Source: a virus. Taken from it: a stretch of 57,813 nt of DNA. Numbering within the stretch: the first letter of the stretch is position 1; each line of letters begins with the position of its first letter. The notes under the pieces were generated by a model. That model was not told the origin of the DNA and searched no databases. It was given only the letters and a program-made list of their open reading frames with translations. The position numbers and the translations under genes are program-made. Positions 1 through 57,813 of the stretch are shown piece by piece. The DNA lies in IMG/VR virus record IMGVR_UViG_3300029787_000046, positions 1 to 57,813 of that record; one strand, 5' to 3'.

Positions 1-144
1 TCAAGCCTGTCCCACTTTCGGGCAAGCATCATGAACGCACCTACGCCACCTCTTTGTTTCCAACTGTTTCCGTAACTCTGCTCTGCCTTATGTAGTTTTG
101 TAACATCTACTTGTGCTACTTTTTCTACGATTGTAATCATTTCA
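1..144. repeat. Terminal direct repeat, left copy
   Basis: These 144 bases recur at 57670-57813 in the same orientation with a single difference (A at 90, G at 57759). This is what remains when a circular or circularly permuted genome is written as a line. The repeat lies inside a coding region, the junction gene, so it does not look like a dedicated attachment or cohesive site. Confidence 0.95.
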
Positions 145-182
145 CTGTAGTTATACTCAACTTTATCTAACTCAACACGCAT
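1..182 (-). CDS. Junction gene, 5' part (conserved small phage protein)
   Basis: This is the start of a protein of about 126 residues whose remainder is at 57471-57669. It begins with ATG at 182-180, overlapping the stop of the thymidylate-synthase homologue as TAATG, so translation is probably coupled. The first residues read MRVELDKVEYNYSE and lead straight into the MITIVEKVAQ segment seen at the other end of the window. The gene is cut only by linearisation and is not broken. See the entry at 57471 for the body of the protein. Confidence 0.85.
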   Translation of the reverse strand, partial: MRVELDKVEYNYSEMITIVEKVAQVDVTKLHKAEQSYGNSWKQRGGVGAFMMLARKWDRL

Positions 183-1228
183 TATGTTCTCCTCTCTAAC
201 CATTCAAGACACGCTTTACGCCATGCCCTATCGTTAATTGTTGTTGCCTCTATTATGGCTTCATCCATAAATAGTTTGTTTGTATCTTTACTTTTCCATG
301 CTTTCCAAGATTTAATCATAGGTGTTGCTGTTGTATTCAAGTAATCATTTATTGCACCTGTGTCTTCAACTCTTCGCCTATTATTGTGCTTTAATCTTGT
401 TTTACTGGCCTCGTTATCACCTCCCCATCTTTTAAACCACTGGCTAAGTTCTTGATCAAAAGTAGCAGGGTTATCTATTAATGGTGGAGAGGCATAGCTT
501 AACCCATCATCTGCTATAGTAAGATACGGTTCATAATCTAACGGTAAATTATCTAACTTTTGTAATGTGTCTACATAAGCATGAAGATTATTACTAAACT
601 GATAGTAAATCCCCACCCGAAGTCCGCACATTGTTGCCATATACTCTAGTAAAAAAGACATATGCACAGCGTTAGCTCCGTAAGCTCCCCAGATCATATC
701 ATTACTACGATTAGCTACAGTCATATTTAGTTTGCCCTTACGAGACCAAAAATAAATCTGGGTATTACAGGGGTAGTCTTTGCCATCATTATCTTCCTGC
801 AAATCTTCCCATGGATCCCACATCCCAATAACTGTTCTTCTATCATTTGGATAATTCCTCAGCCTATGGATAGCAGTTAATAATTGATCTTTTGTAAACC
901 ATTCTCTCCATCTAAAACCATATGCCCCATGAAAATGCTCACCATCATCACTGTAAGTATTTATCCTGCCATTAAACTGGCTAATCCATTCTACATCATT
1001 ACGCCCTGCTAACATCCATAAAGATTCCATAAAGTGGAAGTATGGGTTGGCATCTCGTTGTGGATAAAACAGTACTCGTTCACGGCTATCTGTATAAGTT
1101 GTCATAACAGGGGTGGGGAACTCTAAAGCTGCCCCATTACGAGTTTGCACTTCTACTCCGTTAACTTCTAATGCTTGTTTAGCTAGGTATAACGCCTCGC
1201 TTACGTTTCTTGCGTGTATCGACTGCAT
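182..1228 (-). CDS. Thymidylate synthase family enzyme (dTMP synthase or dUMP/dCMP hydroxymethylase)
   Basis: This 348-residue protein of the ThyA fold should transfer a one-carbon unit from methylene-tetrahydrofolate to C5 of a pyrimidine nucleotide. I see paired arginines in NDRRT (about 129-132), the nucleophilic cysteine in DYPCNTQ (Cys154), NRSNDMIWGAYGANA (173-187, with the phosphate-binding Arg-Ser and an Asn where ThyA has its base-reading Asn177) and SNNLHAYVD (212-220). The sequence around the catalytic centre departs strongly from bacterial ThyA. The retained Asn favours a dUMP rather than a dCMP substrate. Phages with hypermodified thymine make 5-hydroxymethyl-dUMP with a relative of this enzyme, and the genes just upstream (glycosyltransferase, ADDT-like protein) make that role plausible here. 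A plain dTMP synthase cannot be excluded from sequence alone. Confidence 0.85.
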   Translation of the reverse strand: MQSIHARNVSEALYLAKQALEVNGVEVQTRNGAALEFPTPVMTTYTDSRERVLFYPQRDANPYFHFMESLWMLAGRNDVEWISQFNGRINTYSDDGEHFHGAYGFRWREWFTKDQLLTAIHRLRNYPNDRRTVIGMWDPWEDLQEDNDGKDYPCNTQIYFWSRKGKLNMTVANRSNDMIWGAYGANAVHMSFLLEYMATMCGLRVGIYYQFSNNLHAYVDTLQKLDNLPLDYEPYLTIADDGLSYASPPLIDNPATFDQELSQWFKRWGGDNEASKTRLKHNNRRRVEDTGAINDYLNTTATPMIKSWKAWKSKDTNKLFMDEAIIEATTINDRAWRKACLEWLERRT

Positions 1229-1251
1229 ATTAGCCTCCTCGATGGTTGTTA

Positions 1252-2571
1252 TTATAGTTGGGTATGGTAACCTTGTTGTGTATAGTCATAGCGTTCTTCG
1301 AGTAGCGTCGAAAGCCTCGGTAAACCAAAGAACTGTAGGTTTTTATTGCAATCGATAATTAGCTGAATATTCTGTTCTGGGTGACCTTTTTCAAGAAAAT
1401 GCGTTGGTTGAGTTACAATGTCTACATATTCTTGCGCTACGTTCCGCATATCAAACTTATTTAACAACCCTAGATTATTGTGTCGCATTGTTTCCCACTG
1501 TTCCTTATTAGTTAGCCCCTCATTTACTATATCCCCAAACTCTTCGGGTGTAGCTGTATGGGGTATCTCTATGTAGTTTTGCCCAGACTTAAATATCTGG
1601 CTGTTTTTCATACCCAAATCTGTAGCCATTGGTACAGCACCTTTGATCATAGCCTCTACCGTTGTACGATTAAAATGTGCGCCATAGTCAGAATACTTTT
1701 TAGAAAAGCTAGGGTCTATCTGTAGCTTAGTTTCACCAAGCAATCGCAATACTTCTTCATTAGGTACAACACCATGATAACTCATACCTGTATTGAGGGC
1801 GATTGCCCATATACGGTTACCCTGTGCATCAAAATACTTTGGTTTGCATTTATCTTTACTTGTCATATACCTGTATTCAATCCCTGCCCCACCGACTACA
1901 ACAGTCTCTTTTATAAACGGTACAGCACGAACCAAAGTATCCACTCGTTTCCACGCTTTAAATATTTGGATTGCCAATGCACCACTACGTTGATCAAAAT
2001 CATAACCAAAATCCCCATGTATTTTAAATGGGTTTAAGATTAACTTGCGTGGAATATCTAAATATTGTGCCGAGTTATAGGCACTTTCATGAACGCATAC
2101 AGCGGCATGAAAATATTCTGAAACAGAGATAAGGTGTGGATACAACTTAGGTAAATTGCCATCATGTATGATAGCAATGTTTTTGCTACCATGATCATAC
2201 AGATCTAGCCAAGCTTTGATTTCTGTGTTATCTTTATTAAGAGTAGGTACAGGTATATGCCAAAGAACGGCATCGTATTTACTACACTTTTCTTTAAATA
2301 GCTCTCGTGCCTGTTTGCTCACATAAGGTATCTTGGGTATACCCTTCCACCCTCGTGCTTGGTGAAACTTATACCCTGTCCCACCTTCTAAAGATTTATA
2401 ATCTCCATCCCTACCGCGGATTGGTGATCTATTAGAAACAGCACTTTTAGGAACGAGCATACAAAAGTCTACTTCATGCCCTAACTCTTTTAAGCCTTTA
2501 GCCAAATACTCAGCATGGTTAATTATGCCACCATAATCTTGTATTTGGAATAGTGTCATTAAGAACTTCAT
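1252..2571 (-). CDS. GT-B glycosyltransferase (GT4-like)
   Basis: This 439-residue protein has the two-lobed look of a GT-B glycosyltransferase. The N-terminal lobe has DYGGIINHAEYLAKGL (12-27, acceptor side) followed by Rossmann-type strands. The C-terminal lobe has FNRTTVEAMIKGAVPMATD (about 318-336), the usual nucleotide-sugar-binding Glu-rich helix region. Its ATG overlaps the stop of the ADDT-like gene as ATGA, so the two are probably translated together. Located between that gene and a thymidylate-synthase homologue, it is a candidate DNA glycosyltransferase acting on 5-hydroxymethyl-pyrimidine. A role in sugar transfer to host surface polymers is the main alternative. The family assignment is firm; the acceptor is inference. 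Confidence 0.8.
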   Translation of the reverse strand: MKFLMTLFQIQDYGGIINHAEYLAKGLKELGHEVDFCMLVPKSAVSNRSPIRGRDGDYKSLEGGTGYKFHQARGWKGIPKIPYVSKQARELFKEKCSKYDAVLWHIPVPTLNKDNTEIKAWLDLYDHGSKNIAIIHDGNLPKLYPHLISVSEYFHAAVCVHESAYNSAQYLDIPRKLILNPFKIHGDFGYDFDQRSGALAIQIFKAWKRVDTLVRAVPFIKETVVVGGAGIEYRYMTSKDKCKPKYFDAQGNRIWAIALNTGMSYHGVVPNEEVLRLLGETKLQIDPSFSKKYSDYGAHFNRTTVEAMIKGAVPMATDLGMKNSQIFKSGQNYIEIPHTATPEEFGDIVNEGLTNKEQWETMRHNNLGLLNKFDMRNVAQEYVDIVTQPTHFLEKGHPEQNIQLIIDCNKNLQFFGLPRLSTLLEERYDYTQQGYHTQL

Positions 2572-3479
2572 TCTACAGTCCCTTTCTTAAAGTTATCGTT
2601 TGATAATATATTGGCGTTATATCTACTCCTAGGCGTACCTTGTCCCAAACGCACACGTTCGTATTTATCCCACTCACATAAGCTATGCTCTATAGTACGC
2701 ATATCTACACGAGCTACAGGCACATGAGGTTTACAATGCTTAGGAGCTTCAGCTAATAACAGTTGCATTTCAGTATTTGCTACTTGTTGATTCATGCCTT
2801 TTTTAAGGTCACGCAAATGTATACGGTTTAATCCTCGCTTGGCTCCAGGACCTGCGTTAGCCCACGAGAATTGATCTTTCGCGGCTTCCAACACAGGTGT
2901 GTAGTTGAGATCCGTAACCACCTCGTACGACATAAAACCTCCCCCTCCCCACCCTTTATAGGAACCCATCGCTTGGTGGAGCTCTTGGAGGGATAAAGAT
3001 TCATTGGCAATCTTGGAAAGTGCCTCCTTTTTCTCCCAAATGGGCGCAAGAAAATAGTCAACTACGACCTCCGATTTTGGTGCTTTTAACCCTTGATTTG
3101 TGATTATATACGCACCAGTAAAAGTTCGTAAACCTTTTGACAACCGATCTTCAATCAATTGTTTAGTTTTAGTTTTATCCCACCCATCATCTTCGTACAC
3201 CCACTTGTGAGCATCGGCAAACTCACTTGTGCCGATCATACGAAATAAGCAACAGTTAAAAATAATTTCACCATGTGGACGGTTGTGGTTTGGTTTAGTC
3301 CAGTTCTCACGCATCCACACAGTTACTTTATCATTTTCACGAAAAGGGTTTGTAAACTTGTAGTCTTGAAGAATTCTATCTTCTGTCCACGGTGGTATTT
3401 CGTCGGCTACCCTACGTTGGTAAATAGAATGTCTTTCATTTATCCAACCAAAGTATCTTTCTACAGCTTCGGTGTCCAT
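2568..3479 (-). CDS. ADDT / 5-hmdU-kinase helical-domain family protein (formerly aGPT-PPlase)
   Basis: This 303-residue protein carries the signature of the alpha-helical family first described as alpha-glutamyl/putrescinyl-thymine pyrophosphorylases. Members were later linked to 5-hydroxymethyl-dU kinases and amino-acid:DNA transferases that hypermodify thymine in phage DNA. Visible landmarks are YFGWINERHSIYQRR (9-23), PWTEDRILQDYKFTNPFREN (30-49), an EIIFNCCLFRMIG helix (71-83), GGGGFMSYEVVTDLNYTP (178-195) and the glycosylase-like NAGPGAKRGLNRI (208-220). No P-loop kinase domain is fused to it, unlike the full-length kinases. It lies between a glycosyltransferase (4-base overlap) and an unknown gene (3-base gap). 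It should act on the DNA itself; which reaction it performs cannot be read from the sequence. Confidence 0.75.
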   Translation of the reverse strand: MDTEAVERYFGWINERHSIYQRRVADEIPPWTEDRILQDYKFTNPFRENDKVTVWMRENWTKPNHNRPHGEIIFNCCLFRMIGTSEFADAHKWVYEDDGWDKTKTKQLIEDRLSKGLRTFTGAYIITNQGLKAPKSEVVVDYFLAPIWEKKEALSKIANESLSLQELHQAMGSYKGWGGGGFMSYEVVTDLNYTPVLEAAKDQFSWANAGPGAKRGLNRIHLRDLKKGMNQQVANTEMQLLLAEAPKHCKPHVPVARVDMRTIEHSLCEWDKYERVRLGQGTPRSRYNANILSNDNFKKGTVE

Positions 3480-3482
3480 AGC

Positions 3483-4124
3483 TTACTCCTCTAACTTTAT
3501 GGCTCCTGCCTTTACAGCAATTTTAATATCTACCCCACCTCCTGGAGAAGGATCTAAAGCACGAAGTTTTTCCATCGCTTCAGCTACAGTAGTGCATCCC
3601 ATAACAACCTGCATATTACGATGACGATTTGTACCTGAACGGATTGGGGGGTCTACCATAAGAGAAACTATTTTAGTAGTTTTTTCAAAACGAGGGCGCA
3701 CCTCTTTTTCTGCTTTTTGCGCTTTATTATTAAATTGATCTACATGAATTGTAGTAGCGTATGGAGCATCGGTATCATTCATTTGGTTTTCCTTTTTCCA
3801 TGGTTTAACACAAAACAGCACGAGTTCATGGAGCTTCTGTGCCGCTATCTCTTTATTCTGAAACTTATTCTTCATATTTCGGTATGTAGTAAGGTCAGTA
3901 AAAAACCTTTGGTGAGCTTTTTTACTGTTGAGTAAAATGCTGAGCCATGTGCCTTCAAGCTCATCTTGTTGCCAATTATCTATTAATTGTCTGGGTTCTT
4001 TGTCGCTGTAAACCATGCTGTACTGGTCTATAAACTTGCAATCTTTCATAGAGGCTAACGAAGTAAAAGACAGCACTTGGTAAGGGCTGTTCTCATTGTT
4101 ACTTTCACATATCGCATAGTGCAT
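3483..4124 (-). CDS. Unknown protein at the head of the modification group
   Basis: I do not recognise this 213-residue protein. The first 110 residues are helical with conserved-looking tryptophans and a Lys-rich stretch. The last 70 form a separate basic module starting near KTTKIVSLMVDPPIRSGTNR and containing CTTVAEAMEKLRAL, a helix-turn-helix-like layout that could bind DNA. It is preceded by a TAGAAAGGG ribosome-binding leader and a hairpin (4149-4182), so it probably starts its own translation block. It is followed three bases later by the ADDT-like gene, so a part in DNA modification or its regulation is possible by context only. Confidence 0.65.
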   Translation of the reverse strand: MHYAICESNNENSPYQVLSFTSLASMKDCKFIDQYSMVYSDKEPRQLIDNWQQDELEGTWLSILLNSKKAHQRFFTDLTTYRNMKNKFQNKEIAAQKLHELVLFCVKPWKKENQMNDTDAPYATTIHVDQFNNKAQKAEKEVRPRFEKTTKIVSLMVDPPIRSGTNRHRNMQVVMGCTTVAEAMEKLRALDPSPGGGVDIKIAVKAGAIKLEE

Positions 4125-4148
4125 TTAATTCCCTTTCTATGGAAAACA

Positions 4149-4182
4149 GGTAGTGTTCATATTCTAGTATACGAACACTACC
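4149..4182 (-). terminator. Hairpin with 10-bp stem after the DUF932 gene
   Basis: GGTAGTGTTC at 4149-4158 pairs perfectly with GAACACTACC at 4173-4182, and three more inner pairs follow after one mismatch. On the minus strand it lies 24 bases after the DUF932 stop and is followed by TGTTTTCC, a weak U tract. It may be a partial terminator or an RNA-processing/stability hairpin between two early genes. Confidence 0.55.
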
Positions 4183-4205
4183 AAGACAACATTTACTTTA
4201 TCAAG

Positions 4206-5234
4206 TTAAGCTACGTTAGCATACTCAATAGCTTTTGTCAATGCTTTACGTTTAGTGTTTGCACCAGACCCAAACCATGCAGAGTGCAACGCATTACCTT
4301 CAGCTAAAGATTTTTTCTGGTGATCAACTACATAGGTCACAGCATTTACTGCTCCCCACCAAGTGCCACGAGCGGAAGATAGGTTTGCTCCTGGACTTGT
4401 TTCTACTGCCTCATGTACAAGTTCTGCTGTACGAGCAAACTCTTGGTGTAACGGAGGTAACGCATTTTGATTAGGTGCTTTAGCTCGTTCAATCAATAAA
4501 TTTGGTTGTAACAGCTCAGCAATAAAGTTGCTCACATCGAAGTCTTTAGCAGTTTTGCTTGCCAAGAACTCAGACTGTTCTTTGAAGTTTTGCATTTGGT
4601 GTCCACTAATGCCCAGAGCTTCTTCTGCTGCTTTGTGGATTTCTTCATCGAACATTTGTAAGTGTAGCACACGGAAACGCGAACCTTCTGCGTTCAATGC
4701 CATAGTGAGTGTATTATTGCAGACAACACGTATCGGTGTAAACATAACCGTCATCGCTTTGCCTACTTGATGGCTGTTGTTTAATAACAGATAACCACCT
4801 ACTTCATCGCCACCTGCGAGAGCAAACTCATCTTTAAGTTTTGCTAACCCCCAAATGTCTTTGCCATCTTTTAAACTACCTGCCGTTTCCATAGTCATGG
4901 AACCTGCTTCGGTAAACTTTTTGAAAAAGTCCATAACTTCTGAGTTTTGGAAAGGAACATAGCCTTCACCACATGGAGATAATATTTTGTTGTCGCTATC
5001 ACGAACAAGAAAATAATTGTCGGGACAACGCAAAAACCCTGCCTCGCCTGTTGGGTCTACAATATTCCAACAGTTTGGTTTGTCAACTGTGTAAGCAGGT
5101 CGCTTACTAACTGTCCAATCAATCTGGGCAGCTTTTAACATTTGGTCGGGCGACATATTGTCGTCAACCTTTTTGCCTAGACCATGCCAAGGAACTTGTC
5201 CTGCATAAGCCATCGTTTCTACTTCATGTGCCAT
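4206..5234 (-). CDS. DUF932 phage/plasmid-like protein
   Basis: This 342-residue protein matches the DUF932 family. It opens with MAHEVETMAYAGQVPWHGLG (1-20), the typical start of these proteins. It also has the conserved GYVPFQNSEVMDFF (91-104), a central beta-rich core with GGYLLLNNSHQ, and a C-terminal TWWGAVNAVTYVVDH helix. The family occurs in phages, plasmids and conjugative elements next to replication and recombination genes. Its molecular function is not established. The gene begins after a GAGAAAGGAG leader, 20 bases below the 5255 gene. Confidence 0.85.
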   Translation of the reverse strand: MAHEVETMAYAGQVPWHGLGKKVDDNMSPDQMLKAAQIDWTVSKRPAYTVDKPNCWNIVDPTGEAGFLRCPDNYFLVRDSDNKILSPCGEGYVPFQNSEVMDFFKKFTEAGSMTMETAGSLKDGKDIWGLAKLKDEFALAGGDEVGGYLLLNNSHQVGKAMTVMFTPIRVVCNNTLTMALNAEGSRFRVLHLQMFDEEIHKAAEEALGISGHQMQNFKEQSEFLASKTAKDFDVSNFIAELLQPNLLIERAKAPNQNALPPLHQEFARTAELVHEAVETSPGANLSSARGTWWGAVNAVTYVVDHQKKSLAEGNALHSAWFGSGANTKRKALTKAIEYANVA

Positions 5235-5254
5235 TTAAATACTCCTTTCTCGAG

Positions 5255-5515
5255 TTAATGTGTTGGCATTGTTACGACAGGTAAGCTGTCGTATGTTTTA
5301 AACGGTATGTCGATCCACGCATCAGAGTCTGCTGTTAATAATAAACGAACACGCATCTCCACATCGTTGTGTGGCATTGTCCATACAATCGGGTACTTAT
5401 TGTCTTCATCAAGCTCTGATAAATACTTTGGTTCAAGCGTACGATTACGATTAGTGCGAATCGCAGTTTTATTAGCCTTTACCAAAAGGTCTTTGGTGAA
5501 ATATTTTACCTGCAT
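5255..5515 (-). CDS. Small unknown early protein
   Basis: This 86-residue protein is basic at the N-terminus (NKTAIRTNRNRT) and acidic in the middle (SELDEDN), with no motif I recognise. It is the first gene behind the sigma70-like promoter at 5548-5575 and has the leader TAGAAAGGG before its ATG. It therefore starts a transcription block that continues into DUF932. Confidence 0.65.
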   Translation of the reverse strand: MQVKYFTKDLLVKANKTAIRTNRNRTLEPKYLSELDEDNKYPIVWTMPHNDVEMRVRLLLTADSDAWIDIPFKTYDSLPVVTMPTH

Positions 5516-5547
5516 TTTATCCCTTTCTATGTTTTTAATGCTACACC

Positions 5548-5575
5548 ATAATACACGCAGTGTTAGTCTTGATAA
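5548..5575 (-). promoter_or_regulatory. Sigma70-like promoter, class 2 (copy 1)
   Basis: On the minus strand: -35 TTATCA (5570-5575), 16-base spacer, -10 TATTAT (5548-5553). The -35 and the bases after it, TTATCAAGACTAAC, match the promoter at 53267-53294 in 13 of 14 positions, and the spacer and -10 box are the same. It lies 33 bases upstream of the ATG of the 86-residue gene. Confidence 0.7.
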
Positions 5576-5596
5576 GCGTTTATTTATCTTGTTTGT

Positions 5597-7114
5597 TCAG
5601 TAGGGCAACGCATATCCTTGACTATACATAGGATGTATCAAATGTATATTATTTATGGCTCTGGTAAGTCCAACATAAAATACTCTTGTTTCATCTTCTT
5701 CATAGGTATGTATTTTACGCCACATTGAGTATGGTCGTTTCATTGTATCAGTTAATAGCATTACGTTAGTTGCTTGAGCACCTTTAGCTGAATGAATAGT
5801 AGAGATTCGTAGTCGAGGTGTTTCGGTCAAACTTTCACCTTTTCGTAAACAAGCTTTTATATACGTCTTATCTCTTTGATTTATTTTGCCTAGCCCGATA
5901 TCCCATGGATGGTTGTGCAACAAACCGTGATTGTTTTGTAACTCTTGCAAACTGTAGAAAGAACCTTCCTCACCATCGGGCATAGTTTTGCAGCCATACT
6001 TTACTTGACTGTTTAGCATCATGTGTTTGTACACGAGCAAGACTTGTTCTTTACTGAGCTTGTTGCCTTCTCGTAAATATTCCCATAATCTGACTGCTTC
6101 TAAAACCTTACTGTCAATACTTTTAGATCCATTGTAGATATATAAATGTCCTCGCCTTCTTACTTCTTCCTCTATTTGTTGAGCTCCTCGGGTAGTTCTA
6201 CTTAGTAGTAACCAGTCACCTTCTGATAAACTCACCTCTTCAGAATGGCGATGCCAAGTTATATTACCTTCTTCTTGTCTTGGTTCAAACTCTTTTTCCC
6301 TGCGTCCCACTATTGTTTTGATTACATTGTGGCTGAGTGTATGGTGCGAAGAAGGAATACGATAACTTTTATTTAGTAATGTCACATCACCTTCAAGACC
6401 TACAAAGTAATTTACATCTGCTCCTGCCCAACGGTAAATAGCTTGGTCATCATCCCCTGCTACATAACATATCTTGCTTTTTTGTTCTAACTGTCTTACC
6501 ATTTCCCACTGCAAAGGTGACAGGTCTTGGGCTTCATCTATAAATACTACTTCTAATTTAGGGCAAAGGTCACGCTCTACAAAAGCCTCTAACATTCCGG
6601 TATAATCATATAGCCCATAAGAGTTTTTCCAATGCTCTATACCTCTGTTTACATAATCAACCCTAGCCCAATCTGTTTTCAATGGTACGATACTGTCATT
6701 GTAAATCTTGCGTAACGGTTGGCGTAGTATACGAGCAATATTAATAATTTCAAGGAATTTGTCACCATAGCCAAAGTCTTTGTATGGTCCTTGTTCTACA
6801 TTACCTCCTCCATAAAACTTTCCTATCTTTAACCAATCAGCTATTTCTTGGTACTTATCTGGTGTAATCACTTGTGAATGGGTCAAACCTGCTTGCAAAA
6901 AAGCTAGACTATGTAGAGTTCTAAAGTAAGGTAACTCTTTTTTAGATATATTAAACTTGGTACAAGCTCTTTCTATAGCTTCCTGTGCTGCTCTTCTTGT
7001 AAAAGCAAAGTACCCTATACGGTCTGGCGGTACACCAGAGGCAAGGTATTGTTCAACTAAGTTAAGAAGTTTAGTTGTCTTGCCTGTTCCTGGAGGTCCG
7101 AGCACGATGTGCAT
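5597..7114 (-). CDS. UvrD/Rep-type superfamily 1 DNA helicase
   Basis: This 505-residue SF1A helicase is shorter than cellular UvrD. Motif I is LGPPGTGKTTK (5-15), followed by the Q-like YFAFTRRAAQEA, motif II VVFIDEAQDLSPLQW (about 189-203), motif III AGDDDQAIYRWAGAD, motif V ISTIHSAKGAQATNVMLL and motif VI ETRVFYVGLTRAI near the C-terminus. All ATPase motifs are present, so it should be an active 3'-5' translocase that unwinds DNA ahead of the phage polymerase or during recombination. It overlaps the primase gene as TAATG (7114), so primase and helicase are made together. Confidence 0.9.
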   Translation of the reverse strand: MHIVLGPPGTGKTTKLLNLVEQYLASGVPPDRIGYFAFTRRAAQEAIERACTKFNISKKELPYFRTLHSLAFLQAGLTHSQVITPDKYQEIADWLKIGKFYGGGNVEQGPYKDFGYGDKFLEIINIARILRQPLRKIYNDSIVPLKTDWARVDYVNRGIEHWKNSYGLYDYTGMLEAFVERDLCPKLEVVFIDEAQDLSPLQWEMVRQLEQKSKICYVAGDDDQAIYRWAGADVNYFVGLEGDVTLLNKSYRIPSSHHTLSHNVIKTIVGRREKEFEPRQEEGNITWHRHSEEVSLSEGDWLLLSRTTRGAQQIEEEVRRRGHLYIYNGSKSIDSKVLEAVRLWEYLREGNKLSKEQVLLVYKHMMLNSQVKYGCKTMPDGEEGSFYSLQELQNNHGLLHNHPWDIGLGKINQRDKTYIKACLRKGESLTETPRLRISTIHSAKGAQATNVMLLTDTMKRPYSMWRKIHTYEEDETRVFYVGLTRAINNIHLIHPMYSQGYALPY

Positions 7115-8637
7115 TATATTATATCATTTTCAACAGGTAGTTGAGGCAAGGCCATTTCTGAGTCATCTGTTTCAAAATAGTTTTGTGGCAGTGACCAAAC
7201 ATGGATACCTTTCCCCCTTACTCTCCAAAACATTTTTTCTGCTTGTAAGTCCTGTAATCTTAAAGTTATTTTGTTAGAAGTATAGTGGTTAAAATCGTTT
7301 ACAGATAAATGTTTCTTTAAATCTTTTATTTGAAAGTATACCCTTGTTTCTGCCCAGACCGCAACACCTTGCAGAATATCTTCACGCTCTTCACCTTTAG
7401 CTCTTTCCGCAGCGAAAGCATGAAGTAAATCTTCAAACTCACCTTTGAACGTAGCATCAGGCGGTACTTCCACAATAGTCAAATTATCTAACAACAGTTG
7501 TATGCGTGTCTGCCATGCACGTTGATTAACTATAACAGGGAACTTATTTATTTGTGACACACACTCTTTTTGAAACTGTGCTTGACTGGTTAAACCATTG
7601 GTACTAAGCTCTAATCGTTCGCCATCTACATTAAGAATCCAGATAGGGGGGTCACCGTCAATTTTAGTAAGGCTAGACATATCATTGCCTATGCCACTTG
7701 GTCCTACGCCATGCTTCCTTGTTTTACATAACTCTTTATCACAAAAAGGTTTTATGGGTTGGTCTTCACATTTATAAAAGTAATCTTTCTTTTTTAATTG
7801 TCTGATTGTATTGCCTACCTCACCATGACTTAGCGGTGGGCTGAGGTAATCCACATTGTAGCGTTGGACTAACTGCTCCCAATTATCTTCATCAAACATT
7901 CTGGCATATACACCAAGATTAAATAGAGCATTGTTTCGAGAACCCTCGCCAAATCCTTTACTGCATAAGTGCTGTAAACAAGGTGGTCCTTCTTCTAATA
8001 CTCCCTCTTTTGTACCAAACCCCATATTAAGTTTACGAAACTGATTTGGAGTTATAATATAATCTTTACAGTATTCTATAAACTCTTCTGGCGTTAGTGT
8101 TTCTGCATTTTGGTCAAACGCATACCGAGTAGATTTAGATCCACTGAAGTAAGGCATATTAAGAAAGTTGCCCGTATCGCCCCTATCTAGCAATATTGTT
8201 GTTTGTTTTGGGAATATTTCACTCCCTGCAAAACCAAGAGCTGCACTTAGCTCGGTTAATCTGCGCTGCATATCTTCAGCTTCTACAGGCTCACTTAAAA
8301 ATATCCATACATGAGCTCCACCGCTTTTAGTCCTGCCCACTACAGCAGGGATTTTATTTTTAGCTAATGTTTTGATTAAATCTTTATGACTAACACTGTA
8401 TTCATCAATATCTATCGCACCCCAATGGCAAGTATTATCACTTTTAATTGGTATGATTCCAAGACCTGTGCCACCTTTTAAATGGTCTTCCCACATAGCT
8501 ATCGTTGTAGGTTCACGAATAACTTTTGCTGTGCCTTGTTTCTTTCCGTCTGTTTCTCTATTACTCTTTACAACATATGTGCCATGAGCAATATCGCTGC
8601 CTTTAAATAAATCGTAAAAATCTTGTGCAAGTGACAT
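7114..8637 (-). CDS. Archaeo-eukaryotic-type (AEP) DNA primase
   Basis: This 507-residue primase-polymerase has an N-terminal catalytic domain. It shows CHWGAIDIDEY (70-80, metal-binding Asp75 and Asp77), VVGRTKSGGAHVWIFLSEPV (99-118, the conserved S-x-H-like strand) and a downstream YFSGSKSTRYA segment. Beyond it are cysteine-rich stretches, GPPCLQHLCSKGFGEGSRNNAL (about 219-240) and KPFCDKELCKTRKHG, that resemble PriCT/PriL-type metal centres. The last 150 residues look like a winged-helix end. Such AEP primases replace DnaG-type enzymes in many marine phages. With the downstream SF1 helicase it would prime synthesis for the phage PolA. Confidence 0.85.
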   Translation of the reverse strand: MSLAQDFYDLFKGSDIAHGTYVVKSNRETDGKKQGTAKVIREPTTIAMWEDHLKGGTGLGIIPIKSDNTCHWGAIDIDEYSVSHKDLIKTLAKNKIPAVVGRTKSGGAHVWIFLSEPVEAEDMQRRLTELSAALGFAGSEIFPKQTTILLDRGDTGNFLNMPYFSGSKSTRYAFDQNAETLTPEEFIEYCKDYIITPNQFRKLNMGFGTKEGVLEEGPPCLQHLCSKGFGEGSRNNALFNLGVYARMFDEDNWEQLVQRYNVDYLSPPLSHGEVGNTIRQLKKKDYFYKCEDQPIKPFCDKELCKTRKHGVGPSGIGNDMSSLTKIDGDPPIWILNVDGERLELSTNGLTSQAQFQKECVSQINKFPVIVNQRAWQTRIQLLLDNLTIVEVPPDATFKGEFEDLLHAFAAERAKGEEREDILQGVAVWAETRVYFQIKDLKKHLSVNDFNHYTSNKITLRLQDLQAEKMFWRVRGKGIHVWSLPQNYFETDDSEMALPQLPVENDII

Positions 8638-8655
8638 GGCTACCTCCTAATTAGT

Positions 8656-8721
8656 GTAGACCATCTCCCTAACCCCTATGATATAGGTTCTACCCACATA
8701 AGTGAAAAGAAAATGGTCTAC
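8656..8721. promoter_or_regulatory. Spaced 9-bp inverted repeat and possible promoter before the primase gene
   Basis: GTAGACCAT (8656-8664) is repeated inverted as ATGGTCTAC (8713-8721). Between them on the minus strand is a possible promoter, TTTCAC, 16 bases, TATATC, and a second imperfect dyad around CCCTATGATATAGG. The arrangement could be an operator flanking the primase promoter. The promoter itself is weak by consensus. Confidence 0.4.
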
Positions 8722-8725
8722 GCAG

Positions 8726-8747
8726 TATGGGGTCATGACTCCCCATA
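8726..8747 (-). terminator. Hairpin after the SSB-like gene
   Basis: TATGGGG (8726-8732) pairs with CCCCATA (8741-8747) around TCATGACT. It lies 10 bases after the stop of the SSB-like gene on the minus strand. No clean U run follows, so it may attenuate rather than stop transcription. Confidence 0.45.
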
Positions 8748-8756
8748 ACTGTTCTT

Positions 8757-9575
8757 TTACATGATGTCTTGGTTGCCATCACTTGTATTAGGGGTTACGT
8801 TTTTAGCCTCTTCAGGGGCTTCTTCTTTTACCTTTACCTCACCTGCCTCTACAGATTTTGCAAAACCAACTGCTGATTCAAAGATATCTTTATCAGCAGG
8901 AACAGAAAGATTTAATGCACGTTCACGGCTAATATCCCAACCAAACCAGTTACCTTTATCATTTTTCTCTGGTGTAGTTTTTACAGTATATACTTGTGAC
9001 ATGAGAGGCAGAACATAAATACCGTTTTTACCTTTAGCTGTCATAGATTGCGCTTGTGTCAACCACTTCCTGCCCTTTTTAAGTTGTGTAGATGACATAG
9101 TCATAAGCACACGCTGAGCACCAAATGTAGGGTGTAACATCAACACAAAAAACTGCGATGTGTTGGTTAATAGATTGCCATTTGGCAACATATCTTGCCC
9201 TCTTTCATTTTGGGTTGTTGTATCCTTAATAGGATCATCAGGTAAGTAAGAGCCAACGTACCCACCACCTTGTTCACGTTGTTTCCATTCAACAAAACGT
9301 CTGTTGTAATGGCATGGCACAACTTGAATGCCTTGTTCACCATTATACACTTCGTTCAATACTGTATTGAACATCATACCTGCTTCTGCTCCAGGAACAT
9401 AAGCACCATCTTGTTTATTAACTTGTGGCGAAAGCTGTGCAAGAATCCTAAGGAATGGTATTGAAAGGTCTTCTGCACCTACCTCACCAAATCCTGTGCC
9501 ACTGTATTCTTCCATACCCTCGTAGGAAACTACGTTTGAGCTTTTAGTCTTAGTTAGTTCTTTAGTATCTGACAT
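8757..9575 (-). CDS. Probable single-stranded DNA-binding protein
   Basis: This 272-residue protein has a beta-rich, aromatic-rich core (for example SQFFVLMLHPTFGAQRVLMT and NWFGWDISRERAL) and a long acidic tail (EVKVKEEAPEEAKNVTPNTS, ending DGNQDIM). A disordered acidic C-terminus is typical of phage SSBs such as T7 gp2.5 and is used to recruit replication partners. It is the third gene of the early unit, directly before primase, helicase and polymerase. Proteins of this look are called SSB in several marine phage genomes. I rate the function as likely but have no decisive motif. Confidence 0.6.
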   Translation of the reverse strand: MSDTKELTKTKSSNVVSYEGMEEYSGTGFGEVGAEDLSIPFLRILAQLSPQVNKQDGAYVPGAEAGMMFNTVLNEVYNGEQGIQVVPCHYNRRFVEWKQREQGGGYVGSYLPDDPIKDTTTQNERGQDMLPNGNLLTNTSQFFVLMLHPTFGAQRVLMTMSSTQLKKGRKWLTQAQSMTAKGKNGIYVLPLMSQVYTVKTTPEKNDKGNWFGWDISRERALNLSVPADKDIFESAVGFAKSVEAGEVKVKEEAPEEAKNVTPNTSDGNQDIM

Positions 9576-9578
9576 ATT

Positions 9579-10139
9579 TTACCCTTTCTTTGGAGTAGTA
9601 ATTTTTGCTTTTTCTCCGATGTAACCACCGAACAGTTCATCTGGTATCGAAATACCGTTTTCAGTAGACTCTTTGTACCAAGCCTTTAATGACATAGGTT
9701 CTACCCATTTCCTACTATTGACGGGCATACCTCTTTCTGTCAATTCTTCTGCAAACTTATTTGCTTGTTCTTCTTGTCCGCGAACAAAGTTTGTAGCTAC
9801 TTGGTTCTTTATAAGGTCACCGAAGCCATTGTCCAGTAACCATGTAAACGATTCGTCTGCTTTATCTTTTGGTATAGAAGCACTGTAGAATTTGCTTATT
9901 TTAATTTCTGAGCCATCTTCCAAACCAATTTTAGTCATATTATATTCAGCCATCGCAGCAGGTAATTGTTCCTCTGCTACTTCTTTTAAACTTCTTTTAG
10001 TTTCTTTCACCTCCTCTTCTAAAGCTTTCACACGCTCTTCCAATGTTAATTGCAAACGAGCAAGCTTACTTACTCTACTCATGCCATCTTCATTTATTGC
10101 ACTGAACTGTTCTGCGACAGATTCAAAGTCGCTACTCAT
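9579..10139 (-). CDS. Coiled-coil protein of the replication block, unknown function
   Basis: This 186-residue protein has an N-terminal coiled coil (about residues 25-60, LTLEERVKALEEEVKETKRS) followed by a globular part with NKFAEELTERGMPVNSRKWV and SLKAWYKES. Its ATG overlaps the stop of the upstream gene as ATGA, and only three bases separate it from the SSB-like gene. It may partner the SSB-like protein in replication or recombination. I do not recognise the family by name. Confidence 0.6.
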   Translation of the reverse strand: MSSDFESVAEQFSAINEDGMSRVSKLARLQLTLEERVKALEEEVKETKRSLKEVAEEQLPAAMAEYNMTKIGLEDGSEIKISKFYSASIPKDKADESFTWLLDNGFGDLIKNQVATNFVRGQEEQANKFAEELTERGMPVNSRKWVEPMSLKAWYKESTENGISIPDELFGGYIGEKAKITTPKKG

Positions 10140-10462
10140 TTGTCACCTCCTGGTCTATAATTTAGGTCTGCGGTTAAGGGAAAATACTTTCCATCTTGCC
10201 TATCCCATTTTAACATTTTGAATTTACCCCTGTTTGCTCTTGCTGCGAGGCAAGCACATAACGCAATAACAACAGGGTCTCCTGCTAAAATAAGGTAGTC
10301 CTCATCAGAAAACTTACTGAGCTTTCTGTTAATTTGTCTAATAATAGGTTGTGTAGAATAACTTGCTTGCTCTCCTGCAGGTACAAGTATTTCTACATCA
10401 CCGAAGCTAGTGGCATCTGTAATGTCACGGCCTCGCATTTCTTGGGTAATATAAACTGTCAT
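10136..10462 (-). CDS. First gene of the early unit, conserved phage protein of unknown function
   Basis: I place the start at the ATG at 10462 because GGAG lies six bases before it; an in-frame GTG four codons upstream lacks a ribosome-binding site. The 108 residues (MTVYITQEMRGRDITDATSF...) include a C-terminal basic segment, RANRGKFKMLKWDRQDGKY. Similar proteins precede SSB-like genes in other phages, but their role is unknown to me. Its position as the first gene behind promoter module A suggests early, high expression. Confidence 0.65.
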   Translation of the reverse strand: MTVYITQEMRGRDITDATSFGDVEILVPAGEQASYSTQPIIRQINRKLSKFSDEDYLILAGDPVVIALCACLAARANRGKFKMLKWDRQDGKYFPLTADLNYRPGGDK

Positions 10463-10621
10463 GTCTTTCTCCACATGGGTATATTTTACTTTACTTTATA
10501 TAGTGTAAAAACAAAAGCAGTAACTTATCCTTTACTATCTCCACTATCTTGTAGGGGTTTTTACTTTTACTAATAGGCACTAAAATTAAAGGAATGACCA
10601 ATAAAATAAAGTCCAATTTAA

Positions 10622-10637
10622 TCGCGCGGACACGAAA
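10622..10637. repeat. 16-bp shared leader motif, copy in module A
   Basis: TCGCGCGGACACGAAA occurs here and, identically, at 49961-49976. On the minus strand it lies about 25-40 bases downstream of the module A -10 box, so it would be in the 5' leader of the early mRNA. It is GC-rich in an AT-rich setting, which supports selection rather than chance. Confidence 0.8.
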
Positions 10638-10660
10638 CTTGAAGATATTGTATATCGTAT

Positions 10661-10688
10661 ATTATAAAATGTTAAAAACGTAAAACAA
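10661..10688 (-). promoter_or_regulatory. Promoter module A (early unit)
   Basis: Minus-strand promoter with -35 TTGTTT (10683-10688), 16-base spacer and perfect -10 TATAAT (10661-10666). The surrounding sequence, from GATAGGA upstream of the -35 to ATACAATATC downstream of the -10, is shared with module B at 50067-50094 with the same spacing. It would drive the replication unit from 10462 leftward. Confidence 0.75.
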
Positions 10689-10790
10689 TCCTATCGGTCT
10701 TTTACCTCTATAAAACAAACCAGATAAAATAACGGTTGTCTACTATATAGCGGTATAATAGAATTAACGTACCCAATAGAAAGAGGGCAA

Positions 10791-12230
10791 ATGCGATACA
10801 AGTTTAAATTCAAGCCGTACGAGCACCAACTCGAAGCGTTAGAAAAATCTTGGACTAAAGAGTATTATGCTCTTTTTATGGATATGGGTACAGGTAAATC
10901 TAAAGTTCTTATAGATAATATTGCTATGCTGTATGACAAAGGCGAAATAGATTCTGCATTGATTATTGCACCAAAAGGTGTGTATAGAAACTGGGAACGT
11001 AAAGAGCTACCAACCCATTTGCCCGATCATGTAAAAGCGAACATTGTTACATGGTCACCTGAAAAAACAAAAAAGAAACAAGAAGAATTAAACACGTTAA
11101 ATAAAATAACGGATGACCTACAAATATTCCTTATGAATGTAGAGGCGTTGTCAACTAAACGTGGGGTTGAGGTTGCTGATAAGTTTTTACTCTGCCATAG
11201 GGCAATGCTTGCTGTAGATGAAAGCACTACTATAAAATCACGAACAGCGAATCGTACAAAGAGTATAATAAAACTTGGCAAAAACGCGCCTTATCGTAGG
11301 ATTCTTACAGGGTCTCCTGTAACTAAATCACCACTTGATTTATACACACAATGTGATTTTTTAGAAAACAATGTATTAGGACATACCTCTTTTTGGACAT
11401 TTCAAAACCGTTATGCTAAAATGGTACGGAAAAATATGGGAGCTCATTCTTTCAACCAAATTGTAGGATATCAAAACCTAAGTGAACTAAATGAATTAAT
11501 AGAAGAATTTAGTTTTAGAGTACGCAAAGAAGACTGTTTAGACTTACCTGACAAAGTATATACTAAACGGTCAGTAGAGTTAACACCTGAGCAACGTAAA
11601 TTATACGACCAATTAAAACGAAATGCACTCGCGATTATTGAAAACGAAGGCATGGTTTCTGCCTCTACTATCTTAACTCAACTATTAAGGTTGCAACAAG
11701 TTTGCTCTGGTTTTGCAAAGCTAGAAGATGGGCGAATGATCAAAGTTCCAAGTAACAAGCTAACTGAGCTTATGTCTGTATTAGAAGAAACAGATGGTAA
11801 AGTAATTATATGGGGAAACTTTACCCATGACCTTGAAATTATAGGCGAAGCTCTTGCCAAGCAGTATGGTGCTGAATCTGTAGAATTGTTTTATGGTGGA
11901 ACTCCAGGAGAAGAAAGGCAGTTAATTGTTGAAAGGTTTCAAGATAAAGACGATCCTCTGAGGTTTTTCGTTGGGCAACCACGCACAGGTGGCTACGGTC
12001 TGACTCTGACAGAAGCAAAAACAGTGATCTATTACAGCAATGGATACGATTTAGAAGTTAGATTGCAAAGTGAAGATAGAGCTCATCGCATAGGTCAAGT
12101 AAACAAAGTTACCTATATTGATATTATTGCAGATAAAACAAGTGATGAAAAAATACTTAGAGCGTTGCGTAATAAAATAGACATTAGCTCACAAGTATTA
12201 GCTGAAGGTTACAAAGATTGGATAATATAA
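10791..12230 (+). CDS. SNF2-family DEAD-like helicase/translocase
   Basis: This 479-residue SF2 protein is a minimal SNF2-type motor. Motif I is MDMGTGKSKVL (30-40), followed by Ia-like ALIIAPKGVYRNWERK, motif II AVDEST (a DEST variant of DEAH), motif III ILTGSP, motif V TGGYGLTLTEA and motif VI LQSEDRAHRIGQ. It lacks extra domains, so it probably translocates on double-stranded DNA to remodel protein-DNA complexes, recombination intermediates or replication forks. It is the only gene on the plus strand, diverging from the early unit and ending one base before the convergent small gene at 12231. Independent control is likely. Confidence 0.9.
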   Translation: MRYKFKFKPYEHQLEALEKSWTKEYYALFMDMGTGKSKVLIDNIAMLYDKGEIDSALIIAPKGVYRNWERKELPTHLPDHVKANIVTWSPEKTKKKQEELNTLNKITDDLQIFLMNVEALSTKRGVEVADKFLLCHRAMLAVDESTTIKSRTANRTKSIIKLGKNAPYRRILTGSPVTKSPLDLYTQCDFLENNVLGHTSFWTFQNRYAKMVRKNMGAHSFNQIVGYQNLSELNELIEEFSFRVRKEDCLDLPDKVYTKRSVELTPEQRKLYDQLKRNALAIIENEGMVSASTILTQLLRLQQVCSGFAKLEDGRMIKVPSNKLTELMSVLEETDGKVIIWGNFTHDLEIIGEALAKQYGAESVELFYGGTPGEERQLIVERFQDKDDPLRFFVGQPRTGGYGLTLTEAKTVIYYSNGYDLEVRLQSEDRAHRIGQVNKVTYIDIIADKTSDEKILRALRNKIDISSQVLAEGYKDWII

Positions 12231-12401
12231 CTATGTGCTCGTAACTTCTAAACAAGCTACTTTCATTGAGTTATGTGTTACCAGTATTTTTGCTTTTTCT
12301 GCTTGAGCCAAACACTCTTCTTTATCAGAGTATGTGCCGATTTGATAATAATGCAAATTATCTGTATTTATAAAGTGTAGAAAAATTAAAACATAAATCA
12401 T
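12231..12401 (-). CDS. Small secreted or membrane protein at the end of the late unit
   Basis: I read a 56-residue ORF whose ATG overlaps the stop of the 12398 gene as ATGA, which strongly favours coupled translation. The N-terminus (IYVLIFLHFI) is hydrophobic like a short signal or anchor. The rest is soluble with two cysteines (DKEECLAQAEKAK and MKVACLEV) that could pair in the periplasm. It is the last gene of the late unit, directly abutting the convergent SNF2 gene. It may assist lysis, but this is only a guess from its position beside two other membrane proteins. Confidence 0.6.
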   Translation of the reverse strand: MIYVLIFLHFINTDNLHYYQIGTYSDKEECLAQAEKAKILVTHNSMKVACLEVTST

Positions 12402-12853
12402 TTAAAATAATCCTTTATATCTAGCCAACCCATATAATGTAGATAACCGATAGCTCCAACAAATGTGAATATGAGTAATACGATTATACCCACTACAGTA
12501 ACCATGAACTCTTGTTTTTGTATAGCGTCACGCCTTGCTTGAGCTTCAGCTTCGCGTTTTTCTGCTAAAACTTCTTTTCTGATTTTTAAAAGCTCTAACC
12601 ATTTTGATCTTCCGTAAGTCTGTGTGATCCACTCTTGGAGTTCAGCTTCTGCTTCTGCTGCTTGTCTAATTTTCGCCCAACGATCCAACGCCGTAGCATT
12701 GGTGCTTTTGCTTGATATACCTTTTTTCTGTAATTTTTTCTTAGCTTGGTCAGTTGCGTCAAAAAATTGTCCGATCTGCTTACTTAGACCTGCGACAGTT
12801 TTACCTGCGGCAAGACCTGTTTTCAGTCCTGCTAAAATTGTTAAGGGATCCAT
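12398..12853 (-). CDS. Membrane protein with C-terminal transmembrane segment
   Basis: This 151-residue protein has a glycine/alanine-rich start (TILAGLKTGLAAGKTVAGL), a long charged helix (about 40-115, many Glu/Arg/Gln) and one strong membrane segment near residues 118-140 (FMVTVVGIIVLLIFTFVGAI). It has the plan of a tail-anchored coiled-coil protein. It may be part of the ejection or lysis apparatus. The family is not recognised. Confidence 0.65.
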   Translation of the reverse strand: MDPLTILAGLKTGLAAGKTVAGLSKQIGQFFDATDQAKKKLQKKGISSKSTNATALDRWAKIRQAAEAEAELQEWITQTYGRSKWLELLKIRKEVLAEKREAEAQARRDAIQKQEFMVTVVGIIVLLIFTFVGAIGYLHYMGWLDIKDYFK

Positions 12854-12855
12854 AC

Positions 12856-13266
12856 TTACATCCCATCAGAATTTATAGGGCGTCTTGTCAGGTATTCCAT
12901 TGTGTTTTCTAGAGTTTTTATTCTAGCTTGTAGCTTGACGATCTGATTAAACTGTAACAGAAAGCCCTCTTGCGTTTCATAAACTTCCTCAAACTCTTCA
13001 TAGATTTCGTCAATAGTTTCGCCACCATCCTCTTCAACTTCTATGATGTAATCTATAATTTCATCTATTCGCTCTTTGTTTTCTTCAACATCTCTCATAA
13101 GATTGGTGCGATCAGTTGCATTATTCTCTACCGTTAAAACATTTACCGTTTCTTCAAGGTTTGCTATCGTACTAGCTTGTTGTGCTGTCCACCATATAAA
13201 ACCACCAATCTGGGCGATTACAACCCCGACTACAGCAATACTTACTTTTGGTAATTTATCAGCCAT
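12856..13266 (-). CDS. N-terminally anchored coiled-coil protein (spanin-like layout)
   Basis: This 136-residue protein has an N-terminal membrane segment (VSIAVVGVVIAQIGGFIWW, about 8-26) followed by a long, very acidic coiled coil (NKERIDEIIDYIIEVEEDGG, EIYEEFEEVYETQ) to residue 125. An inner-membrane anchor with a periplasmic coiled coil is the plan of i-spanins. It is not beside the holin/endolysin genes, so the comparison is structural only. It has a two-base gap to the next gene. Confidence 0.65.
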   Translation of the reverse strand: MADKLPKVSIAVVGVVIAQIGGFIWWTAQQASTIANLEETVNVLTVENNATDRTNLMRDVEENKERIDEIIDYIIEVEEDGGETIDEIYEEFEEVYETQEGFLLQFNQIVKLQARIKTLENTMEYLTRRPINSDGM

Positions 13267-13280
13267 TAGTTTCTCATCAA

Positions 13281-16200
13281 TTAAGTTAGAGACATAATTC
13301 CTTGTTTAGCATTTTGTCGTTTTTCTATAGCAGCAAGCGTTGGATCAAAAGGGAAAAGATCAGTAGCTGAAGCTGTTTGAGTATTTGTTTGTTGCGTATT
13401 TACTACAGGTGCAGGAGGCAAAGTGTTGCTTCCATACTGTTCTCCTGTTTCTTGGTCAAACAAAAACGGATTAGTTTTATCATACGGTTTAGGCAAATTC
13501 ACTGGCGGTAATTCAGATTTCTCAGGTAACTCAAAAGCTTTAGGGAACTCTATCATAATATCTTCTGCAGGACTTTCTTTACCTATTGATTCTCGTACGG
13601 TGGGTAAAACTCCTATATTAAATAAAATAGAGTTTATAGCTCTATTCGTTTCTGGGGTAATACTAAAATCTTGTGGTCCTTCTTTAACTAATAACTTTGC
13701 TACCTCAGGATTAAACATCATCTCTTTAAATAAAGCATCTGCTCGAGCTGCTGACCTTGCAGATAATCCTCTTGTTATAAAGTAAGCTGCTGCTGCTTTT
13801 GACCCAATCCTACCTTCTTGTAAGGCAACGAAACGTGTAGAAGCTCCTGCTACACTTGTACCAAGTTTAGAAGCAAACCTAGACATTAAGTCTTCAGATT
13901 TCATTCCTGCTCCTGCCACCATAGGAGTTGCGAAAACTCGTTCAGCGGCATCTGCAACTAAATACATATTATCTATATGTGTTTTATCAAATATCGCATT
14001 GAGTGATCTTTCATTATTAACAAGAAACTTTTTAAAATCAAGCGGATTATCTAAAGCACTAGGACTATTACCCAATGCTTTCTGCATAACTGCTGCTCTA
14101 AATGCTTCTAATACTTCTGGATCTTTACCTATTTTTGTTTTAACTTCACGAGCTAATCTAGGGCTTTTTAAAATATCATTTATAAGTTTTTCAGGATCTT
14201 CTACTTTCATAGCTCTAGCTACGGCAGAATACATGGCATTCTGATTAACTATTTTTTTACGAGTATCTAAAGTAGCTGCTCTTGAAGTTAATTGATTTAC
14301 TAAATTCTGAGTATCAGAAAGTTCATCAAACAAACCAAGCTCTGCCAAAGTTTCTCTATTATTATTCATATATCTGTTAATAGCATTTGGTTTAAATTCA
14401 CCACCAACTACACCCACTGATCTAATCTCATCTAAAACAGCAGCTCGCACATTGCTTAATTGAGTTGCATTATCACCAAACAAAGTCATAAATTGTTTTG
14501 CAGTATTGCTATCTTTTAAAAAAGCTTTTGCTACTTGCTCATCAGCTAAATAGTAAACAGGTCTATCACCAGTTCCCCCTCTACCTTTAGCTAAGATTTT
14601 TATTACCTGACTCGTTTCAAAAGGACGTATTACTGTTTGATCGTAATAGTTTTGAAACTCTTTAAATTTTGTATTAGTTCTACCAAATGCTTCACCTAAA
14701 TCGTCTAATGTTTTTGCAAGGATAGCTAAAGTTCTTTGATCTGATTTATTATTAGTCGCAAAAGCTTTCCCTATTTGTGAGCTTACTTGGTCTCTAAACA
14801 TTTTCCAATCTTGGAAAGATATTTTCTTTAAATCACTTTCAATAAAATTTTTAACTGTGCTGTTTAATCCTTGATAACTAAGTGCCTCTTCACCTGCTCT
14901 TGAAGTTACTGCATTACGAACAGTTGTTTTAGCTGCCTCAAGAGCATCCATAGAGGCTACTTGATCTGCATTATTTATATTTAAATTTTTAGCTAGAGCT
15001 TCTGCCGATTCTTTAGCTTGTGTATGAGCGGCTGTAACAATTTGTCTTATTTCTTGACCTGCTTCTGATCTATTACTTATTTGAGGATAAACTCCTGTAT
15101 CAGCATCTGTTAAAATAGAAATCTTGGTTGATAACTCTTGTTCACCTTTGTTTATTCTGCCTAATGTTAATACATACTTTTGTTTAGCTGCATCATACAC
15201 AACTAAAGGGGCATCATCGATAGCATTCCCTGTAAATTTTTGAGTTATAAAATTAGACATAGCGTTGAGTATATTTTCTTTTCTCGCTAAGTTTTTTCTT
15301 GTAAACTCAGGTGTGGCTGATTGTTCTATCGCTGCTTGTGTTTTTAAAGTAGGCGCATCTAAAGTAGCTTCTGCAGGACTAATAACAATACGCTCGTCAG
15401 TATACGGCTGTAAGTTTGTTTCAATTTCAATAGCTCTTTTTATATTAGCTTCATTACCAACAGCCGCCTCTTGTAATTGTTTATCTACAATCGCTTGAGC
15501 TTCTTCTCCTCGTCTGCCTGATCCTGGTTCAACCTTACCTGACTCAACTCTTACATTGTCAATAATATCTCCACCCTTGCTAACTGTTTTTTTCAAAGCC
15601 CAACCGACTGGAGTAACGACACCTTTTTTAACACCATAATAAATAGCAGGTCCTCCAAAAGGTAATAACCCACCGAGTCCTGTTTGTGTGCCAAATAAAT
15701 CTTCTTCTGCTTGTATACCCAAACCAGAAACACCACCTAATCCTGTTTCAACGGCAACTGCTGTTCCAGGAGTAGTAACGAAAGGTTTAGTTACAACATC
15801 CATAACTCTATCTTTTACTCCCTTATAAACCTGAGGAAGTTTTTGAGCAGTTTTAGCATATGCACTAGCCAATCCTGCAAAAGGCAACGCTATAGCACCT
15901 CCTTGACCTACTGCGCGTCCATAACGGTCATAAAAAGGATCTTGTTCTGAAGTTCCTACATAGCCATCTACACCATAAGATAAAATGTAGGGGATTAATA
16001 TTCTTTGTGATTCAAAATCATCTGAGTTAAATATTCGCAACAATATATCTTTATCTATTTCAGAACCAGTCGCAGCATTATATCCTGAAGTAATAGCATT
16101 AATAGCTGCATCAGGTAACGCAGCTAGTGAGCTATTAAACCCTTTTGCTATTGATCTTAATGGATCTAACACAGTTTCTATGGGATCCATAATTCTTCCA

Positions 16201-16415
16201 AATACACTGTCGTCTATTTTTTCATAGAGGTCTTTACCTGCGCCCTCTTCAACAACACCAGTAATACGACTTGGTTGTTTTTGAACCATGCCACCAAGAG
16301 TTTCTACCTCTTCCATTTGGATATCTGCACTAGGTAATCGTGTTGCAGCATCTACTTCAGATGGTTTGCTTATAATCCCAAGGTTTTTAATATCTTCTTC
16401 AGTTAGTCCTGCCAT
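13281..16415 (-). CDS. Very large virion protein, probable ejection (internal virion) protein
   Basis: This 1044-residue protein is Ala/Lys/Asn-rich and mostly helical. It has glycine-rich hydrophobic stretches near residues 165-275 (GQGGAIALPFAGLASAYAK, GLGGLLPFGGPAIYYGVKK) that could enter membranes, and a Pro/Thr-rich tail (NTLPPAPVVNTQQTNTQTAS). In podoviruses the largest, helical, low-complexity proteins at the end of the late unit are usually internal proteins ejected with the DNA (as in P22 gp16/gp20 or T7 gp15/gp16). No lytic transglycosylase motif is evident. The assignment is by size, composition and position. Confidence 0.6.
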   Translation of the reverse strand: MAGLTEEDIKNLGIISKPSEVDAATRLPSADIQMEEVETLGGMVQKQPSRITGVVEEGAGKDLYEKIDDSVFGRIMDPIETVLDPLRSIAKGFNSSLAALPDAAINAITSGYNAATGSEIDKDILLRIFNSDDFESQRILIPYILSYGVDGYVGTSEQDPFYDRYGRAVGQGGAIALPFAGLASAYAKTAQKLPQVYKGVKDRVMDVVTKPFVTTPGTAVAVETGLGGVSGLGIQAEEDLFGTQTGLGGLLPFGGPAIYYGVKKGVVTPVGWALKKTVSKGGDIIDNVRVESGKVEPGSGRRGEEAQAIVDKQLQEAAVGNEANIKRAIEIETNLQPYTDERIVISPAEATLDAPTLKTQAAIEQSATPEFTRKNLARKENILNAMSNFITQKFTGNAIDDAPLVVYDAAKQKYVLTLGRINKGEQELSTKISILTDADTGVYPQISNRSEAGQEIRQIVTAAHTQAKESAEALAKNLNINNADQVASMDALEAAKTTVRNAVTSRAGEEALSYQGLNSTVKNFIESDLKKISFQDWKMFRDQVSSQIGKAFATNNKSDQRTLAILAKTLDDLGEAFGRTNTKFKEFQNYYDQTVIRPFETSQVIKILAKGRGGTGDRPVYYLADEQVAKAFLKDSNTAKQFMTLFGDNATQLSNVRAAVLDEIRSVGVVGGEFKPNAINRYMNNNRETLAELGLFDELSDTQNLVNQLTSRAATLDTRKKIVNQNAMYSAVARAMKVEDPEKLINDILKSPRLAREVKTKIGKDPEVLEAFRAAVMQKALGNSPSALDNPLDFKKFLVNNERSLNAIFDKTHIDNMYLVADAAERVFATPMVAGAGMKSEDLMSRFASKLGTSVAGASTRFVALQEGRIGSKAAAAYFITRGLSARSAARADALFKEMMFNPEVAKLLVKEGPQDFSITPETNRAINSILFNIGVLPTVRESIGKESPAEDIMIEFPKAFELPEKSELPPVNLPKPYDKTNPFLFDQETGEQYGSNTLPPAPVVNTQQTNTQTASATDLFPFDPTLAAIEKRQNAKQGIMSLT

Positions 16416-16419
16416 GTTA

Positions 16420-18978
16420 TCACCTTGTTAGGTTTATCATTCTATTTGCTTTGATAAGAATATTCCCTTTGTAAGAACCATCTGGTTTTTTGTATATTGA
16501 TTCTTTGTTAGGAAGAGTGCTATCTCTCATAACATACTCTAATTGTGGTCCTGTTATACTTACATTAATTTCTGATAAATCAACAGGATTTGTAGCATCA
16601 CTTGCTATCATAGTTAAATAATCAAACTCTGAAGTTGGTCCTGCAGGAAGAGCAGGGTCATAAAATTTAAATGGATCATCTGCTTGTCCTGATGGAGGAA
16701 GCGTAATCTCTAGCCGAGGCGTATTTGAAGTATCTAATCTATGACGTTCATTTGCTAATCTGTTTTGAATGTTAACTAAAAAGCCTTGTAACTCTACCAT
16801 AGATGCTTCAGGATCTTTAAAGAAAGAAAGTTTAGGAACTAATTGTGCAATGATCTCTTGTTCTGCGACAGCATATCGGTCACTAAGAGCTAAAGAAGTT
16901 TGTATCGTTCTTTCAAATAAAGCTAACGCTTCCCGTCCTTCAACTGTTTTAAAGTGTTGAGATAATTCTTTTAATGCCCCTTCAGGAAGGAAAGCAGCAA
17001 CATTATTAGTAGAGATAGCTTTTAGTGTAGCTATAGGTCCGATAGTATCAGGTAATGACTCTAATAATTTTTGACCTGCATCTAAAACAACAACGTGAGA
17101 AGCTACGTTTTTGTGAATTCTTGCTATGTCCTCAGCACGTAAAGAAGTTTCAGGTATACCGATAGGATCTAACTCATGTACAAGAGGATTACCGCCTTGA
17201 TAAATTCTATCTCCTGCATCATTTGTAGTAAATTCTGCTTGCCTTAATTGATAAGCAGGGTCAGATATCTTAGTAGATATAAAAATAGGTTTCCCAAATT
17301 GATCTACTGATGGTCTTACAACTTCAGAAATATAACTAAACGCTTGTCCGTTTGGCGGTTTCACTGTTGTGAATATTCTTCCAACCCCATCTGGTTGATC
17401 AGAAACTTTTACTATATTATTTTTCGCCCCAACAATACTACCTTTAGGTGGTCTTACTGCGTTTTCGTATCCACCATCTGGAGTTAAATAGTATCCTTCG
17501 TCTGGAACAAATACACCTTCAACTTGCGCCCAACCATCAGGTGAGGTTTCGCTAGGAATAGTAAATGTTGTTTTCTGTGCTTTCGACCAATCTGTTTTAC
17601 CTGCATTAACTGCTGCTATATGATCTGACTTAGAAACTTCTCTAAATCCTTTTGGTATAGGGAGTAACTTTAATGGGTTATTTTCATCTATAGCCATTAA
17701 ACCTTGACCGCCTGGATCTTCAACTACTCTTACTGATGTATAATTACCTGAGGCATCTGTTCCAGCGAATATTTTTTCATCTTTTCCTGCCCAAATCATC
17801 TGAGCATTAAATGCTGTCAATTTTTCTTTATTTACCTGCTCTGCCATTGTTTGTGCATCAGCGATACCTAATTCTATCCCTGCATTTATAGCAGAATTTG
17901 TTGCTGCCATGTTTGATTGACTATTAGCTGCTGATGTTTTTACAGCATCAAGAGCTAAATTGAGATTCGTAGTCCGTTCTTCACGTTCCTCGGCTGCTGC
18001 TGTACTGTAAGCGAATTCTTTTTGTTGGCGATCTAAAGCTGCTTTTTGAGCAGCTATTTTAGACATATCACTAGCTACCGTAGGTACATTAGCTGTGAGG
18101 GCTTGTAGTAAAGATCCTGGACTTTGAGCAACTCCTGCTCCAAATTTAGCTAGTGCTAAAGAGCCTTGTGTTTCCAAATCTTTTTGATCTTGGTCGCCAA
18201 AAAGTGCTTGTTGTTCTGCAAGTATTTCTTCTTGGCTTCTTGGCTCAATCATAAAGGGTTGTAAAAATTTATTTTGGTTTTCCATAATTTGAGCTGTATC
18301 AGTAGGGGCTTTTTTATACCCAAGTTCTGTTTGAGCATCCATATATGTTTTAGCAATATTTGTAATATCGTCAACTTTATAATCAGGCCTTTCAAGCTGA
18401 GGAAATGGAAACGTCCTATAAGAAGGAGTCATTGTACCTGTTAGTATTTCTGGAGCATGATAACCCCCATGTGCAAAATTAACTGGTGTTTCGCCCATAG
18501 CTATACGCATTGACGCCTCATCCGATCCTGGAGCTTGGATTGGAGAGGCGTTATTAAAATTTACAGTGGACTGCCGACCTCCTGCCATTGGAGCATCTGC
18601 AATGCCTCCAGGAGCTGCGTCGCTCGCTTGGGCTTGCACCATTTCAAGGATTTGAAAGTATGGTTGCATGACCGCTAATACTGATTCAGGAGTTTTCTTA
18701 GCATCTTTTTGACCAACTAACTCTGCCAGTTCACTTACTCTAGCTTTTATAGGTTGTTCATCACCCCTTATGGAGTTTATAACTTCCTCCATATTCTCTG
18801 CTGCGTCTACTTTTTCGTACAAATTTTCAACAGTATTTTCAAACTGTTTCATACCTTGTTGAATTATTGGGTCGTTATTTTCTGGCACTAGTCCAGAGGT
18901 AATGCCTGTCCCTACTGCATTAGGCGCAGAGGCAGACATACCTTGAGCAACCATAGGTCGCTGTGCAAATTCTACCAT
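16420..18978 (-). CDS. Large virion protein, probable ejection protein
   Basis: This 852-residue protein has a flexible Gln/Ala/Pro-rich first 150 residues, helical segments (ASDMSKIAAQKAALDRQQKE, about 300-320), a beta-rich middle (TFTIPSETSPDGWAQVEGVF) and a C-terminal helical part. It follows a Q/A/G-rich protein without a gap and precedes the 1044-residue protein by five bases. I infer an internal or tail-tip protein. I have no family name for it. Confidence 0.6.
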   Translation of the reverse strand: MVEFAQRPMVAQGMSASAPNAVGTGITSGLVPENNDPIIQQGMKQFENTVENLYEKVDAAENMEEVINSIRGDEQPIKARVSELAELVGQKDAKKTPESVLAVMQPYFQILEMVQAQASDAAPGGIADAPMAGGRQSTVNFNNASPIQAPGSDEASMRIAMGETPVNFAHGGYHAPEILTGTMTPSYRTFPFPQLERPDYKVDDITNIAKTYMDAQTELGYKKAPTDTAQIMENQNKFLQPFMIEPRSQEEILAEQQALFGDQDQKDLETQGSLALAKFGAGVAQSPGSLLQALTANVPTVASDMSKIAAQKAALDRQQKEFAYSTAAAEEREERTTNLNLALDAVKTSAANSQSNMAATNSAINAGIELGIADAQTMAEQVNKEKLTAFNAQMIWAGKDEKIFAGTDASGNYTSVRVVEDPGGQGLMAIDENNPLKLLPIPKGFREVSKSDHIAAVNAGKTDWSKAQKTTFTIPSETSPDGWAQVEGVFVPDEGYYLTPDGGYENAVRPPKGSIVGAKNNIVKVSDQPDGVGRIFTTVKPPNGQAFSYISEVVRPSVDQFGKPIFISTKISDPAYQLRQAEFTTNDAGDRIYQGGNPLVHELDPIGIPETSLRAEDIARIHKNVASHVVVLDAGQKLLESLPDTIGPIATLKAISTNNVAAFLPEGALKELSQHFKTVEGREALALFERTIQTSLALSDRYAVAEQEIIAQLVPKLSFFKDPEASMVELQGFLVNIQNRLANERHRLDTSNTPRLEITLPPSGQADDPFKFYDPALPAGPTSEFDYLTMIASDATNPVDLSEINVSITGPQLEYVMRDSTLPNKESIYKKPDGSYKGNILIKANRMINLTR

Positions 18979-20286
18979 TTATATTATCCCTACGTTTTGT
19001 GCTGCGTTTGCTATTCCTAACCCACCGATTCCTGCACCAACTACCTGATTTAACATAGAAGGTCGGGGAGCTGTACTTTGAGTAATACTCGAAGATGTAG
19101 ATGGTGCGCCTTGTAAAATATCGCTATAAAAACCAAGTTTTTGATAAGGTTGATATACGTTTTGTAAATCATATTGTTGCTGTGCATCAAAAGCTGCTTG
19201 ATCAAGAACTTGTTGTTGCGCTCCTAGTTTAGCAAGAGCATCTACATCTGCCATTTGCATTTGTTGCCCTAATTGACCTAATCCTGCCGTAGTTTGCCCT
19301 AATGCAGCTAATGTTTTAGCTTGATCTAAAGTTTGTCCTGTTTGAGCTTGCCCTAGTTGAGCACCTTGTAAAGCAAGTTGTCCTAATTGACCTGCTGCCT
19401 GACCAGTCATATCAGCACCCATGAGTCCTAATTTAGCAGCAGCTTCTTGTCCTGCAAGACCCATTTGTCCAAACTGCGCCCCTAACTGACCACCTGCTTG
19501 ACCTAATTGACCAAACATACCTGCTGCTTGCTGTTGTCTTTTTAAAGCAGCTTCTTGAGCAGCCATTGATTGTTGTATAGCTTGTCCAAAACCTTGAGAT
19601 CTTAACGCTGCTGCTGTTTTAGCTTGTTGTTCTAATATATTTCTACCACGCTCAGAATCTACAATGCCTGAACGAGAACCACCAAATGCTCCTGCCCCAA
19701 CTGCTCTGGCTGCATCTGTTTGACCTGCAATATCACCTGCTCTTTGCACATCGGCTAATGCTTGTTGTACCACTGCATCTTCATAAGGATCCATAAACGC
19801 CTGTGCAGAAGTAGGGTCATATTGAGCTTCTGTTCCTGCTAACTGTGCTTGACCAAGTGCTGCAGATCCTAGTCCAAATTGAAGAAAAGGTTGGTTTGCA
19901 GCTAATTGATCTTGTATTCCTTGCATTCCTCCAACAGCGGCTTGTTGCCCCATTTGAGCTCCAAGAGCTGTTCCTAGCATAGCCTCTTGTTGAGCAGGGG
20001 TAAAAGCTTGCATAGCTGCTTCCCCTTGTTGACCTGCAAGTTGAGCTGCTGTACCTGCACCTGTAACAAAATCACTACCAGAAGTTAAAAAAGGTTGAAA
20101 TGACCCTACCCCTTGCTGTGCAAGTTGTTGCGCTTGTGTAGTCATTGGGTCTGCATCAACCGTAGTGGGTTCAGGAAGTGTTACTCCCTTTTCAATAAGC
20201 TCTTGAGCTTTTTGCATCAACCCTAGCTTGTATGCTTCTACAGCAGGGGATTCTTGTTGTTGGATAATTTGTGTTTCTGTAGCCAT
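18979..20286 (-). CDS. Gln/Ala/Gly-rich structural protein
   Basis: I choose the ATG at 20286 (MATETQIIQQQ), preceded by GAGGA; an upstream in-frame TTG has no advantage. The 435 residues are built from short Q-A-G-L repeats (for example GQLGAQFGQMGLAGQEAAAK) around a more conserved core, AFMDPYEDAVVQQALADVQR and RAVGAGAFGGSRSGI (about 160-205). That core is a feature I associate with virion proteins of marine podoviruses. Long low-complexity helical proteins of this kind are usually packed inside the capsid. The start overlaps no neighbour and lies one base after the 20288 stop. Confidence 0.6.
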   Translation of the reverse strand: MATETQIIQQQESPAVEAYKLGLMQKAQELIEKGVTLPEPTTVDADPMTTQAQQLAQQGVGSFQPFLTSGSDFVTGAGTAAQLAGQQGEAAMQAFTPAQQEAMLGTALGAQMGQQAAVGGMQGIQDQLAANQPFLQFGLGSAALGQAQLAGTEAQYDPTSAQAFMDPYEDAVVQQALADVQRAGDIAGQTDAARAVGAGAFGGSRSGIVDSERGRNILEQQAKTAAALRSQGFGQAIQQSMAAQEAALKRQQQAAGMFGQLGQAGGQLGAQFGQMGLAGQEAAAKLGLMGADMTGQAAGQLGQLALQGAQLGQAQTGQTLDQAKTLAALGQTTAGLGQLGQQMQMADVDALAKLGAQQQVLDQAAFDAQQQYDLQNVYQPYQKLGFYSDILQGAPSTSSSITQSTAPRPSMLNQVVGAGIGGLGIANAAQNVGII

Positions 20287-20287
20287 A

Positions 20288-22009
20288 TTACGCAGTCCTC
20301 TCAAAAGAACGCATCATTTCATACATTCGTTTAGCCCCTTTTTGACGGTCGCCACCTCCTGCTCCTCTTACGGCACGAGCATTCATAACAAATTCACCAT
20401 CACTTAACATTGCAGGTACTGAATCACTGGTCGGTGTTCCAGGACCCATAATTTCTCCACCAGAAGCTGCTGATATTGGCAGAGCTATAGGATAGCCCCT
20501 TCCAGGACCAATAATAGGTGGTGGGTTTATACCAACAGGAGGGAGTGGGTTAGGATTAAAATAGTTAAGACCACTGTACGGTGTTTGTGCGAAATAATCT
20601 CCACCAAACATTCCTGCATACTGATTATCTGCATTAGGATTATTAATCACTGCTCCAGGAACATTTATTCCTGTTGTAGGTTGTGTCGCTGGAAACACTG
20701 GAGCATCTGGAGCATATTTCATGATCCCCTGTGCAGTTTGAGGTTGTTGAGGTGTTGCAGGTAGAGTTGTGACCTGATCATAAAACGGATTACCACCTAG
20801 ATAACTATCATCAATACCATACGTTCCTGGATCAGAAGCTAGTAAGTCAGCTCCTCGATTTTGCATTGCAGCTAAATCAACTTTTTCTTCTTCTGGTGGA
20901 GTAATAATATTTGTGCCTAGTAAAGTATCACTTGCTAAACCTCCTGCTAAAACAGTGCCTACAGCAGGACCATATTTAGTTAACATTCCGGGAGCATACT
21001 TTTCGTCTAATTTGCTTACAAAACTTGTATAATCTGTTGCCGTAGCATTAGGAAACTGTTCTTTAAAAGCAGATAAATCTTTTTGGTAGCCTTTTTGTGC
21101 TTCTGCTGAAATACCTTCACGTCCTGGACTTAAATACTCTTTAAAGAAATCATCAAACCCATACTCATCTCCAGGAGTAAATGCTTTCTTTACTCCATCC
21201 ATAAAATCAACTGATTGTGCTCCTGACCCACGAGTAGTAACTCCTAAATCAGGAAGTACTTCTTGTCCACCAAAATCTTGTTTAAATATACCGCCGCCTA
21301 CTTTGCCTCCTGCTTGTGCCACTTGAGCACCAACTCCTGTAATTTTAGATGAAATCGCAGCAGTAAATGGATTATCAGGTGTAAACATAGTGCCTAGTTT
21401 TTGTAATCCTGCTATATTTCCAGGATCAACAGTAGAACCTAAAAAGCTGCCTCCTGCAATCATGTTACCTGCACCTGCGGTGAGACCTGTCATTATACCT
21501 GATTTTAATGAATCTTTTAAACCTTTACCTGCAATCAAATTACCTGCGGTGCTGCCTAATCCTGCGGCTAGAGCAATAGGCATGGTAGGAAGCAAAACAG
21601 GAGCAGCAATAGCTAATACGACAGGAGCTACTTTTTTAACAACTTTTTTGACTTTTTTAACAACTTTTTTAACAAGTCTTTTAAGTTTCTTAAAAAAGAA
21701 CTCAGGTTGTCCTGTTTCTGGGTTTAAAGAGTTTAACTCACTACCAACAACATATCTCTCTGGCTCTAAACCCATTTCTTCCATTTGGGTATAGATCATA
21801 TTTTTAAGTCGAGGGTTATTTTCTAAAACTTCTAACGGTAAAACTGTTTCGCCTTCAGCGGCATGAACTAGATAAGTATCGCCATTACGCCCAAAATCTG
21901 CTAACATTTCTGCTGCTTGTTGGTTTCGTGCTATCCCACCCTCTAACATTAAAGCTTCAACTGGAGTAGTTTCTACAACTTCATAGCCTAATGTTTCTAT
22001 ACCTTGCAT
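20288..22009 (-). CDS. Structural protein with Lys-rich amphipathic and membrane-like segments
   Basis: In this 573-residue protein, residues 107-130 are a run of Lys-Lys-Val repeats (KKLKRLVKKVVKKVKKVVKK), immediately followed by a hydrophobic stretch (APVVLAIAAPVLLPTMPIAL, about 127-146) and Gly/Ala-rich helices. This resembles a membrane-active peptide and suggests insertion into the host envelope during DNA entry. The C-terminus has GTPTSDSVPAMLSDGEFVM, a motif I know from phage virion proteins near tail or ejection genes. It overlaps the end of the 42-residue ORF at 21997. Confidence 0.65.
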   Translation of the reverse strand: MQGIETLGYEVVETTPVEALMLEGGIARNQQAAEMLADFGRNGDTYLVHAAEGETVLPLEVLENNPRLKNMIYTQMEEMGLEPERYVVGSELNSLNPETGQPEFFFKKLKRLVKKVVKKVKKVVKKVAPVVLAIAAPVLLPTMPIALAAGLGSTAGNLIAGKGLKDSLKSGIMTGLTAGAGNMIAGGSFLGSTVDPGNIAGLQKLGTMFTPDNPFTAAISSKITGVGAQVAQAGGKVGGGIFKQDFGGQEVLPDLGVTTRGSGAQSVDFMDGVKKAFTPGDEYGFDDFFKEYLSPGREGISAEAQKGYQKDLSAFKEQFPNATATDYTSFVSKLDEKYAPGMLTKYGPAVGTVLAGGLASDTLLGTNIITPPEEEKVDLAAMQNRGADLLASDPGTYGIDDSYLGGNPFYDQVTTLPATPQQPQTAQGIMKYAPDAPVFPATQPTTGINVPGAVINNPNADNQYAGMFGGDYFAQTPYSGLNYFNPNPLPPVGINPPPIIGPGRGYPIALPISAASGGEIMGPGTPTSDSVPAMLSDGEFVMNARAVRGAGGGDRQKGAKRMYEMMRSFERTA

Positions 22010-22125
22010 TTTTCACCTATCTCTTTCTGGGGGAAATATGCAGGAAGCGTTAGTTCCTGAATAGACGCTAAACTCATAATAGCGTCAACTATATAATATC
22101 GCAACCTACATATTTTTTTAATCAT
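21997..22125 (-). CDS. Small ORF of 42 residues, possibly coupled
   Basis: The ORF starts three bases after the 22128 stop (TAA, then ATATG) and overlaps the start of the 20288 gene by 13 bases, filling what would otherwise be a gap of about 120 bases. The peptide begins MIKKICRLRYYIVDAIMSLA, basic then moderately hydrophobic. The tight spacing favours a real gene; there is no clear ribosome-binding site beyond coupling. Confidence 0.4.
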   Translation of the reverse strand: MIKKICRLRYYIVDAIMSLASIQELTLPAYFPQKEIGEKCKV

Positions 22126-22127
22126 AT

Positions 22128-22427
22128 TTACACCGTTACCGTAACACTTCCTACCGAACTTGTTGCAGAGTTTCCTCGAAGGTGAGAAATACCTGCTATT
22201 GTTATTTTTAAATCTCCTGTTTCTCCAGATCTAAATAGTGCTCCTACTTCTAACCCTTGATCATCTGTTTGTAAGTTGGTAAGAACTAATCCTGTATGTC
22301 TACCCTCTCCTGGATTTTGCATTTGTGTTAAGTAAATAGAAAAAGATCTTACAATTTCTTCCAGATATTGTTGATCGTACTGATCTGGTGGCACAGGAAA
22401 AAATGGTAAAACTAAATTTCTTGACAT
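22128..22427 (-). CDS. Small structural protein of unknown function
   Basis: This 99-residue protein has an N-terminal SRNLVLPFFPVPPDQYDQQY segment and a beta-rich C-terminal half (GALFRSGETGDLKITIAG). It begins at the last base of the 22427 gene, so the two are probably coupled. It is likely a small tail or connector component by position. Confidence 0.6.
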   Translation of the reverse strand: MSRNLVLPFFPVPPDQYDQQYLEEIVRSFSIYLTQMQNPGEGRHTGLVLTNLQTDDQGLEVGALFRSGETGDLKITIAGISHLRGNSATSSVGSVTVTV

Positions 22428-24352
22428 TATCTTTTTCCATCTGGCCTAATATCTATTCTAGGAGAGCCTAACCTCCATGCTACTCCTGTTTCGGCTGATT
22501 CAATCCGTAATGCAAATGAACGACCTCTAAGGCGTATATGCACTTGATCAGTAAATTGTTCTACCACTGTTGAAGTTGCAGCCGCAGATTGAGTCACCGC
22601 TTTAGCGTTAGATTGCAGATATTTTCCTCCAGGAAAATTTCGTGTTTTCAATGTAAAAGTAGCTTTAGGCGAGCCAGAAGTTGAATCTCTAAATGTTAGA
22701 TCAGGTATTAATTTATTGATAAACGTAAAATTATCTCCATCACCCATATCAAATTGACTTGATTCTATATGGGCAGATATAGCCGAAGCAGGATTAGTGC
22801 TACCATCATCAAAACCAAATTCATGCGAATACAGAAAATGATCTGTTCCTGCTGCTATGGGTAAAGTTTCTATGCCTCTGTCTAACCACGCAGTTCGGGC
22901 TAAATTCCCATAATACCAAATTTTTTGTTGATAATTGTAAATAACGTACTTATCATTTTCATCACTATTTGCACTTGGATAAAACCACCATACTTCAGAA
23001 AATGCGATGTTAGTTGATGCAGTCACTTTTTCAATTTGTTTTTCGTTAAAGTCATTAAAAACATAATCACGAACAGTGCAGGGCAGTCTTTGTACTCCTC
23101 CACCATAAACATAAAATTCTTGTCGCCCCATCCAGAACACCATATCTTCAACAGCTATAGCTGCCAGAGGTCCTGCAATAGTTATGCCTTCTGATATTGC
23201 GTTGATGCCAAATGTAAAGGGTGGTCCTATAAACTGCATAGCATGAAGAGATGCATCAGTAAAAACCAATATTTGTTGACGTGTTTCTATAGCAGATATA
23301 ATTTCACTGCCTGAACCAATCCTTAAATCACCTGCTGTGTTTGTAGGTAAAGTTCGCCACTCAGTTAAACTTTCTTGCGAACTGAATCTAATCAACAAAG
23401 GGTCTTGCGTACCTATAGCTGTTTCAGGATCACAACCAAAAGCTATAATATGTCTATCTGCGTCGGAAACTAAAACTTTTTTAGCAATAGTAGGAGCCAA
23501 ATCAGAACTAGCCAAACTTGAAATTGCTACTGCTCTTGTGTTTGTTCCATTAGATTTATCCCAATAAAAAATACCGCTATCTCTAACATTTATTAAAAGA
23601 TCTTCACCAAAATTATCATGGCTCCATATTCGTAATGTAGCTCCTGTTACAGATAAATTTGAAACAGAGTTCCAAGTACCACGACCCCATGTTCCTGCAT
23701 TCCAACCATTACCAGTAAGAGCTGTGTCTAACCCTATACGAACTTGATAAGCTGCATCCGCACTACTCCCACCATTTCCAGTATCACTAGAGTTTGCTAC
23801 AACAGGAGTAGGATTTAATCCCGAAGTTGTGGTTATACTTTGTATATCAGTACCTGCTTCACGAGCTTGGAATGTAAATGTATCATCACTTGGCACAGAA
23901 AGAATAATATATTCTTGATTTAATACATCTGCAGTAATCAAGCCACCGAGACTAACTGCTTCTGAAATAGTCACAAAATCATCAACAATAGCTCCATGAT
24001 TATTATCTGTAGCGGTAATAATAGAAGAACCGTTAGTAGCGGAAAAAGTAATCCCATCTGTTGTAGTTGCTCTTATGGGCGTGATGTCATTAAAAGCACC
24101 ACCTTCGTTGATATAATACTTAAGATGCGTTCCTACGCCAAGATATGCAGTGCCATCTAACGCTACCCAAGAATGTAACGCTCTAGCAGTTCCTAAGTAT
24201 GCATTAACAGATTGTTTAATCCAACCGCCTATTTTTTCAGCAAACCCAAATCTAAAACGAGTTTTATCCATATCAAACCAACCGCCCTCGTTACTGTAAG
24301 AGGTTGTTTCTCTGTTTATTCCAGGACGAAATTGTAACTTAGTTAGAGGCAT
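22427..24352 (-). CDS. Tail nozzle / packaged-DNA stabilisation protein (P22 gp10-like)
   Basis: This 641-residue beta-rich protein starts LTKLQFRPGINRETTSYSNE. It has repeated WD/beta-propeller-like segments, including FSSQESLTEWRTLPTNTAGD, RQQILVFTDASLHAMQFIG and VVEDMVFWMG-type strands ending in GRQEFYVYGG. Podovirus nozzle proteins that close the portal and continue the tail (P22 gp10, T7 gp12) share this propeller design and these 'value at location' repeats. It sits after the connectors and before the ejection proteins, as expected. The family call is moderately sure; the exact match to gp10 is not proven. Confidence 0.65.
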   Translation of the reverse strand: MPLTKLQFRPGINRETTSYSNEGGWFDMDKTRFRFGFAEKIGGWIKQSVNAYLGTARALHSWVALDGTAYLGVGTHLKYYINEGGAFNDITPIRATTTDGITFSATNGSSIITATDNNHGAIVDDFVTISEAVSLGGLITADVLNQEYIILSVPSDDTFTFQAREAGTDIQSITTTSGLNPTPVVANSSDTGNGGSSADAAYQVRIGLDTALTGNGWNAGTWGRGTWNSVSNLSVTGATLRIWSHDNFGEDLLINVRDSGIFYWDKSNGTNTRAVAISSLASSDLAPTIAKKVLVSDADRHIIAFGCDPETAIGTQDPLLIRFSSQESLTEWRTLPTNTAGDLRIGSGSEIISAIETRQQILVFTDASLHAMQFIGPPFTFGINAISEGITIAGPLAAIAVEDMVFWMGRQEFYVYGGGVQRLPCTVRDYVFNDFNEKQIEKVTASTNIAFSEVWWFYPSANSDENDKYVIYNYQQKIWYYGNLARTAWLDRGIETLPIAAGTDHFLYSHEFGFDDGSTNPASAISAHIESSQFDMGDGDNFTFINKLIPDLTFRDSTSGSPKATFTLKTRNFPGGKYLQSNAKAVTQSAAATSTVVEQFTDQVHIRLRGRSFALRIESAETGVAWRLGSPRIDIRPDGKR

Positions 24353-24373
24353 CTCAATCCTTTAATTTTATGT

Positions 24374-24679
24374 TTATCCTACAAAAGAATTAGCTGCAGT
24401 TATAGCTTTATCTATTTCTGTGAAACTTTCACTGCCCCAATCACCTAGTGCTTTCATATGAACTAGATAACCGTTGCTACGAGCTACACGCTCTTTCTTT
24501 TCGTCATGCGTCATGTCATGACCGAAATCAGCAGGTATTGTGTTACCGTCAGAATCTTCTTTGCTACCATCACTTGCATCACTGCCTTTATTATGTGTAG
24601 CAATAACACTGTTAATTACTGACACACTACCAAGCATTGCAGCATGGTCTTGTGCTATTTGATCTGCATCTCTTGCCAT
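24374..24679 (-). CDS. Small conserved virion-region protein
   Basis: This 101-residue protein is a hydrophilic helical start (DADQIAQDHAAMLGSVSVIN) followed by an acidic Ser/Asp loop, then DFGHDMTHDEKKERVARSNG and a C-terminal helix. I have seen close relatives near tail genes of marine phages, with no assigned function. It lies five bases after the oxygenase gene. Confidence 0.6.
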   Translation of the reverse strand: MARDADQIAQDHAAMLGSVSVINSVIATHNKGSDASDGSKEDSDGNTIPADFGHDMTHDEKKERVARSNGYLVHMKALGDWGSESFTEIDKAITAANSFVG

Positions 24680-24684
24680 TATAC

Positions 24685-25326
24685 TTACCCTTCTAGTTTT
24701 GCAATGTTGATATTGCCTGAGATTGATATACGTTCCCCATCATTATCGTAAAAGGGAAACACCTGATGAAGCATAGTTGAGGGAAACATAACCATGTAAC
24801 CCTCTGCTTCTTTCTCCATGTTGTAAGCAAAAGTTGATATCCTGCCCAACGTATTTGTGTAGCTAAATGCAAAGTTAGATATGTGGTTATCTGCATTTGA
24901 GTTGGCACAAATAGGAAGTTTCTTCTGCTCTGCGTAGGATGTAGGTATCTGCATCCATATCACAAAGCTATACACGCCACTGTGGTCATGTGGTGGATTA
25001 AACTCATGTTGCCTTTGGAAGTTAACCCATAGGCTTTCTAAGTTCCAACCTTCACCCTCACGCATAGTTTCACGCCAAGGTGGTCCATAAGCCTCAATGT
25101 GGTTTTGTATAAACGAAGGTAGTAGCTCATCAACAAACTCTTTGAGCAAAGGTGAGTCACTGTCTAACCTGATAGACTTACTAATGTTACCTGCGAGTTC
25201 AGGCTTCATGTCCTCTGGTTGTTCTCTTGCCTCGTTTACAACTTTCCATATGTTGTCCACAACGTCCTCTGGGAGTTGACCTTCAACCACACCTACGTTT
25301 GGAAAGTTTCTTTGTATTAAGTCCAT
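24685..25326 (-). CDS. 2OG-Fe(II) oxygenase (first copy)
   Basis: This 213-residue protein has the fold of an iron- and 2-oxoglutarate-dependent dioxygenase. The metal ligands appear as HDHSG (His and Asp, about 113-117) and a distal His in FPSTMLHQVFPF (about 176-187). A following Arg in ERISISGNI would bind 2-oxoglutarate. Phage enzymes of this type are common next to tail genes, and their substrates (virion proteins, host factors or nucleic acid) are generally unknown. It sits between the tail fibre and the nozzle gene. It differs clearly from the second oxygenase at 39723. Confidence 0.8.
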   Translation of the reverse strand: MDLIQRNFPNVGVVEGQLPEDVVDNIWKVVNEAREQPEDMKPELAGNISKSIRLDSDSPLLKEFVDELLPSFIQNHIEAYGPPWRETMREGEGWNLESLWVNFQRQHEFNPPHDHSGVYSFVIWMQIPTSYAEQKKLPICANSNADNHISNFAFSYTNTLGRISTFAYNMEKEAEGYMVMFPSTMLHQVFPFYDNDGERISISGNINIAKLEG

Positions 25327-25328
25327 GC

Positions 25329-28310
25329 TTATCCCTCTAGGGTTACCACTCTTGCAGTAAGTGCTTCTATTAGTGCGTTCTGTTCTTGAATAGCTTTGAC
25401 TAGAATTGGTACTAACTTAGCGTACCTCATTCCGTACTGTTTACCATCGCCACTTACACTTACAGTTAAATTTGTTTTATCTGCAATTTTATAATTAGAA
25501 GCTTCTTCTAATGTTTTAACATCTTGTGCTTTAAAACCTAAATCTAACCAATCTTCTTTATGAGTTCCATCAGAAGTTATGGCATCTAAATCATAATCAT
25601 CTGCTGTCTTATCTCCATATTTAGAACGCTTATCCCACTTAAAGGTGTACGGTTTCATAGCTTTTACAAAGTCTAAACCTAAGTCTAATGTAGTAAAATC
25701 TGTCTTATCTCGTTCATCAGAAGCTGCCGTTATATCTACTTGAGCATTAAAAGTAGTAATGTTTTCATCACCTATATATATTTCGTTTGAACCAGTTGTG
25801 ACATTACCTCCAGGACTTCCAGTAAGACCTGCATCATGACCTATGACTGTATTGTTATGACCAGAAGTTATTGCTCTTCCTGTTAAAAAACCCATCGCAG
25901 TGTTATCATATCCAGTACAAGCTGTGAGAGCTTGAACACCAACAGCAGTATTTGTACCACCACTATCTGCTGAACCCAAAGCAAGTCTTCCAACAGCAGT
26001 ATTATCACTACTATCTAATGTTTCTGCTCCTGCATTAAAACCAATAAGTGTGTTATTAATTCCTGTTGTAATTTTTGTACCTGCAAATGTACCAACTGCG
26101 GTGTTGAAACTAGTTGTATCAGTAGAAAAGTTTTGTGCTTTAAGTGCTGAAGCTCCTATTGCAACTGATTTATCACCTCTTGTATCAGCGGTTAAAGCGT
26201 CATTACCTATTGCAACATTCATTTCACCGTCAGTAATACTTGCTCCTGCATTACTACCTACTATAGTGGTTTTGACTGCTGTAGTAATTGCCATTCCTGC
26301 ATTGTTACCAACAGCAGTATTGTGAGAATCTGTTGCAGTAGTGAAGTTTTGTGCTTTTAATGCCTGTCTGCCTACTGCTGTAGAATGACTTCCTAATGTA
26401 TCTGCACTTAATGCTTCATAACCTAAAGCGAGGTTGTTCCCACCTGTTGTTAAATGATCACCTGACAGACCACCAATTACAGTATTATTTACACCTGTTG
26501 TAATACGTCTACCTGCTAAAGCTCCTACAGCAGTATTATAGGCATCTGTAGCCGTAGTAAAATTTTGTTCGTTTAAAGTTAAAGATCCAAGTGCTGTATT
26601 ATAACTACCTAATGTATCTGCACTTAATGCTGCTTTTCCGACTGCTACATTAAACTCTGAAGTAGTAAGTGCATCTCCTACTTCTGCACCGATGAGGGTG
26701 TTGTTTGTACCTGTTGTAACTGATTGACCTGCATCATATCCTACGGCTACATTAAAGGACTCCGTAGTAGTAGCATAATTTTGATTTTGTAATGTTTGAT
26801 AACCTATTGCAACTGATTTTCTACCTACGTCATCACTAGATAAAGAAGCATATCCCATAGCTACATTACGGTCACCTGTTGTTAAAGCATCTCCTGATGT
26901 TCCACCAATAAGAGTATTTCTTGTACCTGTAGTAACTGATAAACCTGCTTGATGACCAACAGCTACGTTGTATGAATCTGTAGCCGTTGTAAAGTTTTGT
27001 GTAGCTAAAGCTTGATACCCTAATGCAGTGGAATTAGAACCTAGTGTATCAGCACTTAAAGCATTCACACCTAATGCTGTATTATAATCGGCATCTGTAA
27101 GAGCGTCTCCTGCTAGTCCACCAATAAGGGTATTTTGAAGGCCTGTTGTTATTGATCCACCTGCATTGTAACCTAGTCCTACGTTGTAAGAAGTAGTAGC
27201 AGTAGTAAAATTTTGATTAGCTAAAGCACTGTAACCTATAGCAACAGTTCTGCTTCCAAGTGTGTCATCTGTTAATGCTCCTCTACCAATTGCTACGTTC
27301 CTATCAGCATCAGTTAAAGCATCTCCTGCTGTACCACCAATTATTACATTGTCAACTCCAGTTGTTATATTTTGTGCAGTATTATATCCAACTGCTACAT
27401 TGTAAGAATCAGTTGCAGTAGTAAAATTTTGAGTTGTTAATGCGTTTCTTCCTATAGCAATAGATTTACTACCTAGAGTGTCAGTAGTAAGAGCATTGTA
27501 TCCTACAGCTACATTATGGTCAGCATCCGTAAGTGCATCACCTGCAAGCGCACCTATCAAGGTGTTTTGTACACCTGTGGTAACTGATGTACCTGCATCA
27601 ACACCTACTGCTGTATTATAAGATTCTGCTCCTGCATTAAGAGTTTTCAATGCTCTATAACCAATAGCTACGTTGTTTCCATTGGCATCTTCTGTTGATA
27701 AAGCTTCAAACCCAACAGCAACATTATTATCACCTGTAGTCAAAGCAGTACCTGCTTCATCACCCAAGACCACATTGTAGTTGCCGCCAGAGGTTATTGC
27801 ATCCCCTGCATTAATGCCAAGACGTAAATTAGATGTACCTGCTGTACTTGTAGATAAACTGGGGACAGAAATATTAGTAAGCGCCTCTACAACAGCAGCT
27901 CCAGATCCTGCACCATCTAAATAAACAACCTTAACTGTACCATTAGGGATTGTTACATTAGCACCAGAACCTTGACTAATAATTATGTTATAAGGACCAG
28001 AACTCCCACTATCTGTAGTAGCATTCTCAATAAAGTGTACTCTTGATAAAGTGTTGGGAGCAATAGTAATTGTACAATCAGAGTCTAACGCTCCTGTATA
28101 CTTAATGTACATTGAACGAGCAGGATCTGTTGCCCCATCTGCAACCGTAGAAGTATGCGTGTCTGCATTTGTTGTGATCGCTTCAGTTCCAAAACTGAAA
28201 CCTTCAGCAATTAACTCTAAGTTCGTGTTAGTTGTATCTCCCCACGTTCCTGACTGTTCGCCTGACCCAATTTCTTCTAATCGTAAATCATTTGTATATA
28301 CACTTGCCAT
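25329..28310 (-). CDS. Tail fibre/spike with 72-residue repeats and C-terminal S74 chaperone
   Basis: In this 993-residue protein, residues 1-195 form the virion-attachment region starting MASVYTNDLRLEEIGSGEQS. Residues about 196-830 consist of eight full repeats of 70-72 residues plus a partial ninth. Each repeat carries four N-x-A-x-G coils (NVAVGYNAL, KSIAIGRNAL, YNVAVGYNT, NTLIGG), like the left-handed parallel roll of YadA-type adhesin heads. From Ser864 (SDERDKTDFTTLDLGLDFVK) to the end is a peptidase S74 intramolecular chaperone, expected to trimerise the fibre and cut itself off at that serine. Its product should be the host-recognising spike. The next gene downstream is a 2OG-Fe(II) oxygenase. 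Confidence 0.88.
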   Translation of the reverse strand: MASVYTNDLRLEEIGSGEQSGTWGDTTNTNLELIAEGFSFGTEAITTNADTHTSTVADGATDPARSMYIKYTGALDSDCTITIAPNTLSRVHFIENATTDSGSSGPYNIIISQGSGANVTIPNGTVKVVYLDGAGSGAAVVEALTNISVPSLSTSTAGTSNLRLGINAGDAITSGGNYNVVLGDEAGTALTTGDNNVAVGFEALSTEDANGNNVAIGYRALKTLNAGAESYNTAVGVDAGTSVTTGVQNTLIGALAGDALTDADHNVAVGYNALTTDTLGSKSIAIGRNALTTQNFTTATDSYNVAVGYNTAQNITTGVDNVIIGGTAGDALTDADRNVAIGRGALTDDTLGSRTVAIGYSALANQNFTTATTSYNVGLGYNAGGSITTGLQNTLIGGLAGDALTDADYNTALGVNALSADTLGSNSTALGYQALATQNFTTATDSYNVAVGHQAGLSVTTGTRNTLIGGTSGDALTTGDRNVAMGYASLSSDDVGRKSVAIGYQTLQNQNYATTTESFNVAVGYDAGQSVTTGTNNTLIGAEVGDALTTSEFNVAVGKAALSADTLGSYNTALGSLTLNEQNFTTATDAYNTAVGALAGRRITTGVNNTVIGGLSGDHLTTGGNNLALGYEALSADTLGSHSTAVGRQALKAQNFTTATDSHNTAVGNNAGMAITTAVKTTIVGSNAGASITDGEMNVAIGNDALTADTRGDKSVAIGASALKAQNFSTDTTSFNTAVGTFAGTKITTGINNTLIGFNAGAETLDSSDNTAVGRLALGSADSGGTNTAVGVQALTACTGYDNTAMGFLTGRAITSGHNNTVIGHDAGLTGSPGGNVTTGSNEIYIGDENITTFNAQVDITAASDERDKTDFTTLDLGLDFVKAMKPYTFKWDKRSKYGDKTADDYDLDAITSDGTHKEDWLDLGFKAQDVKTLEEASNYKIADKTNLTVSVSGDGKQYGMRYAKLVPILVKAIQEQNALIEALTARVVTLEG
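25914..27725. repeat. Tandem 216-bp repeats in the tail fibre gene
   Basis: The coding sequence for residues 196-790 or so repeats with a 216-bp period (72 codons), about eight and a half times. The copies have diverged at the DNA level but keep phrases such as the one encoding QNFTTATDSYNVAVG. Such arrays can shorten or lengthen by recombination. Boundaries are approximate. Confidence 0.75.
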
Positions 28311-28321
28311 GTTTTATCTCC

Positions 28322-28978
28322 TTATGCTGCTATATCTATCCAAGAGGGGGTCTGACTTGGGGATATTTCACTAAAATTGGCAGTTTGACTAGGGGATACT
28401 GCACTAAAATTAGGTGTTTGACTAGGCACAATGTTACCCCAAACAAGCACCCTTCCTAAAGATGCCGTAGCACTTACCCCTGTAATTTCAAATCTGGTTG
28501 ATGTATCAATTACTACTGGAGCATCATCAACTACAGCAGTAGCTTCTACACCACTCGGTTCAATATTTGATGTTGCTATTATTGATAAGGCAGCACTATC
28601 AACTGAAGCAGTAGCACTTACCCCTACATTTGTCTCAAACGTATTGCCTAAAGAAGTAGTGCCTGAAACACCCATCTGTGTTTCAAATACATTGCCTAAA
28701 GAGGTAGTGCCTGAAACACCAGTAACAGATACATTCGCAAACCCTGTAATCGTAGAAGATCCGACACTACCTGTCCCGCTGACTCCTACATTTGTCTCAA
28801 ACGTATTACCTATGGCAGATGTTGCTGCGACCCCTGTAACATTTTGACCAATAACAATTGATACAGAGTCGATAGAAGCAGTTGCACTAGGAAAACCAAC
28901 CTCTGTATTCCATGCGCCCTCGTTCCACCCTCGGGTAGTGCTATTCCAACCTAATAAAGGAACAAGAGCATCAGACAT
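28322..28978 (-). CDS. Repeat-rich structural protein (fibre-associated)
   Basis: This 218-residue protein starts with a Trp/Gly motif (LGWNSTTRGWNEGAWN, 9-24). It then repeats GVSGTTSLGNVFETQ / GVSGTTSLGNTFETN-type beta units, and ends with three PSQT units (PSQTPNFSAV, PSQTANFSEI, PSQTPSWIDI). Its ATG overlaps the stop of the 28978 gene as TAATG. It is likely a thin tail appendage or adaptor immediately upstream of the fibre. I recognise the style but not a named family. Confidence 0.6.
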   Translation of the reverse strand: MSDALVPLLGWNSTTRGWNEGAWNTEVGFPSATASIDSVSIVIGQNVTGVAATSAIGNTFETNVGVSGTGSVGSSTITGFANVSVTGVSGTTSLGNVFETQMGVSGTTSLGNTFETNVGVSATASVDSAALSIIATSNIEPSGVEATAVVDDAPVVIDTSTRFEITGVSATASLGRVLVWGNIVPSQTPNFSAVSPSQTANFSEISPSQTPSWIDIAA

Positions 28979-29415
28979 TAAGCTATCCTGATAATAGCGT
29001 TACTCGCATCAGCTGTAGGAAATACTATAGTAAAATCACCTGCGCTTGCTGCTTTATCTGAACCAAAATCTAATACAGCTACCGAAGGGTCTCCTGTGGC
29101 TGTGTCGTTAAATATTAAAGCTCCTCTTACTGAGGAGATAGTCACATTGCTAAAAACTTCATCAGCAAAATCAACTAATGCTGTTGTGCTACTTGAGGTA
29201 GGTGTGACAGGGTTCAAAGCTTGCCCTTTAGCAGAATAATTAGTTCCGCTAATTTCATTACTGGTAGTATACGCTGTTGTCGCTGCTGTGAACGAAGCAC
29301 TATTATCATACAACGCGATATTAAAAGTGTTTCCTGTTGTCGCCGTAAAATTATGCACTCCTTTTAATAACTCTACTTTAAAAGAGGTACACAGAAAGTT
29401 TCCCGTGAAAGCCAT
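28978..29415 (-). CDS. Conserved phage structural protein, jelly-roll-like
   Basis: This 145-residue beta-rich protein starts MAFTGNFLCTSFKVELLKGV and contains TFNIALYDNSASF and ALIFNDTATGDPSVAVLDFG. Similar proteins lie between connectors and fibres in several aquatic phage genomes and are presumed virion components. There is no catalytic motif. Confidence 0.6.
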   Translation of the reverse strand: MAFTGNFLCTSFKVELLKGVHNFTATTGNTFNIALYDNSASFTAATTAYTTSNEISGTNYSAKGQALNPVTPTSSSTTALVDFADEVFSNVTISSVRGALIFNDTATGDPSVAVLDFGSDKAASAGDFTIVFPTADASNAIIRIA

Positions 29416-29708
29416 TACATTCTCCTTATATATTCTGCAAGTTTCGGGTTTCCAGAATCTTTTATTGCATTGTATATAGTAGTTCTATCACTTTTAATAG
29501 CTTGTTTCATATATAACGCAATAATCGTTTCCATTTCTTTGCGATAAGCATGAGCTTGATCACGTATTGCAGGGTGAGCATTGTTAGATATACCGATTAT
29601 TTTATCAACACATCTTTTGGCTGTTTCCTCTGGAGTAAACCCCCTGTTGTCTGTAGTTTCAACCGTAACAGAAAAGTTATTAGACATACCTAACGATTCT
29701 GTAAACAT
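29415..29708 (-). CDS. Small helical protein, unknown (DUF7681-like)
   Basis: This 97-residue protein has a conserved-looking helical core, NNAHPAIRDQAHAYRKEMET, then IIALYMKQAIKSDRTTIYNA. The ATG at 29708 overlaps the upstream stop as TAATG; an internal ATG seven codons on is the alternative. Proteins with this core occur across phage tail regions. The family number is from memory and uncertain. Confidence 0.55.
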   Translation of the reverse strand: MFTESLGMSNNFSVTVETTDNRGFTPEETAKRCVDKIIGISNNAHPAIRDQAHAYRKEMETIIALYMKQAIKSDRTTIYNAIKDSGNPKLAEYIRRM

Positions 29709-30562
29709 TATGTCCTAGCCTTTCTTAACGGTCCTGATGTATATTCATCTGTTACTTCTTTAGCTTCACCTAAATTTTTAAGTCGTGCAAGAGCTTCCGC
29801 AAAACGAGAATTATACATAGTCATAACGTCTTGTTCACCCTTCATATAAATATAACACTCTATTAACGATCCGTAAAGTAAAGCAAGTTCTCCATTTTCA
29901 CTAACCCAAGAAACAGTAGAGTCTGACCCTATGCTAGATAATGTGCCTGTTGCCCCACTAGAGCTCCCTGTAATTGTTTCACCCACTGTAAAATCACCAC
30001 TAGGAATTATAACCGTAAGAGTAGTAGAGCTAGGAACGGCATCAACAGTGGCTGTTTCTCCACTTGTGCCTCCTGTTATTGTGTCACTTGTCGTAAAAGT
30101 GCCTACAACAGAAGTTAAAGTAAGTAGAAACGTGCTTTGTGTTAAACTTTTAGGACGATAAAAATAACTCATTTCAACAACATAATTGCTGTCAGGAGTA
30201 GGAGCTATAATAAAATTATCTACATCAAATTGTGCGTAATACTTAGGGGTTCCTGTAGTTGCAGGGTTAGGGTTATACGATTGTATAAACTCTAACTCTT
30301 TGTATTGTAAAAACTCAAGACTACTGTCGTTAGTAATTGTCAATGAGTTAGAAGCTAAAAAATCATCTGGACAAGCTAGAAATTTATTACTTGCAGTCAT
30401 AGATCCCGAAGCGTTCTTTTCAAAAACATTTAATTGCACTGATTTTAGTATGCGCTCTTCTGCAAGCCTAATAAACACTGGCAGGTTAGATACAAAAGAA
30501 ACTTCATCGTTTTGAGTATAATCTTTTAAAGCTTGTTTTAAAGTTGAATAAGTAAAACTCAT
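29708..30562 (-). CDS. Head-tail connector protein with inserted GETITG module
   Basis: This 284-residue protein resembles podovirus connector/adaptor proteins at both ends: FTYSTLKQALKDYTQNDEVS with an LAEERILKSVQL helix at the start, and ALLYGSLIECYIYMKGEQDV at the end. Between about residues 148 and 216 sits a beta module with two GETITG/DTITGGTSG repeats (TTSDTITGGTSGETATVDAV; FTVGETITGSSSGATGTLSS). A closely similar module is inserted in the 30855 connector. It is coupled to the gene that follows by a TAATG overlap. Confidence 0.65.
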   Translation of the reverse strand: MSFTYSTLKQALKDYTQNDEVSFVSNLPVFIRLAEERILKSVQLNVFEKNASGSMTASNKFLACPDDFLASNSLTITNDSSLEFLQYKELEFIQSYNPNPATTGTPKYYAQFDVDNFIIAPTPDSNYVVEMSYFYRPKSLTQSTFLLTLTSVVGTFTTSDTITGGTSGETATVDAVPSSTTLTVIIPSGDFTVGETITGSSSGATGTLSSIGSDSTVSWVSENGELALLYGSLIECYIYMKGEQDVMTMYNSRFAEALARLKNLGEAKEVTDEYTSGPLRKART

Positions 30563-30858
30563 GTTGTAACCTCTACTTTTCCTACAGAGCTAATTCCTTG
30601 TATTGACGTATTAGTAAAAAGAGGAAATGTATTTTGACCTACAAGTATGTCAAGAGGCTCTTTTCTATCAGGACGAGGATATCGCAAAGCTTCTGGCTCA
30701 AAAGGCACAGAACTTGGTTCTAACTGAGGATGTTTTTCCTCAAAACACTCAGGACATACTCTTAAACCATTCCATTCTTGTCGTAATGAAATGTAATCAT
30801 ATTGTTGACCACATCGATCACATAAAGCTAAAGCGTATTGTCCTGTTGCGAATTTCAT
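30559..30858 (-). CDS. Small zinc-ribbon-like phage protein
   Basis: This 99-residue protein has two cysteine pairs, CDRCGQQ (13-19) and CPECFE (35-40), spaced like a zinc ribbon. It also has a conserved LRQEWNGLRVCPECFE phrase and a proline-rich tail. It overlaps both neighbours by four bases (ATGA type). Relatives sit beside connector genes in many phages, and no function is known. Confidence 0.7.
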   Translation of the reverse strand: MKFATGQYALALCDRCGQQYDYISLRQEWNGLRVCPECFEEKHPQLEPSSVPFEPEALRYPRPDRKEPLDILVGQNTFPLFTNTSIQGISSVGKVEVTT

Positions 30859-31760
30859 CTTATCAACGTGTAATAATCTCTGCTAGGGGTTAATGTTAAA
30901 CTAGCTCGGTCACGATCTTCCGCAGCAGCTCGCTCAAATTCTTCTTCATATACAGCTTTTAACAGTTGCACACGATTAGGTGCTTTTTTCAAACTGATAT
31001 AGTAGGCTAATCCTGCTGCTAAACAGGGGTAAAACCTAAATGGCACATCTACTGTATTCTGTGGGTTATCTACATCATCAATTCTTACAAGTCTATCAAA
31101 AACAAGAGTATACGTTGTTGCATCAGGAGTTCCCCACAATTTCAAAACAGGTGTGATTTGTCTATCTATATAAAACTGAGAAGGTCGTGCCGTTGTTCGT
31201 TTGCTTGGAATATTTATAAAAGTATCACGACTTATTCTACTTATAGAAATATCTGATTGATTAGAAGCACCTGCATTTTGCCTTATAACCGCAGACAAAA
31301 TATCTATAGTGCTTCTTACATTCGTAAAATCAACAGCAGCCGTAACCGTAGTAGTCGCACCGCTCGTGCCACCTGTGATTGTTTCTGCAGCAACAAAAGT
31401 TCCAGAAGGTATAGTTATAGCAATAACCGTAGATGAAGTAACGCTTGTTATAGACGCAGTCGCACCACTCGTACCACCTGTGATTGTTTCACCAACAGTA
31501 AAAGAACCACTAGCTCCTACAGTCATAGTTAAAATTCCTGCGGGATAATTAGCAATATCTGTAACTAAAGGTAAAGATACCTGCTCAATAGTCCAACGAT
31601 TTAATCCTCGATTTGCCCAGTCTGCAAAAAGTAAATTTAAAGAACGTCTTGCTGTTTTTAAATCATATCCTGTAGCTACAATTAAACCACAACGTTCGAA
31701 CGCTTCTTCAATATACTCTGCTACATCTGGTTCAAAATCAACTGATCCTGAAACTGCCAT
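30855..31760 (-). CDS. Tail accessory/adaptor protein (P22 gp4-like) with inserted GETITG module
   Basis: This 301-residue protein has an N-terminal helical part, VAEYIEEAFERCGLIVATGY and DLKTARRSLNLLFADWANRG (14-53), and a C-terminal part with RFYPCLAAGLAYYISLKKAP and EDRDRASLTLTPSRD. Together these are the pattern of the ring-forming adaptor that binds under the portal. About residues 80-145 are an insert of two GETITGGTSGAT units (SGSFTVGETITGGTSGATAS and TFVAAETITGGTSGATTTVT). The ends look conserved while the insert looks mobile. Confidence 0.72.
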   Translation of the reverse strand: MAVSGSVDFEPDVAEYIEEAFERCGLIVATGYDLKTARRSLNLLFADWANRGLNRWTIEQVSLPLVTDIANYPAGILTMTVGASGSFTVGETITGGTSGATASITSVTSSTVIAITIPSGTFVAAETITGGTSGATTTVTAAVDFTNVRSTIDILSAVIRQNAGASNQSDISISRISRDTFINIPSKRTTARPSQFYIDRQITPVLKLWGTPDATTYTLVFDRLVRIDDVDNPQNTVDVPFRFYPCLAAGLAYYISLKKAPNRVQLLKAVYEEEFERAAAEDRDRASLTLTPSRDYYTLIR

Positions 31761-31770
31761 AACTTATCCT

Positions 31771-31950
31771 TTAACTGTAAGGTCCTTTAATAACCTTACC
31801 GCCCATTTTCATGCCTTTGGGTTTCATCATTTTTCCACCCATTTTCATGCCTTTGGGTTTCATCATTTTTCCACCGTTTGCCATGCCTTTAGGCTTCATA
31901 GCCTTACCGCCATTCTTCATGCCTTTAGGCTTCTTTTTCATTTTTTTCAT
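31771..31950 (-). CDS. 59-residue Lys/Met/Gly repeat protein
   Basis: I read this ORF with AAAGGAAAAG seven bases before its ATG, a good ribosome-binding site. The protein is almost entirely four repeats of the type KPKGMKMGGKMM after a MKKMKKK start, ending GGKVIKGPYS. The same PKGMK/PRGMKSGG phrase appears in the small basic proteins at 31962 and 33303. The very high positive charge suggests DNA or RNA contact inside the capsid. It is easily missed because of its length. Confidence 0.65.
   Translation of the reverse strand: MKKMKKKPKGMKNGGKAMKPKGMANGGKMMKPKGMKMGGKMMKPKGMKMGGKVIKGPYS
31802..31873. repeat. Tandem 36-bp repeat
   Basis: Two exact 36-bp copies (31802-31837 and 31838-31873) lie inside the 59-residue basic gene and encode 12-residue units. 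Two further degenerate copies follow up to about 31945. Confidence 0.85.
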
Positions 31951-31961
31951 GTTCTTTTCCT

Positions 31962-32210
31962 TTATTTTAGTTTGCCTAGTATAAATTTCATAACTTCCGT
32001 AGATGATAATCTACCTTCTTTTAAATCAACGAATTTTTTAGAAACTTGTGCAGGGGTTAAACCTGTTTTTTTACTTTCACCACCTGAAGCCATGCGGACA
32101 GGTTTTTTCGTAGCCTTACCACCATTTTTCATGTAACCCATTTTGTTGCGAACTTTTTTAGGCAGTTTCGCAAGTCCAGGATTTTTCTTTTTATCAACTG
32201 GCTTCATCAT
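31962..32210 (-). CDS. Small basic protein with GGK motifs
   Basis: I place the start at 32210 (MMKPVDKKKNPG), three bases after AAGGAG; upstream in-frame codons overlap the previous gene without a site. The 82 residues hold NKMGYMKNGGKATKKPVRMA, akin to the repeats of the next gene, and a C-terminal helix (LTPAQVSKKFVDLKEGRLSS). It is probably a minor virion protein. Confidence 0.6.
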   Translation of the reverse strand: MMKPVDKKKNPGLAKLPKKVRNKMGYMKNGGKATKKPVRMASGGESKKTGLTPAQVSKKFVDLKEGRLSSTEVMKFILGKLK

Positions 32211-32886
32211 TGTCTCCTTTGTTATACAAATTGTCAAACACTCTATTCACATCTAGTGTATAGTCTAAATCGGACTTTGAATAGTGTATATGTTGAGATG
32301 GTCTAAAATCAGGAGCACCTTGTCCTGTTGCAAACCAAGCAGGGTGAGTTACTCTAACCCTGTTATTGGGCAATGCCACAATATTTCCTGTCCATATTCC
32401 TGCATCGAGTAATTGTAAAACATGAGATTGTTTATGTTGTGCAGGATCATCTGCAATTTCACTATCTGTATAATCTACAGTAAACATATACTTTGCAGGG
32501 AAAAACTCGCCATTTATTTTTGCTAACCAAGGACAAGGGGTTGTTCTATCCATCACATATACAGAATGATAATGTGAAGCACAATCCCAAGGTTGAGCAT
32601 CATATGTTTCCATGGGGTGTGACCATTCCTCTAAAGGAACATCACCTAACAATCCAGTTATAGGCATCCTAGCCCACATAGCACCACCATGCACAGTATC
32701 TTCTGGTTCGCCTTCTGCTTCGTTACCTGTAAATATTACTTGAAAACTTAAACATCTATTTGGGATAGTTGTAACAGCGATAGCCATAGCGTGTAAAAAC
32801 TCACCATGATATTTCTCGTGGTTATGAGTATATTCACGACGAACCCAACATTTAAAATAGGGAATGTTACTTTGTAAGTAACTCAT
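32194..32886 (-). CDS. Unrecognised conserved-looking virion-region protein
   Basis: This 230-residue protein has many aromatic and histidine residues (HNHEKYHGEFLHAMAIAVTT, WDCASHYHSVYVMDR, HPAWFATGQGAPDF). There is no signal peptide and no known active-site pattern. The clustered His/Asp/Glu could bind metal. It lies among small basic structural genes and overlaps its follower by 17 bases. I do not recognise the family. Confidence 0.6.
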   Translation of the reverse strand: MSYLQSNIPYFKCWVRREYTHNHEKYHGEFLHAMAIAVTTIPNRCLSFQVIFTGNEAEGEPEDTVHGGAMWARMPITGLLGDVPLEEWSHPMETYDAQPWDCASHYHSVYVMDRTTPCPWLAKINGEFFPAKYMFTVDYTDSEIADDPAQHKQSHVLQLLDAGIWTGNIVALPNNRVRVTHPAWFATGQGAPDFRPSQHIHYSKSDLDYTLDVNRVFDNLYNKGDNDEAS

Positions 32887-33137
32887 TTTTTAGTGCTTTT
32901 CTTTTTGCCTTTTAGTAAGTCAGCGTCTGCTTTCCTAGCTCCACCTTTACCAGTTACGAAACTCTTCACTCTCCCCATTGCCCACGCATGAGCAGAGGTT
33001 TTAGGTCTGCTTCCAGAAGAATAATATGCACCAAGACCTCTTTTATAAACTGCATCTAATTTAGATGGAGTAAATTTTCCTGCTCCAGGAATAGAAGAAT
33101 ATTTACCACCTTTTTTCTTGGGTTTTGTCTCTGCCAT
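32883..33137 (-). CDS. Small basic protein, DUF5824-like
   Basis: In this 84-residue protein the core LDAVYKRGLGAYYSSGSRPK followed by TSAHAWAMGRVKSFVTGKGG is the pattern of a small phage family (DUF5824, from memory) usually near head genes. The ends are Lys-rich. It is coupled on both sides by overlapping stop and start codons. Confidence 0.65.
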   Translation of the reverse strand: MAETKPKKKGGKYSSIPGAGKFTPSKLDAVYKRGLGAYYSSGSRPKTSAHAWAMGRVKSFVTGKGGARKADADLLKGKKKSTKK

Positions 33138-33334
33138 TAGCTCTTACTCCGTTGTTTACTAATTTTATCCATCATAGCAGGAGTTAACTTCCCTTGTTTA
33201 TAAAGACGAGCAGTCCTTTTTATTTCTGCTTCTCTTGCTTTAGGATTTTTTGCACCTTTCACATATACTCTAGGAACACCTTTTTTAGTTTTAGGAACTT
33301 TTTTAAACTTTCTTGGCACTAGTTTTCCTCGCAT
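33137..33334 (-). CDS. Small basic protein of the head region
   Basis: This 65-residue protein contains PRVYVKGAKNPKAREAEIKR and LYKQGKLTPAMMDKISKQRS, a phrase repeated in similar small phage proteins. It is strongly basic. It overlaps the 33303 gene by 32 bases in another frame. Confidence 0.6.
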   Translation of the reverse strand: MRGKLVPRKFKKVPKTKKGVPRVYVKGAKNPKAREAEIKRTARLYKQGKLTPAMMDKISKQRSKS

Positions 33335-33521
33335 CTCTTAAGTTAGCTTTTGTCGGCGCACCTTTAGATCCAGGTTTTCTCATTCTTTCACCAGATCCGG
33401 CCTTTATTCGTTTTCTTTTAGCATGAATATTTTCCCATAACCCCCCACTTTTCATGCCTCTAGGTTTCTTTTTCTTAGAAGTTGTAATTTGTTTTTTCAT
33501 TTGACCACGACTAATTGCCAT
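33303..33521 (-). CDS. Small basic protein with GLWENIHAKRKRI motif
   Basis: This 72-residue protein has KKKPRGMKSGGLWENIHAKR, then AGSGERMRKPGSKGAPTKAN, a pattern shared by many phage proteins of unknown function. The ATG directly follows the upstream stop (TAGATG). It shares PRGMKSGG with the repeat protein at 31771. Confidence 0.65.
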   Translation of the reverse strand: MAISRGQMKKQITTSKKKKPRGMKSGGLWENIHAKRKRIKAGSGERMRKPGSKGAPTKANLRDARKTSAKKV

Positions 33522-33815
33522 CTAACAATCCCACGCTCTACGCGACCAGTAGTTAGCTGATAACTTATTAGTCGTGCCTTTAATGCCACCTGATCTGGCA
33601 CAATAAGATCTTTTACGGGATGGTTGATTCTTTTTAATAGACAACTCAGGATCGCCGAAGCGAACTATTTTTACATCTTTGCCTACTTTAGCTAAAACTG
33701 CTGATTTTTTCTTTGCGTTAGGGGTTCGTTTAGGTTTATTGTATCCTGAAAATAGTTCACCACGATACTTTAGTTTACCACTAGGTAATCGTTTTACATC
33801 TTTAGTAGTAGCCAT
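33522..33815 (-). CDS. Small basic protein, RSYCARSGG/ARYW family
   Basis: This 97-residue protein contains VRFGDPELSIKKNQPSRKRS, then CARSGGIKGTTNKLSANYWS, ending RRAWDC. This C-terminal pattern recurs in phage head-region proteins (DUF6321-like by memory). AAGGAG precedes the ATG. The spaced Cys/His-like residues and high charge suggest nucleic-acid contact. Confidence 0.65.
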   Translation of the reverse strand: MATTKDVKRLPSGKLKYRGELFSGYNKPKRTPNAKKKSAVLAKVGKDVKIVRFGDPELSIKKNQPSRKRSYCARSGGIKGTTNKLSANYWSRRAWDC

Positions 33816-33842
33816 AACAACTCCTTTAAATCAATATACCTA

Positions 33843-34247
33843 TTAGCTAAATTCCTTCCTTACTTGAAGAATAACTGTGTAAGAATCTGCAGAAGCGTGT
33901 CCTACAGTTGTAAACAATATATCTCCAGTAACACCAGAACCTGCATTATTTGTAAGTCCACCAAAGCTTGTGTAATCATGGTGTCCACTTTGGTTTTCAC
34001 CAAGTTCAATACAAAAAACATTTGTAGAAGCATCAAATAACATTTTGACTTTCATGCCATTGCATTGCCACCAGATTTTTTCAATGGTTGCTTTTGTGCA
34101 AGTGTCACCATTTCCATTTTTAGATAACGCACTAACGTCAACTTTTACAACTTCAGATTCACCTGATCCGTCAGAAATATTAGTAAATTTCAAAACGGCA
34201 GTTTTCGGACCATCTATTATGGTTTGTGAGGTTACAGCATCTGCCAT
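33843..34247 (-). CDS. Putative virion structural protein
   Basis: This 134-residue beta-rich protein contains TAVLKFTNISDGSGESEVVK, KIWWQCNGMKVKMLFDAS and SFGGLTNNAGSGVTGDILFT. Related proteins occur beside capsid genes of aquatic phages. It may be a head decoration or neck protein. It is separated from the 57-residue gene by three bases. Confidence 0.6.
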   Translation of the reverse strand: MADAVTSQTIIDGPKTAVLKFTNISDGSGESEVVKVDVSALSKNGNGDTCTKATIEKIWWQCNGMKVKMLFDASTNVFCIELGENQSGHHDYTSFGGLTNNAGSGVTGDILFTTVGHASADSYTVILQVRKEFS

Positions 34248-34250
34248 TGA

Positions 34251-34424
34251 TTACTCCTTTATTTCTCCACGCAAAAGCATGGCTTTATACTCAGCACTTC
34301 CTTTAGGAGGAAGAGTAGTAGAGGTCTTTTCCTCTACTACTTCCCATGCTTCGTTTTCTGGGGTATTCGGATCGTCAGCGATAAACGCACCTTTATCCGT
34401 TCTGGCTCTAACTTTTTTAGCCAT
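34251..34424 (-). CDS. 57-residue head-region protein
   Basis: This ORF fills the gap between two structural genes. The protein begins MAKKVRARTDKGAFIADDPN and continues TPENEAWEVVEEK, a pattern seen in small phage proteins just downstream of capsid genes. GGGGGTAACAA precedes the ATG. It has the size and layout of a minor capsid or connector piece. Confidence 0.65.
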   Translation of the reverse strand: MAKKVRARTDKGAFIADDPNTPENEAWEVVEEKTSTTLPPKGSAEYKAMLLRGEIKE

Positions 34425-34434
34425 TTGTTACCCC

Positions 34435-35151
34435 CTATCTTACTTGAGCAGCAAAAATGTAATCAATGTTCATTGACTTTGTTCCTGTTGCAGAGCCTGA
34501 TAGTTGCATAGCTCCTAGCGCAAGATTTTCATCATCAGGAATATTTGCTGTGTGGGTTGCAACTTTGTTCCTGTTAACAAAAAACTCAACAGAGCCAGTG
34601 CTTTTAACATGGAAGCCAAGAGTAACAGCAGTGCCACTAGCGACATCAACTCCAGAATCTGTTGTTGTAGCAGTGCCATCTTTTTCAGTTACACAATCAA
34701 TATTGCTATCGCCATCATCAACTTGGAACACAATACGGTCAGCAGCAGCTAACATTGCTTCTGGATTTGTTGCAAAGTTCACAGTTAATCCAATACAAAT
34801 TTCTTGATTATCACCCTCTGCATCTGTTGGAGTGATTTTTGTTTCGAACCAAATATCTTTATCAGTAGCAACTGCAAATATCTCATTGCCTTGTATAGAA
34901 GAACCATCGTCATCTGTTGTGGCTTGTGAGCTAAGAGTAAGTGCTCCACCTACAACATCTGCAGCAATAGCTGCGGAGGCACTGGAGTCTTTGACAACTG
35001 TCCAGTCATTTGTAGAATCTAATGCAACACCTGTAAAATCATCCATATAAACAAGATAATCAGGGTTACGGTCTATTGGCAGGTTTTCAAACCATTGTCT
35101 TTGTCCATCCTTACCTGCAAAAAGGATTGGTCCAGTAAAATGTACAGCCAT
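34435..35151 (-). CDS. LamG/concanavalin-like structural protein
   Basis: This 238-residue protein has a central jelly-roll pattern (DIWFETKITPTDAEGDNQEI, DRIVFQVDDGDSNIDCVTEK, GFHVKSTGSVEFFVNRNKV) typical of LamG-like lectin folds. It comes directly after the major capsid gene and its terminator, so it is probably a capsid decoration protein that could bind carbohydrate. Binding itself is inference. Confidence 0.65.
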   Translation of the reverse strand: MAVHFTGPILFAGKDGQRQWFENLPIDRNPDYLVYMDDFTGVALDSTNDWTVVKDSSASAAIAADVVGGALTLSSQATTDDDGSSIQGNEIFAVATDKDIWFETKITPTDAEGDNQEICIGLTVNFATNPEAMLAAADRIVFQVDDGDSNIDCVTEKDGTATTTDSGVDVASGTAVTLGFHVKSTGSVEFFVNRNKVATHTANIPDDENLALGAMQLSGSATGTKSMNIDYIFAAQVR

Positions 35152-35201
35152 TTAAAAATCTCCTGTCGTGGCTAATGTCAGCAAATGCTGTCAGTAAGAT
35201 T

Positions 35202-35229
35202 AAAAAAAGGAGGACAAATCTGCCCTCCT
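35202..35229 (-). terminator. Rho-independent terminator after the major capsid gene
   Basis: On the minus strand, AGGAGG pairs with CCTCCT (plus-strand 35208-35213 and 35224-35229) around a 10-base loop and is followed by a run of seven T (35202-35208). It lies eight bases past the capsid stop, which would let capsid mRNA be made in excess over downstream genes. Confidence 0.88.
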
Positions 35230-35236
35230 AGGTTTT

Positions 35237-36145
35237 TTATGCTCCTGGAGAGCCAAACACACATCGTGGATCTGAAACACCAAAGCTGTAACGCTCACGA
35301 GCTTTGTATCGCACGTTGCCTGTATCAAAATCACCTTCCATAGAAGTTTTGACAGCACTACGCTCAAAATGTTTAAAACCATTAGGTGCATCTGTTTTAA
35401 TGAAAAATGCGTCAGTATCGGTTAAGAAGTGGTTTACCACATAACCGTCTGGCAACATTCCCATGTTACGAACTGCGTTGACGTCATTGTCTGCTGTTCC
35501 TGGACGCAGGTTACTAGCCATCAAACGTTCAGCTACAAACTGAAGTGCAGATGGAATAATCAACTTACGCCCTTGCAGAGCAATTTTAAGTCCACGCTCA
35601 TCGATAAAAGCAGCGATGTCGATTAACGACTGCTCTAAAGATGTTTCGTTAAGGTCAGCAGCAGTAGCTAACTCGTTGCGGAAGTTACCGCCACCATTAG
35701 TGGGGTGGTCAGTCGCACAAAGTTCTTTACCGTCGCCATAAGTTACTGTGCTATCAAACGCATTGTTCAATACCGCAGCCGCCTTGACCTGTTTAGTATT
35801 TGACATAGACCGAGCCAAAGCACGAGTGTAACGAGAACTGAGTCGGTCGTAAAGGTTATCCTCTACAGCTTCTTCTGTAATCGCAAACGCAAGAGCTATT
35901 GTCTCATGTGTATATCGAGCCGTAAATGACTCATTTGCTGTGTCAAATGAAACTGCGGAGCCTTCCCCTTTTACAGGAGCAGCACCAAAGCCACTTAACA
36001 TTACTTCCTCTTCAAACGCTCTGTCTGAAGATTCTGTTTCGTAAATCTCGGCATGTTCATTGTCATACCGATCATACTCCAGTCCGAATAGAGCATTTAG
36101 TCCAGGCTCTAATTCTTTAAGGAGTTGGGATCTTGCTATAGCCAT
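35237..36145 (-). CDS. Major capsid protein
   Basis: This 302-residue protein has a HK97-fold look: N-terminal helix (MAIARSQLLKELEPGLNALF), an acidic loop (NEHAEIYETESSDRAFEEE), a long spine helix (ALAFAITEEAVEDNLYDRLS, then SRYTRALARSMSNTKQVKAA), a P-domain with GRKLIIPSALQFVAERLMAS, and the segment RPGTADNDVNAVRN. No N-terminal delta domain is fused, consistent with the separate scaffold gene upstream. CTATAAGGAGATAA precedes the ATG. It is followed by its own terminator, as expected for the most abundant virion protein. Confidence 0.88.
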   Translation of the reverse strand: MAIARSQLLKELEPGLNALFGLEYDRYDNEHAEIYETESSDRAFEEEVMLSGFGAAPVKGEGSAVSFDTANESFTARYTHETIALAFAITEEAVEDNLYDRLSSRYTRALARSMSNTKQVKAAAVLNNAFDSTVTYGDGKELCATDHPTNGGGNFRNELATAADLNETSLEQSLIDIAAFIDERGLKIALQGRKLIIPSALQFVAERLMASNLRPGTADNDVNAVRNMGMLPDGYVVNHFLTDTDAFFIKTDAPNGFKHFERSAVKTSMEGDFDTGNVRYKARERYSFGVSDPRCVFGSPGA

Positions 36146-36156
36146 ATCTTATCTCC

Positions 36157-36768
36157 TTATAGACCAGTTGTGGCAGTATGGAATGGTAGATTTAGTTTAA
36201 CTAAAGCTACAACCCCTGCGGAAGCGTAGTCAATGCCCTCAACATCTTTAAAACCAACAATCCTAAAATTATCAGTAGCTGTTGTAGCACCTGCGGAAGC
36301 TACTGATATCTCACCTGATGAGATACCGTTTGCTTGCTCTGAACCAAATCCTGTGCCTTCGGCATTTGAGTGGATCAAAGCTGTAGCTGTTGCTAAGTTA
36401 GTTAACGAAGCATCGCATTGGACTTCATAAACTTGAAACGGATCATCATAAACAAACACAGTAGCTTCTGTGCCTGATTTTAATGAGCTTGTTCCAGGAT
36501 AGTTATTATCAAAAACGGGTTTGCCGTTTAGATCAGTATATTGACAACCTGCCATAACACCAAGAATCGCTACCGAACCACCGTCTGCTGCACTTACGTC
36601 TACAAGTCCATTGGTTAGAGGAATCACCATATCGCCCTGAAAGATAGAGCTAGATGAACCTGCTACACCTGCGATTTGCACTTTGTAAGCCGTTAAACCA
36701 TTTCCGTTCGGTGTAGACCCTAATTTGTTATGAGGTCTCAACCCAAAAGGTGAATCTGTATTCGCCAT
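36157..36768 (-). CDS. Capsid-associated (decoration-like) protein
   Basis: This 203-residue protein starts MANTDSPFGLRPHNKLGSTP. It has beta-rich Gly/Ser stretches (FQGDMVIPLTNGLVDVSAAD), EATVFVYDDPFQVYEVQCDA and a Val-rich end. Such proteins are regularly encoded directly before the major capsid gene in podoviruses of this type and may decorate or stabilise capsomers. The decoration role is inference. Confidence 0.65.
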   Translation of the reverse strand: MANTDSPFGLRPHNKLGSTPNGNGLTAYKVQIAGVAGSSSSIFQGDMVIPLTNGLVDVSAADGGSVAILGVMAGCQYTDLNGKPVFDNNYPGTSSLKSGTEATVFVYDDPFQVYEVQCDASLTNLATATALIHSNAEGTGFGSEQANGISSGEISVASAGATTATDNFRIVGFKDVEGIDYASAGVVALVKLNLPFHTATTGL

Positions 36769-36786
36769 GGATTAGTCTCCTAAAAA

Positions 36787-37245
36787 TTAATCAGAGGATT
36801 TATCTCCCCCGAAGGTTACACGAGATTGCCTATCAGGTTTGCTAATAGGCATAGATGGATGTTGTTCCCTCATAAGATCGTTGTCAACTGCATCCATTTG
36901 ATCTTGAGTTTGACCTTGGAAGTAAGCTTGTCGTTGACCTACTGTTTCTTTAGGGATTCTTGCAAGCACTAGACCGCCTACTCCTATAACACCTGCGTGT
37001 TTACCATCTTGGACGGTAGGAGCTTCAAAGTCAGGATACTCATCAGCACGAACTAATTCAAAGCCTTCGCGTAGCCGAGCAGAAAGGTTCTTCTTATCAT
37101 CAAAACCCATGACAGATTCACGGACCCAACGATGAACATAGCCCTCTGGAGGGGATGGAGCGTCTAATTGTGACGGTGGTTTCCACGGTTTAGCGCGGAC
37201 AGTTTTTTCCCTAGTTTGGGATGTGCGTGGGCTTCTATCATTCAT
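36787..37245 (-). CDS. Conserved head-region protein of unknown function
   Basis: This 152-residue protein has a flexible start and a conserved core: HRWVRESVMGFDDKKNLSAR, EGFELVRADEYPDFEAPTVQ, DGKHAGVIGVGGLVLARIPK. Proteins with this core lie between scaffold and capsid genes in several phage groups. It may be a minor head or assembly factor. Confidence 0.65.
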   Translation of the reverse strand: MNDRSPRTSQTREKTVRAKPWKPPSQLDAPSPPEGYVHRWVRESVMGFDDKKNLSARLREGFELVRADEYPDFEAPTVQDGKHAGVIGVGGLVLARIPKETVGQRQAYFQGQTQDQMDAVDNDLMREQHPSMPISKPDRQSRVTFGGDKSSD

Positions 37246-37260
37246 AATTTTATCCTCACG

Positions 37261-38163
37261 TTAATTTTGCATACGAGCTTTTTGCTTCGCATATTGTTCA
37301 TAAGATACACCGAGTTTGTCAGCGATTGCAACCTCTGATTTTGTCAATTGTATTTTTTGTTTACCTTTTTTCTGCCCACCACGATTTGCGGAGGCTACAA
37401 CAGGACCACTTTGTCGAGTCGTAAGACCAAACTTATGTGGGAATTCTTGTCTGATTCGTTTATCAACTTCAGCATAGTATTCATCACTAGTTGCATCCCA
37501 ACCTTCAGCTTCCACCATAGTTTTGTGGATAGAAAAAGCGGTAAGAGTCATAGGTTCATCTGTACCAAACCACTCATTTTTTGCTGCCCACGCATCTGCT
37601 TTAGGGTCTCGTGGTGCAGGTTGTGGTTGTTGAGGTTCTGCAACAGGAGCAGGTTGTTGAGCTCGTTGTTCTTGCTGTTGTTTTATCATCGCAAGTTTAT
37701 CGTTCTGTGAAGCTACAGCAGCTAGTTGTGTTTGAGCTTCTACTTGAGCATCAATATCGCCCCTATCAATAGCTTCTTTTAAATTACTTCTTAAAAGCTG
37801 ATCCTGTAGCTTTACTCTATTTTCAAATTCAGTAACATAAGAACTATCTAAAGAAAGATTCTTTTTCTGGTTTTCTTCAAGCTCTTTTTTAGCTGCTTGA
37901 GCATATTGTAAAGCTGCTTGTTCACGACGTTCAGCTTCACGCATTTTAGCTGTAAGCTTACTGATTCGTTTTTGAACACCTTCGCTATATTGCTCTAACT
38001 CATCATCAGATTGTTCGGGCTTTGGCTTAACTTCAGTTTTAGTTTCAACTTCAACCTCAGCTTCAGGGTTTTCTTGTTCTTCTGTTTCAAGAACTTCTAC
38101 TTCAACTTCATCAGTTTCTTTTTCTTCGACCTGTTGGTCTTGTTTTTGTGCTGCTTGTGGCAT
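37261..38163 (-). CDS. Scaffolding protein
   Basis: This 300-residue protein has a very acidic N-terminal region (residues 12-70, EEKETDEVEVEVLETEEQEN and more), a long coiled coil (about 70-150, RISKLTAKMREAERREQAAL), a Gln/Pro-rich linker (QQAPVAEPQQPQPAPRDPKA) and a basic C-terminal end (ANRGGQKKGKQKIQLTKSEV). Acidic, helical, with a basic capsid-binding tail, and one gene upstream of the capsid pair: this is the standard profile of a podovirus scaffold. Confidence 0.85.
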   Translation of the reverse strand: MPQAAQKQDQQVEEKETDEVEVEVLETEEQENPEAEVEVETKTEVKPKPEQSDDELEQYSEGVQKRISKLTAKMREAERREQAALQYAQAAKKELEENQKKNLSLDSSYVTEFENRVKLQDQLLRSNLKEAIDRGDIDAQVEAQTQLAAVASQNDKLAMIKQQQEQRAQQPAPVAEPQQPQPAPRDPKADAWAAKNEWFGTDEPMTLTAFSIHKTMVEAEGWDATSDEYYAEVDKRIRQEFPHKFGLTTRQSGPVVASANRGGQKKGKQKIQLTKSEVAIADKLGVSYEQYAKQKARMQN

Positions 38164-38178
38164 GGTTACTCCATGTAA

Positions 38179-38646
38179 TTAAAGGTGCAAAATATCATCA
38201 GGGTTATTAATGCGAGCTATTATCTCGTCATCATTAAGAATGCGGACTTCTCCACCCTCGATTTTGAATCTACTTCCCGCATATCTGCCGAACAATACCC
38301 AATCCTTTTCTTTACACCAAGGAGAAGCATCTTCGCCAAATTTACTAGAGTCTTGGTACGCTAATGGACCAACTCTCAATACATAGCCACATACAGTGGC
38401 AACGGCTTCACGTTCTCTGACTTCATCAGGAACAATTATACCACCCATTGTTTGCTTTTTACCTTGATACGGTAATATCAAAAGACGCCAACCTGTAGGT
38501 TCAGGTAACTTATCTAAGGCACTTTCGGTAAGTTTGGAAGGTTCTAAGTATCTATCTTCTGCTGATACATACGCTTTTTCAAGCTCACCTTTTTCTTTTT
38601 TCTTTTTATTAGCAATATAGTCAGGCACATAAAGTGTTTTAGTCAT
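38179..38646 (-). CDS. GroES-like co-chaperonin
   Basis: In this 155-residue protein, from about residue 50 it follows the Cpn10 pattern: GWRLLILPYQGKKQTMGGII (52-71, core strand and the mobile GroEL-binding loop ending in the hydrophobic GGIIVP), AVATVCGYVLRVGPLAY, then WCKEKDWVLFGRYAGSRFKI and ILNDDEIIARI. The first 50 residues are a lysine-rich extension absent from bacterial GroES. Phage versions (T4 gp31, RB49 CocO) help host GroEL fold a large capsid protein, and this gene sits directly before the scaffold. The role is a strong inference. Confidence 0.85.
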   Translation of the reverse strand: MTKTLYVPDYIANKKKKEKGELEKAYVSAEDRYLEPSKLTESALDKLPEPTGWRLLILPYQGKKQTMGGIIVPDEVREREAVATVCGYVLRVGPLAYQDSSKFGEDASPWCKEKDWVLFGRYAGSRFKIEGGEVRILNDDEIIARINNPDDILHL

Positions 38647-38833
38647 TATTATCTACTTTCTCTAGCAGGTCTTTTAAATCCTGTTCAGTTTGGGCAAGCT
38701 CATCTAAACGAGCTCGTAATTCTTTAAATGCGGTAAAATCTGCTACAGGACCAACACATATAGCCTCTTTTAACAAACTTTGCCGATCACGGACATTTTT
38801 AAGCATTTTTTCATAAATGTAAAGCTCATCCAT
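38639..38833 (-). CDS. Small coiled-coil head-region protein
   Basis: This 64-residue protein is nearly all helix (KMLKNVRDRQSLLKEAICVG, then ELRARLDELAQTEQDLKDLL). It overlaps both neighbours by eight bases. It may be an assembly adaptor. The family is not recognised. Confidence 0.6.
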   Translation of the reverse strand: MDELYIYEKMLKNVRDRQSLLKEAICVGPVADFTAFKELRARLDELAQTEQDLKDLLEKVDNND

Positions 38834-39341
38834 GAACTAACTCAAATGCCGTTTCTTTTGTTTCTTTATTTCTTCTAGTCCAACCACGACCAAAAGTTTC
38901 AAAAGTAGGTAACTTTTCATAAAAACTTTGTCTTTGGTCATACATTTTTTCCACTAAAAACTCAGGGTCTTCGTTTGCAATTAGTTGCAAAGTTTTCGGA
39001 CCAATAGCACCATCTTGTTTTGCCCCGACTATTTTTTGAATAGCTTTAGCAGCTCTGCCTGTCCCAGAATTAACTGCCCAATCAAACACAGACCAATCTG
39101 CACCACTAGGTAAATTATCACATTTGCATCTATCCCAGTAATTCTTTTTGTAAATAGGAGCTACATCATCTTGAGTTAAACCACGCATCTCTTCTTCAGT
39201 AGATTCTCTGCCAATCCATTTATCATACACAGCTTTAGTAACGCCTAAATTTGTCATGCCTCCAGGATCTTTAGGGTGATCTACAAATCCACCCTCATGC
39301 TTTAAAAGCATAGCTAAACATTTATCAAAGTTCTTTTTCAC
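38826..39341 (-). CDS. Endolysin, glycoside hydrolase family 108 (N-acetylmuramidase)
   Basis: This 171-residue protein is a GH108 lysin: the N-terminal LLKHEGGFVDHPKDPGGMTN (12-31) carries the catalytic Glu of the E-G-G motif, followed by LGVTKAVYDKWIGRES and YKKNYWDRCKCDNLPSGADW. From about residue 90 it has the peptidoglycan-binding part (AVNSGTGRAAKAIQKIVGAK, DGAIGPKTLQLI). It has no signal peptide, so a holin is needed, and the next gene upstream, with a four-base overlap, encodes one. It should cut the glycan backbone of the cell wall at the end of infection. Confidence 0.9.
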   Translation of the reverse strand: MKKNFDKCLAMLLKHEGGFVDHPKDPGGMTNLGVTKAVYDKWIGRESTEEEMRGLTQDDVAPIYKKNYWDRCKCDNLPSGADWSVFDWAVNSGTGRAAKAIQKIVGAKQDGAIGPKTLQLIANEDPEFLVEKMYDQRQSFYEKLPTFETFGRGWTRRNKETKETAFELVHG

Positions 39342-39739
39342 TTTGTTAACCCTTTCTGTTTCTCATACGTTCGTAATCCACCTAAACCAAGCATACCCAT
39401 CAACACAGTCATTAAACTGCTCATATCAAACTCAGGCAAAGGTGGGATAGTAGCTCCTGAAAGACCTACCCCAAATAAAATTAAAGGGGTTAAAATAAAA
39501 TGATACAATAAAGCAACACCACACGTCCATCCTACAAAAGGTCGCCAACCACCCTTAAACAAACTGCCTGATGCAGCTTCTGCTTTATTAACTTCAATTT
39601 GTGCAAGTTGTTGTTCATGAGATAATTTATCAGCCATAGTCGCTAACTCATGCGCTAATGCAGCTTTTTGGTCTTTATCTTCTATAACTTTATCTAGTAT
39701 CCCAGTAACAGGACCTATAAGATTATTTAGCAGACTCAT
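39338..39739 (-). CDS. Holin of the 3TM/GTA type
   Basis: In this 133-residue protein, an N-terminal amphipathic helix (LAHELATMADKLSHEQQLAQ) precedes a GGWRPFVGWTCGVALLYHFI membrane segment (about 58-77). Further hydrophobic segments follow, including TPLILFGVGLSGA and SLMTVLMGMLGLGGLRTYEK. GGWRPFVGW and the GLRTYEK ending are hallmarks of the holin family that also serves gene transfer agents. It should form the membrane lesions that release the neighbouring endolysin. Confidence 0.85.
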   Translation of the reverse strand: MSLLNNLIGPVTGILDKVIEDKDQKAALAHELATMADKLSHEQQLAQIEVNKAEAASGSLFKGGWRPFVGWTCGVALLYHFILTPLILFGVGLSGATIPPLPEFDMSSLMTVLMGMLGLGGLRTYEKQKGLTK

Positions 39740-40397
39740 CTACATTCTCCTTTGGTGATGCAGCTATAGTGAAGTTTACACTAAAAGATCTTCTTTCGCC
39801 AGAAGTTTTAAAAGGATAAACACAATGGTGCAGGTGTGCAGGGAAAACAATAAAATGACCAACTTTGGGTTTCATTAGAAAGTTAGAACCTTCATGGTTT
39901 GCTGCTTGTCCATGAATAAATTGTATATGCCCATGACTAGGGTGGTGATCTTTGTAATCTTCTTCCCACTCTTTTTCTATTCCTTCAGGTAATTGTAAAT
40001 AGCCAACGCAAGAAAGCATTGATCCTTGATGAGTATGTATCGGGTTATATTCATTTTCAAACTGACGAACAAACCACCCACTCGTTATTTCTAACCTATA
40101 ATCAAATATATCAGGTGTTATATTACGCCTACCCATAGAAGTATATAACTCTGCATGACTTTGGTAACGCATTAAAAAAGTACCCATTTCCTCAGACCAT
40201 GCTTGGTTTAAATCGTCATTCCATTTTAATTCTTGTTTTACTTTACCAACAAGATTACCAGACCAATCCTCCATTTTTTGGTCTATAGCATTATTGCATT
40301 TATCAATAAAAGCCTCTGACATTTTTTTGTATCCCAGTATAGGACTAAAAGGTGTCAGTATTTCCTCATCTTTTTGTGGTTCATATATATTTGCCAT
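39723..40397 (-). CDS. 2OG-Fe(II) oxygenase (second copy, PF13759-like)
   Basis: In this 224-residue protein, the core NPIHTHQGSMLSCVGYLQLP (about 126-145) supplies the first metal ligands, GHFIVFPAHLHHCVYPF (about 178-194) the distal His, and GERRSFSVNF the 2-oxoglutarate-binding Arg. This is the layout of the putative 2OG-Fe(II) oxygenases that many marine phages carry. It sits within the lysis-head block, overlapping the holin gene by 17 bases. Its substrate is unknown. It is not a duplicate of the 24685 gene; the two share only the fold. Confidence 0.82.
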   Translation of the reverse strand: MANIYEPQKDEEILTPFSPILGYKKMSEAFIDKCNNAIDQKMEDWSGNLVGKVKQELKWNDDLNQAWSEEMGTFLMRYQSHAELYTSMGRRNITPDIFDYRLEITSGWFVRQFENEYNPIHTHQGSMLSCVGYLQLPEGIEKEWEEDYKDHHPSHGHIQFIHGQAANHEGSNFLMKPKVGHFIVFPAHLHHCVYPFKTSGERRSFSVNFTIAASPKENVDESAK

Positions 40398-40406
40398 TTT
40401 GTTTCC

Positions 40407-40613
40407 TTAAGAGAGTTTCTTTTTCAACCACAAAACCAAAGCGAACACAGTAAGACCGTAAACGGTAGCTACGCCAATATCTAACAAATGTTCACGCATA
40501 TGATAAATAAATTCGATTCCTGCCTCTACATCACTAGAACCGCCTGTCCCAATATTTATTGTTTTAGTTCCTATTGTGGAAGCTGATTGCTCAATAATAA
40601 CCTCATTATCCAT
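40407..40613 (-). CDS. Small single-pass membrane protein
   Basis: This 68-residue protein is a Gly/Ser/Thr-rich start with one transmembrane segment near the C-terminus (LLDIGVATVYGLTVFALVLW) followed by KKKLS. The positive C-terminus suggests an N-out orientation. It may be an auxiliary lysis protein by its position next to two other membrane proteins. Confidence 0.65.
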   Translation of the reverse strand: MDNEVIIEQSASTIGTKTINIGTGGSSDVEAGIEFIYHMREHLLDIGVATVYGLTVFALVLWLKKKLS

Positions 40614-40958
40614 TTATTCTTCCATTTGTATGGTTGCTTTTTTATTATCTGCTTTTGCAGAGTAAGCATTAAATCCCATAAACGCAGCTACAACACCTGA
40701 AGCCGCAATCACATACACACTTGCGATATCTGTTATTAACGCAGCCGCTTTATCAAAACCTAAAACACTTGCTAATAAAATTATAAACGGATAAATTAAC
40801 ATTCCTGCTAATGCAAAACCTGTAAATCTACGCTCAGCATTACGTTTTAAATCACGATCAACCATCTCTAACCTACGGTCTTCTAAGACTAGTTTATTCC
40901 ACTCAGCTTTATCGATAACTCCGTTACCGTTAGTATCTGCTTTTTTAAATTCTGTCAT
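40614..40958 (-). CDS. Membrane protein with an EF-hand-like loop
   Basis: In this 114-residue protein, residues 7-20 read ADTNGNGVIDKAEW, a nearly perfect EF-hand calcium loop (D-x-N-x-N-G-x-I-D-x-x-E). It is followed by a basic linker and two membrane segments (FALAGMLIYPFIILLASVLG and ASVYVIAASGVVAAFMGFNA). A single EF-hand would need a partner to bind calcium tightly. Its position between lysis and head genes suggests a membrane role late in infection, with calcium control as a possibility. Confidence 0.65.
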   Translation of the reverse strand: MTEFKKADTNGNGVIDKAEWNKLVLEDRRLEMVDRDLKRNAERRFTGFALAGMLIYPFIILLASVLGFDKAAALITDIASVYVIAASGVVAAFMGFNAYSAKADNKKATIQMEE

Positions 40959-40965
40959 ACATCAC

Positions 40966-42081
40966 CTAATAATTTTCTAATACTTCTCTTGCTTGTCTAC
41001 CAATTTCAGTATCCTCTACTACAAAAATATTTTCTTTAACTCTTTCTACTACCTTTTCTGGTGTAGTTAACATCCAAGCACTGTATCTTCGCATCAGGGG
41101 TAGGTTTTCATCATCCGTTAAATCAATTGATCTTGTGGTAACTTGTTTTAAAAAATTATCTAAAACATCAGGATGTAAGAATGAATCATCTCCATCTGTA
41201 AGGTCGTCCGCAATACGCCCTAGTTCTATATCGCTCATATTTTCAAACATTTCTTTTACCGCTTGTTTTTCTGACGCATCAAGCACTTTGTTAAAAGTAT
41301 TTCCTTGTTTATCTACTATCATTTTACCATCAGCATCTTTTTTTCTAAATATGTCATCCATTTCCATTCGCATTTCCGACATTAAAAATTCTGCCTCTTC
41401 GTTTAATCTTGTTGACTCTGACATTGCTGATGGATTTATATCTATATCTGCTCCAAATTTTTCTTCTAACTCCATTTCTTTTCTCATTCTATCTTCATAT
41501 TTTCGCATTATAGACAACACCTCTTTAATCCCTCCAACTATTTCAGGAGAGGCTTTAACTGCTTTAGATGTTGTAGCTGTAGGAATTATTTCTTCTATTC
41601 CTCTAGCCGCAGGAACTACAGATAAAATTCCTGCCGTTCCTGCTTTTTTCATAAAATCTCTTTTACTCGGATCGGCAATTTTTACAGCTTGTTCTGCAAC
41701 CTCATCAGAAGCTCCTAAAGGATAAAACAAATCTTGCATATATCTTAATCCTGCTTTCATAGGCTCTTTAGCTCCATAGGCGATACGACCTGCAATAGGA
41801 CCTGCACTTAATAAAGCAGTATCTAATAATGCCCCTAATCCTGCTTGGTAATCTTTACCTCCTGAGTCGAAAAACTGTCCTGATTTACCCGTCATTTCTC
41901 TCGCCATTGTAATAGGGTTCATCATAACAGCTAAATCACCTGCCTGTTTAGCTGCTAGACTATACGGTCTTAATTCAGGGGGAATATAAGGTGTGACTGT
42001 TTTACGCAACGCCTGTGGTATCCCTCTTAATTCAGGAGGGATATAAGACTTAATCCTATTTGCAACAGTTTGTTCGTCCAT
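40966..42081 (-). CDS. Large protein of unknown function near the portal
   Basis: In this 371-residue protein the first 45 residues contain two copies of YIPPELR (13-19 and 32-38). A glycine/alanine-rich hydrophobic stretch follows (about 80-100), then a Tat-like KRDFMKKAGTAGILSVVPAA near residue 140, then helical acidic sequence to the end. It is not recognised. The mixture of membrane-like and helical parts would suit a protein carried in the virion and delivered with DNA, but this is conjecture. Confidence 0.6.
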   Translation of the reverse strand: MDEQTVANRIKSYIPPELRGIPQALRKTVTPYIPPELRPYSLAAKQAGDLAVMMNPITMAREMTGKSGQFFDSGGKDYQAGLGALLDTALLSAGPIAGRIAYGAKEPMKAGLRYMQDLFYPLGASDEVAEQAVKIADPSKRDFMKKAGTAGILSVVPAARGIEEIIPTATTSKAVKASPEIVGGIKEVLSIMRKYEDRMRKEMELEEKFGADIDINPSAMSESTRLNEEAEFLMSEMRMEMDDIFRKKDADGKMIVDKQGNTFNKVLDASEKQAVKEMFENMSDIELGRIADDLTDGDDSFLHPDVLDNFLKQVTTRSIDLTDDENLPLMRRYSAWMLTTPEKVVERVKENIFVVEDTEIGRQAREVLENY

Positions 42082-42083
42082 TA

Positions 42084-42317
42084 TTAATTCAGATAAGCTT
42101 TACCAAATCCCTTTTTAGCAGCTCTCACTCCTTGGGGTCGCATCTTTTTATTAGGCTTACTTTCAATTATACCGCCATCACGTTTTTCAACCAACTTAGG
42201 CATAGGGATACCAAATATCTTTTCATACTGGCTAGGAAACTCTCTCGCAATATCAGCAGCAGCATTTTCATCGCCCTCTTCAGCTTTTTCCACAAGCTGT
42301 TTTAATCGTTTATCCAT
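42084..42317 (-). CDS. Small basic portal-region protein
   Basis: This 77-residue protein has an acidic helical start (LVEKAEEGDENAAADIAREF) and a basic, flexible end (SKPNKKMRPQGVRAAKKGFG). It is two bases after the next gene and may be a head-completion or scaffold-like cofactor. The family is not recognised. Confidence 0.6.
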   Translation of the reverse strand: MDKRLKQLVEKAEEGDENAAADIAREFPSQYEKIFGIPMPKLVEKRDGGIIESKPNKKMRPQGVRAAKKGFGKAYLN

Positions 42318-42545
42318 TTACTTAACTCCTCTGAATTTTACCCCTGCGAACGCAGCACCGCCACCACGACTAATCCTATCAGTATCGGGGGAAGGATAGG
42401 CGTTCCCCATAAAGTAAGGTTGTCCACCATGCGACAACTTCTGACGATTATTTTTCTTAGTTTCTCTACCCATGCTAGGAACACCAAAAATAATTGCGAT
42501 ATCAATAGATTTTCCTTTTTTAGCTTTAGATTTCTTTTTAGACAT
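42318..42545 (-). CDS. Small basic protein after the portal
   Basis: The start is set at 42545 (MSKKKSKAKKGKS) because AGGGGG lies four bases before this ATG; upstream in-frame codons are inside the portal gene. The 75 residues are Lys-rich at the N-terminus, followed by GGQPYFMGNAYPSPDTDRIS. The family is not known to me. Confidence 0.6.
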   Translation of the reverse strand: MSKKKSKAKKGKSIDIAIIFGVPSMGRETKKNNRQKLSHGGQPYFMGNAYPSPDTDRISRGGGAAFAGVKFRGVK

Positions 42546-42546
42546 A

Positions 42547-44931
42547 TTACCCCCTCGTCTGGTTTTGTTTCTGCAGAGCAATACGAGCTCGCATTTGAGC
42601 TATATCTTCCGTACTATCTATACGGTCACGCCCTAACTGAAAATTTTGTTGAGCGCGTTGTTGGTCAAGTGCTAATTTTTGCTGATCATTTTGTTGGTCA
42701 GCTACCATTTCTTGTTGACGTAACTGCAACTCTTGCTCTTTTATGCGTACAAGTGGGTCTTCTTCTTGTGCAGGTGGTTGTGATTGTTGATATTCAGCAA
42801 TTAATTGTGCCTGTATCTGTGCCACCATTTGTTCTTGCTGAGCAGGGTCTACTTGCTGCCCTGCTTGCGGCATCTGTTGTTGCGCCATAACCATAGCTTT
42901 CATACCAAGATGTTCGTAAATATGTTTCTCTAATGTCATTAATAAAGGCGGCTGCATCTGTGCAATTTTACTATTCATATACGCAGAATGCACCGCGATA
43001 TGTGCATCATGGTCTTGTTGCGGAAATGCTTGCATTTTACCCTGTCCTGCTGCCGCCTTACTCGCCTCTTGGTTTTCAGTAGAAGGATCCATAGGTTGTG
43101 GTTCTGGCTCTGGGTTTAATATTTGCTCAATATTACTTACACCTAATGCCTCATACACACGCTTATATGACTCATACAAATTGTGCAAATCAGGTGCTGC
43201 CTGAGCTAATTTTAATTGTTCTTGTGCTAAAACAACTCTTTGCGACATACTGAAAATATTTGGGTCACTTACTGGTAAAATATCTACACGATTATCAAAA
43301 TCTTGCATCTTTATCATACCATCTACACCAACATTGTACGGATAAGGTGTAGGGTCTTCTGCAAATAATCGTGCAAGCATCCTTAACTCTGATTTCATAG
43401 ACGTATGCAACCGTTTATGCACAGCACTCACAATCCGTGAGCCACGTTCCAATAATGCGATAGTAGTACCGACAGGCATCTCTGTATTACCCTGCCCCAT
43501 GCCCATATCGGTTGTCCCGATAAACCGTTGCGCTGCCTCTACTACAAAACCCATTAATTGAAATAACGTGCCAGAAGGCTCTTTATATGGTAATGGCATT
43601 AAAGAAGCCTTTAAATCACCTCCAGGAACATCTACATCTCTAAATTCTCCAGGAGCTAAAGGATTTGCCTCATCTGCAATGCGTAACCCTCTGGCTTTAA
43701 ATCCTGCTGGCATATTACTCAACGTACCTGCATCAATTAACTGCCGTAAATTAGCTGTAGCAGTGCGGGATAAGTTTCCAAGTAAGTGAATTAAGCCAAA
43801 ACCATAAAAACCTAGTCCTGGAGTGAATTTATACTGCACAAAATGCGGAATTTTATCTTTTTTAGGGTCATCTGGGGCAAAATTACGCCTAATTGCCAAA
43901 ACTTCGTTCGTATCTAAACAAACTGTTACGATATAAGGTAGCTTTATACCTGTTTCTTCACCTGTTACATCAACATCAGGGTAATCATCGAGATCCAAAA
44001 AACAATGGCACTCATATAATGTAAACTGTTCATCAGTACCCGACGGTGATCTACCTTCAATATCATCATAAGCATCGGTAATTGAATCACTACCTCCACC
44101 ATAACTATCAGTTGTACTACCTTTACCTTCCATATCAAGGTAAACACCCGATACTTGTGCCTTGCGTAACTCATTTTTAGACATTTTTATCACATGAGTA
44201 ACACGTTCAGCCGTTTTTAAATCTGTAGCAACATAAGGTACAAGCACATCTTCCGCAGGAATAAACTTACTTACTGGTCTACCCAACGCCTCATCACGGT
44301 ATATTTTCTTAAACGCACTCCCTGCTAAACCAAGATAATACAACATCTGGTCAAACTCAGGTTCATACTCTTCCATCTCATACATTATCTGATAATTCAT
44401 ATAATCTTGCACACGTTGAGCCTGTTGTTCTGCATCAGGGGTAGGTGTACCAACAATATTAGCTCGCACTGGTCCTGAACTAGGCAACATCTCTTTATAT
44501 GCTTGAGATTGAAACTGCGTAACAGCCTCATTTAATAAAGGGTGAATAACTCCAGTAGCACCATCAAAAGGTTCTGTTCTGGATTCATACCGCATACCTA
44601 GTAAATCTAAACCCTTTACATAAGTATCTTCCCAATCATCACGGCTAGTACGGTCTTCTTCAACAGAATCTATTACATAACTTGCCACACCTGTCAATGT
44701 AGCATCTGAAACCATCGGGGCTAAATTATCATAGAAATTTTCTGGCTCACCACCAAACGTAACTTCCTCTTCACCAAAACTTACTTCCGCACCTTCATCA
44801 TTCTCAACAACTTCGACATTTAAAAAATCATCTTCCTGTTGAGCAAGATCCTCTTCTTCTATACTTAAAAAATCATTCGGGGCTTGTACTAAAGCTCTAT
44901 CAATATTACTTGGTCGTGGGGGTTGTGCCAT
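42547..44931 (-). CDS. Portal protein (P22-type, large)
   Basis: This 794-residue protein has a long acidic lead, then the portal core with TEPFDGATGVIHPLLNEAVT, QFQSQAYKEMLPSSGPVRAN, GLGFYGFGLIHLLGNLSRTA and IGTTDMGMGQGNTEMPVGTT. The C-terminal 200 residues form a Gln-rich helical barrel (QEEDPLVRIKEQELQLRQQE, MVADQQNDQQKLALDQQRAQ). The long Q-rich end matches P22-like portals, whose C-terminal barrel extends into the capsid. It is coupled to the large terminase by a TAATG overlap (44931). It should form the dodecameric DNA gate. Confidence 0.88.
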   Translation of the reverse strand: MAQPPRPSNIDRALVQAPNDFLSIEEEDLAQQEDDFLNVEVVENDEGAEVSFGEEEVTFGGEPENFYDNLAPMVSDATLTGVASYVIDSVEEDRTSRDDWEDTYVKGLDLLGMRYESRTEPFDGATGVIHPLLNEAVTQFQSQAYKEMLPSSGPVRANIVGTPTPDAEQQAQRVQDYMNYQIMYEMEEYEPEFDQMLYYLGLAGSAFKKIYRDEALGRPVSKFIPAEDVLVPYVATDLKTAERVTHVIKMSKNELRKAQVSGVYLDMEGKGSTTDSYGGGSDSITDAYDDIEGRSPSGTDEQFTLYECHCFLDLDDYPDVDVTGEETGIKLPYIVTVCLDTNEVLAIRRNFAPDDPKKDKIPHFVQYKFTPGLGFYGFGLIHLLGNLSRTATANLRQLIDAGTLSNMPAGFKARGLRIADEANPLAPGEFRDVDVPGGDLKASLMPLPYKEPSGTLFQLMGFVVEAAQRFIGTTDMGMGQGNTEMPVGTTIALLERGSRIVSAVHKRLHTSMKSELRMLARLFAEDPTPYPYNVGVDGMIKMQDFDNRVDILPVSDPNIFSMSQRVVLAQEQLKLAQAAPDLHNLYESYKRVYEALGVSNIEQILNPEPEPQPMDPSTENQEASKAAAGQGKMQAFPQQDHDAHIAVHSAYMNSKIAQMQPPLLMTLEKHIYEHLGMKAMVMAQQQMPQAGQQVDPAQQEQMVAQIQAQLIAEYQQSQPPAQEEDPLVRIKEQELQLRQQEMVADQQNDQQKLALDQQRAQQNFQLGRDRIDSTEDIAQMRARIALQKQNQTRG

Positions 44932-46412
44932 TAATAATATTTCCTTATTCTAGGAGCAGTATCTTCTTCCTCATAATCTTCAGGATGCTGAATGAAACCG
45001 CCCTCTCTAAATCTACGTAACGCTTGCGTAACCGTATCAACATAATCATCATGCTCTCCTGCAGGAAAAGCAGCACACTCTTCAACAACTTCCTCTGCCC
45101 ATCGAGTATCTGGAACCCATACTAACCCACTTTCAAGTAATGGTGCAACTGAATTTACTCGAGTGAATTTATCATTTCCTCTACTCGGGCTATAATTCTG
45201 CACTGGAATACCCATAGCTCGCAACTCCTGCGTTAACGGCATACCCGAAGCTTTTGCCTCTATCAATACACATTCAGGATCCCAATACTTATATTCCTCC
45301 AACGCTCGCCTACGCAAATCAGGAAAATCCCATCGTCCACGCTGTGCATCTACAAGAACAATGTTTGGTGGTCCTCCCTCCGTAGGGTAAAATACACCCC
45401 ATGTAGTTATCGCACTATAATCAGCAGTAGTCTGTTTACTATACGCAGTATCATAACTCTGCATAACATACTCCAAAGGAGGTAACTCTTTTTTCTCCCA
45501 ACGCTGCCACCAATCACGTTTTAATATAGCAGATTGTTCACTCGTCGGGTTTTGCTGCCACTGAGCTTCCCACTTACCCACAGACAAACTGCCCTTAACC
45601 GAAAGTAAATCTTCCTTTTTCCAATACTCACCCCACAACGGCTCATTCGTATCTGGCATCAAAGCAGGAAACTCTACAACCTCCCACTTATCAGCTAAAA
45701 CATCTCGCCCCTGCTGCTTTAATAACTTACCTGTTAAATCATTTTCTGCCCATCGGGTCATAATTATCACAATAGACCCTCCTGGTTGAAGCCTCTGCCG
45801 TGGTCCTGACGTATACCACTCATAAGCGTGTTCCATCGCCGTAGGGCTTAAAGCATCTTGTTCACTATGGGGGTCATCAATAATTAATAAATCAGCACCA
45901 CGTCCCGTAACCGCACCACCAACTCCCGCAGCAAAATATTCACCACCCTTTGAAGTTTCCCAACGTCCTGCTGCCTGACTATCTGCTCGCAACTCTACAT
46001 CAAATATCTTTTTATAAGCCTCTGAGTTCATTAAATTACGAGTCTTACGACCAAATCTAAACGCTAACTCAGCAGTGTGCGTAGTCTGCATAATCTTTAA
46101 CGTAGGGCGTCGTCCCATCAACCACGCAGGTAATAAATAACTTCCGAATTCAGATTTCGTGTGCCGAGGTGGCATATTCACAATTAATCGTTTTAACTCT
46201 CCACAAGCCAAACGGTTAAACTTCTCTGCCATTATTTTATGGTGGCGTCCATTTATAAAATCTTCCCACACAGCCTTAGTAAAAGCCATAAAATCATCAC
46301 GGGCTAACTCTGATTCATTAATCTCCTTAGCTCGATCCAATAAAGTCGCAAACTTCTTCAAATGCTCTTCTGGCACATTGGTTAGATCAAAGCTCATATT
46401 TTCAAAATACAT
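44931..46412 (-). CDS. terL: Large terminase subunit (TerL)
   Basis: This 493-residue protein has an N-terminal ATPase: VNMPPRHTKSEFG (78-90, Walker A of the PPRHTKS type), ADLLIIDDPHSE (173-184, Walker B), IVIIMTRWAENDLTG (214-228, coupling motif). The C-terminal RNase-H-like nuclease has acidic residues in QSYDTAYSK (Asp321), CVLIEAKASG (Glu385) and HDDYVDTVTQAL (about 454-465). Both active sites appear intact, so it should package and cut DNA. The first ATG is taken; an internal ATG five codons on (MSFDLTN) is the alternative. Confidence 0.93.
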   Translation of the reverse strand: MYFENMSFDLTNVPEEHLKKFATLLDRAKEINESELARDDFMAFTKAVWEDFINGRHHKIMAEKFNRLACGELKRLIVNMPPRHTKSEFGSYLLPAWLMGRRPTLKIMQTTHTAELAFRFGRKTRNLMNSEAYKKIFDVELRADSQAAGRWETSKGGEYFAAGVGGAVTGRGADLLIIDDPHSEQDALSPTAMEHAYEWYTSGPRQRLQPGGSIVIIMTRWAENDLTGKLLKQQGRDVLADKWEVVEFPALMPDTNEPLWGEYWKKEDLLSVKGSLSVGKWEAQWQQNPTSEQSAILKRDWWQRWEKKELPPLEYVMQSYDTAYSKQTTADYSAITTWGVFYPTEGGPPNIVLVDAQRGRWDFPDLRRRALEEYKYWDPECVLIEAKASGMPLTQELRAMGIPVQNYSPSRGNDKFTRVNSVAPLLESGLVWVPDTRWAEEVVEECAAFPAGEHDDYVDTVTQALRRFREGGFIQHPEDYEEEDTAPRIRKYY

Positions 46413-46582
46413 CGAAAAATTTCAAAGGGCAATGAACCTATAATCAATATACACAATAGGGGGGTGCATGATCTCGGCTTTTGATCGAGTAAAGTTCACT
46501 ATCCATGAAAAATGTTTTTGGATCTCGAAGAAATATCTAAAACTTGGTTACACCTGACGGCATAACCAAAGGTCGTCTCACA

Positions 46583-46606
46583 GGGGGGTGGTGGGGGGTG
46601 GGGGGG
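46583..46606 (+). other. G-quadruplex-capable tract
   Basis: Three runs of six, six and seven guanines separated by TGGT and T (GGGGGGTGGTGGGGGG, then TGGGGGGG) lie on the plus strand between the hairpin and terL. Runs this long could supply four G-tracts of three. The transcribed (minus-sense) RNA would be C-rich. Confidence 0.65.
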
Positions 46607-46625
46607 TCAATGGTGACCAGTGATT

Positions 46626-46651
46626 GGCTAGGGGGACCCATCCCCCTAGCC
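46626..46651 (-). terminator. Perfect 10-bp hairpin after the 46659 gene
   Basis: GGCTAGGGGG (46626-46635) pairs with CCCCCTAGCC (46642-46651) around ACCCAT, seven bases past the gene stop on the minus strand. There is no U run after it. It may still pause or protect the transcript. Confidence 0.55.
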
Positions 46652-46658
46652 GTTGTTA

Positions 46659-47081
46659 TTAAGCTTTGGCTTGTGGCTCAACTACCAATTTAACGTAGCC
46701 AGTACCATAAACTGAACTGCTTGGAGTATAACCACCGTTTAACATTGCCAATAAACAAATAGGTGATTTAGTGCTGTGACCCAAAGGCTTGGCAGCATTA
46801 AGAATTGAAAACAAGCTGTGACTACCGTCAACACCTTTCAACAACCAATCTTGAATTGTAGCGCGGACACCGCCAGTTTTACCAGTGTATCCAAATGGTA
46901 CGGGCTGATCAGAATCTAACTTAACATTGTCAAGTGGAACAACCTGAACATTATGTATATTGCCACCTGCTTCAGCGTTAACGAACGCCCAGATGTCAGA
47001 GTAGTTAAGAGGAGAACCAGTATTTTGTAGCGTTGCTACTGCGACTGATTGAGTTGCGGTTTTTGTTTTTGCTTGTGCCAT
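46659..47081 (-). CDS. Unknown protein, paralogue 1 of a tandem pair
   Basis: I place the start at 47081 (MAQAKTKTATQ) because TAGAAAGGG lies just before it. The 140 residues share their whole length with the next gene: both have a YxDIWxFVxxxAGGN helix, VVPLDNVKLDSDQPVPFGYT / VPLDNVDLKSDAPVPFGYGG, GGVR.xIQDWxLxGVDG, PLGHS.K.P and GGYxPSS. I do not recognise the family. It is separated from the second copy by a terminator and leader, so each is expressed on its own. The short, rigid fold with a conserved VDG...GHS pattern suggests a small binding protein. Confidence 0.75.
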   Translation of the reverse strand: MAQAKTKTATQSVAVATLQNTGSPLNYSDIWAFVNAEAGGNIHNVQVVPLDNVKLDSDQPVPFGYTGKTGGVRATIQDWLLKGVDGSHSLFSILNAAKPLGHSTKSPICLLAMLNGGYTPSSSVYGTGYVKLVVEPQAKA

Positions 47082-47180
47082 TTTATAACCCTTTCTACGG
47101 TTTATGACTGTAACCATTATTGGCTACATATTCTTTCTACTATAGTTCACTATTATTGTAAACCCCTTTTGTGAACTTTT

Positions 47181-47249
47181 TTACATTTTATTTAAACTAA
47201 TAATGCTGACTATTATTATGACAGCAACTATCAAGATTGACATATTCAT
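47181..47249 (-). CDS. 22-residue hydrophobic micro-ORF
   Basis: The ORF MNMSILIVAVIIIVSIISLN ends KM and is a single membrane-length segment. AAGGA precedes it; the second in-frame ATG (47243) is better spaced. It follows a promoter with a perfect TTGACA. Peptides of this kind include small phage lysis proteins and type I toxins. There is no proof it is translated. Confidence 0.45.
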   Translation of the reverse strand: MNMSILIVAVIIIVSIISLNKM

Positions 47250-47266
47250 TCCTTATTGTTATTAAC

Positions 47267-47296
47267 ATTAACAAATGTAACCCAGTGAAATGTCAA
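47267..47296 (-). promoter_or_regulatory. Promoter with consensus TTGACA
   Basis: -35 TTGACA (47291-47296), 18-base spacer, -10 GTTAAT (47267-47272, four of six matches), on the minus strand. It lies 18 bases before the first ATG of the micro-ORF and could also drive paralogue 1. Confidence 0.5.
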
Positions 47297-47310
47297 ACAG
47301 TATTTTGTTT

Positions 47311-47344
47311 AATCTTTTTTTGTGGGGGAAAATCCTCAAGAATC
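47311..47344. repeat. Leader box, copy 1
   Basis: This roughly 34-base segment (AATCTTTTTTT, then GGGG and AAAATCCTCAAGAATC) is repeated at 48116-48150 with a few changes. Each copy lies 200-230 bases upstream of one paralogue, so gene and leader were probably duplicated together. Confidence 0.75.
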
Positions 47345-47469
47345 TTCAAACGATGATTAATGATGAGTACTTGAGGAAGATTGATTAATATATATACTCA
47401 TATATATATGTCGTCTTTCATCCTCAGGAAAGGGATCATTATCTTTCTTCCTCGGGAAAGGGAAGGGAG

Positions 47470-47490
47470 AAAAAGGGGACCGAAGTCCCC
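47470..47490 (-). terminator. Rho-independent terminator with UUCG loop after paralogue 2
   Basis: On the minus strand, GGGGAC-TTCG-GTCCCC is followed by TTTTTCTCCC. The UUCG tetraloop and the U run make it a textbook terminator. It lies six bases past the stop of paralogue 2, isolating it from paralogue 1. Confidence 0.88.
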
Positions 47491-47496
47491 TGATCC

Positions 47497-47922
47497 TTAA
47501 GCTTGAACTACGAGCTTGACATATGGTGTCATCCAGTATTTACTAGACGGTGAGTATCCACCATGCAAGAGCGCGTGTAGACAAACAGGCTTTTTGCGAC
47601 TGTGTCCTAATGGAGCGGCTTTAGTGAGAACCGCTTTAAGTGTGAGATCGCCATCAACACCGCGTAGCATCCAGTCTTGTATTTTCTGGCGTACACCCCC
47701 GGAACGTCCACCGTAACCAAATGGCACAGGCGCGTCAGACTTGAGGTCAACATTGTCAAGAGGTACGATTTTCACGTTTGCCTCATTGCCACCTGCCTTA
47801 GTCTGGACAAAATTCCAGATGTCATCGTAAGTAAGCTCTTGGTCAGTGACCATTAACTCAACGGATTTTACCACCTTTTTAGTGGCAGATTTAGGGGAAG
47901 TCTTTTTAGCTGTATTAGCCAT
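47497..47922 (-). CDS. Unknown protein, paralogue 2 of a tandem pair
   Basis: This 141-residue protein, Lys/Ser-rich at the first 20 residues, then shows the same domain as paralogue 1 (TYDDIWNFVQTKAGGNEANV, IVPLDNVDLKSDAPVPFGYG, GGVRQKIQDWMLRGVDG). It is preceded by GTAGAAAGGAGCTAATC and followed by its own terminator. The N-terminal tails of the two copies differ most, and the cores are clearly homologous. The function is unknown. Its place between the two terminase genes may link it to packaging or its control, but this is inference. Confidence 0.75.
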   Translation of the reverse strand: MANTAKKTSPKSATKKVVKSVELMVTDQELTYDDIWNFVQTKAGGNEANVKIVPLDNVDLKSDAPVPFGYGGRSGGVRQKIQDWMLRGVDGDLTLKAVLTKAAPLGHSRKKPVCLHALLHGGYSPSSKYWMTPYVKLVVQA

Positions 47923-48220
47923 GATTAGCTCCTTTCTACGAGCAAGAAATTATGGCGCTTTGTATGTCCCTATTAATAAGTGCGCCACGACTTACTAATC
48001 AAGTACTCCAGAATGTCTAGTCCAGTGTCTGGTCACCGTGTACTGGCGAAACTGTGCCAGTAACTATAGAATAGCAAATAGTGAACTCAGGCGCAAGTCT
48101 TTTATACTCTTAAATAATCTTTTTTTATAGGGGCAAAATCCTCAAGAATCATCGGTCATCGTCAATCATCATCTGTCTACGAATCATCGTTCATCGTCAT
48201 TCATCCTCAAAGCCATGTCA
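47923..48220. promoter_or_regulatory. Leader of paralogue 2 with iteron-like repeats
   Basis: This 298-base region holds two 24-base direct repeats (48147-48170 and 48182-48205), the leader box (48116-48150) and a possible minus-strand promoter, TTGCGC, 17 bases, TATTCT (about 48073-48101). Further TCATC-type repeats extend to the stop of the 48221 gene. Confidence 0.6.
48147..48205. repeat. Iteron-like direct repeats
   Basis: AATCATCGGTCATCGTCA followed by ATCATC (48147-48170) recurs at 48182-48205 with two mismatches, 35 bases apart. Each copy is itself made of TCATCG-like units. A related motif appears inverted near 47350-47367. Such spacing suits repeated protein binding. Confidence 0.7.
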
Positions 48221-48685
48221 TCATCTTTCATCCTCTATGATGGGAGGAAATTGGAGATCTTCCTCCTTGTGATGGGACGATTTTGAGGATAGAATATGAT
48301 TGATAATACCTGTCCAATCGTACGGTGTCGGGGAACTCCAATCAGGTGTCCATGATTCTCCGTTTCCTGCTATCTCTATCGCTCTTTCACCGCTAAATAT
48401 ATTTAGGGTATGGGAAGAAGGATGATGAACCAAGTTATAAATTGAGCCACCATTCATAAAATATCTTGTTTGCCACGCGATTTGATGTGGACGTAGAGTT
48501 ATAGACTTTAGTGACTTTAACCTGTGAACTTTGAGTTCTAGCCAAAAAGGATGACCTTGGACGATGCCATGTAAGTCAGGAACTCCAGGACTTGCCCATG
48601 ATTCTAGGCGTGTCCAAAACACGCCCAGATCCTTAGTACCATCACGGAGTTTATACCATAATTGTGACTCGGGTTTTGTACCCAT
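48221..48685 (-). CDS. VRR-NUC-like PD-(D/E)XK nuclease
   Basis: In this 154-residue protein, ASPGVPDLHGIVQGHPFWLE (about 32-51) followed by LKVHRLKSLKSI gives the P-D...x-E-x-K active site (Asp38, Glu51 and Lys53). The later LRPHQIAWQTRYFMNGGSIY matches the C-terminal part of VRR-NUC and Hjc-type nucleases. It should cut or resolve branched DNA during replication or before packaging. Its position beside the terminase genes suits the latter. The tail (SSKSSHHKEEDLQFPP) is disordered. Confidence 0.8.
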   Translation of the reverse strand: MGTKPESQLWYKLRDGTKDLGVFWTRLESWASPGVPDLHGIVQGHPFWLELKVHRLKSLKSITLRPHQIAWQTRYFMNGGSIYNLVHHPSSHTLNIFSGERAIEIAGNGESWTPDWSSPTPYDWTGIINHILSSKSSHHKEEDLQFPPIIEDER

Positions 48686-48885
48686 TAGTCTACGAGCTCC
48701 CCTGTTATAATAAAATCCATACGCTCAGCGCATTTGGGACAAGGTGTTTTATCCTCGTCGTAATAGTCTGCGGCATAATTGTTGCCGAGCAACGGCATCC
48801 CACATAATGTCCTGCTTGTGCCATCAGCCATTGAGAAATGCTGTTGTCCTAACTTTTTAGTCCACTCATAAAATTTAGTAGCCAT
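48685..48885 (-). CDS. Small zinc-binding protein
   Basis: In this 66-residue protein, TPCPKCAERMD near the C-terminus gives one cysteine pair, and Cys28 in TLCGMPLLGNN with a His could complete a zinc site. It is coupled to the nuclease gene by a shared base, so the two may act together. Confidence 0.6.
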   Translation of the reverse strand: MATKFYEWTKKLGQQHFSMADGTSRTLCGMPLLGNNYAADYYDEDKTPCPKCAERMDFIITGELVD

Positions 48886-48886
48886 A

Positions 48887-49258
48887 TTAAAGATGCTCCG
48901 TTAAAAATTGGTCAAGAGTACCAAACCAATGCGGAGTTTCTGTCCCATTTTCAATCTGATGTACTGTAACATTGACCTCATAAGGTTTGACCTCGGTTAA
49001 AGTGTAACCCCACTCAAGATCTCCTGCCTCTAAACGGTTGAGTTGCGGCACAGCGTTGAGACCTTTGTCTTCTACAACATAAACAAATTGGTTGAGAAGG
49101 TCGGGATCTGACGGTTCACTGAGCTCTGCGAAATGAACCATATCTTCAAAATACTTTGCTGCTCCCTCAGGATCTCCGTCCCAGTGTACATAAATATGTT
49201 TAGGTTTAGAATCATGTGCCTCAAAGTTGGCAAATGTATAGATTGCTCTGGTAGCCAT
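48887..49258 (-). CDS. Conserved phage protein with YVHWDGDPEGAA motif
   Basis: This 123-residue protein contains KHIYVHWDGDPEGAAKYFED (20-39), a phrase common in phage proteins of unknown role, then AELSEPSDPDLLNQFVYVVE and a beta-rich end. It is led by GCAGAAAGGATTTTAAA before its ATG. Its function is unknown. Confidence 0.65.
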   Translation of the reverse strand: MATRAIYTFANFEAHDSKPKHIYVHWDGDPEGAAKYFEDMVHFAELSEPSDPDLLNQFVYVVEDKGLNAVPQLNRLEAGDLEWGYTLTEVKPYEVNVTVHQIENGTETPHWFGTLDQFLTEHL

Positions 49259-49315
49259 TTTAAAATCCTTTCTGCGATTTTTTGTTGCTATACTTTACTG
49301 TAGCACAGGTAATTG

Positions 49316-49870
49316 TCAGGTGGTGTCTTTTGTTATCTTTTTTTGTGCCGTACCCTCGATGACCATATTACCATCAGCTACTGCTGCGAGTGCAGGGAAC
49401 TCTTTTTGCAAACGCTCTATTTCTTTCATAACTTGTTCTCTATCCATTTGATCAATACGTCCATGAAGGATTTCTTTACGATCTATGTAGATCCCTGCCG
49501 CTTGTCCTCTAGATTTTTCGGCTGCGACTGCCGCTGCAAAGTTTCCTCCAGTAAGGGCAGCATCACGTATCTCGGCTAGTTTTTTAACGTGTCCTTCAAA
49601 ACTTACCTCGTACTTTTTAGATAGCTCACTCTTTAGTTCGCCTATCCTTTGCACAACTTGAGGATATCTTTGCCCATTGAGTAATTGTGATGCAATGGCG
49701 TGGGCAGATTTTACAGAATATCCTGCTCTTACAGCAGCCTCAGTTTGGCTAACATCTTCGCAAACGTAGATTCTACAAAACTCCTCTTGTTTCGGAGTGA
49801 TTCCTTTCTCTACACGAGGATTAGCGACGACATTGATACTGGGTTTGTGAGTGGCTTTTGCAAGAGGCAT
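49316..49870 (-). CDS. terS: Small terminase subunit (TerS)
   Basis: This 184-residue protein is of the Terminase_2 type: GITPKQEEFCRIYVCEDVSQ (23-42), TEAAVRAGYSVKSAHAIASQ (HTH-like DNA-binding helices, 43-62), LLNGQRYPQVVQRIGELKSE, a central coiled helix and a C-terminal IEGTAQKKITKDTT tail. It should recognise the packaging site and hand DNA to TerL. It is the first gene of the late unit behind promoter module B. It is unusually far (about 3 kb) from terL. Confidence 0.88.
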   Translation of the reverse strand: MPLAKATHKPSINVVANPRVEKGITPKQEEFCRIYVCEDVSQTEAAVRAGYSVKSAHAIASQLLNGQRYPQVVQRIGELKSELSKKYEVSFEGHVKKLAEIRDAALTGGNFAAAVAAEKSRGQAAGIYIDRKEILHGRIDQMDREQVMKEIERLQKEFPALAAVADGNMVIEGTAQKKITKDTT

Positions 49871-49960
49871 TTTACTTTTCCTTCTCGTTATGATGGGACC
49901 ACTTTACTTAATAGGAGGGAAAAAGAAAAGTAGCCATTTTAAAACAGCCCTGATTTAAAG

Positions 49961-49976
49961 TCGCGCGGACACGAAA
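49961..49976. repeat. 16-bp shared leader motif, copy in module B
   Basis: TCGCGCGGACACGAAA is identical to 10622-10637. Here it lies about 90 bases downstream of the module B -10, still in the leader of the transcript. Some similarity continues beyond it (a TTTAAAT segment and a TTTTA/TGG segment). Confidence 0.8.
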
Positions 49977-50066
49977 GTAATGATCTATTGTGATCAAGAT
50001 ATCGGAGTCAGAGAGCCATAATCCATGCTAACCTATTGAATATATGGGGATAGTGAGATATTGTAT

Positions 50067-50094
50067 ATTATCAAATCTTTAAAAACAAAAACAG
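50067..50094 (-). promoter_or_regulatory. Promoter module B (late unit)
   Basis: Minus-strand promoter with -35 CTGTTT (50089-50094), 16-base spacer and -10 GATAAT (50067-50072), flanked by the same GATAGGAxTG and ATACAATATC sequences as module A. The -10 and -35 boxes are each one base weaker than in module A. Confidence 0.72.
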
Positions 50095-50140
50095 TCCTAT
50101 CCATAATTCACCCCTATATAGCAAAGTCCATATAATATAC

Positions 50141-50177
50141 AAAAAGACCCCCTGACCAGAAAGGTGGAATCAGGGGG
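50141..50177 (-). terminator. Rho-independent terminator of the early unit
   Basis: CCCCCTGA (50148-50155) pairs with TCAGGGGG (50170-50177); an inner CCA/TGG pair extends it. On the minus strand it is followed by TCTTTTT (50141-50147). It lies 40 bases after the last early gene and separates the early and late units. Confidence 0.9.
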
Positions 50178-50216
50178 TTTGAGTGAGAGCATACAACTTG
50201 GGAGGTGAGCTTATGC

Positions 50217-50543
50217 TTATTTACGATACCAAGAATAAATTTTTGACACAAGTCTTTTCCAAAAAGTTTTTTCTTTCTGGCGTTCGTATTCCCAAACGTC
50301 GGCACTTGCCCCTGATGCAGAAAGCACAGTCACGGCTTCCGATTGAGCAGATTTAGTTGATCTAAAATTAGCACTCTTTGTATTTAACTTTTTGCCGAGC
50401 GTATACACGATATACTTATACTGACTAGGTGTAAGTCCATGAAAAGATTGTATTTGTTTAGCAGTCAATCCTTTTTCTTTATCCGTAAGAATTCTTGCTA
50501 CAAACGCATCACTTGGGCGTGTCCTATCAGTTTGCTTGCTCAT
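50217..50543 (-). CDS. Last early gene, HTH-like small protein
   Basis: This 108-residue protein has ARILTDKEKGLTAKQIQSFH, followed by GLTPSQYKYIVYTLGKKL (about 16-53), which reads like a helix-turn-helix. A Ser/Ala linker leads to a basic, Trp-rich tail (KTFWKRLVSKIYSWYRK). It may regulate the promoter just downstream, module B; this is inference from location. It overlaps the 50527 gene by 17 bases. Confidence 0.6.
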   Translation of the reverse strand: MSKQTDRTRPSDAFVARILTDKEKGLTAKQIQSFHGLTPSQYKYIVYTLGKKLNTKSANFRSTKSAQSEAVTVLSASGASADVWEYERQKEKTFWKRLVSKIYSWYRK

Positions 50544-50847
50544 CAGTTTCTCCTAACTTACTGCGGATGAAAAACATTCCCGACTGCTCAGGAATCCATG
50601 GTTCGCCATCCTTAAATATAGCTTCAACTTCATTTGACTTGCTTGCATCATACAAACAATCTGAACATAATTTGACATATTTTTTATCTTCTGGCAAGCC
50701 TTCTGCTGTAGCTCGCACCCAATGCACTTGAGTTGGTAGACTGCGGTGCATCTTTACACCAAACTGAGGTTCCCCTAATGCTTGACACATAGGGCAGTAA
50801 TCCTCGCTAGGTTCTTCTATATGAAAGGTTAATAAAGGATTAGTCAT
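50527..50847 (-). CDS. Small zinc-ribbon protein
   Basis: The start is at 50847 (MTNPLLTFHIEE), preceded by GGGGAGG and overlapping the upstream stop. In 106 residues it has CPMCQALGEPQ (about 17-27) and LCSDCLYDASK (about 62-72), two cysteine pairs spaced like a zinc ribbon. It may bind nucleic acid or protein. The family is unnamed. Confidence 0.62.
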   Translation of the reverse strand: MTNPLLTFHIEEPSEDYCPMCQALGEPQFGVKMHRSLPTQVHWVRATAEGLPEDKKYVKLCSDCLYDASKSNEVEAIFKDGEPWIPEQSGMFFIRSKLGETDEQAN

Positions 50848-51019
50848 GCTTAACCTCCCCATATTTTTCAGGTGCAGGAATCGTTTCCACAACTGGTTCT
50901 AGCATAAATTTAACATGGACATACCCACTCTGCATTGAGCTTATGCTGTATGAACATGGACAAGTATCAAGCCATTTTAAAAATGGTTCAAGATCTTTTG
51001 CTCTTACTATAAATGCCAT
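50840..51019 (-). CDS. Small unknown early protein
   Basis: This 59-residue protein is read from the ATG at 51019, which overlaps the previous stop as TGATG; a GTG one codon upstream is equally placed. It holds LKWLDTCPCSYSISSMQSGY. Its ribosome site is part of a 23-bp repeat (51019-51041). Confidence 0.5.
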   Translation of the reverse strand: MAFIVRAKDLEPFLKWLDTCPCSYSISSMQSGYVHVKFMLEPVVETIPAPEKYGEVKHD

Positions 51020-51041
51020 CACTTCACTCTCCCTTCACGTT
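51019..51041. repeat. 23-bp translational-coupling repeat, copy 1
   Basis: These 23 bases are identical to 51294-51316. On the minus strand they encode the C-terminal residues REGRVK, a stop, the ribosome site AAGGGAGAG and the next start. A short duplication has been fixed at two successive gene borders. Confidence 0.85.
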
Positions 51042-51297
51042 CAGTATGGTCACGATCATGGATAAATCGTAAAACTTTGGGCAACAATTTATAGATGCAA
51101 GAATTTATATTTAATCGCCCACTAAGCAGAGCATCATCTGTCCAAGAAGTTTGTTTGCCCTCAAATAAACGCCATACATTATCAGTATAATCTAGTGACA
51201 AACAATAATATTGATTAGCTCGGGTTTCAAACCCTGCCGAATCATAACATAAATCTGTTATATCTATGCTATAATCCCTTAACGCAATTTTATTCAC
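51019..51297 (-). CDS. Small unknown early protein (GTG start)
   Basis: This 92-residue protein starts with GTG at 51297 overlapping the upstream TGA (GTGA), after GGGAGAG. It has SLDYTDNVWRLFEGKQTSWT and INSCIYKLLPKVLRFIHDRD; it ends EREGRVK, the same end as the next gene up. The function is unknown. Confidence 0.55.
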   Translation of the reverse strand: MNKIALRDYSIDITDLCYDSAGFETRANQYYCLSLDYTDNVWRLFEGKQTSWTDDALLSGRLNINSCIYKLLPKVLRFIHDRDHTEREGRVK

Positions 51298-51316
51298 TTC
51301 ACTCTCCCTTCACGTT
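51294..51316. repeat. 23-bp translational-coupling repeat, copy 2
   Basis: Identical to 51019-51041. It codes for the last residues of the 51294 gene and holds the ribosome site and GTG start of the 51019 gene. Confidence 0.85.
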
Positions 51317-51596
51317 TGGAATCTTTTGTTCGGCGAGTATCTAACAAGTGTACTTGCCTATTGATATCAGCCACCCTTTTTTCTAATCTTTTCAAAGCGT
51401 TAGCCTCATTGAAACAGATTGTAGCTAGGGTGAATATGACTACCCCTAACTTACGGCTGTCATCAAAATCTTTCAAAGGAACGCCAATAGCTTCATGTTC
51501 TAGTTGAAACTCTCGTTCAGAGGCGTAAAGTAACGAGCTAATAATAGCTCGCACTTGTGCGATAGAGTGGGTAGTCTGTAAATATTTACGCTTCAT
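51294..51596 (-). CDS. Small helical early protein
   Basis: This 100-residue protein is helical throughout (SIAQVRAIISSLLYASEREF, ANALKRLEKRVADINRQVHL) and ends SKREGRVK. It has no known motif. It begins two bases after the stop of the 51598 gene. Confidence 0.58.
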   Translation of the reverse strand: MKRKYLQTTHSIAQVRAIISSLLYASEREFQLEHEAIGVPLKDFDDSRKLGVVIFTLATICFNEANALKRLEKRVADINRQVHLLDTRRTKDSKREGRVK

Positions 51597-51597
51597 A

Positions 51598-51993
51598 TCA
51601 TACCCTCAATGAAGCGTTGTTAATTTCAAGGGTTGCATCGTTAAGCTCAACACTAGCATCAATATCTACATCTGCACTGCGTATAAGCTCTTTTACTTTT
51701 TCTTCAAACAAAGGCCACATTGCATCATGTAAGTCTTTATTATCAAGAAAAACAGTTTTTACAGCCTCAGTAAGCCTATCAGTTACTCTTTCACTAGGCG
51801 GTATTTTTATAGAAATCCGTAGGCATTCATTGTGCAGTTTCTCAATTTCATCTGCCAACATACGGAGTGTCTGCCCTAAGTTTTCACAATCGGCAGAAAT
51901 TTTCCCTGCTATATCCGGAACAGTAGACTCGCTAGTCCTATTAGGATCAACATAAATATCAGATAACCCATTTACTTCTTCTTTCTCATTCAT
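51598..51993 (-). CDS. Acidic helical early protein
   Basis: This 131-residue protein is acidic with SADCENLGQTLRMLADEIEK (about 34-53) and a C-terminal DVDIDASVELNDATLEINNA. It follows a 146-base non-coding region and has the leader AAGAAAGGAGTATATC, so it may start a separate translation or transcription block. The function is unknown. Confidence 0.6.
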   Translation of the reverse strand: MNEKEEVNGLSDIYVDPNRTSESTVPDIAGKISADCENLGQTLRMLADEIEKLHNECLRISIKIPPSERVTDRLTEAVKTVFLDNKDLHDAMWPLFEEKVKELIRSADVDIDASVELNDATLEINNASLRV

Positions 51994-52139
51994 GATATAC
52001 TCCTTTCTTGAGTAATCGTTTGGTTAGGTTGGTATGATGTGCAACAAGCCGAAAGGACAAGTGTAATGTCATACACAAAAATGACGAGTGCTGCACACCA
52101 TATAATTATACTACTACAGGATAAAATTAATGATAAGTA
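51994..52139 (-). promoter_or_regulatory. Intergenic region with a TATAAT box
   Basis: These 146 bases are free of genes. On the minus strand TATAAT (52105-52110) is a good -10 but has no consensus -35 at 16-18 bases. It could be an internal early promoter for the 51598-50217 block. Confidence 0.35.
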
Positions 52140-52583
52140 TCAATTTATCTTATTAGGTCGTAGTCTAGGACGTAACCATTCATCATTATCTTTCTTCTTA
52201 TAGAATATATGTTTCCCGATCCGTCGTATTTTGTGCAAATCATTTGCCCAATATGGATGCACATCATTACTATGATAGTGCGTTGCCTCATTACCGATAA
52301 CTGTAATGTGGTGACCCTCTTTTAACATAAGCTCAGCAAGAGCTTTAGATGTCCGTAAAGAATTATGTTCTCTTGGTTGGTCTGATTTACCATCGCACCA
52401 CCAACTAAATTGACAGCCATCTTTATTCTCTTGCAAGACTACACTGCATACATCGTTAGGATAATTAGCAGAGGCTACTCTATTGAGAGTAACCTCTGCT
52501 ATTGCTATTTGCCCCTCAATGGGTTCGGATCTTGCCTCAAAATAAATATTTAAGGCAAGACACATCAGTGCTGTTTCTATCAT
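52140..52583 (-). CDS. SleB-like cell-wall hydrolase
   Basis: This 147-residue protein has the SleB/CwlJ (Hydrolase_2) pattern: MCLALNIYFEARSEPIEGQI (7-26, with the catalytic Glu in FEARSEP), AEVTLNRVASANYPNDVCSV, KDGCQFSWWCDGKSDQP, THYHSNDVHPYWANDLHKIR. The motifs are complete, so it should cleave peptidoglycan. Its N-terminus may be a weak signal sequence (IETALMCLAL). It is unexpected in the early unit, far from the endolysin; a role in virion entry or a backup lysin is possible. Confidence 0.85.
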   Translation of the reverse strand: MIETALMCLALNIYFEARSEPIEGQIAIAEVTLNRVASANYPNDVCSVVLQENKDGCQFSWWCDGKSDQPREHNSLRTSKALAELMLKEGHHITVIGNEATHYHSNDVHPYWANDLHKIRRIGKHIFYKKKDNDEWLRPRLRPNKIN

Positions 52584-52937
52584 TTAATACTCACTTGGTA
52601 GTAGTAAGACATTGTTAGTAAAGAAGAACTTCCATGTACCTTCCTCGGCATCTGTAAAATCTATATTCTTTGTATACAAGACATTACCATTGCCATCGTC
52701 GGCAGTTATTTTAGCAGAGCTATCTACCACATCTAGTGTGATAGACATAAAGTCTTCTGTTTCCTGCAAGTCGGCAAGCTCGGTAGCTAGTATATCTAGG
52801 AACCAGTATGCACCTCCTCCGCAGTGTTCAGCAAAGAACTTTACACCATCAGTGTAAAGAAAGTTAGAGCTCAGTGGGTGACGAAACCATTGTTCGGTCC
52901 CCGTGAACATTTTTAGATCAGCTGATAATGCACTCAT
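52584..52937 (-). CDS. DUF6876-family protein
   Basis: In this 117-residue protein, LYTDGVKFFAEHCGGGAYWF and LDILATELADLQE are the hallmark of DUF6876, a small phage/plasmid family of unknown function. It directly precedes the SleB-like gene. Confidence 0.75.
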   Translation of the reverse strand: MSALSADLKMFTGTEQWFRHPLSSNFLYTDGVKFFAEHCGGGAYWFLDILATELADLQETEDFMSITLDVVDSSAKITADDGNGNVLYTKNIDFTDAEEGTWKFFFTNNVLLLPSEY

Positions 52938-53233
52938 ACATCACCCCCAAACAACTCTTCGGCTTCTTGTTCAGCCTGAAGCACCATTTTATCTATTTTA
53001 TTAAATTTGACTTGTGTTGCTTCTAACTCTTTAATGAAGTTTACCCTATCGTCGTAATCAGCTTTAGCATCGCTAAACTCATTATGAACTTTCACATTGC
53101 CCTGTATAGGAGCTCCGTAGTAATCAGTACCATCTTCACGGTATACTATGTAGGCTTGGTTGATATCTGCATAATGTAGTATCAAACGAGACCTACCCTC
53201 GTTAAATACATATGCGTCTGGTTGTGGTTTCAT
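52934..53233 (-). CDS. Small unknown early protein
   Basis: This 99-residue protein has SRLILHYADINQAYIVYRED, a basic-acidic middle and a C-terminal coiled helix (KIDKMVLQAEQEAEELFGGD). It is first behind the class 2 promoter at 53267-53294, with GTAGAAAGGAGATATTA as leader. Its function is not known. Confidence 0.6.
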   Translation of the reverse strand: MKPQPDAYVFNEGRSRLILHYADINQAYIVYREDGTDYYGAPIQGNVKVHNEFSDAKADYDDRVNFIKELEATQVKFNKIDKMVLQAEQEAEELFGGDV

Positions 53234-53266
53234 TAATATCTCCTTTCTACGAAATATTTATACTTT

Positions 53267-53294
53267 ATAATAGCAAAGCAGTTAGTATTGATAA
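53267..53294 (-). promoter_or_regulatory. Sigma70-like promoter, class 2 (copy 2)
   Basis: On the minus strand: -35 TTATCA (53289-53294), 16-base spacer, -10 TATTAT (53267-53272). TTATCAATACTAAC matches the 5548-5575 promoter in 13 of 14 bases. The upstream flank GATAAxAAAxG is also shared. Confidence 0.7.
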
Positions 53295-53323
53295 CTCTTT
53301 TGTTATCTTGTTTATTCCTCACA

Positions 53324-53584
53324 TTAGCTAGAGAAATCATTATCTTTCTTCTCTGTCCAGTAAGTTCCTGTCAAATATCCACACGATGAGCAACCAATCT
53401 GTCTTGTTTTTTCATTGAGTAAGAAAAAGGAATTATCTCCACATAAAGAACAGACAAGAACATCAACCTCGTAACATTCTACGGTGACGTTTTTCTCTTC
53501 AGAATGGGATCTTTTTTCTCTTGTGAATGGGATAACATTACTTTCTCCATGAATGGGGGAACTTTTCTTTTCTTCCATGTACAT
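53324..53584 (-). CDS. Zinc-ribbon protein overlapping its neighbour
   Basis: This 86-residue protein has VLVCSLCGDN (about 43-52) and IGCSSCGYLT (about 63-72), a four-cysteine zinc ribbon, with a flexible N-terminus (SNVIPFTREKRSHSEEKN). Its first 35 codons are read in a different frame from the end of the 53479 gene (106-base overlap). The ribbon itself lies outside the overlap. Confidence 0.65.
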   Translation of the reverse strand: MYMEEKKSSPIHGESNVIPFTREKRSHSEEKNVTVECYEVDVLVCSLCGDNSFFLLNEKTRQIGCSSCGYLTGTYWTEKKDNDFSS

Positions 53585-54003
53585 AACCTCGCTTTCTCAC
53601 CGATGTAATAGTTATGATAAGCAAGTAACGGTGTCGGTGATTTGTACTCATCAGGCATAGCCTGAGGGTGTTTCGTTACTCCTCTTGCGGTTAATTCTAC
53701 AGGGGGGCATCGTAGTATGGCAAGAATTCTTTCACAAGCATGGATCTTTTCATACCTGAAAGTATACTCTTTACATAATGCAATACCTAGACGCCAGAGC
53801 CATTTGTAGTTTTCTACAGTTTGTCCTGCCCATAATGTGCAAGGATGTTTTTGATGAACAGGTAAATATGGTCCTTCGGCATTATGTCGCCAATGAACAG
53901 TGCTGAGCATTTGGGTAGATTCTAATGGCATTTTAACGACGTGTTTATCGCAATGATATTGAGCACAAGTTTCGTGGTTATAATCTAGTAAGAATATATT
54001 CAC
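53479..54003 (-). CDS. Conserved phage protein with AQYHCDKHVVKM motif
   Basis: In this 174-residue protein, NIFLLDYNHETCAQYHCDKH followed by VVKMPLESTQML, then HPCTLWAGQTVENYKWLWRL and RYEKIHACERIL, is a widespread phage family. It is sometimes labelled 'pyrimidine dimer DNA glycosylase', a label I do not consider proven. Conserved Cys and His residues suggest metal or catalysis. It uses a GTG start overlapping the previous stop (GTGA). Confidence 0.7.
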   Translation of the reverse strand: MNIFLLDYNHETCAQYHCDKHVVKMPLESTQMLSTVHWRHNAEGPYLPVHQKHPCTLWAGQTVENYKWLWRLGIALCKEYTFRYEKIHACERILAILRCPPVELTARGVTKHPQAMPDEYKSPTPLLAYHNYYIGEKARLCTWKKRKVPPFMEKVMLSHSQEKKDPILKRKTSP

Positions 54004-54260
54004 TCGTCGCCCCAGTCTTTGCGGTCTTCCTCTTCGTTGTAGCCTTTGTAATATTCTTTTATTTCTTGGTCAGACATATTGTCTTCGTTTATTTCTTTGG
54101 ATAAATGTGTTTTTCCTACGAAATAATGTGGGCGTGGTGGACGACCATAATAGGCATCCATATTGCCCCTGTCTCTTGGGCTACCATGTCTTGGTAATGG
54201 GTTGCCATAGTGGTATCTATTTTGCCCTTTTACTCGATACTCACCTTCATTATCTGCCAT
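54000..54260 (-). CDS. Small conserved phage protein (DAYYGRPPRPHY motif)
   Basis: This 86-residue protein contains GSPRDRGNMDAYYGRPPRPH, seen in many phage proteins of unknown function, then an acidic helix (MSDQEIKEYYKGYNEEEDRK). It has a leader CATAGAAAGGATTTTAC before the ATG. Confidence 0.65.
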   Translation of the reverse strand: MADNEGEYRVKGQNRYHYGNPLPRHGSPRDRGNMDAYYGRPPRPHYFVGKTHLSKEINEDNMSDQEIKEYYKGYNEEEDRKDWGDE

Positions 54261-54306
54261 GTAAAATCCTTTCTATGATTTTGCCTGTAATTTAGTGTAA
54301 CAGCAT

Positions 54307-54735
54307 TTAATTCATTTGACTTTTTTTATTTGCTCTTTTTACTCGGTCTCGTAATTCGGTCGAGGAGAATCCATGTCCACGATTATTGTAATGCAGTTTT
54401 ATGTTTAGATCTTTATGCAGGTGTTCTCCGCTTAAAGGTCTGTTCCTATACTCTTCGCCTACTATGCGGATGTTTACTCTAAGTATCTGCAATAGCTCGT
54501 GCATATCGTGTTCAGTATGATAAGGTAAAACATAATCAACGTATTTTATCGCTTCTAATTGTATAAAGCGTTCATGAATAGATTGCACTGGTTTGTTTTT
54601 CCATTCACGCTCTTCACTTGGGTCTATATGTAACCCTACGATTAAAAAGTCACATACTTCGCTTGCTTCTTTTAACATCAGTACATGACCTGCGTGTACT
54701 AAATCAAATGTTCCACAAGTAAATCCTACAATCAT
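54307..54735 (-). CDS. Glycerol-3-phosphate cytidylyltransferase-like nucleotidyltransferase
   Basis: In this 142-residue protein, GFTCGTFDLVHAGHVLMLKE (4-23) bears the HxGH site and GFSSTELRDRVKR (about 122-134) the SSTxxR-type motif of the TagD/RfaE family. It should couple CTP (or ATP) to a phosphorylated substrate. In phages such enzymes may feed surface modification or supply activated groups; with DNA-modification genes in the same unit, the latter is worth noting but unproven. Its length matches the family. Confidence 0.82.
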   Translation of the reverse strand: MIVGFTCGTFDLVHAGHVLMLKEASEVCDFLIVGLHIDPSEEREWKNKPVQSIHERFIQLEAIKYVDYVLPYHTEHDMHELLQILRVNIRIVGEEYRNRPLSGEHLHKDLNIKLHYNNRGHGFSSTELRDRVKRANKKSQMN

Positions 54736-54938
54736 TACTTGCCTCCCTCTTTTGGCATTTTATAATCCAGTTCATACTTTTCATCTGTTGTATCAACAAT
54801 TAGTTTAACTTTTTTTACTTTTTTACTTTCTAATAATTCAGTGAATTTTTCAGATATAAATTTAAAATAGCCATCTTTTCGATTATACCCTGTAGTTGGG
54901 GAATACATAATCACATATTTAGGATCTTTTTTAGCCAT
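54735..54938 (-). CDS. Small unknown early protein
   Basis: This 67-residue basic protein starts MAKKDPKYVIMYSPTTGYNR and has a beta-like C-terminus (VKKVKLIVDTTDEKYELDYK). It shares single bases with both neighbours, so it is translated within the operon. Its function is unknown. Confidence 0.6.
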   Translation of the reverse strand: MAKKDPKYVIMYSPTTGYNRKDGYFKFISEKFTELLESKKVKKVKLIVDTTDEKYELDYKMPKEGGK

Positions 54939-55486
54939 TAAACATCATCACATAATATTTTGATTATTTCAGAAACAGGTTCAAAAATCAATTCGTTTCT
55001 GTACGTTTTATTTAAATAATCTACTCCTCGTAAAAAAACATCTTCTGCCATACCATTGCCTTGTTGCATTAAACGATAACAATGCAATACAAGCTCTAAT
55101 TTGTCGGCAATATCGCACATTTTTTTATCTTCTTTAGTAATTTTGTGTACAGTATCACCCACCCTAATAGATTGTTCATAAGCTCTTTCAGCTTTTACCA
55201 TTAAATCATTAATCTTAGGGTAATTCCATTTAGTCGTAGCAGGTACATCACCTACCTCGGCTTCTGCCACATCGTGATATAATAAATGCAAGATGCAGTT
55301 TTTACTTGCGTCAGGGTAAAGGGTTTGCAGTATAACTATCGCCCTCCAAGTATGAGCAGCTACATTTTGCCCATCCCCTAACTCTGGTCGTGTATGATAC
55401 CGAACAACGTGTCCACCTTTTAACCGAGCGTGTAGCTTGGCTAAGTTTTCATTTCGCTGTGGTTGTCTTTTAATCCTCTTGTCCAT
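54938..55486 (-). CDS. HD-domain 5'-nucleotidase (YfbR-like)
   Basis: I set the start at 55486 (MDKRIKRQPQR) because GGAGAAACC precedes it; this overlaps the polymerase gene by 46 bases. The 182 residues show the HD-hydrolase set: QNVAAHTWRAI (His45), LLYHDVAEAEVGD (His71-Asp72, with acidic residues after it) and CDIADKLEL (Asp125 or Asp128). YfbR-like enzymes dephosphorylate deoxynucleoside monophosphates, which fits with remodelling the nucleotide pool for replication or base replacement. Confidence 0.82.
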   Translation of the reverse strand: MDKRIKRQPQRNENLAKLHARLKGGHVVRYHTRPELGDGQNVAAHTWRAIVILQTLYPDASKNCILHLLYHDVAEAEVGDVPATTKWNYPKINDLMVKAERAYEQSIRVGDTVHKITKEDKKMCDIADKLELVLHCYRLMQQGNGMAEDVFLRGVDYLNKTYRNELIFEPVSEIIKILCDDV

Positions 55487-57357
55487 GGTTTCTCCGTGAA
55501 TGTTTGTTTTGCTTCCCCCCAATTTGGTCCAAACTCTGCGTCGACTACGGAGGGTACTTCTAGTTTGACGCAATCCTGCATTATCTCCGTAATCTTTTTA
55601 GCTTGGTCTTCACTTTCTACGGAGACATCTAGTTCATCGTGTACTTGAATCATGGGAAGTATACCTTCATCAGCTAAAGCAACCATCGCAGCTTTAGTTT
55701 GATCGGCAGCACTTCCTTGGATAAGTTTATTAAGAGCCTTATAAGTAAACGCTCGTTTGATTGCAGGACCATGTTCGGCATAAGCTTCTTGGTAAGTCAT
55801 TGGCTTCCAACTCCCATACTTGTTTGGTTCCCATTTATCAAACCTACAACGTCTGCCTAGAACGGTACGGATTACACCTTTTTGACTTGCTCTGTTTATA
55901 GCGTAATCACTTAACTCTCGTACGAAGGGTACTTTTTCATGATATTGAGCAAACAACTCTTTTGCATCTTCAAACTCTAAACCTAAACTTGCTGCCAACT
56001 TTTTAGACCCCATACCGTAGAACAACCCGAGGTTGATATCTTTAGCCTGTTTACGAGGGACGCCCACAATATCTGCTGCCATTTGGTGGAAGTCTGTTCG
56101 TGCATCTGCATTGTATTGTTCTGCAAAGTCAGAAGCCCCTCTGAAGCCCATGAGCTTGCTGTAATGCACAACTATGCGCGGTTCTTGGCTAGAGTAATCG
56201 AACGCACCCCATAATGTGTCTTGTTCAGGTATAAATAGGCTACGTATCATTGGACCAATTTCGCCATGCCTAGCAGGGATTTGTTGAAGATTAGGGTTAC
56301 TGTAACTAAATCTACCTGTGACAGTACCGCCATCGTCAGAACGCAGAGGGTGTAGCTCAGCATGGATACGCCCATTTATCTGGTGCTTTAATATTGTATC
56401 TACAAAAGTAGTTCTTGCTTTATTAAACTCTCTAGCTTGTACAATCATTTGTGGTATTTTGTGGGGATGGTTGGCTAAGAATCCTTTAGTAAAGCTTGGT
56501 GCTCCTGTTTTTTCTGTTTTACTATACTCTAAACCTAAAGCATCAAATGCTTTTGATACACTCTCAGCAGCCCACAACTCTACAGCAATACCTGATTGTT
56601 TTTTAATTTCGTCAAGTAATTTCTTTTCACGTTGCTCTAAATCAACTTTAATACGTTCGGCTTTTTCTAAATCTACACAGACGCCACGTTGTCGCATAGG
56701 TATTATCGTTTTCAATACTTTTAATTCTAGGTCAAAAATATCGCCAATATCTTCTTTTATGATTAGCCCTTTAAAATGTGTCCACAAACGTAAAGTCAAC
56801 GCTGCATCTTGTTCTGCATAAGCTCCTACATAAGCAGCAGGGAGTTTAAACATCTCACTTTTAGCATTGATACCAAAAGCCTCTGCTGCTTCTCGTAGTT
56901 CTTTTTCTGATTTACGCTCTTGCAAATAATCTCTGCCAATAGCGTTTAAGGCATAGCTAAAACGATTTTCATCTAACAAAGGGGCAACAACCATTGTGTC
57001 TACTATTCTTCCTTGGATAGTTACACCTTCAGCAAGCAACCACCCAACATCATAAGGAGCGTTATGGAAAATATAATCACGATCTTTTGAACATACCTCT
57101 TGTAACCACCTGATTGTTGTTTTGGGGTCAAGATTAGAACCTAACTCGTGTCGTATAGGAAAGTACCATTGGTCGCCATCTACTGCTACAGCGATACCTA
57201 TAATATATCCATCTTTCCTAGCCCACCCTGAACCCATTGTTGTAAGGTTAGGATCTCTAGTTTCTAAATCTATAGCTACTTCTCTAGCATGGCTAAGATC
57301 TGGATAACCATCGGGCATAACCCACTCAGTCGGGGGTTGAAATAAAGGAAACTGCAT
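55441..57357 (-). CDS. DNA polymerase I (family A) with 3'-5' exonuclease
   Basis: This 638-residue protein has an exonuclease domain with AIDLETRD (Asp30, Glu32), HNAPYDVGWL and YAEQDAALTL (Tyr180, Asp184). The polymerase has motif A FDYSSQEPRI (Asp387), motif B RKQAKDINLGLFYG (Arg435, Lys439, Leu443, Tyr447) and motif C QVHDELDVSV (Asp574, Glu575). All catalytic acids are present. At the position of E. coli Phe762 it has Leu443, an unusual residue with known kinetic meaning. There is no 5'-3' nuclease domain and no DnaJ-type insertion. It is the main replicase of the phage. Confidence 0.95.
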   Translation of the reverse strand: MQFPLFQPPTEWVMPDGYPDLSHAREVAIDLETRDPNLTTMGSGWARKDGYIIGIAVAVDGDQWYFPIRHELGSNLDPKTTIRWLQEVCSKDRDYIFHNAPYDVGWLLAEGVTIQGRIVDTMVVAPLLDENRFSYALNAIGRDYLQERKSEKELREAAEAFGINAKSEMFKLPAAYVGAYAEQDAALTLRLWTHFKGLIIKEDIGDIFDLELKVLKTIIPMRQRGVCVDLEKAERIKVDLEQREKKLLDEIKKQSGIAVELWAAESVSKAFDALGLEYSKTEKTGAPSFTKGFLANHPHKIPQMIVQAREFNKARTTFVDTILKHQINGRIHAELHPLRSDDGGTVTGRFSYSNPNLQQIPARHGEIGPMIRSLFIPEQDTLWGAFDYSSQEPRIVVHYSKLMGFRGASDFAEQYNADARTDFHQMAADIVGVPRKQAKDINLGLFYGMGSKKLAASLGLEFEDAKELFAQYHEKVPFVRELSDYAINRASQKGVIRTVLGRRCRFDKWEPNKYGSWKPMTYQEAYAEHGPAIKRAFTYKALNKLIQGSAADQTKAAMVALADEGILPMIQVHDELDVSVESEDQAKKITEIMQDCVKLEVPSVVDAEFGPNWGEAKQTFTEKPWTRGLKDNHSEMKT

Positions 57358-57526
57358 TACTCTTCACTTTCATCGGTTGGTTGCATTTATGACATTTAGC
57401 CCACTTATTTTTCAAATTGCGAAAAGTAACCTCCTTTGTAGCCCCACACTCACAAACGGCGATTAGCACTTCATCTAGTTTTCCATTCGCATCTGTCTTC
57501 GAGGAAGAGGTCTGGCTCTTGGTCAT
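57326..57526 (-). CDS. Small zinc-ribbon protein before polymerase
   Basis: The start is set at 57526 (MTKSQTSSSKTDANGK) with GGAAGG before it. In 66 residues it has VCECGATKEVTF and WAKCHKCNQPM, a four-cysteine zinc ribbon. It overlaps the end of the junction gene by 56 bases and the start of the polymerase gene by 32. It may contact nucleic acid beside the polymerase. Confidence 0.65.
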   Translation of the reverse strand: MTKSQTSSSKTDANGKLDEVLIAVCECGATKEVTFRNLKNKWAKCHKCNQPMKVKSNAVSFISTPD

Positions 57527-57813
57527 TCGTTGTTTCCTTCCGAATAATTTCTGCTTCAACTAACATAAGATACCTGCGTAAATCTTGTATATCATCCAAG
57601 ATACCTTCAGCTCTAGTGTCTTTTTCAGCAGCAAGAAAGATGTCATAGTTGCTTTCATTCACTTGCTTTTCAAGCCTGTCCCACTTTCGGGCAAGCATCA
57701 TGAACGCACCTACGCCACCTCTTTGTTTCCAACTGTTTCCGTAACTCTGCTCTGCCTTGTGTAGTTTTGTAACATCTACTTGTGCTACTTTTTCTACGAT
57801 TGTAATCATTTCA
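57471..57813 (-). CDS. Junction gene, main part (conserved small phage protein)
   Basis: This is the body of the protein whose start is at 1-182; joined, it is about 126 residues. Its core, SYGNSWKQRGGVGAFMMLAR and KWDRLEKQVNE, ends in GILDDIQDLRRYLMLVEAEI. This is a pattern I know from phage proteins beside thymidylate synthase genes and reminiscent of Nmad1/DUF1599 (nucleotide-modification-associated) or all-alpha NTP pyrophosphatase helices. The link is tentative. The acidic and basic residues in D-D-I-x-D-L-R-R could form a metal site. The ORF from the ATG at 57809 alone would be 112 residues. Confidence 0.8.
   Translation of the reverse strand, partial: EMITIVEKVAQVDVTKLHKAEQSYGNSWKQRGGVGAFMMLARKWDRLEKQVNESNYDIFLAAEKDTRAEGILDDIQDLRRYLMLVEAEIIRKETTNDQEPDLFLEDRCEWKTR
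57670..57813. repeat. Terminal direct repeat, right copy
   Basis: Same sequence as 1-144 with one substitution (G at 57759). See the left copy. Confidence 0.95.

Follow-up and report, generated by a model that had tools for sequence, protein, structure and literature searches.

A phage gene cassette predicted to glycosylate 5-hydroxymethyluracil without a kinase, with an exchangeable glycosyltransferase gene

The source of the DNA analysed here is a marine-type phage, and it carries a gene cassette that probably makes glycosylated 5-hydroxymethyluracil without a kinase, ADDT or amino-acid chemistry; the glycosyltransferase gene is exchangeable, so that the sugar coat on the DNA would be changeable. 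A sequence-only reading of the window (the whole stretch analysed, 57,813 nt) had proposed four adjacent genes at 182-4124 as a thymine-hypermodification cassette. All four open reading frames were recovered there, on the minus strand (Table 1), each with a Shine-Dalgarno-like sequence on its 5' side and with a 4-base overlap between the HMUDK_hel and glycosyltransferase genes. Comparison of the window ends revealed that bases 1-144 recur at 57670-57813 with one mismatch. Given this terminal repeat the contig is circularly closed and represents a genome of about 57.7 kb, which makes gene absences informative and implies that the cassette continues over the join into DNA polymerase I. A search of named phages with the cassette at the DNA level yielded no match.

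Table 1. Features of the cassette and its surroundings in the window
Feature	Position	Strand	Length	Basis
Putative dUMP hydroxymethylase-type member of the thymidylate synthase (TS) superfamily	182..1228	-	348 aa	phrog_5131 (PHROGs), 362 bits; active-site pattern
GTB1-family GT-B glycosyltransferase, predicted GT4-like fold	1252..2571	-	439 aa	Predicted structure
HMUDK_hel (PF18723, formerly aGPT-PPlase1), predicted helical HhH-glycosylase-like fold	2568..3479	-	303 aa	Pfam
Conserved upstream neighbour	3483..4124	-	213 aa	C-terminal module kept in 24 relatives
Nucleotidyltransferase, HldE/RfaE-domain-II/TagD-like	54307..54735	-		CTP_transf_like, 61.7 bits
HD-domain YfbR-like 5'-deoxynucleotidase	54938..55573	-		Scores above cut-off to YfbR-like (34.8 bits) and HD_3 (32.3 bits)
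DNA polymerase I family replicase	55441..57357	-		52.7% identity to the Pelagibacter phage HTVC023P polymerase
Small conserved protein encoded over the circular join, between the genes for the hydroxymethylase and DNA polymerase I	57471..57809	-		

The proteins of the cassette

The TS-family protein matched the Pfam profile Thymidylat_synt (83 bits) and is 42.5% identical over its full length to the product of the thymidylate-synthase gene of phage M6. In E. coli ThyA numbering, W80 is deleted, W83 is replaced by Y, L143 by D, H147 by N and L172 by W, while C146, R126, R166, N177, H207 and Y209 are kept, so that the catalytic Cys, the phosphate-binding Arg and the uracil-type Asn at 177 are all present. 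The combination of D143, N147, W172 and a missing W80, a comparative criterion derived from the present alignment and not a published one, is common to the window protein, SPO1 gp29 and M6, is nearly the same in ViI, and differs in ThyA and T4 Td. Judged by these residues, the enzyme is well supported as being of the dUMP hydroxymethylase type and not a thymidylate synthase, which strengthens the original proposal that it could make 5-hydroxymethyl-dUMP.

The assignment of a GT-B glycosyltransferase agrees with the predicted structure (AlphaFold2; pLDDT 85.9, pTM 0.87), in which the protein is a GT-B fold with two Rossmann-like domains over its full length; at the sequence level, the Pfam match to Glyco_transf_4 (22.2 bits) stayed under the cut-off of 28.5. 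Structural comparison placed 898 of 998 compared chains at a VIA Z of 8 or higher, the best reaching 25.7 over 316 residues, and the top rows were GT-B enzymes. HepE (25.7) and T4 DNA alpha-glucosyltransferase (AGT; 25.1) were tied, PimA and TarM were matched as well, and a profile match to the donor domain of HepE was obtained (E 9e-4). Considering that the AGT match is tied with GT4 enzymes acting on lipids, sugars and small molecules, the fold is no proof of a DNA acceptor. Within the GT4 E-x7-E motif the first Glu is replaced by a non-acid (A298). Scans of Pfam, PHROGs and NCBIfam linked GTB1 to none of the DNA-glucosyltransferase families, the TAGT profile (PF20691) had no match in the window, and searches of named phages gave no match to GTB1 or to GTB2, a second GT-B-like family described below. 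A search of bacterial genomes with GTB1 returned a single contig, which has a Flavobacteriaceae MAG label but is probably viral and bears the whole HMUDK_hel-GTB1-hydroxymethylase cassette.

The third protein had been labelled as ADDT/HMUDK-helical. The HMUDK_hel part of this label was confirmed (170.7 bits against a cut-off of 25, covering positions 1-276 of the 281 in the profile; 170.4 bits in a second search), whereas the ADDT part fell away at the level of sequence family: PF18724 had no match in the window in a search that gave 159.7 bits for M6. Around 60 columns are invariant between the window protein and its homologues in M6 and Sonora, including the stretches WANAGPGAxRGLNR and RxIEHxLCExDKYxRV; the ViI row of the HMUDK_hel tree, which was in the wrong reading frame (branch length 10), was disregarded. 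In ViI, separate genes encode HMUDK_hel and the kinase, with about 49 kb between them. Structural comparison with the ADDT type had been named beforehand as a check. The best neighbour of the model (AlphaFold2; pLDDT 90.3) was the PaMx11 gp46 glycinyltransferase, at a VIA Z of 10.5 and an rmsd of 4.2 over 226 residues, values that may arise by chance for helical proteins; DNA glycosylases followed at about 10, and the next neighbours fell to 3.5. Foldseek alone gave no significant match for this model. The predicted fold may be related to that of the ADDT-type glycinyltransferase and of HhH DNA glycosylases.

Membership of the fourth gene in the pathway was not supported. Its protein belongs to no family in Pfam or PHROGs, profile comparison with Nmad5 (the M6 gp56 homologue) gave nothing, and the single tie to the pathway is its position as a conserved upstream neighbour. 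The small protein across the join has no Pfam family either, and its position is kept in most relatives. As to the genes beyond the polymerase, the deoxynucleotidase may lower the level of dTMP competing with hmdUMP, and in M6 an HD protein adjoins the thymidylate synthase gene. The nucleotidyltransferase (rfaE_dom_II 76 bits, under cut-off), present in 5 of 27 genomes, could possibly feed the supply of sugar donor, a weakly supported role.

An exchangeable slot in place of the kinase

The 5-hmdU kinase (PF18748) was found in none of 22 related records, in a search in which M6 was positive, and in none of eight further records that were searched without a positive control of their own. Within the closed window, the only Walker A motif in any frame lies in UvrD. 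ADDT was likewise absent from the relatives, with M6, ViI and Sonora positive; these three phages carry both the kinase and ADDT. Neither of the two was located close to the cassette in any of the 84 non-identical loci that have both HMUDK_hel and the hydroxymethylase. The proposal of a GT-B glycosyltransferase in place of the P-loop kinase gained support.

In 81 of these 84 loci exactly one of GTB1 (40 loci), GTB2 (16) and TAGT (25) was present, although the loci come mostly from one phage group and the co-occurrence counts are not independent. TAGT is a family of phage DNA glycosyltransferases (PMC13216743); it occurred in 6 of 27 genomes, none of which had GTB1 or GTB2. A slot class with 'radical SAM only' was rejected as an artefact of gene picking, as an HMM search finds TAGT in those loci too. 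In three loci a 338-aa protein, X338, fills the slot instead of a glycosyltransferase, and comparisons of X338 with GTB1, GTB2 and solved structures gave nothing.

The replacements are precise. One pair of contigs shares 96% identity as far as the end of HMUDK_hel and 92% onwards from the start of the hydroxymethylase, but the glycosyltransferases in between differ; in single-gene swaps of the glycosyltransferase the flanks are 91-96% identical, and the UvrD tree forces at least four GTB2 changes. Every copy recovered in searches seeded with the glycosyltransferases had HMUDK_hel and/or the hydroxymethylase in its neighbourhood, even at identities as low as 31% and where the gene order was rearranged. 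Moreover, in MW202897, a separate circular phage in which no HMUDK_hel was found, TAGT is paired with a dUMP-type hydroxymethylase. The swapping of the sugar-adding enzyme in one slot suggests that these relatives alter the coat of their DNA as a way of escaping the defences of bacteria.

Proposed pathway and its alternatives

The pathway that we favour would start with the conversion of dUMP into 5-hydroxymethyl-dUMP by the TS-family enzyme, a step well backed by sequence, after which the product would be raised to the triphosphate and put into DNA by the adjacent phage polymerase. After replication, the GT-B enzyme is predicted, with strong comparative support, to move a sugar from a nucleotide-sugar onto the hydroxymethyl group of 5-hmdU, giving a base-J-like product. 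More speculatively, HMUDK_hel might use its HhH-glycosylase-like fold to bind or flip 5-hmdU in DNA and offer it to the decorating enzyme at hand, which would be the kinase in phages of the M6 type and, in the present cassette, the glycosyltransferase. Related phages would then change the sugar coat through the exchangeable glycosyltransferase module. A sugar on hydroxymethyl-uracil, the final base given as an example in the sequence-only reading, has gained support as the likely product of this predicted chemistry. Besides the tied AGT fold match, the non-acid in the E-x7-E motif and the non-independent counts given above, it speaks against this best reading that HMUDK_hel is named after a kinase that is missing here, and that X338 takes the place of a glycosyltransferase in three loci.

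HMUDK_hel could instead be a transferase with an ADDT-like fold that adds another group to 5-hmdU via an unknown or host activating enzyme, the glycosyltransferase decorating that group or supplying an activated intermediate, in which case the final base would not be a simple glycosyl-hmdU. The fact that its best structural neighbour, PaMx11 gp46, is a 5-phosphomethyl-dU glycinyltransferase fits this scheme, as do a short IExxLCxW-like motif in common with M6 ADDT, sub-threshold PF18724 matches that fall inside HMUDK_hel genes, and motifs kept across the kinase-linked and glycosyltransferase-linked versions. Nevertheless we consider it unlikely, given that no known kinase was found in the genomes to supply a phosphorylated substrate, and that MW202897 couples TAGT to the hydroxymethylase with no HMUDK_hel detected, so that glycosylation may not need HMUDK_hel.

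A DNA of plain 5-hmdU, with a glycosyltransferase that acts on a host surface glycan or virion protein and is in the operon by accident, appears less probable still. Cell-surface glycans are common targets of GT4 enzymes, and HepE, PimA and TarM fit the model no less than AGT does; against this stand the link to HMUDK_hel and the hydroxymethylase, which outlasts sequence divergence and gene-order change, the exact one-for-one gene replacement and, as indirect support for a role on DNA, the slot shared with TAGT. An ordinary thymidylate synthase function of the TS-family protein, with unmodified phage DNA and other roles for HMUDK_hel and the glycosyltransferase, is very unlikely: the generic Pfam and NCBIfam names point that way, although all NCBIfam scores lie below the cut-offs, yet the active-site pattern goes with SPO1 gp29, ViI and M6, against ThyA and T4 Td.

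Relation to known systems and significance

The M6/ViI pathway comprises a dUMP hydroxymethylase, the 5-hmdU DNA kinase, HMUDK_hel and ADDT. The present cassette resembles it in the type of hydroxymethylase, in the conserved columns of HMUDK_hel and in having the genes for DNA polymerase I and an HD-domain protein close by, and departs from it in the window genome being without a detected kinase or ADDT and in the glycosyltransferase between HMUDK_hel and the hydroxymethylase. To our knowledge, every thymine hypermodification with HMUDK_hel that has been characterised proceeds via the 5-hmdU kinase and an amino-acid transferase. In T-even glucosylation of hmC, as predicted here, a hydroxymethylated pyrimidine nucleotide is made first and the sugar is added to DNA later; AGT has the same GT-B fold (Z 25), and TAGT itself occupies the slot in relatives. 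By contrast, the window hydroxymethylase is of the uracil type (N177 kept) and that of the T-even phages of the cytosine type, and by sequence GTB1 falls into none of the DNA-glucosyltransferase families. The predicted product, a uracil whose hydroxymethyl group bears a sugar, is like the base J of kinetoplastids (beta-glucosyl-hydroxymethyluracil), but hmdU would arise at the nucleotide level via a TS-family enzyme, whereas base J arises via oxidation of T in DNA.

The kinase-less form with an exchangeable glycosyltransferase appears to be new. The partnership of TS and HMUDK_hel in pelagiphages is already published: HTVC023P-type pelagiphages, of the same wider phage group, have the same TS and aG/PT-PPlase1 partner genes, and the pair was treated as an M6-like system (PMC9599517, 2022). 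Its relevant passages mention neither the absence of kinase and ADDT, nor the GTB1 and GTB2 families, nor glycosyltransferase exchange in one slot.

It is conceivable, at somewhat less than an even chance, that the lineage replaces thymine with glycosylated hmU and switches the sugar by slot swaps, so that in natural populations the DNA changes its 'serotype' against sugar-specific host defences, and that HMUDK_hel serves generally as an adaptor which presents 5-hmdU and does not belong to the kinase. If true, the kinase-free, sugar-ended route would widen phage thymine chemistry, account for HMUDK_hel travelling with two different decorating enzymes, and offer a naturally occurring case of one decorating gene being exchanged for another, with GTB1 and GTB2 as two uncharacterised candidate DNA glycosyltransferase families.

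Layout of the operon and its phage

The four minus-strand genes of the cassette lie exactly where the sequence-only reading had placed them, with RBS-like sequences and tight spacing, and their coordinates are collected in the table below together with those of other features. The terminal repeat, which contains one mismatch, indicates that the contig is circularly closed (~57.67 kb). Across the join the operon goes on to encode a 112-aa protein, DNA polymerase I, an HD-domain protein and a nucleotidyltransferase. Polymerases of the Pelagibacter phages HTVC023P and HTVC027P and of uncultured 023Pt_psg01 and DSL-LC04 share 51-55% identity with this one, which places the phage near the HTVC023P-type podoviruses. 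In a published study of HTVC023P-type pelagiphages, a thymidylate synthase (TS) and aG/PT-PPlase1 are already described as partner genes, with a glucosyl-transferase nearby in some (PMC9599517). The name aG/PT-PPlase1 is the old one for the HMUDK_hel family, as used in records matching P0003. Our literature search yielded no account of a kinase-less HMUDK_hel-glycosyltransferase-hydroxymethylase cassette or of the exchange described below; the main thymidine-hypermodification papers were outside its coverage and priority is thus unproven.

Coordinates of the cassette and of other features
Feature	Position	Strand	Remark
P0001, hydroxymethylase-type TS relative	182-1228	minus	
P0002, GTB1 glycosyltransferase	1252-2571	minus	
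P0003, HMUDK_hel	2568-3479	minus	
Fourth gene	3483-4124	minus	looks modular; in L055, L070 and L071 only a ~80-aa module matches, as a separate small ORF
Terminal repeat	1-144; 57670-57813		
Pyrimidine dimer DNA glycosylase family protein (PF03013, T4 EndoV type)	53479-54003	minus	close to the polymerase; kept in most relatives
Two adjacent, clearly similar small proteins (~140-150 aa)	46659-47117; 47497-47922	minus	resemble a tandem duplication
FkbM-type methyltransferase	L059:8988-9728		after GTB2 in the slot; also in L060
TAGT, dUMP-type pyrimidine hydroxymethylase and HD-domain protein	MW202897.1 (L190): 5001-7299		

The proteins P0001, P0002 and P0003

P0001 scored 83 bits against the Pfam thymidylate synthase model and 362 bits against phrog_5131, and is 42.5% identical to the M6 thymidylate-synthase gene from end to end. 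It was aligned with T4 Td, T4 gp42, SPO1 gp29, the ViI and M6 proteins and E. coli ThyA (a sequence in full-length agreement with PDB entries). P0001 retains the catalytic Cys146, the Arg residues and the uracil-type Asn177. Asp143, Asn147, Trp172, an aromatic residue at position 83 and the absence of Trp80 are common to P0001, M6, ViI and SPO1 gp29, which is a dUMP hydroxymethylase; Asp143 is present in T4 gp42 as well, and not one of the substitutions at 143, 147 and 172 occurs in the true synthases (ThyA, Td). The same pattern was found in distant loci. By alignment, the assignment of P0001 as a dUMP hydroxymethylase is well supported, in line with the original proposal of a hydroxymethyl-dUMP-type TS relative.

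P0002 gave weak sequence matches (22 bits for Glyco_transf_4 and a profile E of 9e-4 for HepE), and its predicted model (pLDDT 86) has an unambiguous GT-B fold, which agrees with the glycosyltransferase originally predicted. The best matches of the model were HepE (Z 25.7) and T4 DNA alpha-glucosyltransferase (Z 25.1 and 25.0, including the complex with hydroxymethyluracil DNA), but PimA, TarM and other GT4 enzymes tie with these, so that the fold alone is no proof of a DNA acceptor. On our reading of the alignment, P0002 has the GT4 features GG near the N-terminus, HD at 136-137, K205, K208/R209 and E306, and Ala298 takes the first acidic position of the E-x7-E motif.

P0003 had been labeled an ADDT/5-hmdU-kinase-helical-domain protein, and its sequence contradicts the ADDT half of that label: it matches HMUDK_hel (PF18723) with 170.7 bits across nearly the entire profile, and the ADDT profile (PF18724) found nothing in the window, although the same model recognizes M6 (160 bits), ViI (199 bits) and Sonora (84 bits). 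Around 60 alignment columns are invariant between glycosyltransferase-linked HMUDK_hel proteins and the M6 and Sonora homologs, including WANAGPGAxRGLNR, with a helix-hairpin-helix-like look, and an RxIEHxLCExDKYxRV helix. Foldseek returned no significant match for the predicted model (pLDDT 90). In VIA-align the 5-phosphomethyl-dU glycinyltransferase PaMx11 gp46 ranked first (Z 10.5), level with a DUF2419 queuine-salvage enzyme and with HhH DNA glycosylases, and the scores then fell to Z 3.5, which makes a shared DNA-glycosylase-like fold likely for the predicted structure. ViI has distinct genes for HMUDK_hel and the kinase, ~49 kb apart, and HMUDK_hel is thus a protein in its own right, its name notwithstanding.

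Occupancy and exchange of the glycosyltransferase slot

Loci were seeded on HMUDK_hel and on the glycosyltransferase families GTB1 and GTB2, and HMMs were then run over them. Both HMUDK_hel and hydroxymethylase were present in 84 non-identical loci, which carried GTB1 (40), GTB2 (16), the phage DNA-glycosyltransferase family TAGT (PF20691, 25, with a radical SAM/SPASM protein) or the protein X338 (3). In none of the 84 did the scan detect two glycosyltransferase families together, a kinase or ADDT. Genome-wide, TAGT was present in 6 of 27 records, never alongside GTB1 or GTB2. The T2/T6 enzyme that puts glucose on glucosylated hmC belongs to TAGT (PMC13216743). GTB2 and GTB1 are distant, co-linear relatives (hhalign, 308 columns, E 4e-4, at a probability of only 35%). 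In searches seeded on the glycosyltransferases, each GTB1 or GTB2 copy was near a hydroxymethylase and/or HMUDK_hel within contig reach; the association persists at 31-42% identity (L158-L164), with a rearranged order glycosyltransferase-HMUDK_hel-hydroxymethylase in L162-L164.

X338 (332-338 aa; L076, L078, L082) lies between HMUDK_hel and the hydroxymethylase, in the place of the glycosyltransferase of related loci, and has no relative among the families or solved structures searched. The FkbM-type methyltransferase suggests an O-methylated sugar. In TAGT-type loci (L012, L018, L023 and others) the radical SAM/SPASM protein follows TAGT, and a small protein bearing an NrdR-like zinc ribbon often precedes TAGT; the radical SAM protein accompanies GTB1 (L161) and GTB2 (L180, L182) as well. 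A complete HMUDK_hel-GTB1-hydroxymethylase cassette was found in L187 (PANU01000095.1), binned as a Flavobacteriaceae MAG and probably a viral contig within that bin.

The glycosyltransferases have been exchanged at gene borders. Over the 7.9 kb that end in the last bases of HMUDK_hel, L032 (GTB2) and L025 (GTB1) are 96.4% identical, their glycosyltransferases are unalignable, and the alignment resumes at the hydroxymethylase start (92%). An all-pairs screen recovered this case between two GTB2 and two GTB1 contigs. Likewise, L060 (GTB2 and FkbM) and L061 (GTB1) are 94% identical as far as the HMUDK_hel end, and well-supported branches in the tree of the neighboring UvrD helicase force at least four GTB2 changes. 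Such a one-for-one swap is expected if GTB1 and GTB2 perform one function on a common substrate and differ in the result, e.g. in the sugar.

Candidate route to a glycosylated base

The established amino-acid route cannot run here with known enzymes, given that neither its 5-hmdU DNA kinase (PF18748) nor ADDT was found. The kinase model recovered M6 but matched none of the 22 related virus records scanned with it, nor any of 8 further records, a search with no internal positive control (elsewhere the model detects ViI and Sonora). ADDT was not found over the cut-off in the relatives either, and across all stop-to-stop frames of the closed window the sole Walker A motif is that of the UvrD helicase.

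The candidate sugar route has an independent counterpart in MW202897 (circular, 40 kb, from Manatee Spring), a separate phage in which TAGT is paired with a dUMP-type hydroxymethylase and an HD protein, and another candidate for glycosylated hmU. HMUDK_hel has no match anywhere in that record, so that alongside a dUMP hydroxymethylase sugar transfer may not need it; this speaks for HMUDK_hel as an accessory factor that presents the base in the window cassette. Membership of the fourth gene in the pathway, as originally proposed, is not supported; the gene is a conserved neighbor. A YfbR-like deoxynucleotidase may lower dTMP, and an HldE/TagD-like nucleotidyltransferase, found in only 5 of 27 genomes, could supply a sugar donor.

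The genes with their order and families, the missing kinase and ADDT, the co-occurrence and the exchange are observations, and the chemistry is inferred from them. The TS-family enzyme very probably makes 5-hmdUMP, HMUDK_hel might, more tentatively, present the 5-hmdU base, and the glycosyltransferase would quite probably transfer a sugar onto 5-hmdU in DNA. From what is generally known of phage modification, the product would protect the phage DNA from host nucleases.

Follow-up and report, generated by a model that had tools for sequence, protein, structure and literature searches.

What does a 16-nucleotide sequence do that stands, in identical form, ahead of two separate operons of one phage genome, and what acts on it? 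The window, by which we mean the whole stretch of DNA that was analysed (57,813 nucleotides, positions 1-57,813 of IMG/VR record IMGVR_UViG_3300029787_000046), comes from a marine phage. We find that both copies of the 16-mer sit inside a larger module of fixed geometry, which is present twice per genome and whose motif changes in concert within genomes. As to its function, we give an even chance to the reading that it is a duplicated DNA control module with a promoter (P2) at its downstream element M, the 16-mer being bound by a trans-acting, lineage-specific factor that serves both copies.

Two modules in one genome

A sequence-only reading of this DNA had reported twin regions with an identical 16-mer, and this is borne out. 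The 16-mer, which reads TTTCGTGTCCGCGCGA on the transcribed minus strand, is exact at both sites (Table 1), without a further copy at up to three mismatches in the 57.8 kb; shuffled sequences contained a mean of 0.07 copies at this stringency, and two copies in 0/100 shuffles. The hexamer CGCGCG has no window copy outside the two 16-mers, but as an order-2 model expects only about one, its rarity by itself proves little.

On the transcribed strand, both modules consist of M' (an inverted copy of M), 43/44 nt, an AT box, a variable middle, the 16-mer, 43/45 nt and M (CCTATTATGYAAAGT). The flanks GATAGGAxTG noted earlier lie at 10686-10695 and 50092-50101, and the shared downstream boxes, (A/G)ATATACAATATCT, at 10643-10656 and 50056-50069. 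The shared region is thus real but larger than had been described, in that it also contains M and M'. The common promoter proposed for it fared less well: its -10 box, TATAAT/GATAAT, is present in this genome, but relatives have TCCGAT, CCAATA, AAAATA and similar sequences in its place, and we dropped it as a sigma70 -10. A different pair in module A, P1, holds its position in several A relatives.

The contig ends carry a 144-nt repeat (1-144 and 57670-57813, 99% identical), which may reflect either a circular map, then of about 57,669 bp, or a terminal repeat. On the circle, module A precedes the replication operon, which codes for gp32-, gp33- and gp34-like proteins, a primase and a helicase, and module B precedes the gene for the terminase small subunit, terS. 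From A to B it is 18.3 kb along the direction of transcription and 39.3 kb the other way. The replication operon crosses the contig ends and stops at the terminator-like hairpin 50177-50141, with module B directly after it. The earlier description of the two regions as heads of the early and late units therefore holds for the replication operon and terS, but intrinsic-terminator-like sites at 47491-47474 and 46570-46543, between B and the large terminase gene (terL), make it probable that B is not the sole driver of the late region. The terS-terL interval (46380-49330) holds several small genes with promoter-like and terminator-like sites of their own, two of which (46659-47117 and 47497-47922) resemble paralogues by eye.

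Table 1. Positions of the module elements and of neighbouring features in the window.
Feature	Position	Strand	Sequence or support
AEP-type primase gene	7114-8637		
First gene behind module A, Pam3 gp32-like	10136..10474	-	PF23992
Module A, element M, proposed P2 -10 and start region	10563..10577	-	CCTATTAGTAAAAGT
Module A, 16-mer, proposed factor site	10622..10637	-	TTTCGTGTCCGCGCGA; about -74 to -59 of P2
Module A, AT box	10643..10656	-	GATATACAATATCT; 43-44 nt from M' in 12/12 genomes
Module A, P1 candidate, overlaps AT box	10647..10675	-	TTAACA-17-TACAAT; 10 of 12
Module A, element M', inverted copy of M	10705..10721	+	CCTCTATAAAACAAACC on +
Promoter-like site of divergent helicase gene	10736..10764	+	TTGTCT-17-TAGAAT; 9 of 12
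Divergent SF2 helicase gene, pointing away from A	10791..12230	+	
terS, behind module B	49316..49870	-	phrog_51, E 3.5e-17
Module B, element M, proposed P2 -10 and start region of terS	49901..49915	-	CCTATTAAGTAAAGT
Module B, 16-mer	49961..49976	-	
Module B, IHF-like core, absent from A	50029..50041	-	ATTCAATAGGTTA; one mismatch to WATCAANNNNTTR
Module B, AT box	50056..50069	-	AATATACAATATCT
Module B, P1 candidate	50060..50088	-	TTGTTT-17-TACAAT; by eye; weaker, not best-scoring pair
Module B, element M'	50113..50127	+	CCTATATAGCAAAGT
Terminator-like hairpin with T run, directly before module B	50141..50177	-	seen in sequence; absent from terminator scan
Gene of small HTH-like protein directly upstream of module B, weak factor candidate	50217..50543	-	

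The module in related phages

Scanning related phages for the 16-mer, as had been proposed, yielded 21 exact stretches among viral contigs. Of these, 18 share the context seen in the window; the other three (L006, L011, L014) are GC-rich and without a module, as chance would give. Protein searches added 80 terS loci, five of which were left out for too little upstream DNA, and 25 loci of the gp33-like gene, from which three (L126-L128) without a module were left out of set A. After identical sequences were merged, 20 A and 54 B sequences remained, two of the latter (L100 and L103) with the other motif described below. About 11 effective lineages stand behind each set, and since the sequences are related, the counts below are not independent events.

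The aligned upstream regions of both sets share one order, M' (ACTTTGCTATATAGG), AT box (CGATATACAATATC), a variable stretch, the 16-mer and M. In module A, M' reads CTCTATATAGCAAA in close relatives and CCTATATAGCAAAGT in more distant ones. The deep core of the 16-mer is CGCGCGR, and its left half varies. From the end of this core to M we counted 43-45 nt in 20/20 A and 52/52 CGCGCG-bearing B sequences. A scan of viral contigs that allowed 30-60 nt returned a distance of 44 or 45 in 36/37 stretches, the odd one being an unrelated contig, and scans in which M' and M alone were specified recovered 22 modules (3 A-type, 19 B-type), all 22 of which carry CGCGCGR at 44-45 nt. Across lineages, identity within this spacer is only 43-45%; that its length is conserved and its sequence is not suggests proteins bound to DNA. 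Likewise, M' and the AT box are 43-44 nt apart in both modules of 12/12 genomes. The distance from the AT box to CGCGCG floats (34-47 in A, 90-111 in B), so that the 16-mer is held in place relative to the downstream M, not to the upstream box.

Concerted change of the paired motifs

Of 16 related records, selected from among the loci above, 13 carry the spaced pattern twice on one strand, as does the window; one has a single copy and two lack the spaced pattern. One of the 13 also has a third, palindromic match of the same CGCGCG. Comparing the A and B motifs, we found a likeness of 0.855 within and 0.626 between genomes (13 genomes, p<5e-5). Near copies of other genomes (G014 and G015, of G001 and G006), a genome with one module (G013), one with none (G012) and G017, which is like G010, did not enter this test. 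The motifs of G010 had been aligned on GGTCACA, which favours likeness, and the test was repeated without G010: the left 11 nt still gave 0.811 within and 0.532 between genomes (12 genomes, p<5e-5). No within-genome excess was seen for the AT box (p 0.87) or M' (p 0.22), and a slight one for M (p 0.011). The spacer between the 16-mer and M showed a small excess (0.46 vs 0.39, p 1e-4), for which some gene conversion may account.

In a sister clade the motif has been switched. Both modules of G010 and of G017 lack CGCGCG and read CTGGTCACA in each record, the shared match in G010 extending to CTGGTCACA-N9-CGGA in both modules. A scan for this GGTCACA type gave 14 stretches, of which 11 are modules and three (L243, L245, L247) are unrelated; all 11, A and B alike, have 48 nt to CTA, and three contigs hold both copies. 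Thus both modules have had their site replaced, with M, M' and the AT box retained. Change in concert is expected if one factor acts on both modules, and the joint alteration of the key site in relatives suggests that a single regulator controls the two. The earlier view of one regulatory cassette used twice agrees with these paired and co-varying copies.

The factor might also be supplied by the host, as a transcription factor that differs between hosts: a change of host would alter both modules at once, and no phage gene tracks the switch. We consider this highly improbable, because the finer covariation of the left halves within genomes, across many lineages, would need many host changes.

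Attractive on the window alone, and part of the earlier interpretation, was the idea that the 16-mer acts as RNA, through a boxB-like UNCG hairpin in the leader that serves antitermination or messenger stability. A UCCG loop on a 5-bp stem can form from the window 16-mer, and relatives of the TCGTG class keep the hairpin with UUCG or UACG loops. Across the 27 distinct variants, however, a stem of at least 5 bp is possible in only 12, all of the TCGTG/CTGTG class, and no hairpin of this kind is seen by eye in the GGTCACA clade. Folding of the leaders does not exceed that of shuffled sequences (z -0.09 and 0.27), an Rfam scan of the window gave no match, nor did a tRNA scan, and the distance of the 16-mer is kept to M instead of to the upstream box. 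The base before CGCGCG also varies in classes that do not fold, so the variation of the 'loop' is no sign of a tetraloop. We therefore rejected the hairpin and consider a role in RNA extremely unlikely.

A candidate promoter at element M

In the DNA-based reading that we prefer, M (CC-TATTAT-GYAAAGT) would supply the -10 and start region of P2, for which most lineages have only a weak -35. Lying 43-45 bp upstream of M, the 16-mer would then span about -74 to -59 relative to the start, a position suited to an activator. The factor bound there would most likely be a phage protein, an activator comparable to Mu Mor/C or P2 Ogr, and by serving A and B it would tie the replication operon to the terS operon. 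We infer the promoter at M, the 16-mer as a protein site and an activating, phage-coded factor from the following observations.

On average, M matches a -10 at 4.35 of 6 positions, and the best -35 match is 3.15 against 2.63 by chance. At the level of sequence, a -10 with a weak -35 and an upstream site at fixed distance is what an activator-dependent sigma70 promoter would show. Some lineages have a good -35 (TTAACA-17-TATTAT), so an activator would not be needed everywhere, and in others M is poor as a -10 (TACTTA, TAATAA, TATTTA). In module B, M' is directed at the end of the preceding operon, where one would hardly expect a promoter, and M and M' may therefore be protein sites. As a genome-wide promoter, M alone was rejected: in the window it occurs exactly only in module B, and looser matches are at chance level. 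In some relatives, module A has a promoter-like site further downstream (TTGACA-17-TATAAA in G007), and given such extra sites A may combine constitutive and regulated promoters side by side.

Module B differs from A by an IHF-like core, so called for its resemblance to the IHF consensus WATCAANNNNTTR. The pattern CAANNNNTTA was found in 48/50 B and 0/20 A sequences (shuffles 7% and 3%), at a nearly constant place in the part of B that is missing from A. A bend at this core, between the AT box and the 16-mer, may bring the two together in B and so replace the close spacing of A.

Candidates for the factor

Weak candidates are small DNA-binding proteins coded at or next to the front of module B. 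Just before B, 5/12 records code for an HTH-like protein, and 4/12 have an RHH protein at that place or one gene away; DSL-LC04, a phage discussed below, has an annotated HTH regulator near its B site. The HTH protein of the window weakly matches a repressor family (E 0.0023). Its single-sequence model (mean pLDDT 62) shows three helices, with moderate confidence, in its better part, and a Foldseek search with it returned many HTH regulators among the matches, none below E 1. The HTH protein before B in G009 matches phrog_836, late transcriptional activators (E 6e-4), and PF08765 (E 0.0046), yet phrog_836 matches occur in 2/12 records and also in 14/14 control genomes. The likeness of these HTH and RHH proteins to phage regulators is weak and unspecific, and no HTH family is common to all CGCGCG genomes.

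Such proteins could also be repressors. If the modules were operators, one phage repressor or looping protein would bind the 16-mer, perhaps together with M and M', and thereby silence the two operons or set their timing. Both the joint change of the site and the inverted M'/M pair suit a looping or repressing protein equally well, and the repressor-like match above fits it. We hold this to be unlikely, as no HTH family is found throughout the CGCGCG genomes and a position fixed at 43-45 bp upstream is more typical of activation than of repression.

Further searches for a trans factor did not single out a protein. A comparison of gene content turned up no sense-strand family that the CGCGCG genomes retain and that G010 and G017 clearly lack; the candidates either broke down in additional genomes or proved to be virion genes. 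Two small zinc-ribbon-like proteins (53324-53584 and 57326-57559) occur in all twin-module genomes examined, without a tblastn match in four outgroup phages, and neither resembles known activators; the model of the latter has a pLDDT of 64. In G010 and G017 this protein has an altered cysteine region. The recognition helix of TerS was rejected as the specificity factor, since its helix-turn-helix region is nearly invariant and TerS distances do not follow the motif (r -0.03). Finally, in a partial Mantel ranking of 30 genes against the motif, the best p was 0.006, which is not significant after 30 tests.

Replication and packaging

The genes that lead this ranking, those of the primase (r 0.55, p 0.084) and of the gp33-like protein (r 0.55, p 0.006), are what one might hope for if the modules were replication origins, with the 16-mer as the site of an initiator or primase, the AT box as the point of unwinding, an IHF-like bend and M and M' as flanking sites. 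The inverted arms enclose an AT-rich, IHF-bearing stretch, and the phage codes for an AEP-type primase; AEP prim-pols such as that of NrS-1 start at fixed template sites. But besides the lack of significance, terL comes third in the ranking, which points to plain phylogeny. The GC skew at four-fold sites has no clear switch at A or B, and M keeps a nearly constant short distance of about 22-33 nt to the terS start codon (52/52). An origin is in our judgement quite unlikely.

The place of module B directly before terS, with an IHF-like core in 48/50 relatives, would also suit a packaging site. B would then be a cos or pac site with an IHF bend, bound by TerS, and A a second copy; in DSL-LC04, CGCGCG between inverted arms stands at the same place. 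However, with a second site at a distance of 18.3 or 39.3 kb the genome would be cut into pieces, and the near-invariance of the TerS helix-turn-helix region, with its lack of correlation to the motif, makes packaging a very unlikely explanation. The same points separate the module from lambda cosB, where an IHF-like site and repeated elements lie directly before terS: here, a second full module is far away and TerS does not track the motif.

Comparison with known systems and outgroup phages

In the late promoters of P2 and P4, one phage activator (Ogr or Delta) serves several promoters from a site near -55 ahead of a poor -35. Our preferred reading resembles this arrangement in having one activator for several promoters, an upstream site and a poor -35. 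There the site consensus is TGT-N12-ACA and the activator has a zinc finger CX2CX22CX4C (PMC3931495). This site was found in 0/30 modules between 45 nt before the end of the 16-mer and M+20, one match lying elsewhere in module A of the window; no window ORF of at least 30 aa has the finger.

Mu Mor/C promoters have a -10 with a weak -35 and a small HTH activator. The modules resemble these middle and late promoters in the weak -35, but the site lies further upstream here than in Mu, and the HTH family is present in 5/12 records only. The PF08765 and phrog_836 matches of the G009 protein may hint at a Mor/C homologue, the latter being shared with all 14 control genomes. The lambda nut and HK022 put sites are likewise short elements used twice, at the heads of two operons. 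In contrast to them, the module has no conserved RNA structure, and its geometry is fixed to a downstream DNA element.

The nearest named relatives by large terminase (59-63% identity) are the Pelagibacter phages HTVC023P and HTVC027P and phages 023Pt_psg01 and DSL-LC04. All four have the same divergent helicase and early operon as the window, with no module A at the junction between them, as far as read. A CGCGCGA site is found at the position of module B in psg01 and DSL-LC04. In DSL-LC04 (L130, 20440-20960), two inverted arms, each of about 30 nt and separated by 177 nt, surround GTGCGCGCGCGA before the terS operon; the arm sequence is unlike M. As this genome is GC-richer, with about 16 CGCGCG expected and 19 found, its match alone is weak. 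From these few genomes, the B-type module looks older and A a later copy.

Implications

The proteins scanned included no RNA polymerase. It is conceivable, if somewhat doubtful, that this large group of marine phages runs its replication and packaging-head genes as one regulon, through two symmetric modules whose site has been swapped wholesale. If so, the M elements would face outward, the regulator would represent a new family, the module might be promoter and origin together, and the site would have been replaced in the sister clade at a nearly unchanged position in both copies. Such wholesale replacement would resemble swaps of phage immunity or antiterminator specificities.

The question bears on gene timing in HTVC023P-like phages that have no gene for an RNA polymerase. 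According to a transcriptome study of HTVC027P, phage transcription may be started by early genes whose function is unknown (PMC12753301); the word 'promoter' is absent from its main text. In the open-licence literature we found no paper on a pelagiphage promoter motif, nor on a conserved intergenic promoter at the terminase small subunit of marine phages. The compact cis element, its geometry, its paired copies and a natural switch of specificity are now given, so that the factor can be pulled out by binding to two natural site types.

Two further features of the window deserve mention. The early operon codes for a protein with a 5-hmdU DNA kinase helical domain (2568-3479; PF18723, E 5.8e-50) and for one that resembles thymidylate synthase (182-1228), genes that were retained in the twin-module relatives examined and had no tblastn match in the four outgroups; they suggest that this phage group may contain hypermodified thymine. 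The tail protein gene at 25329-28310 carries 216-nt repeats.
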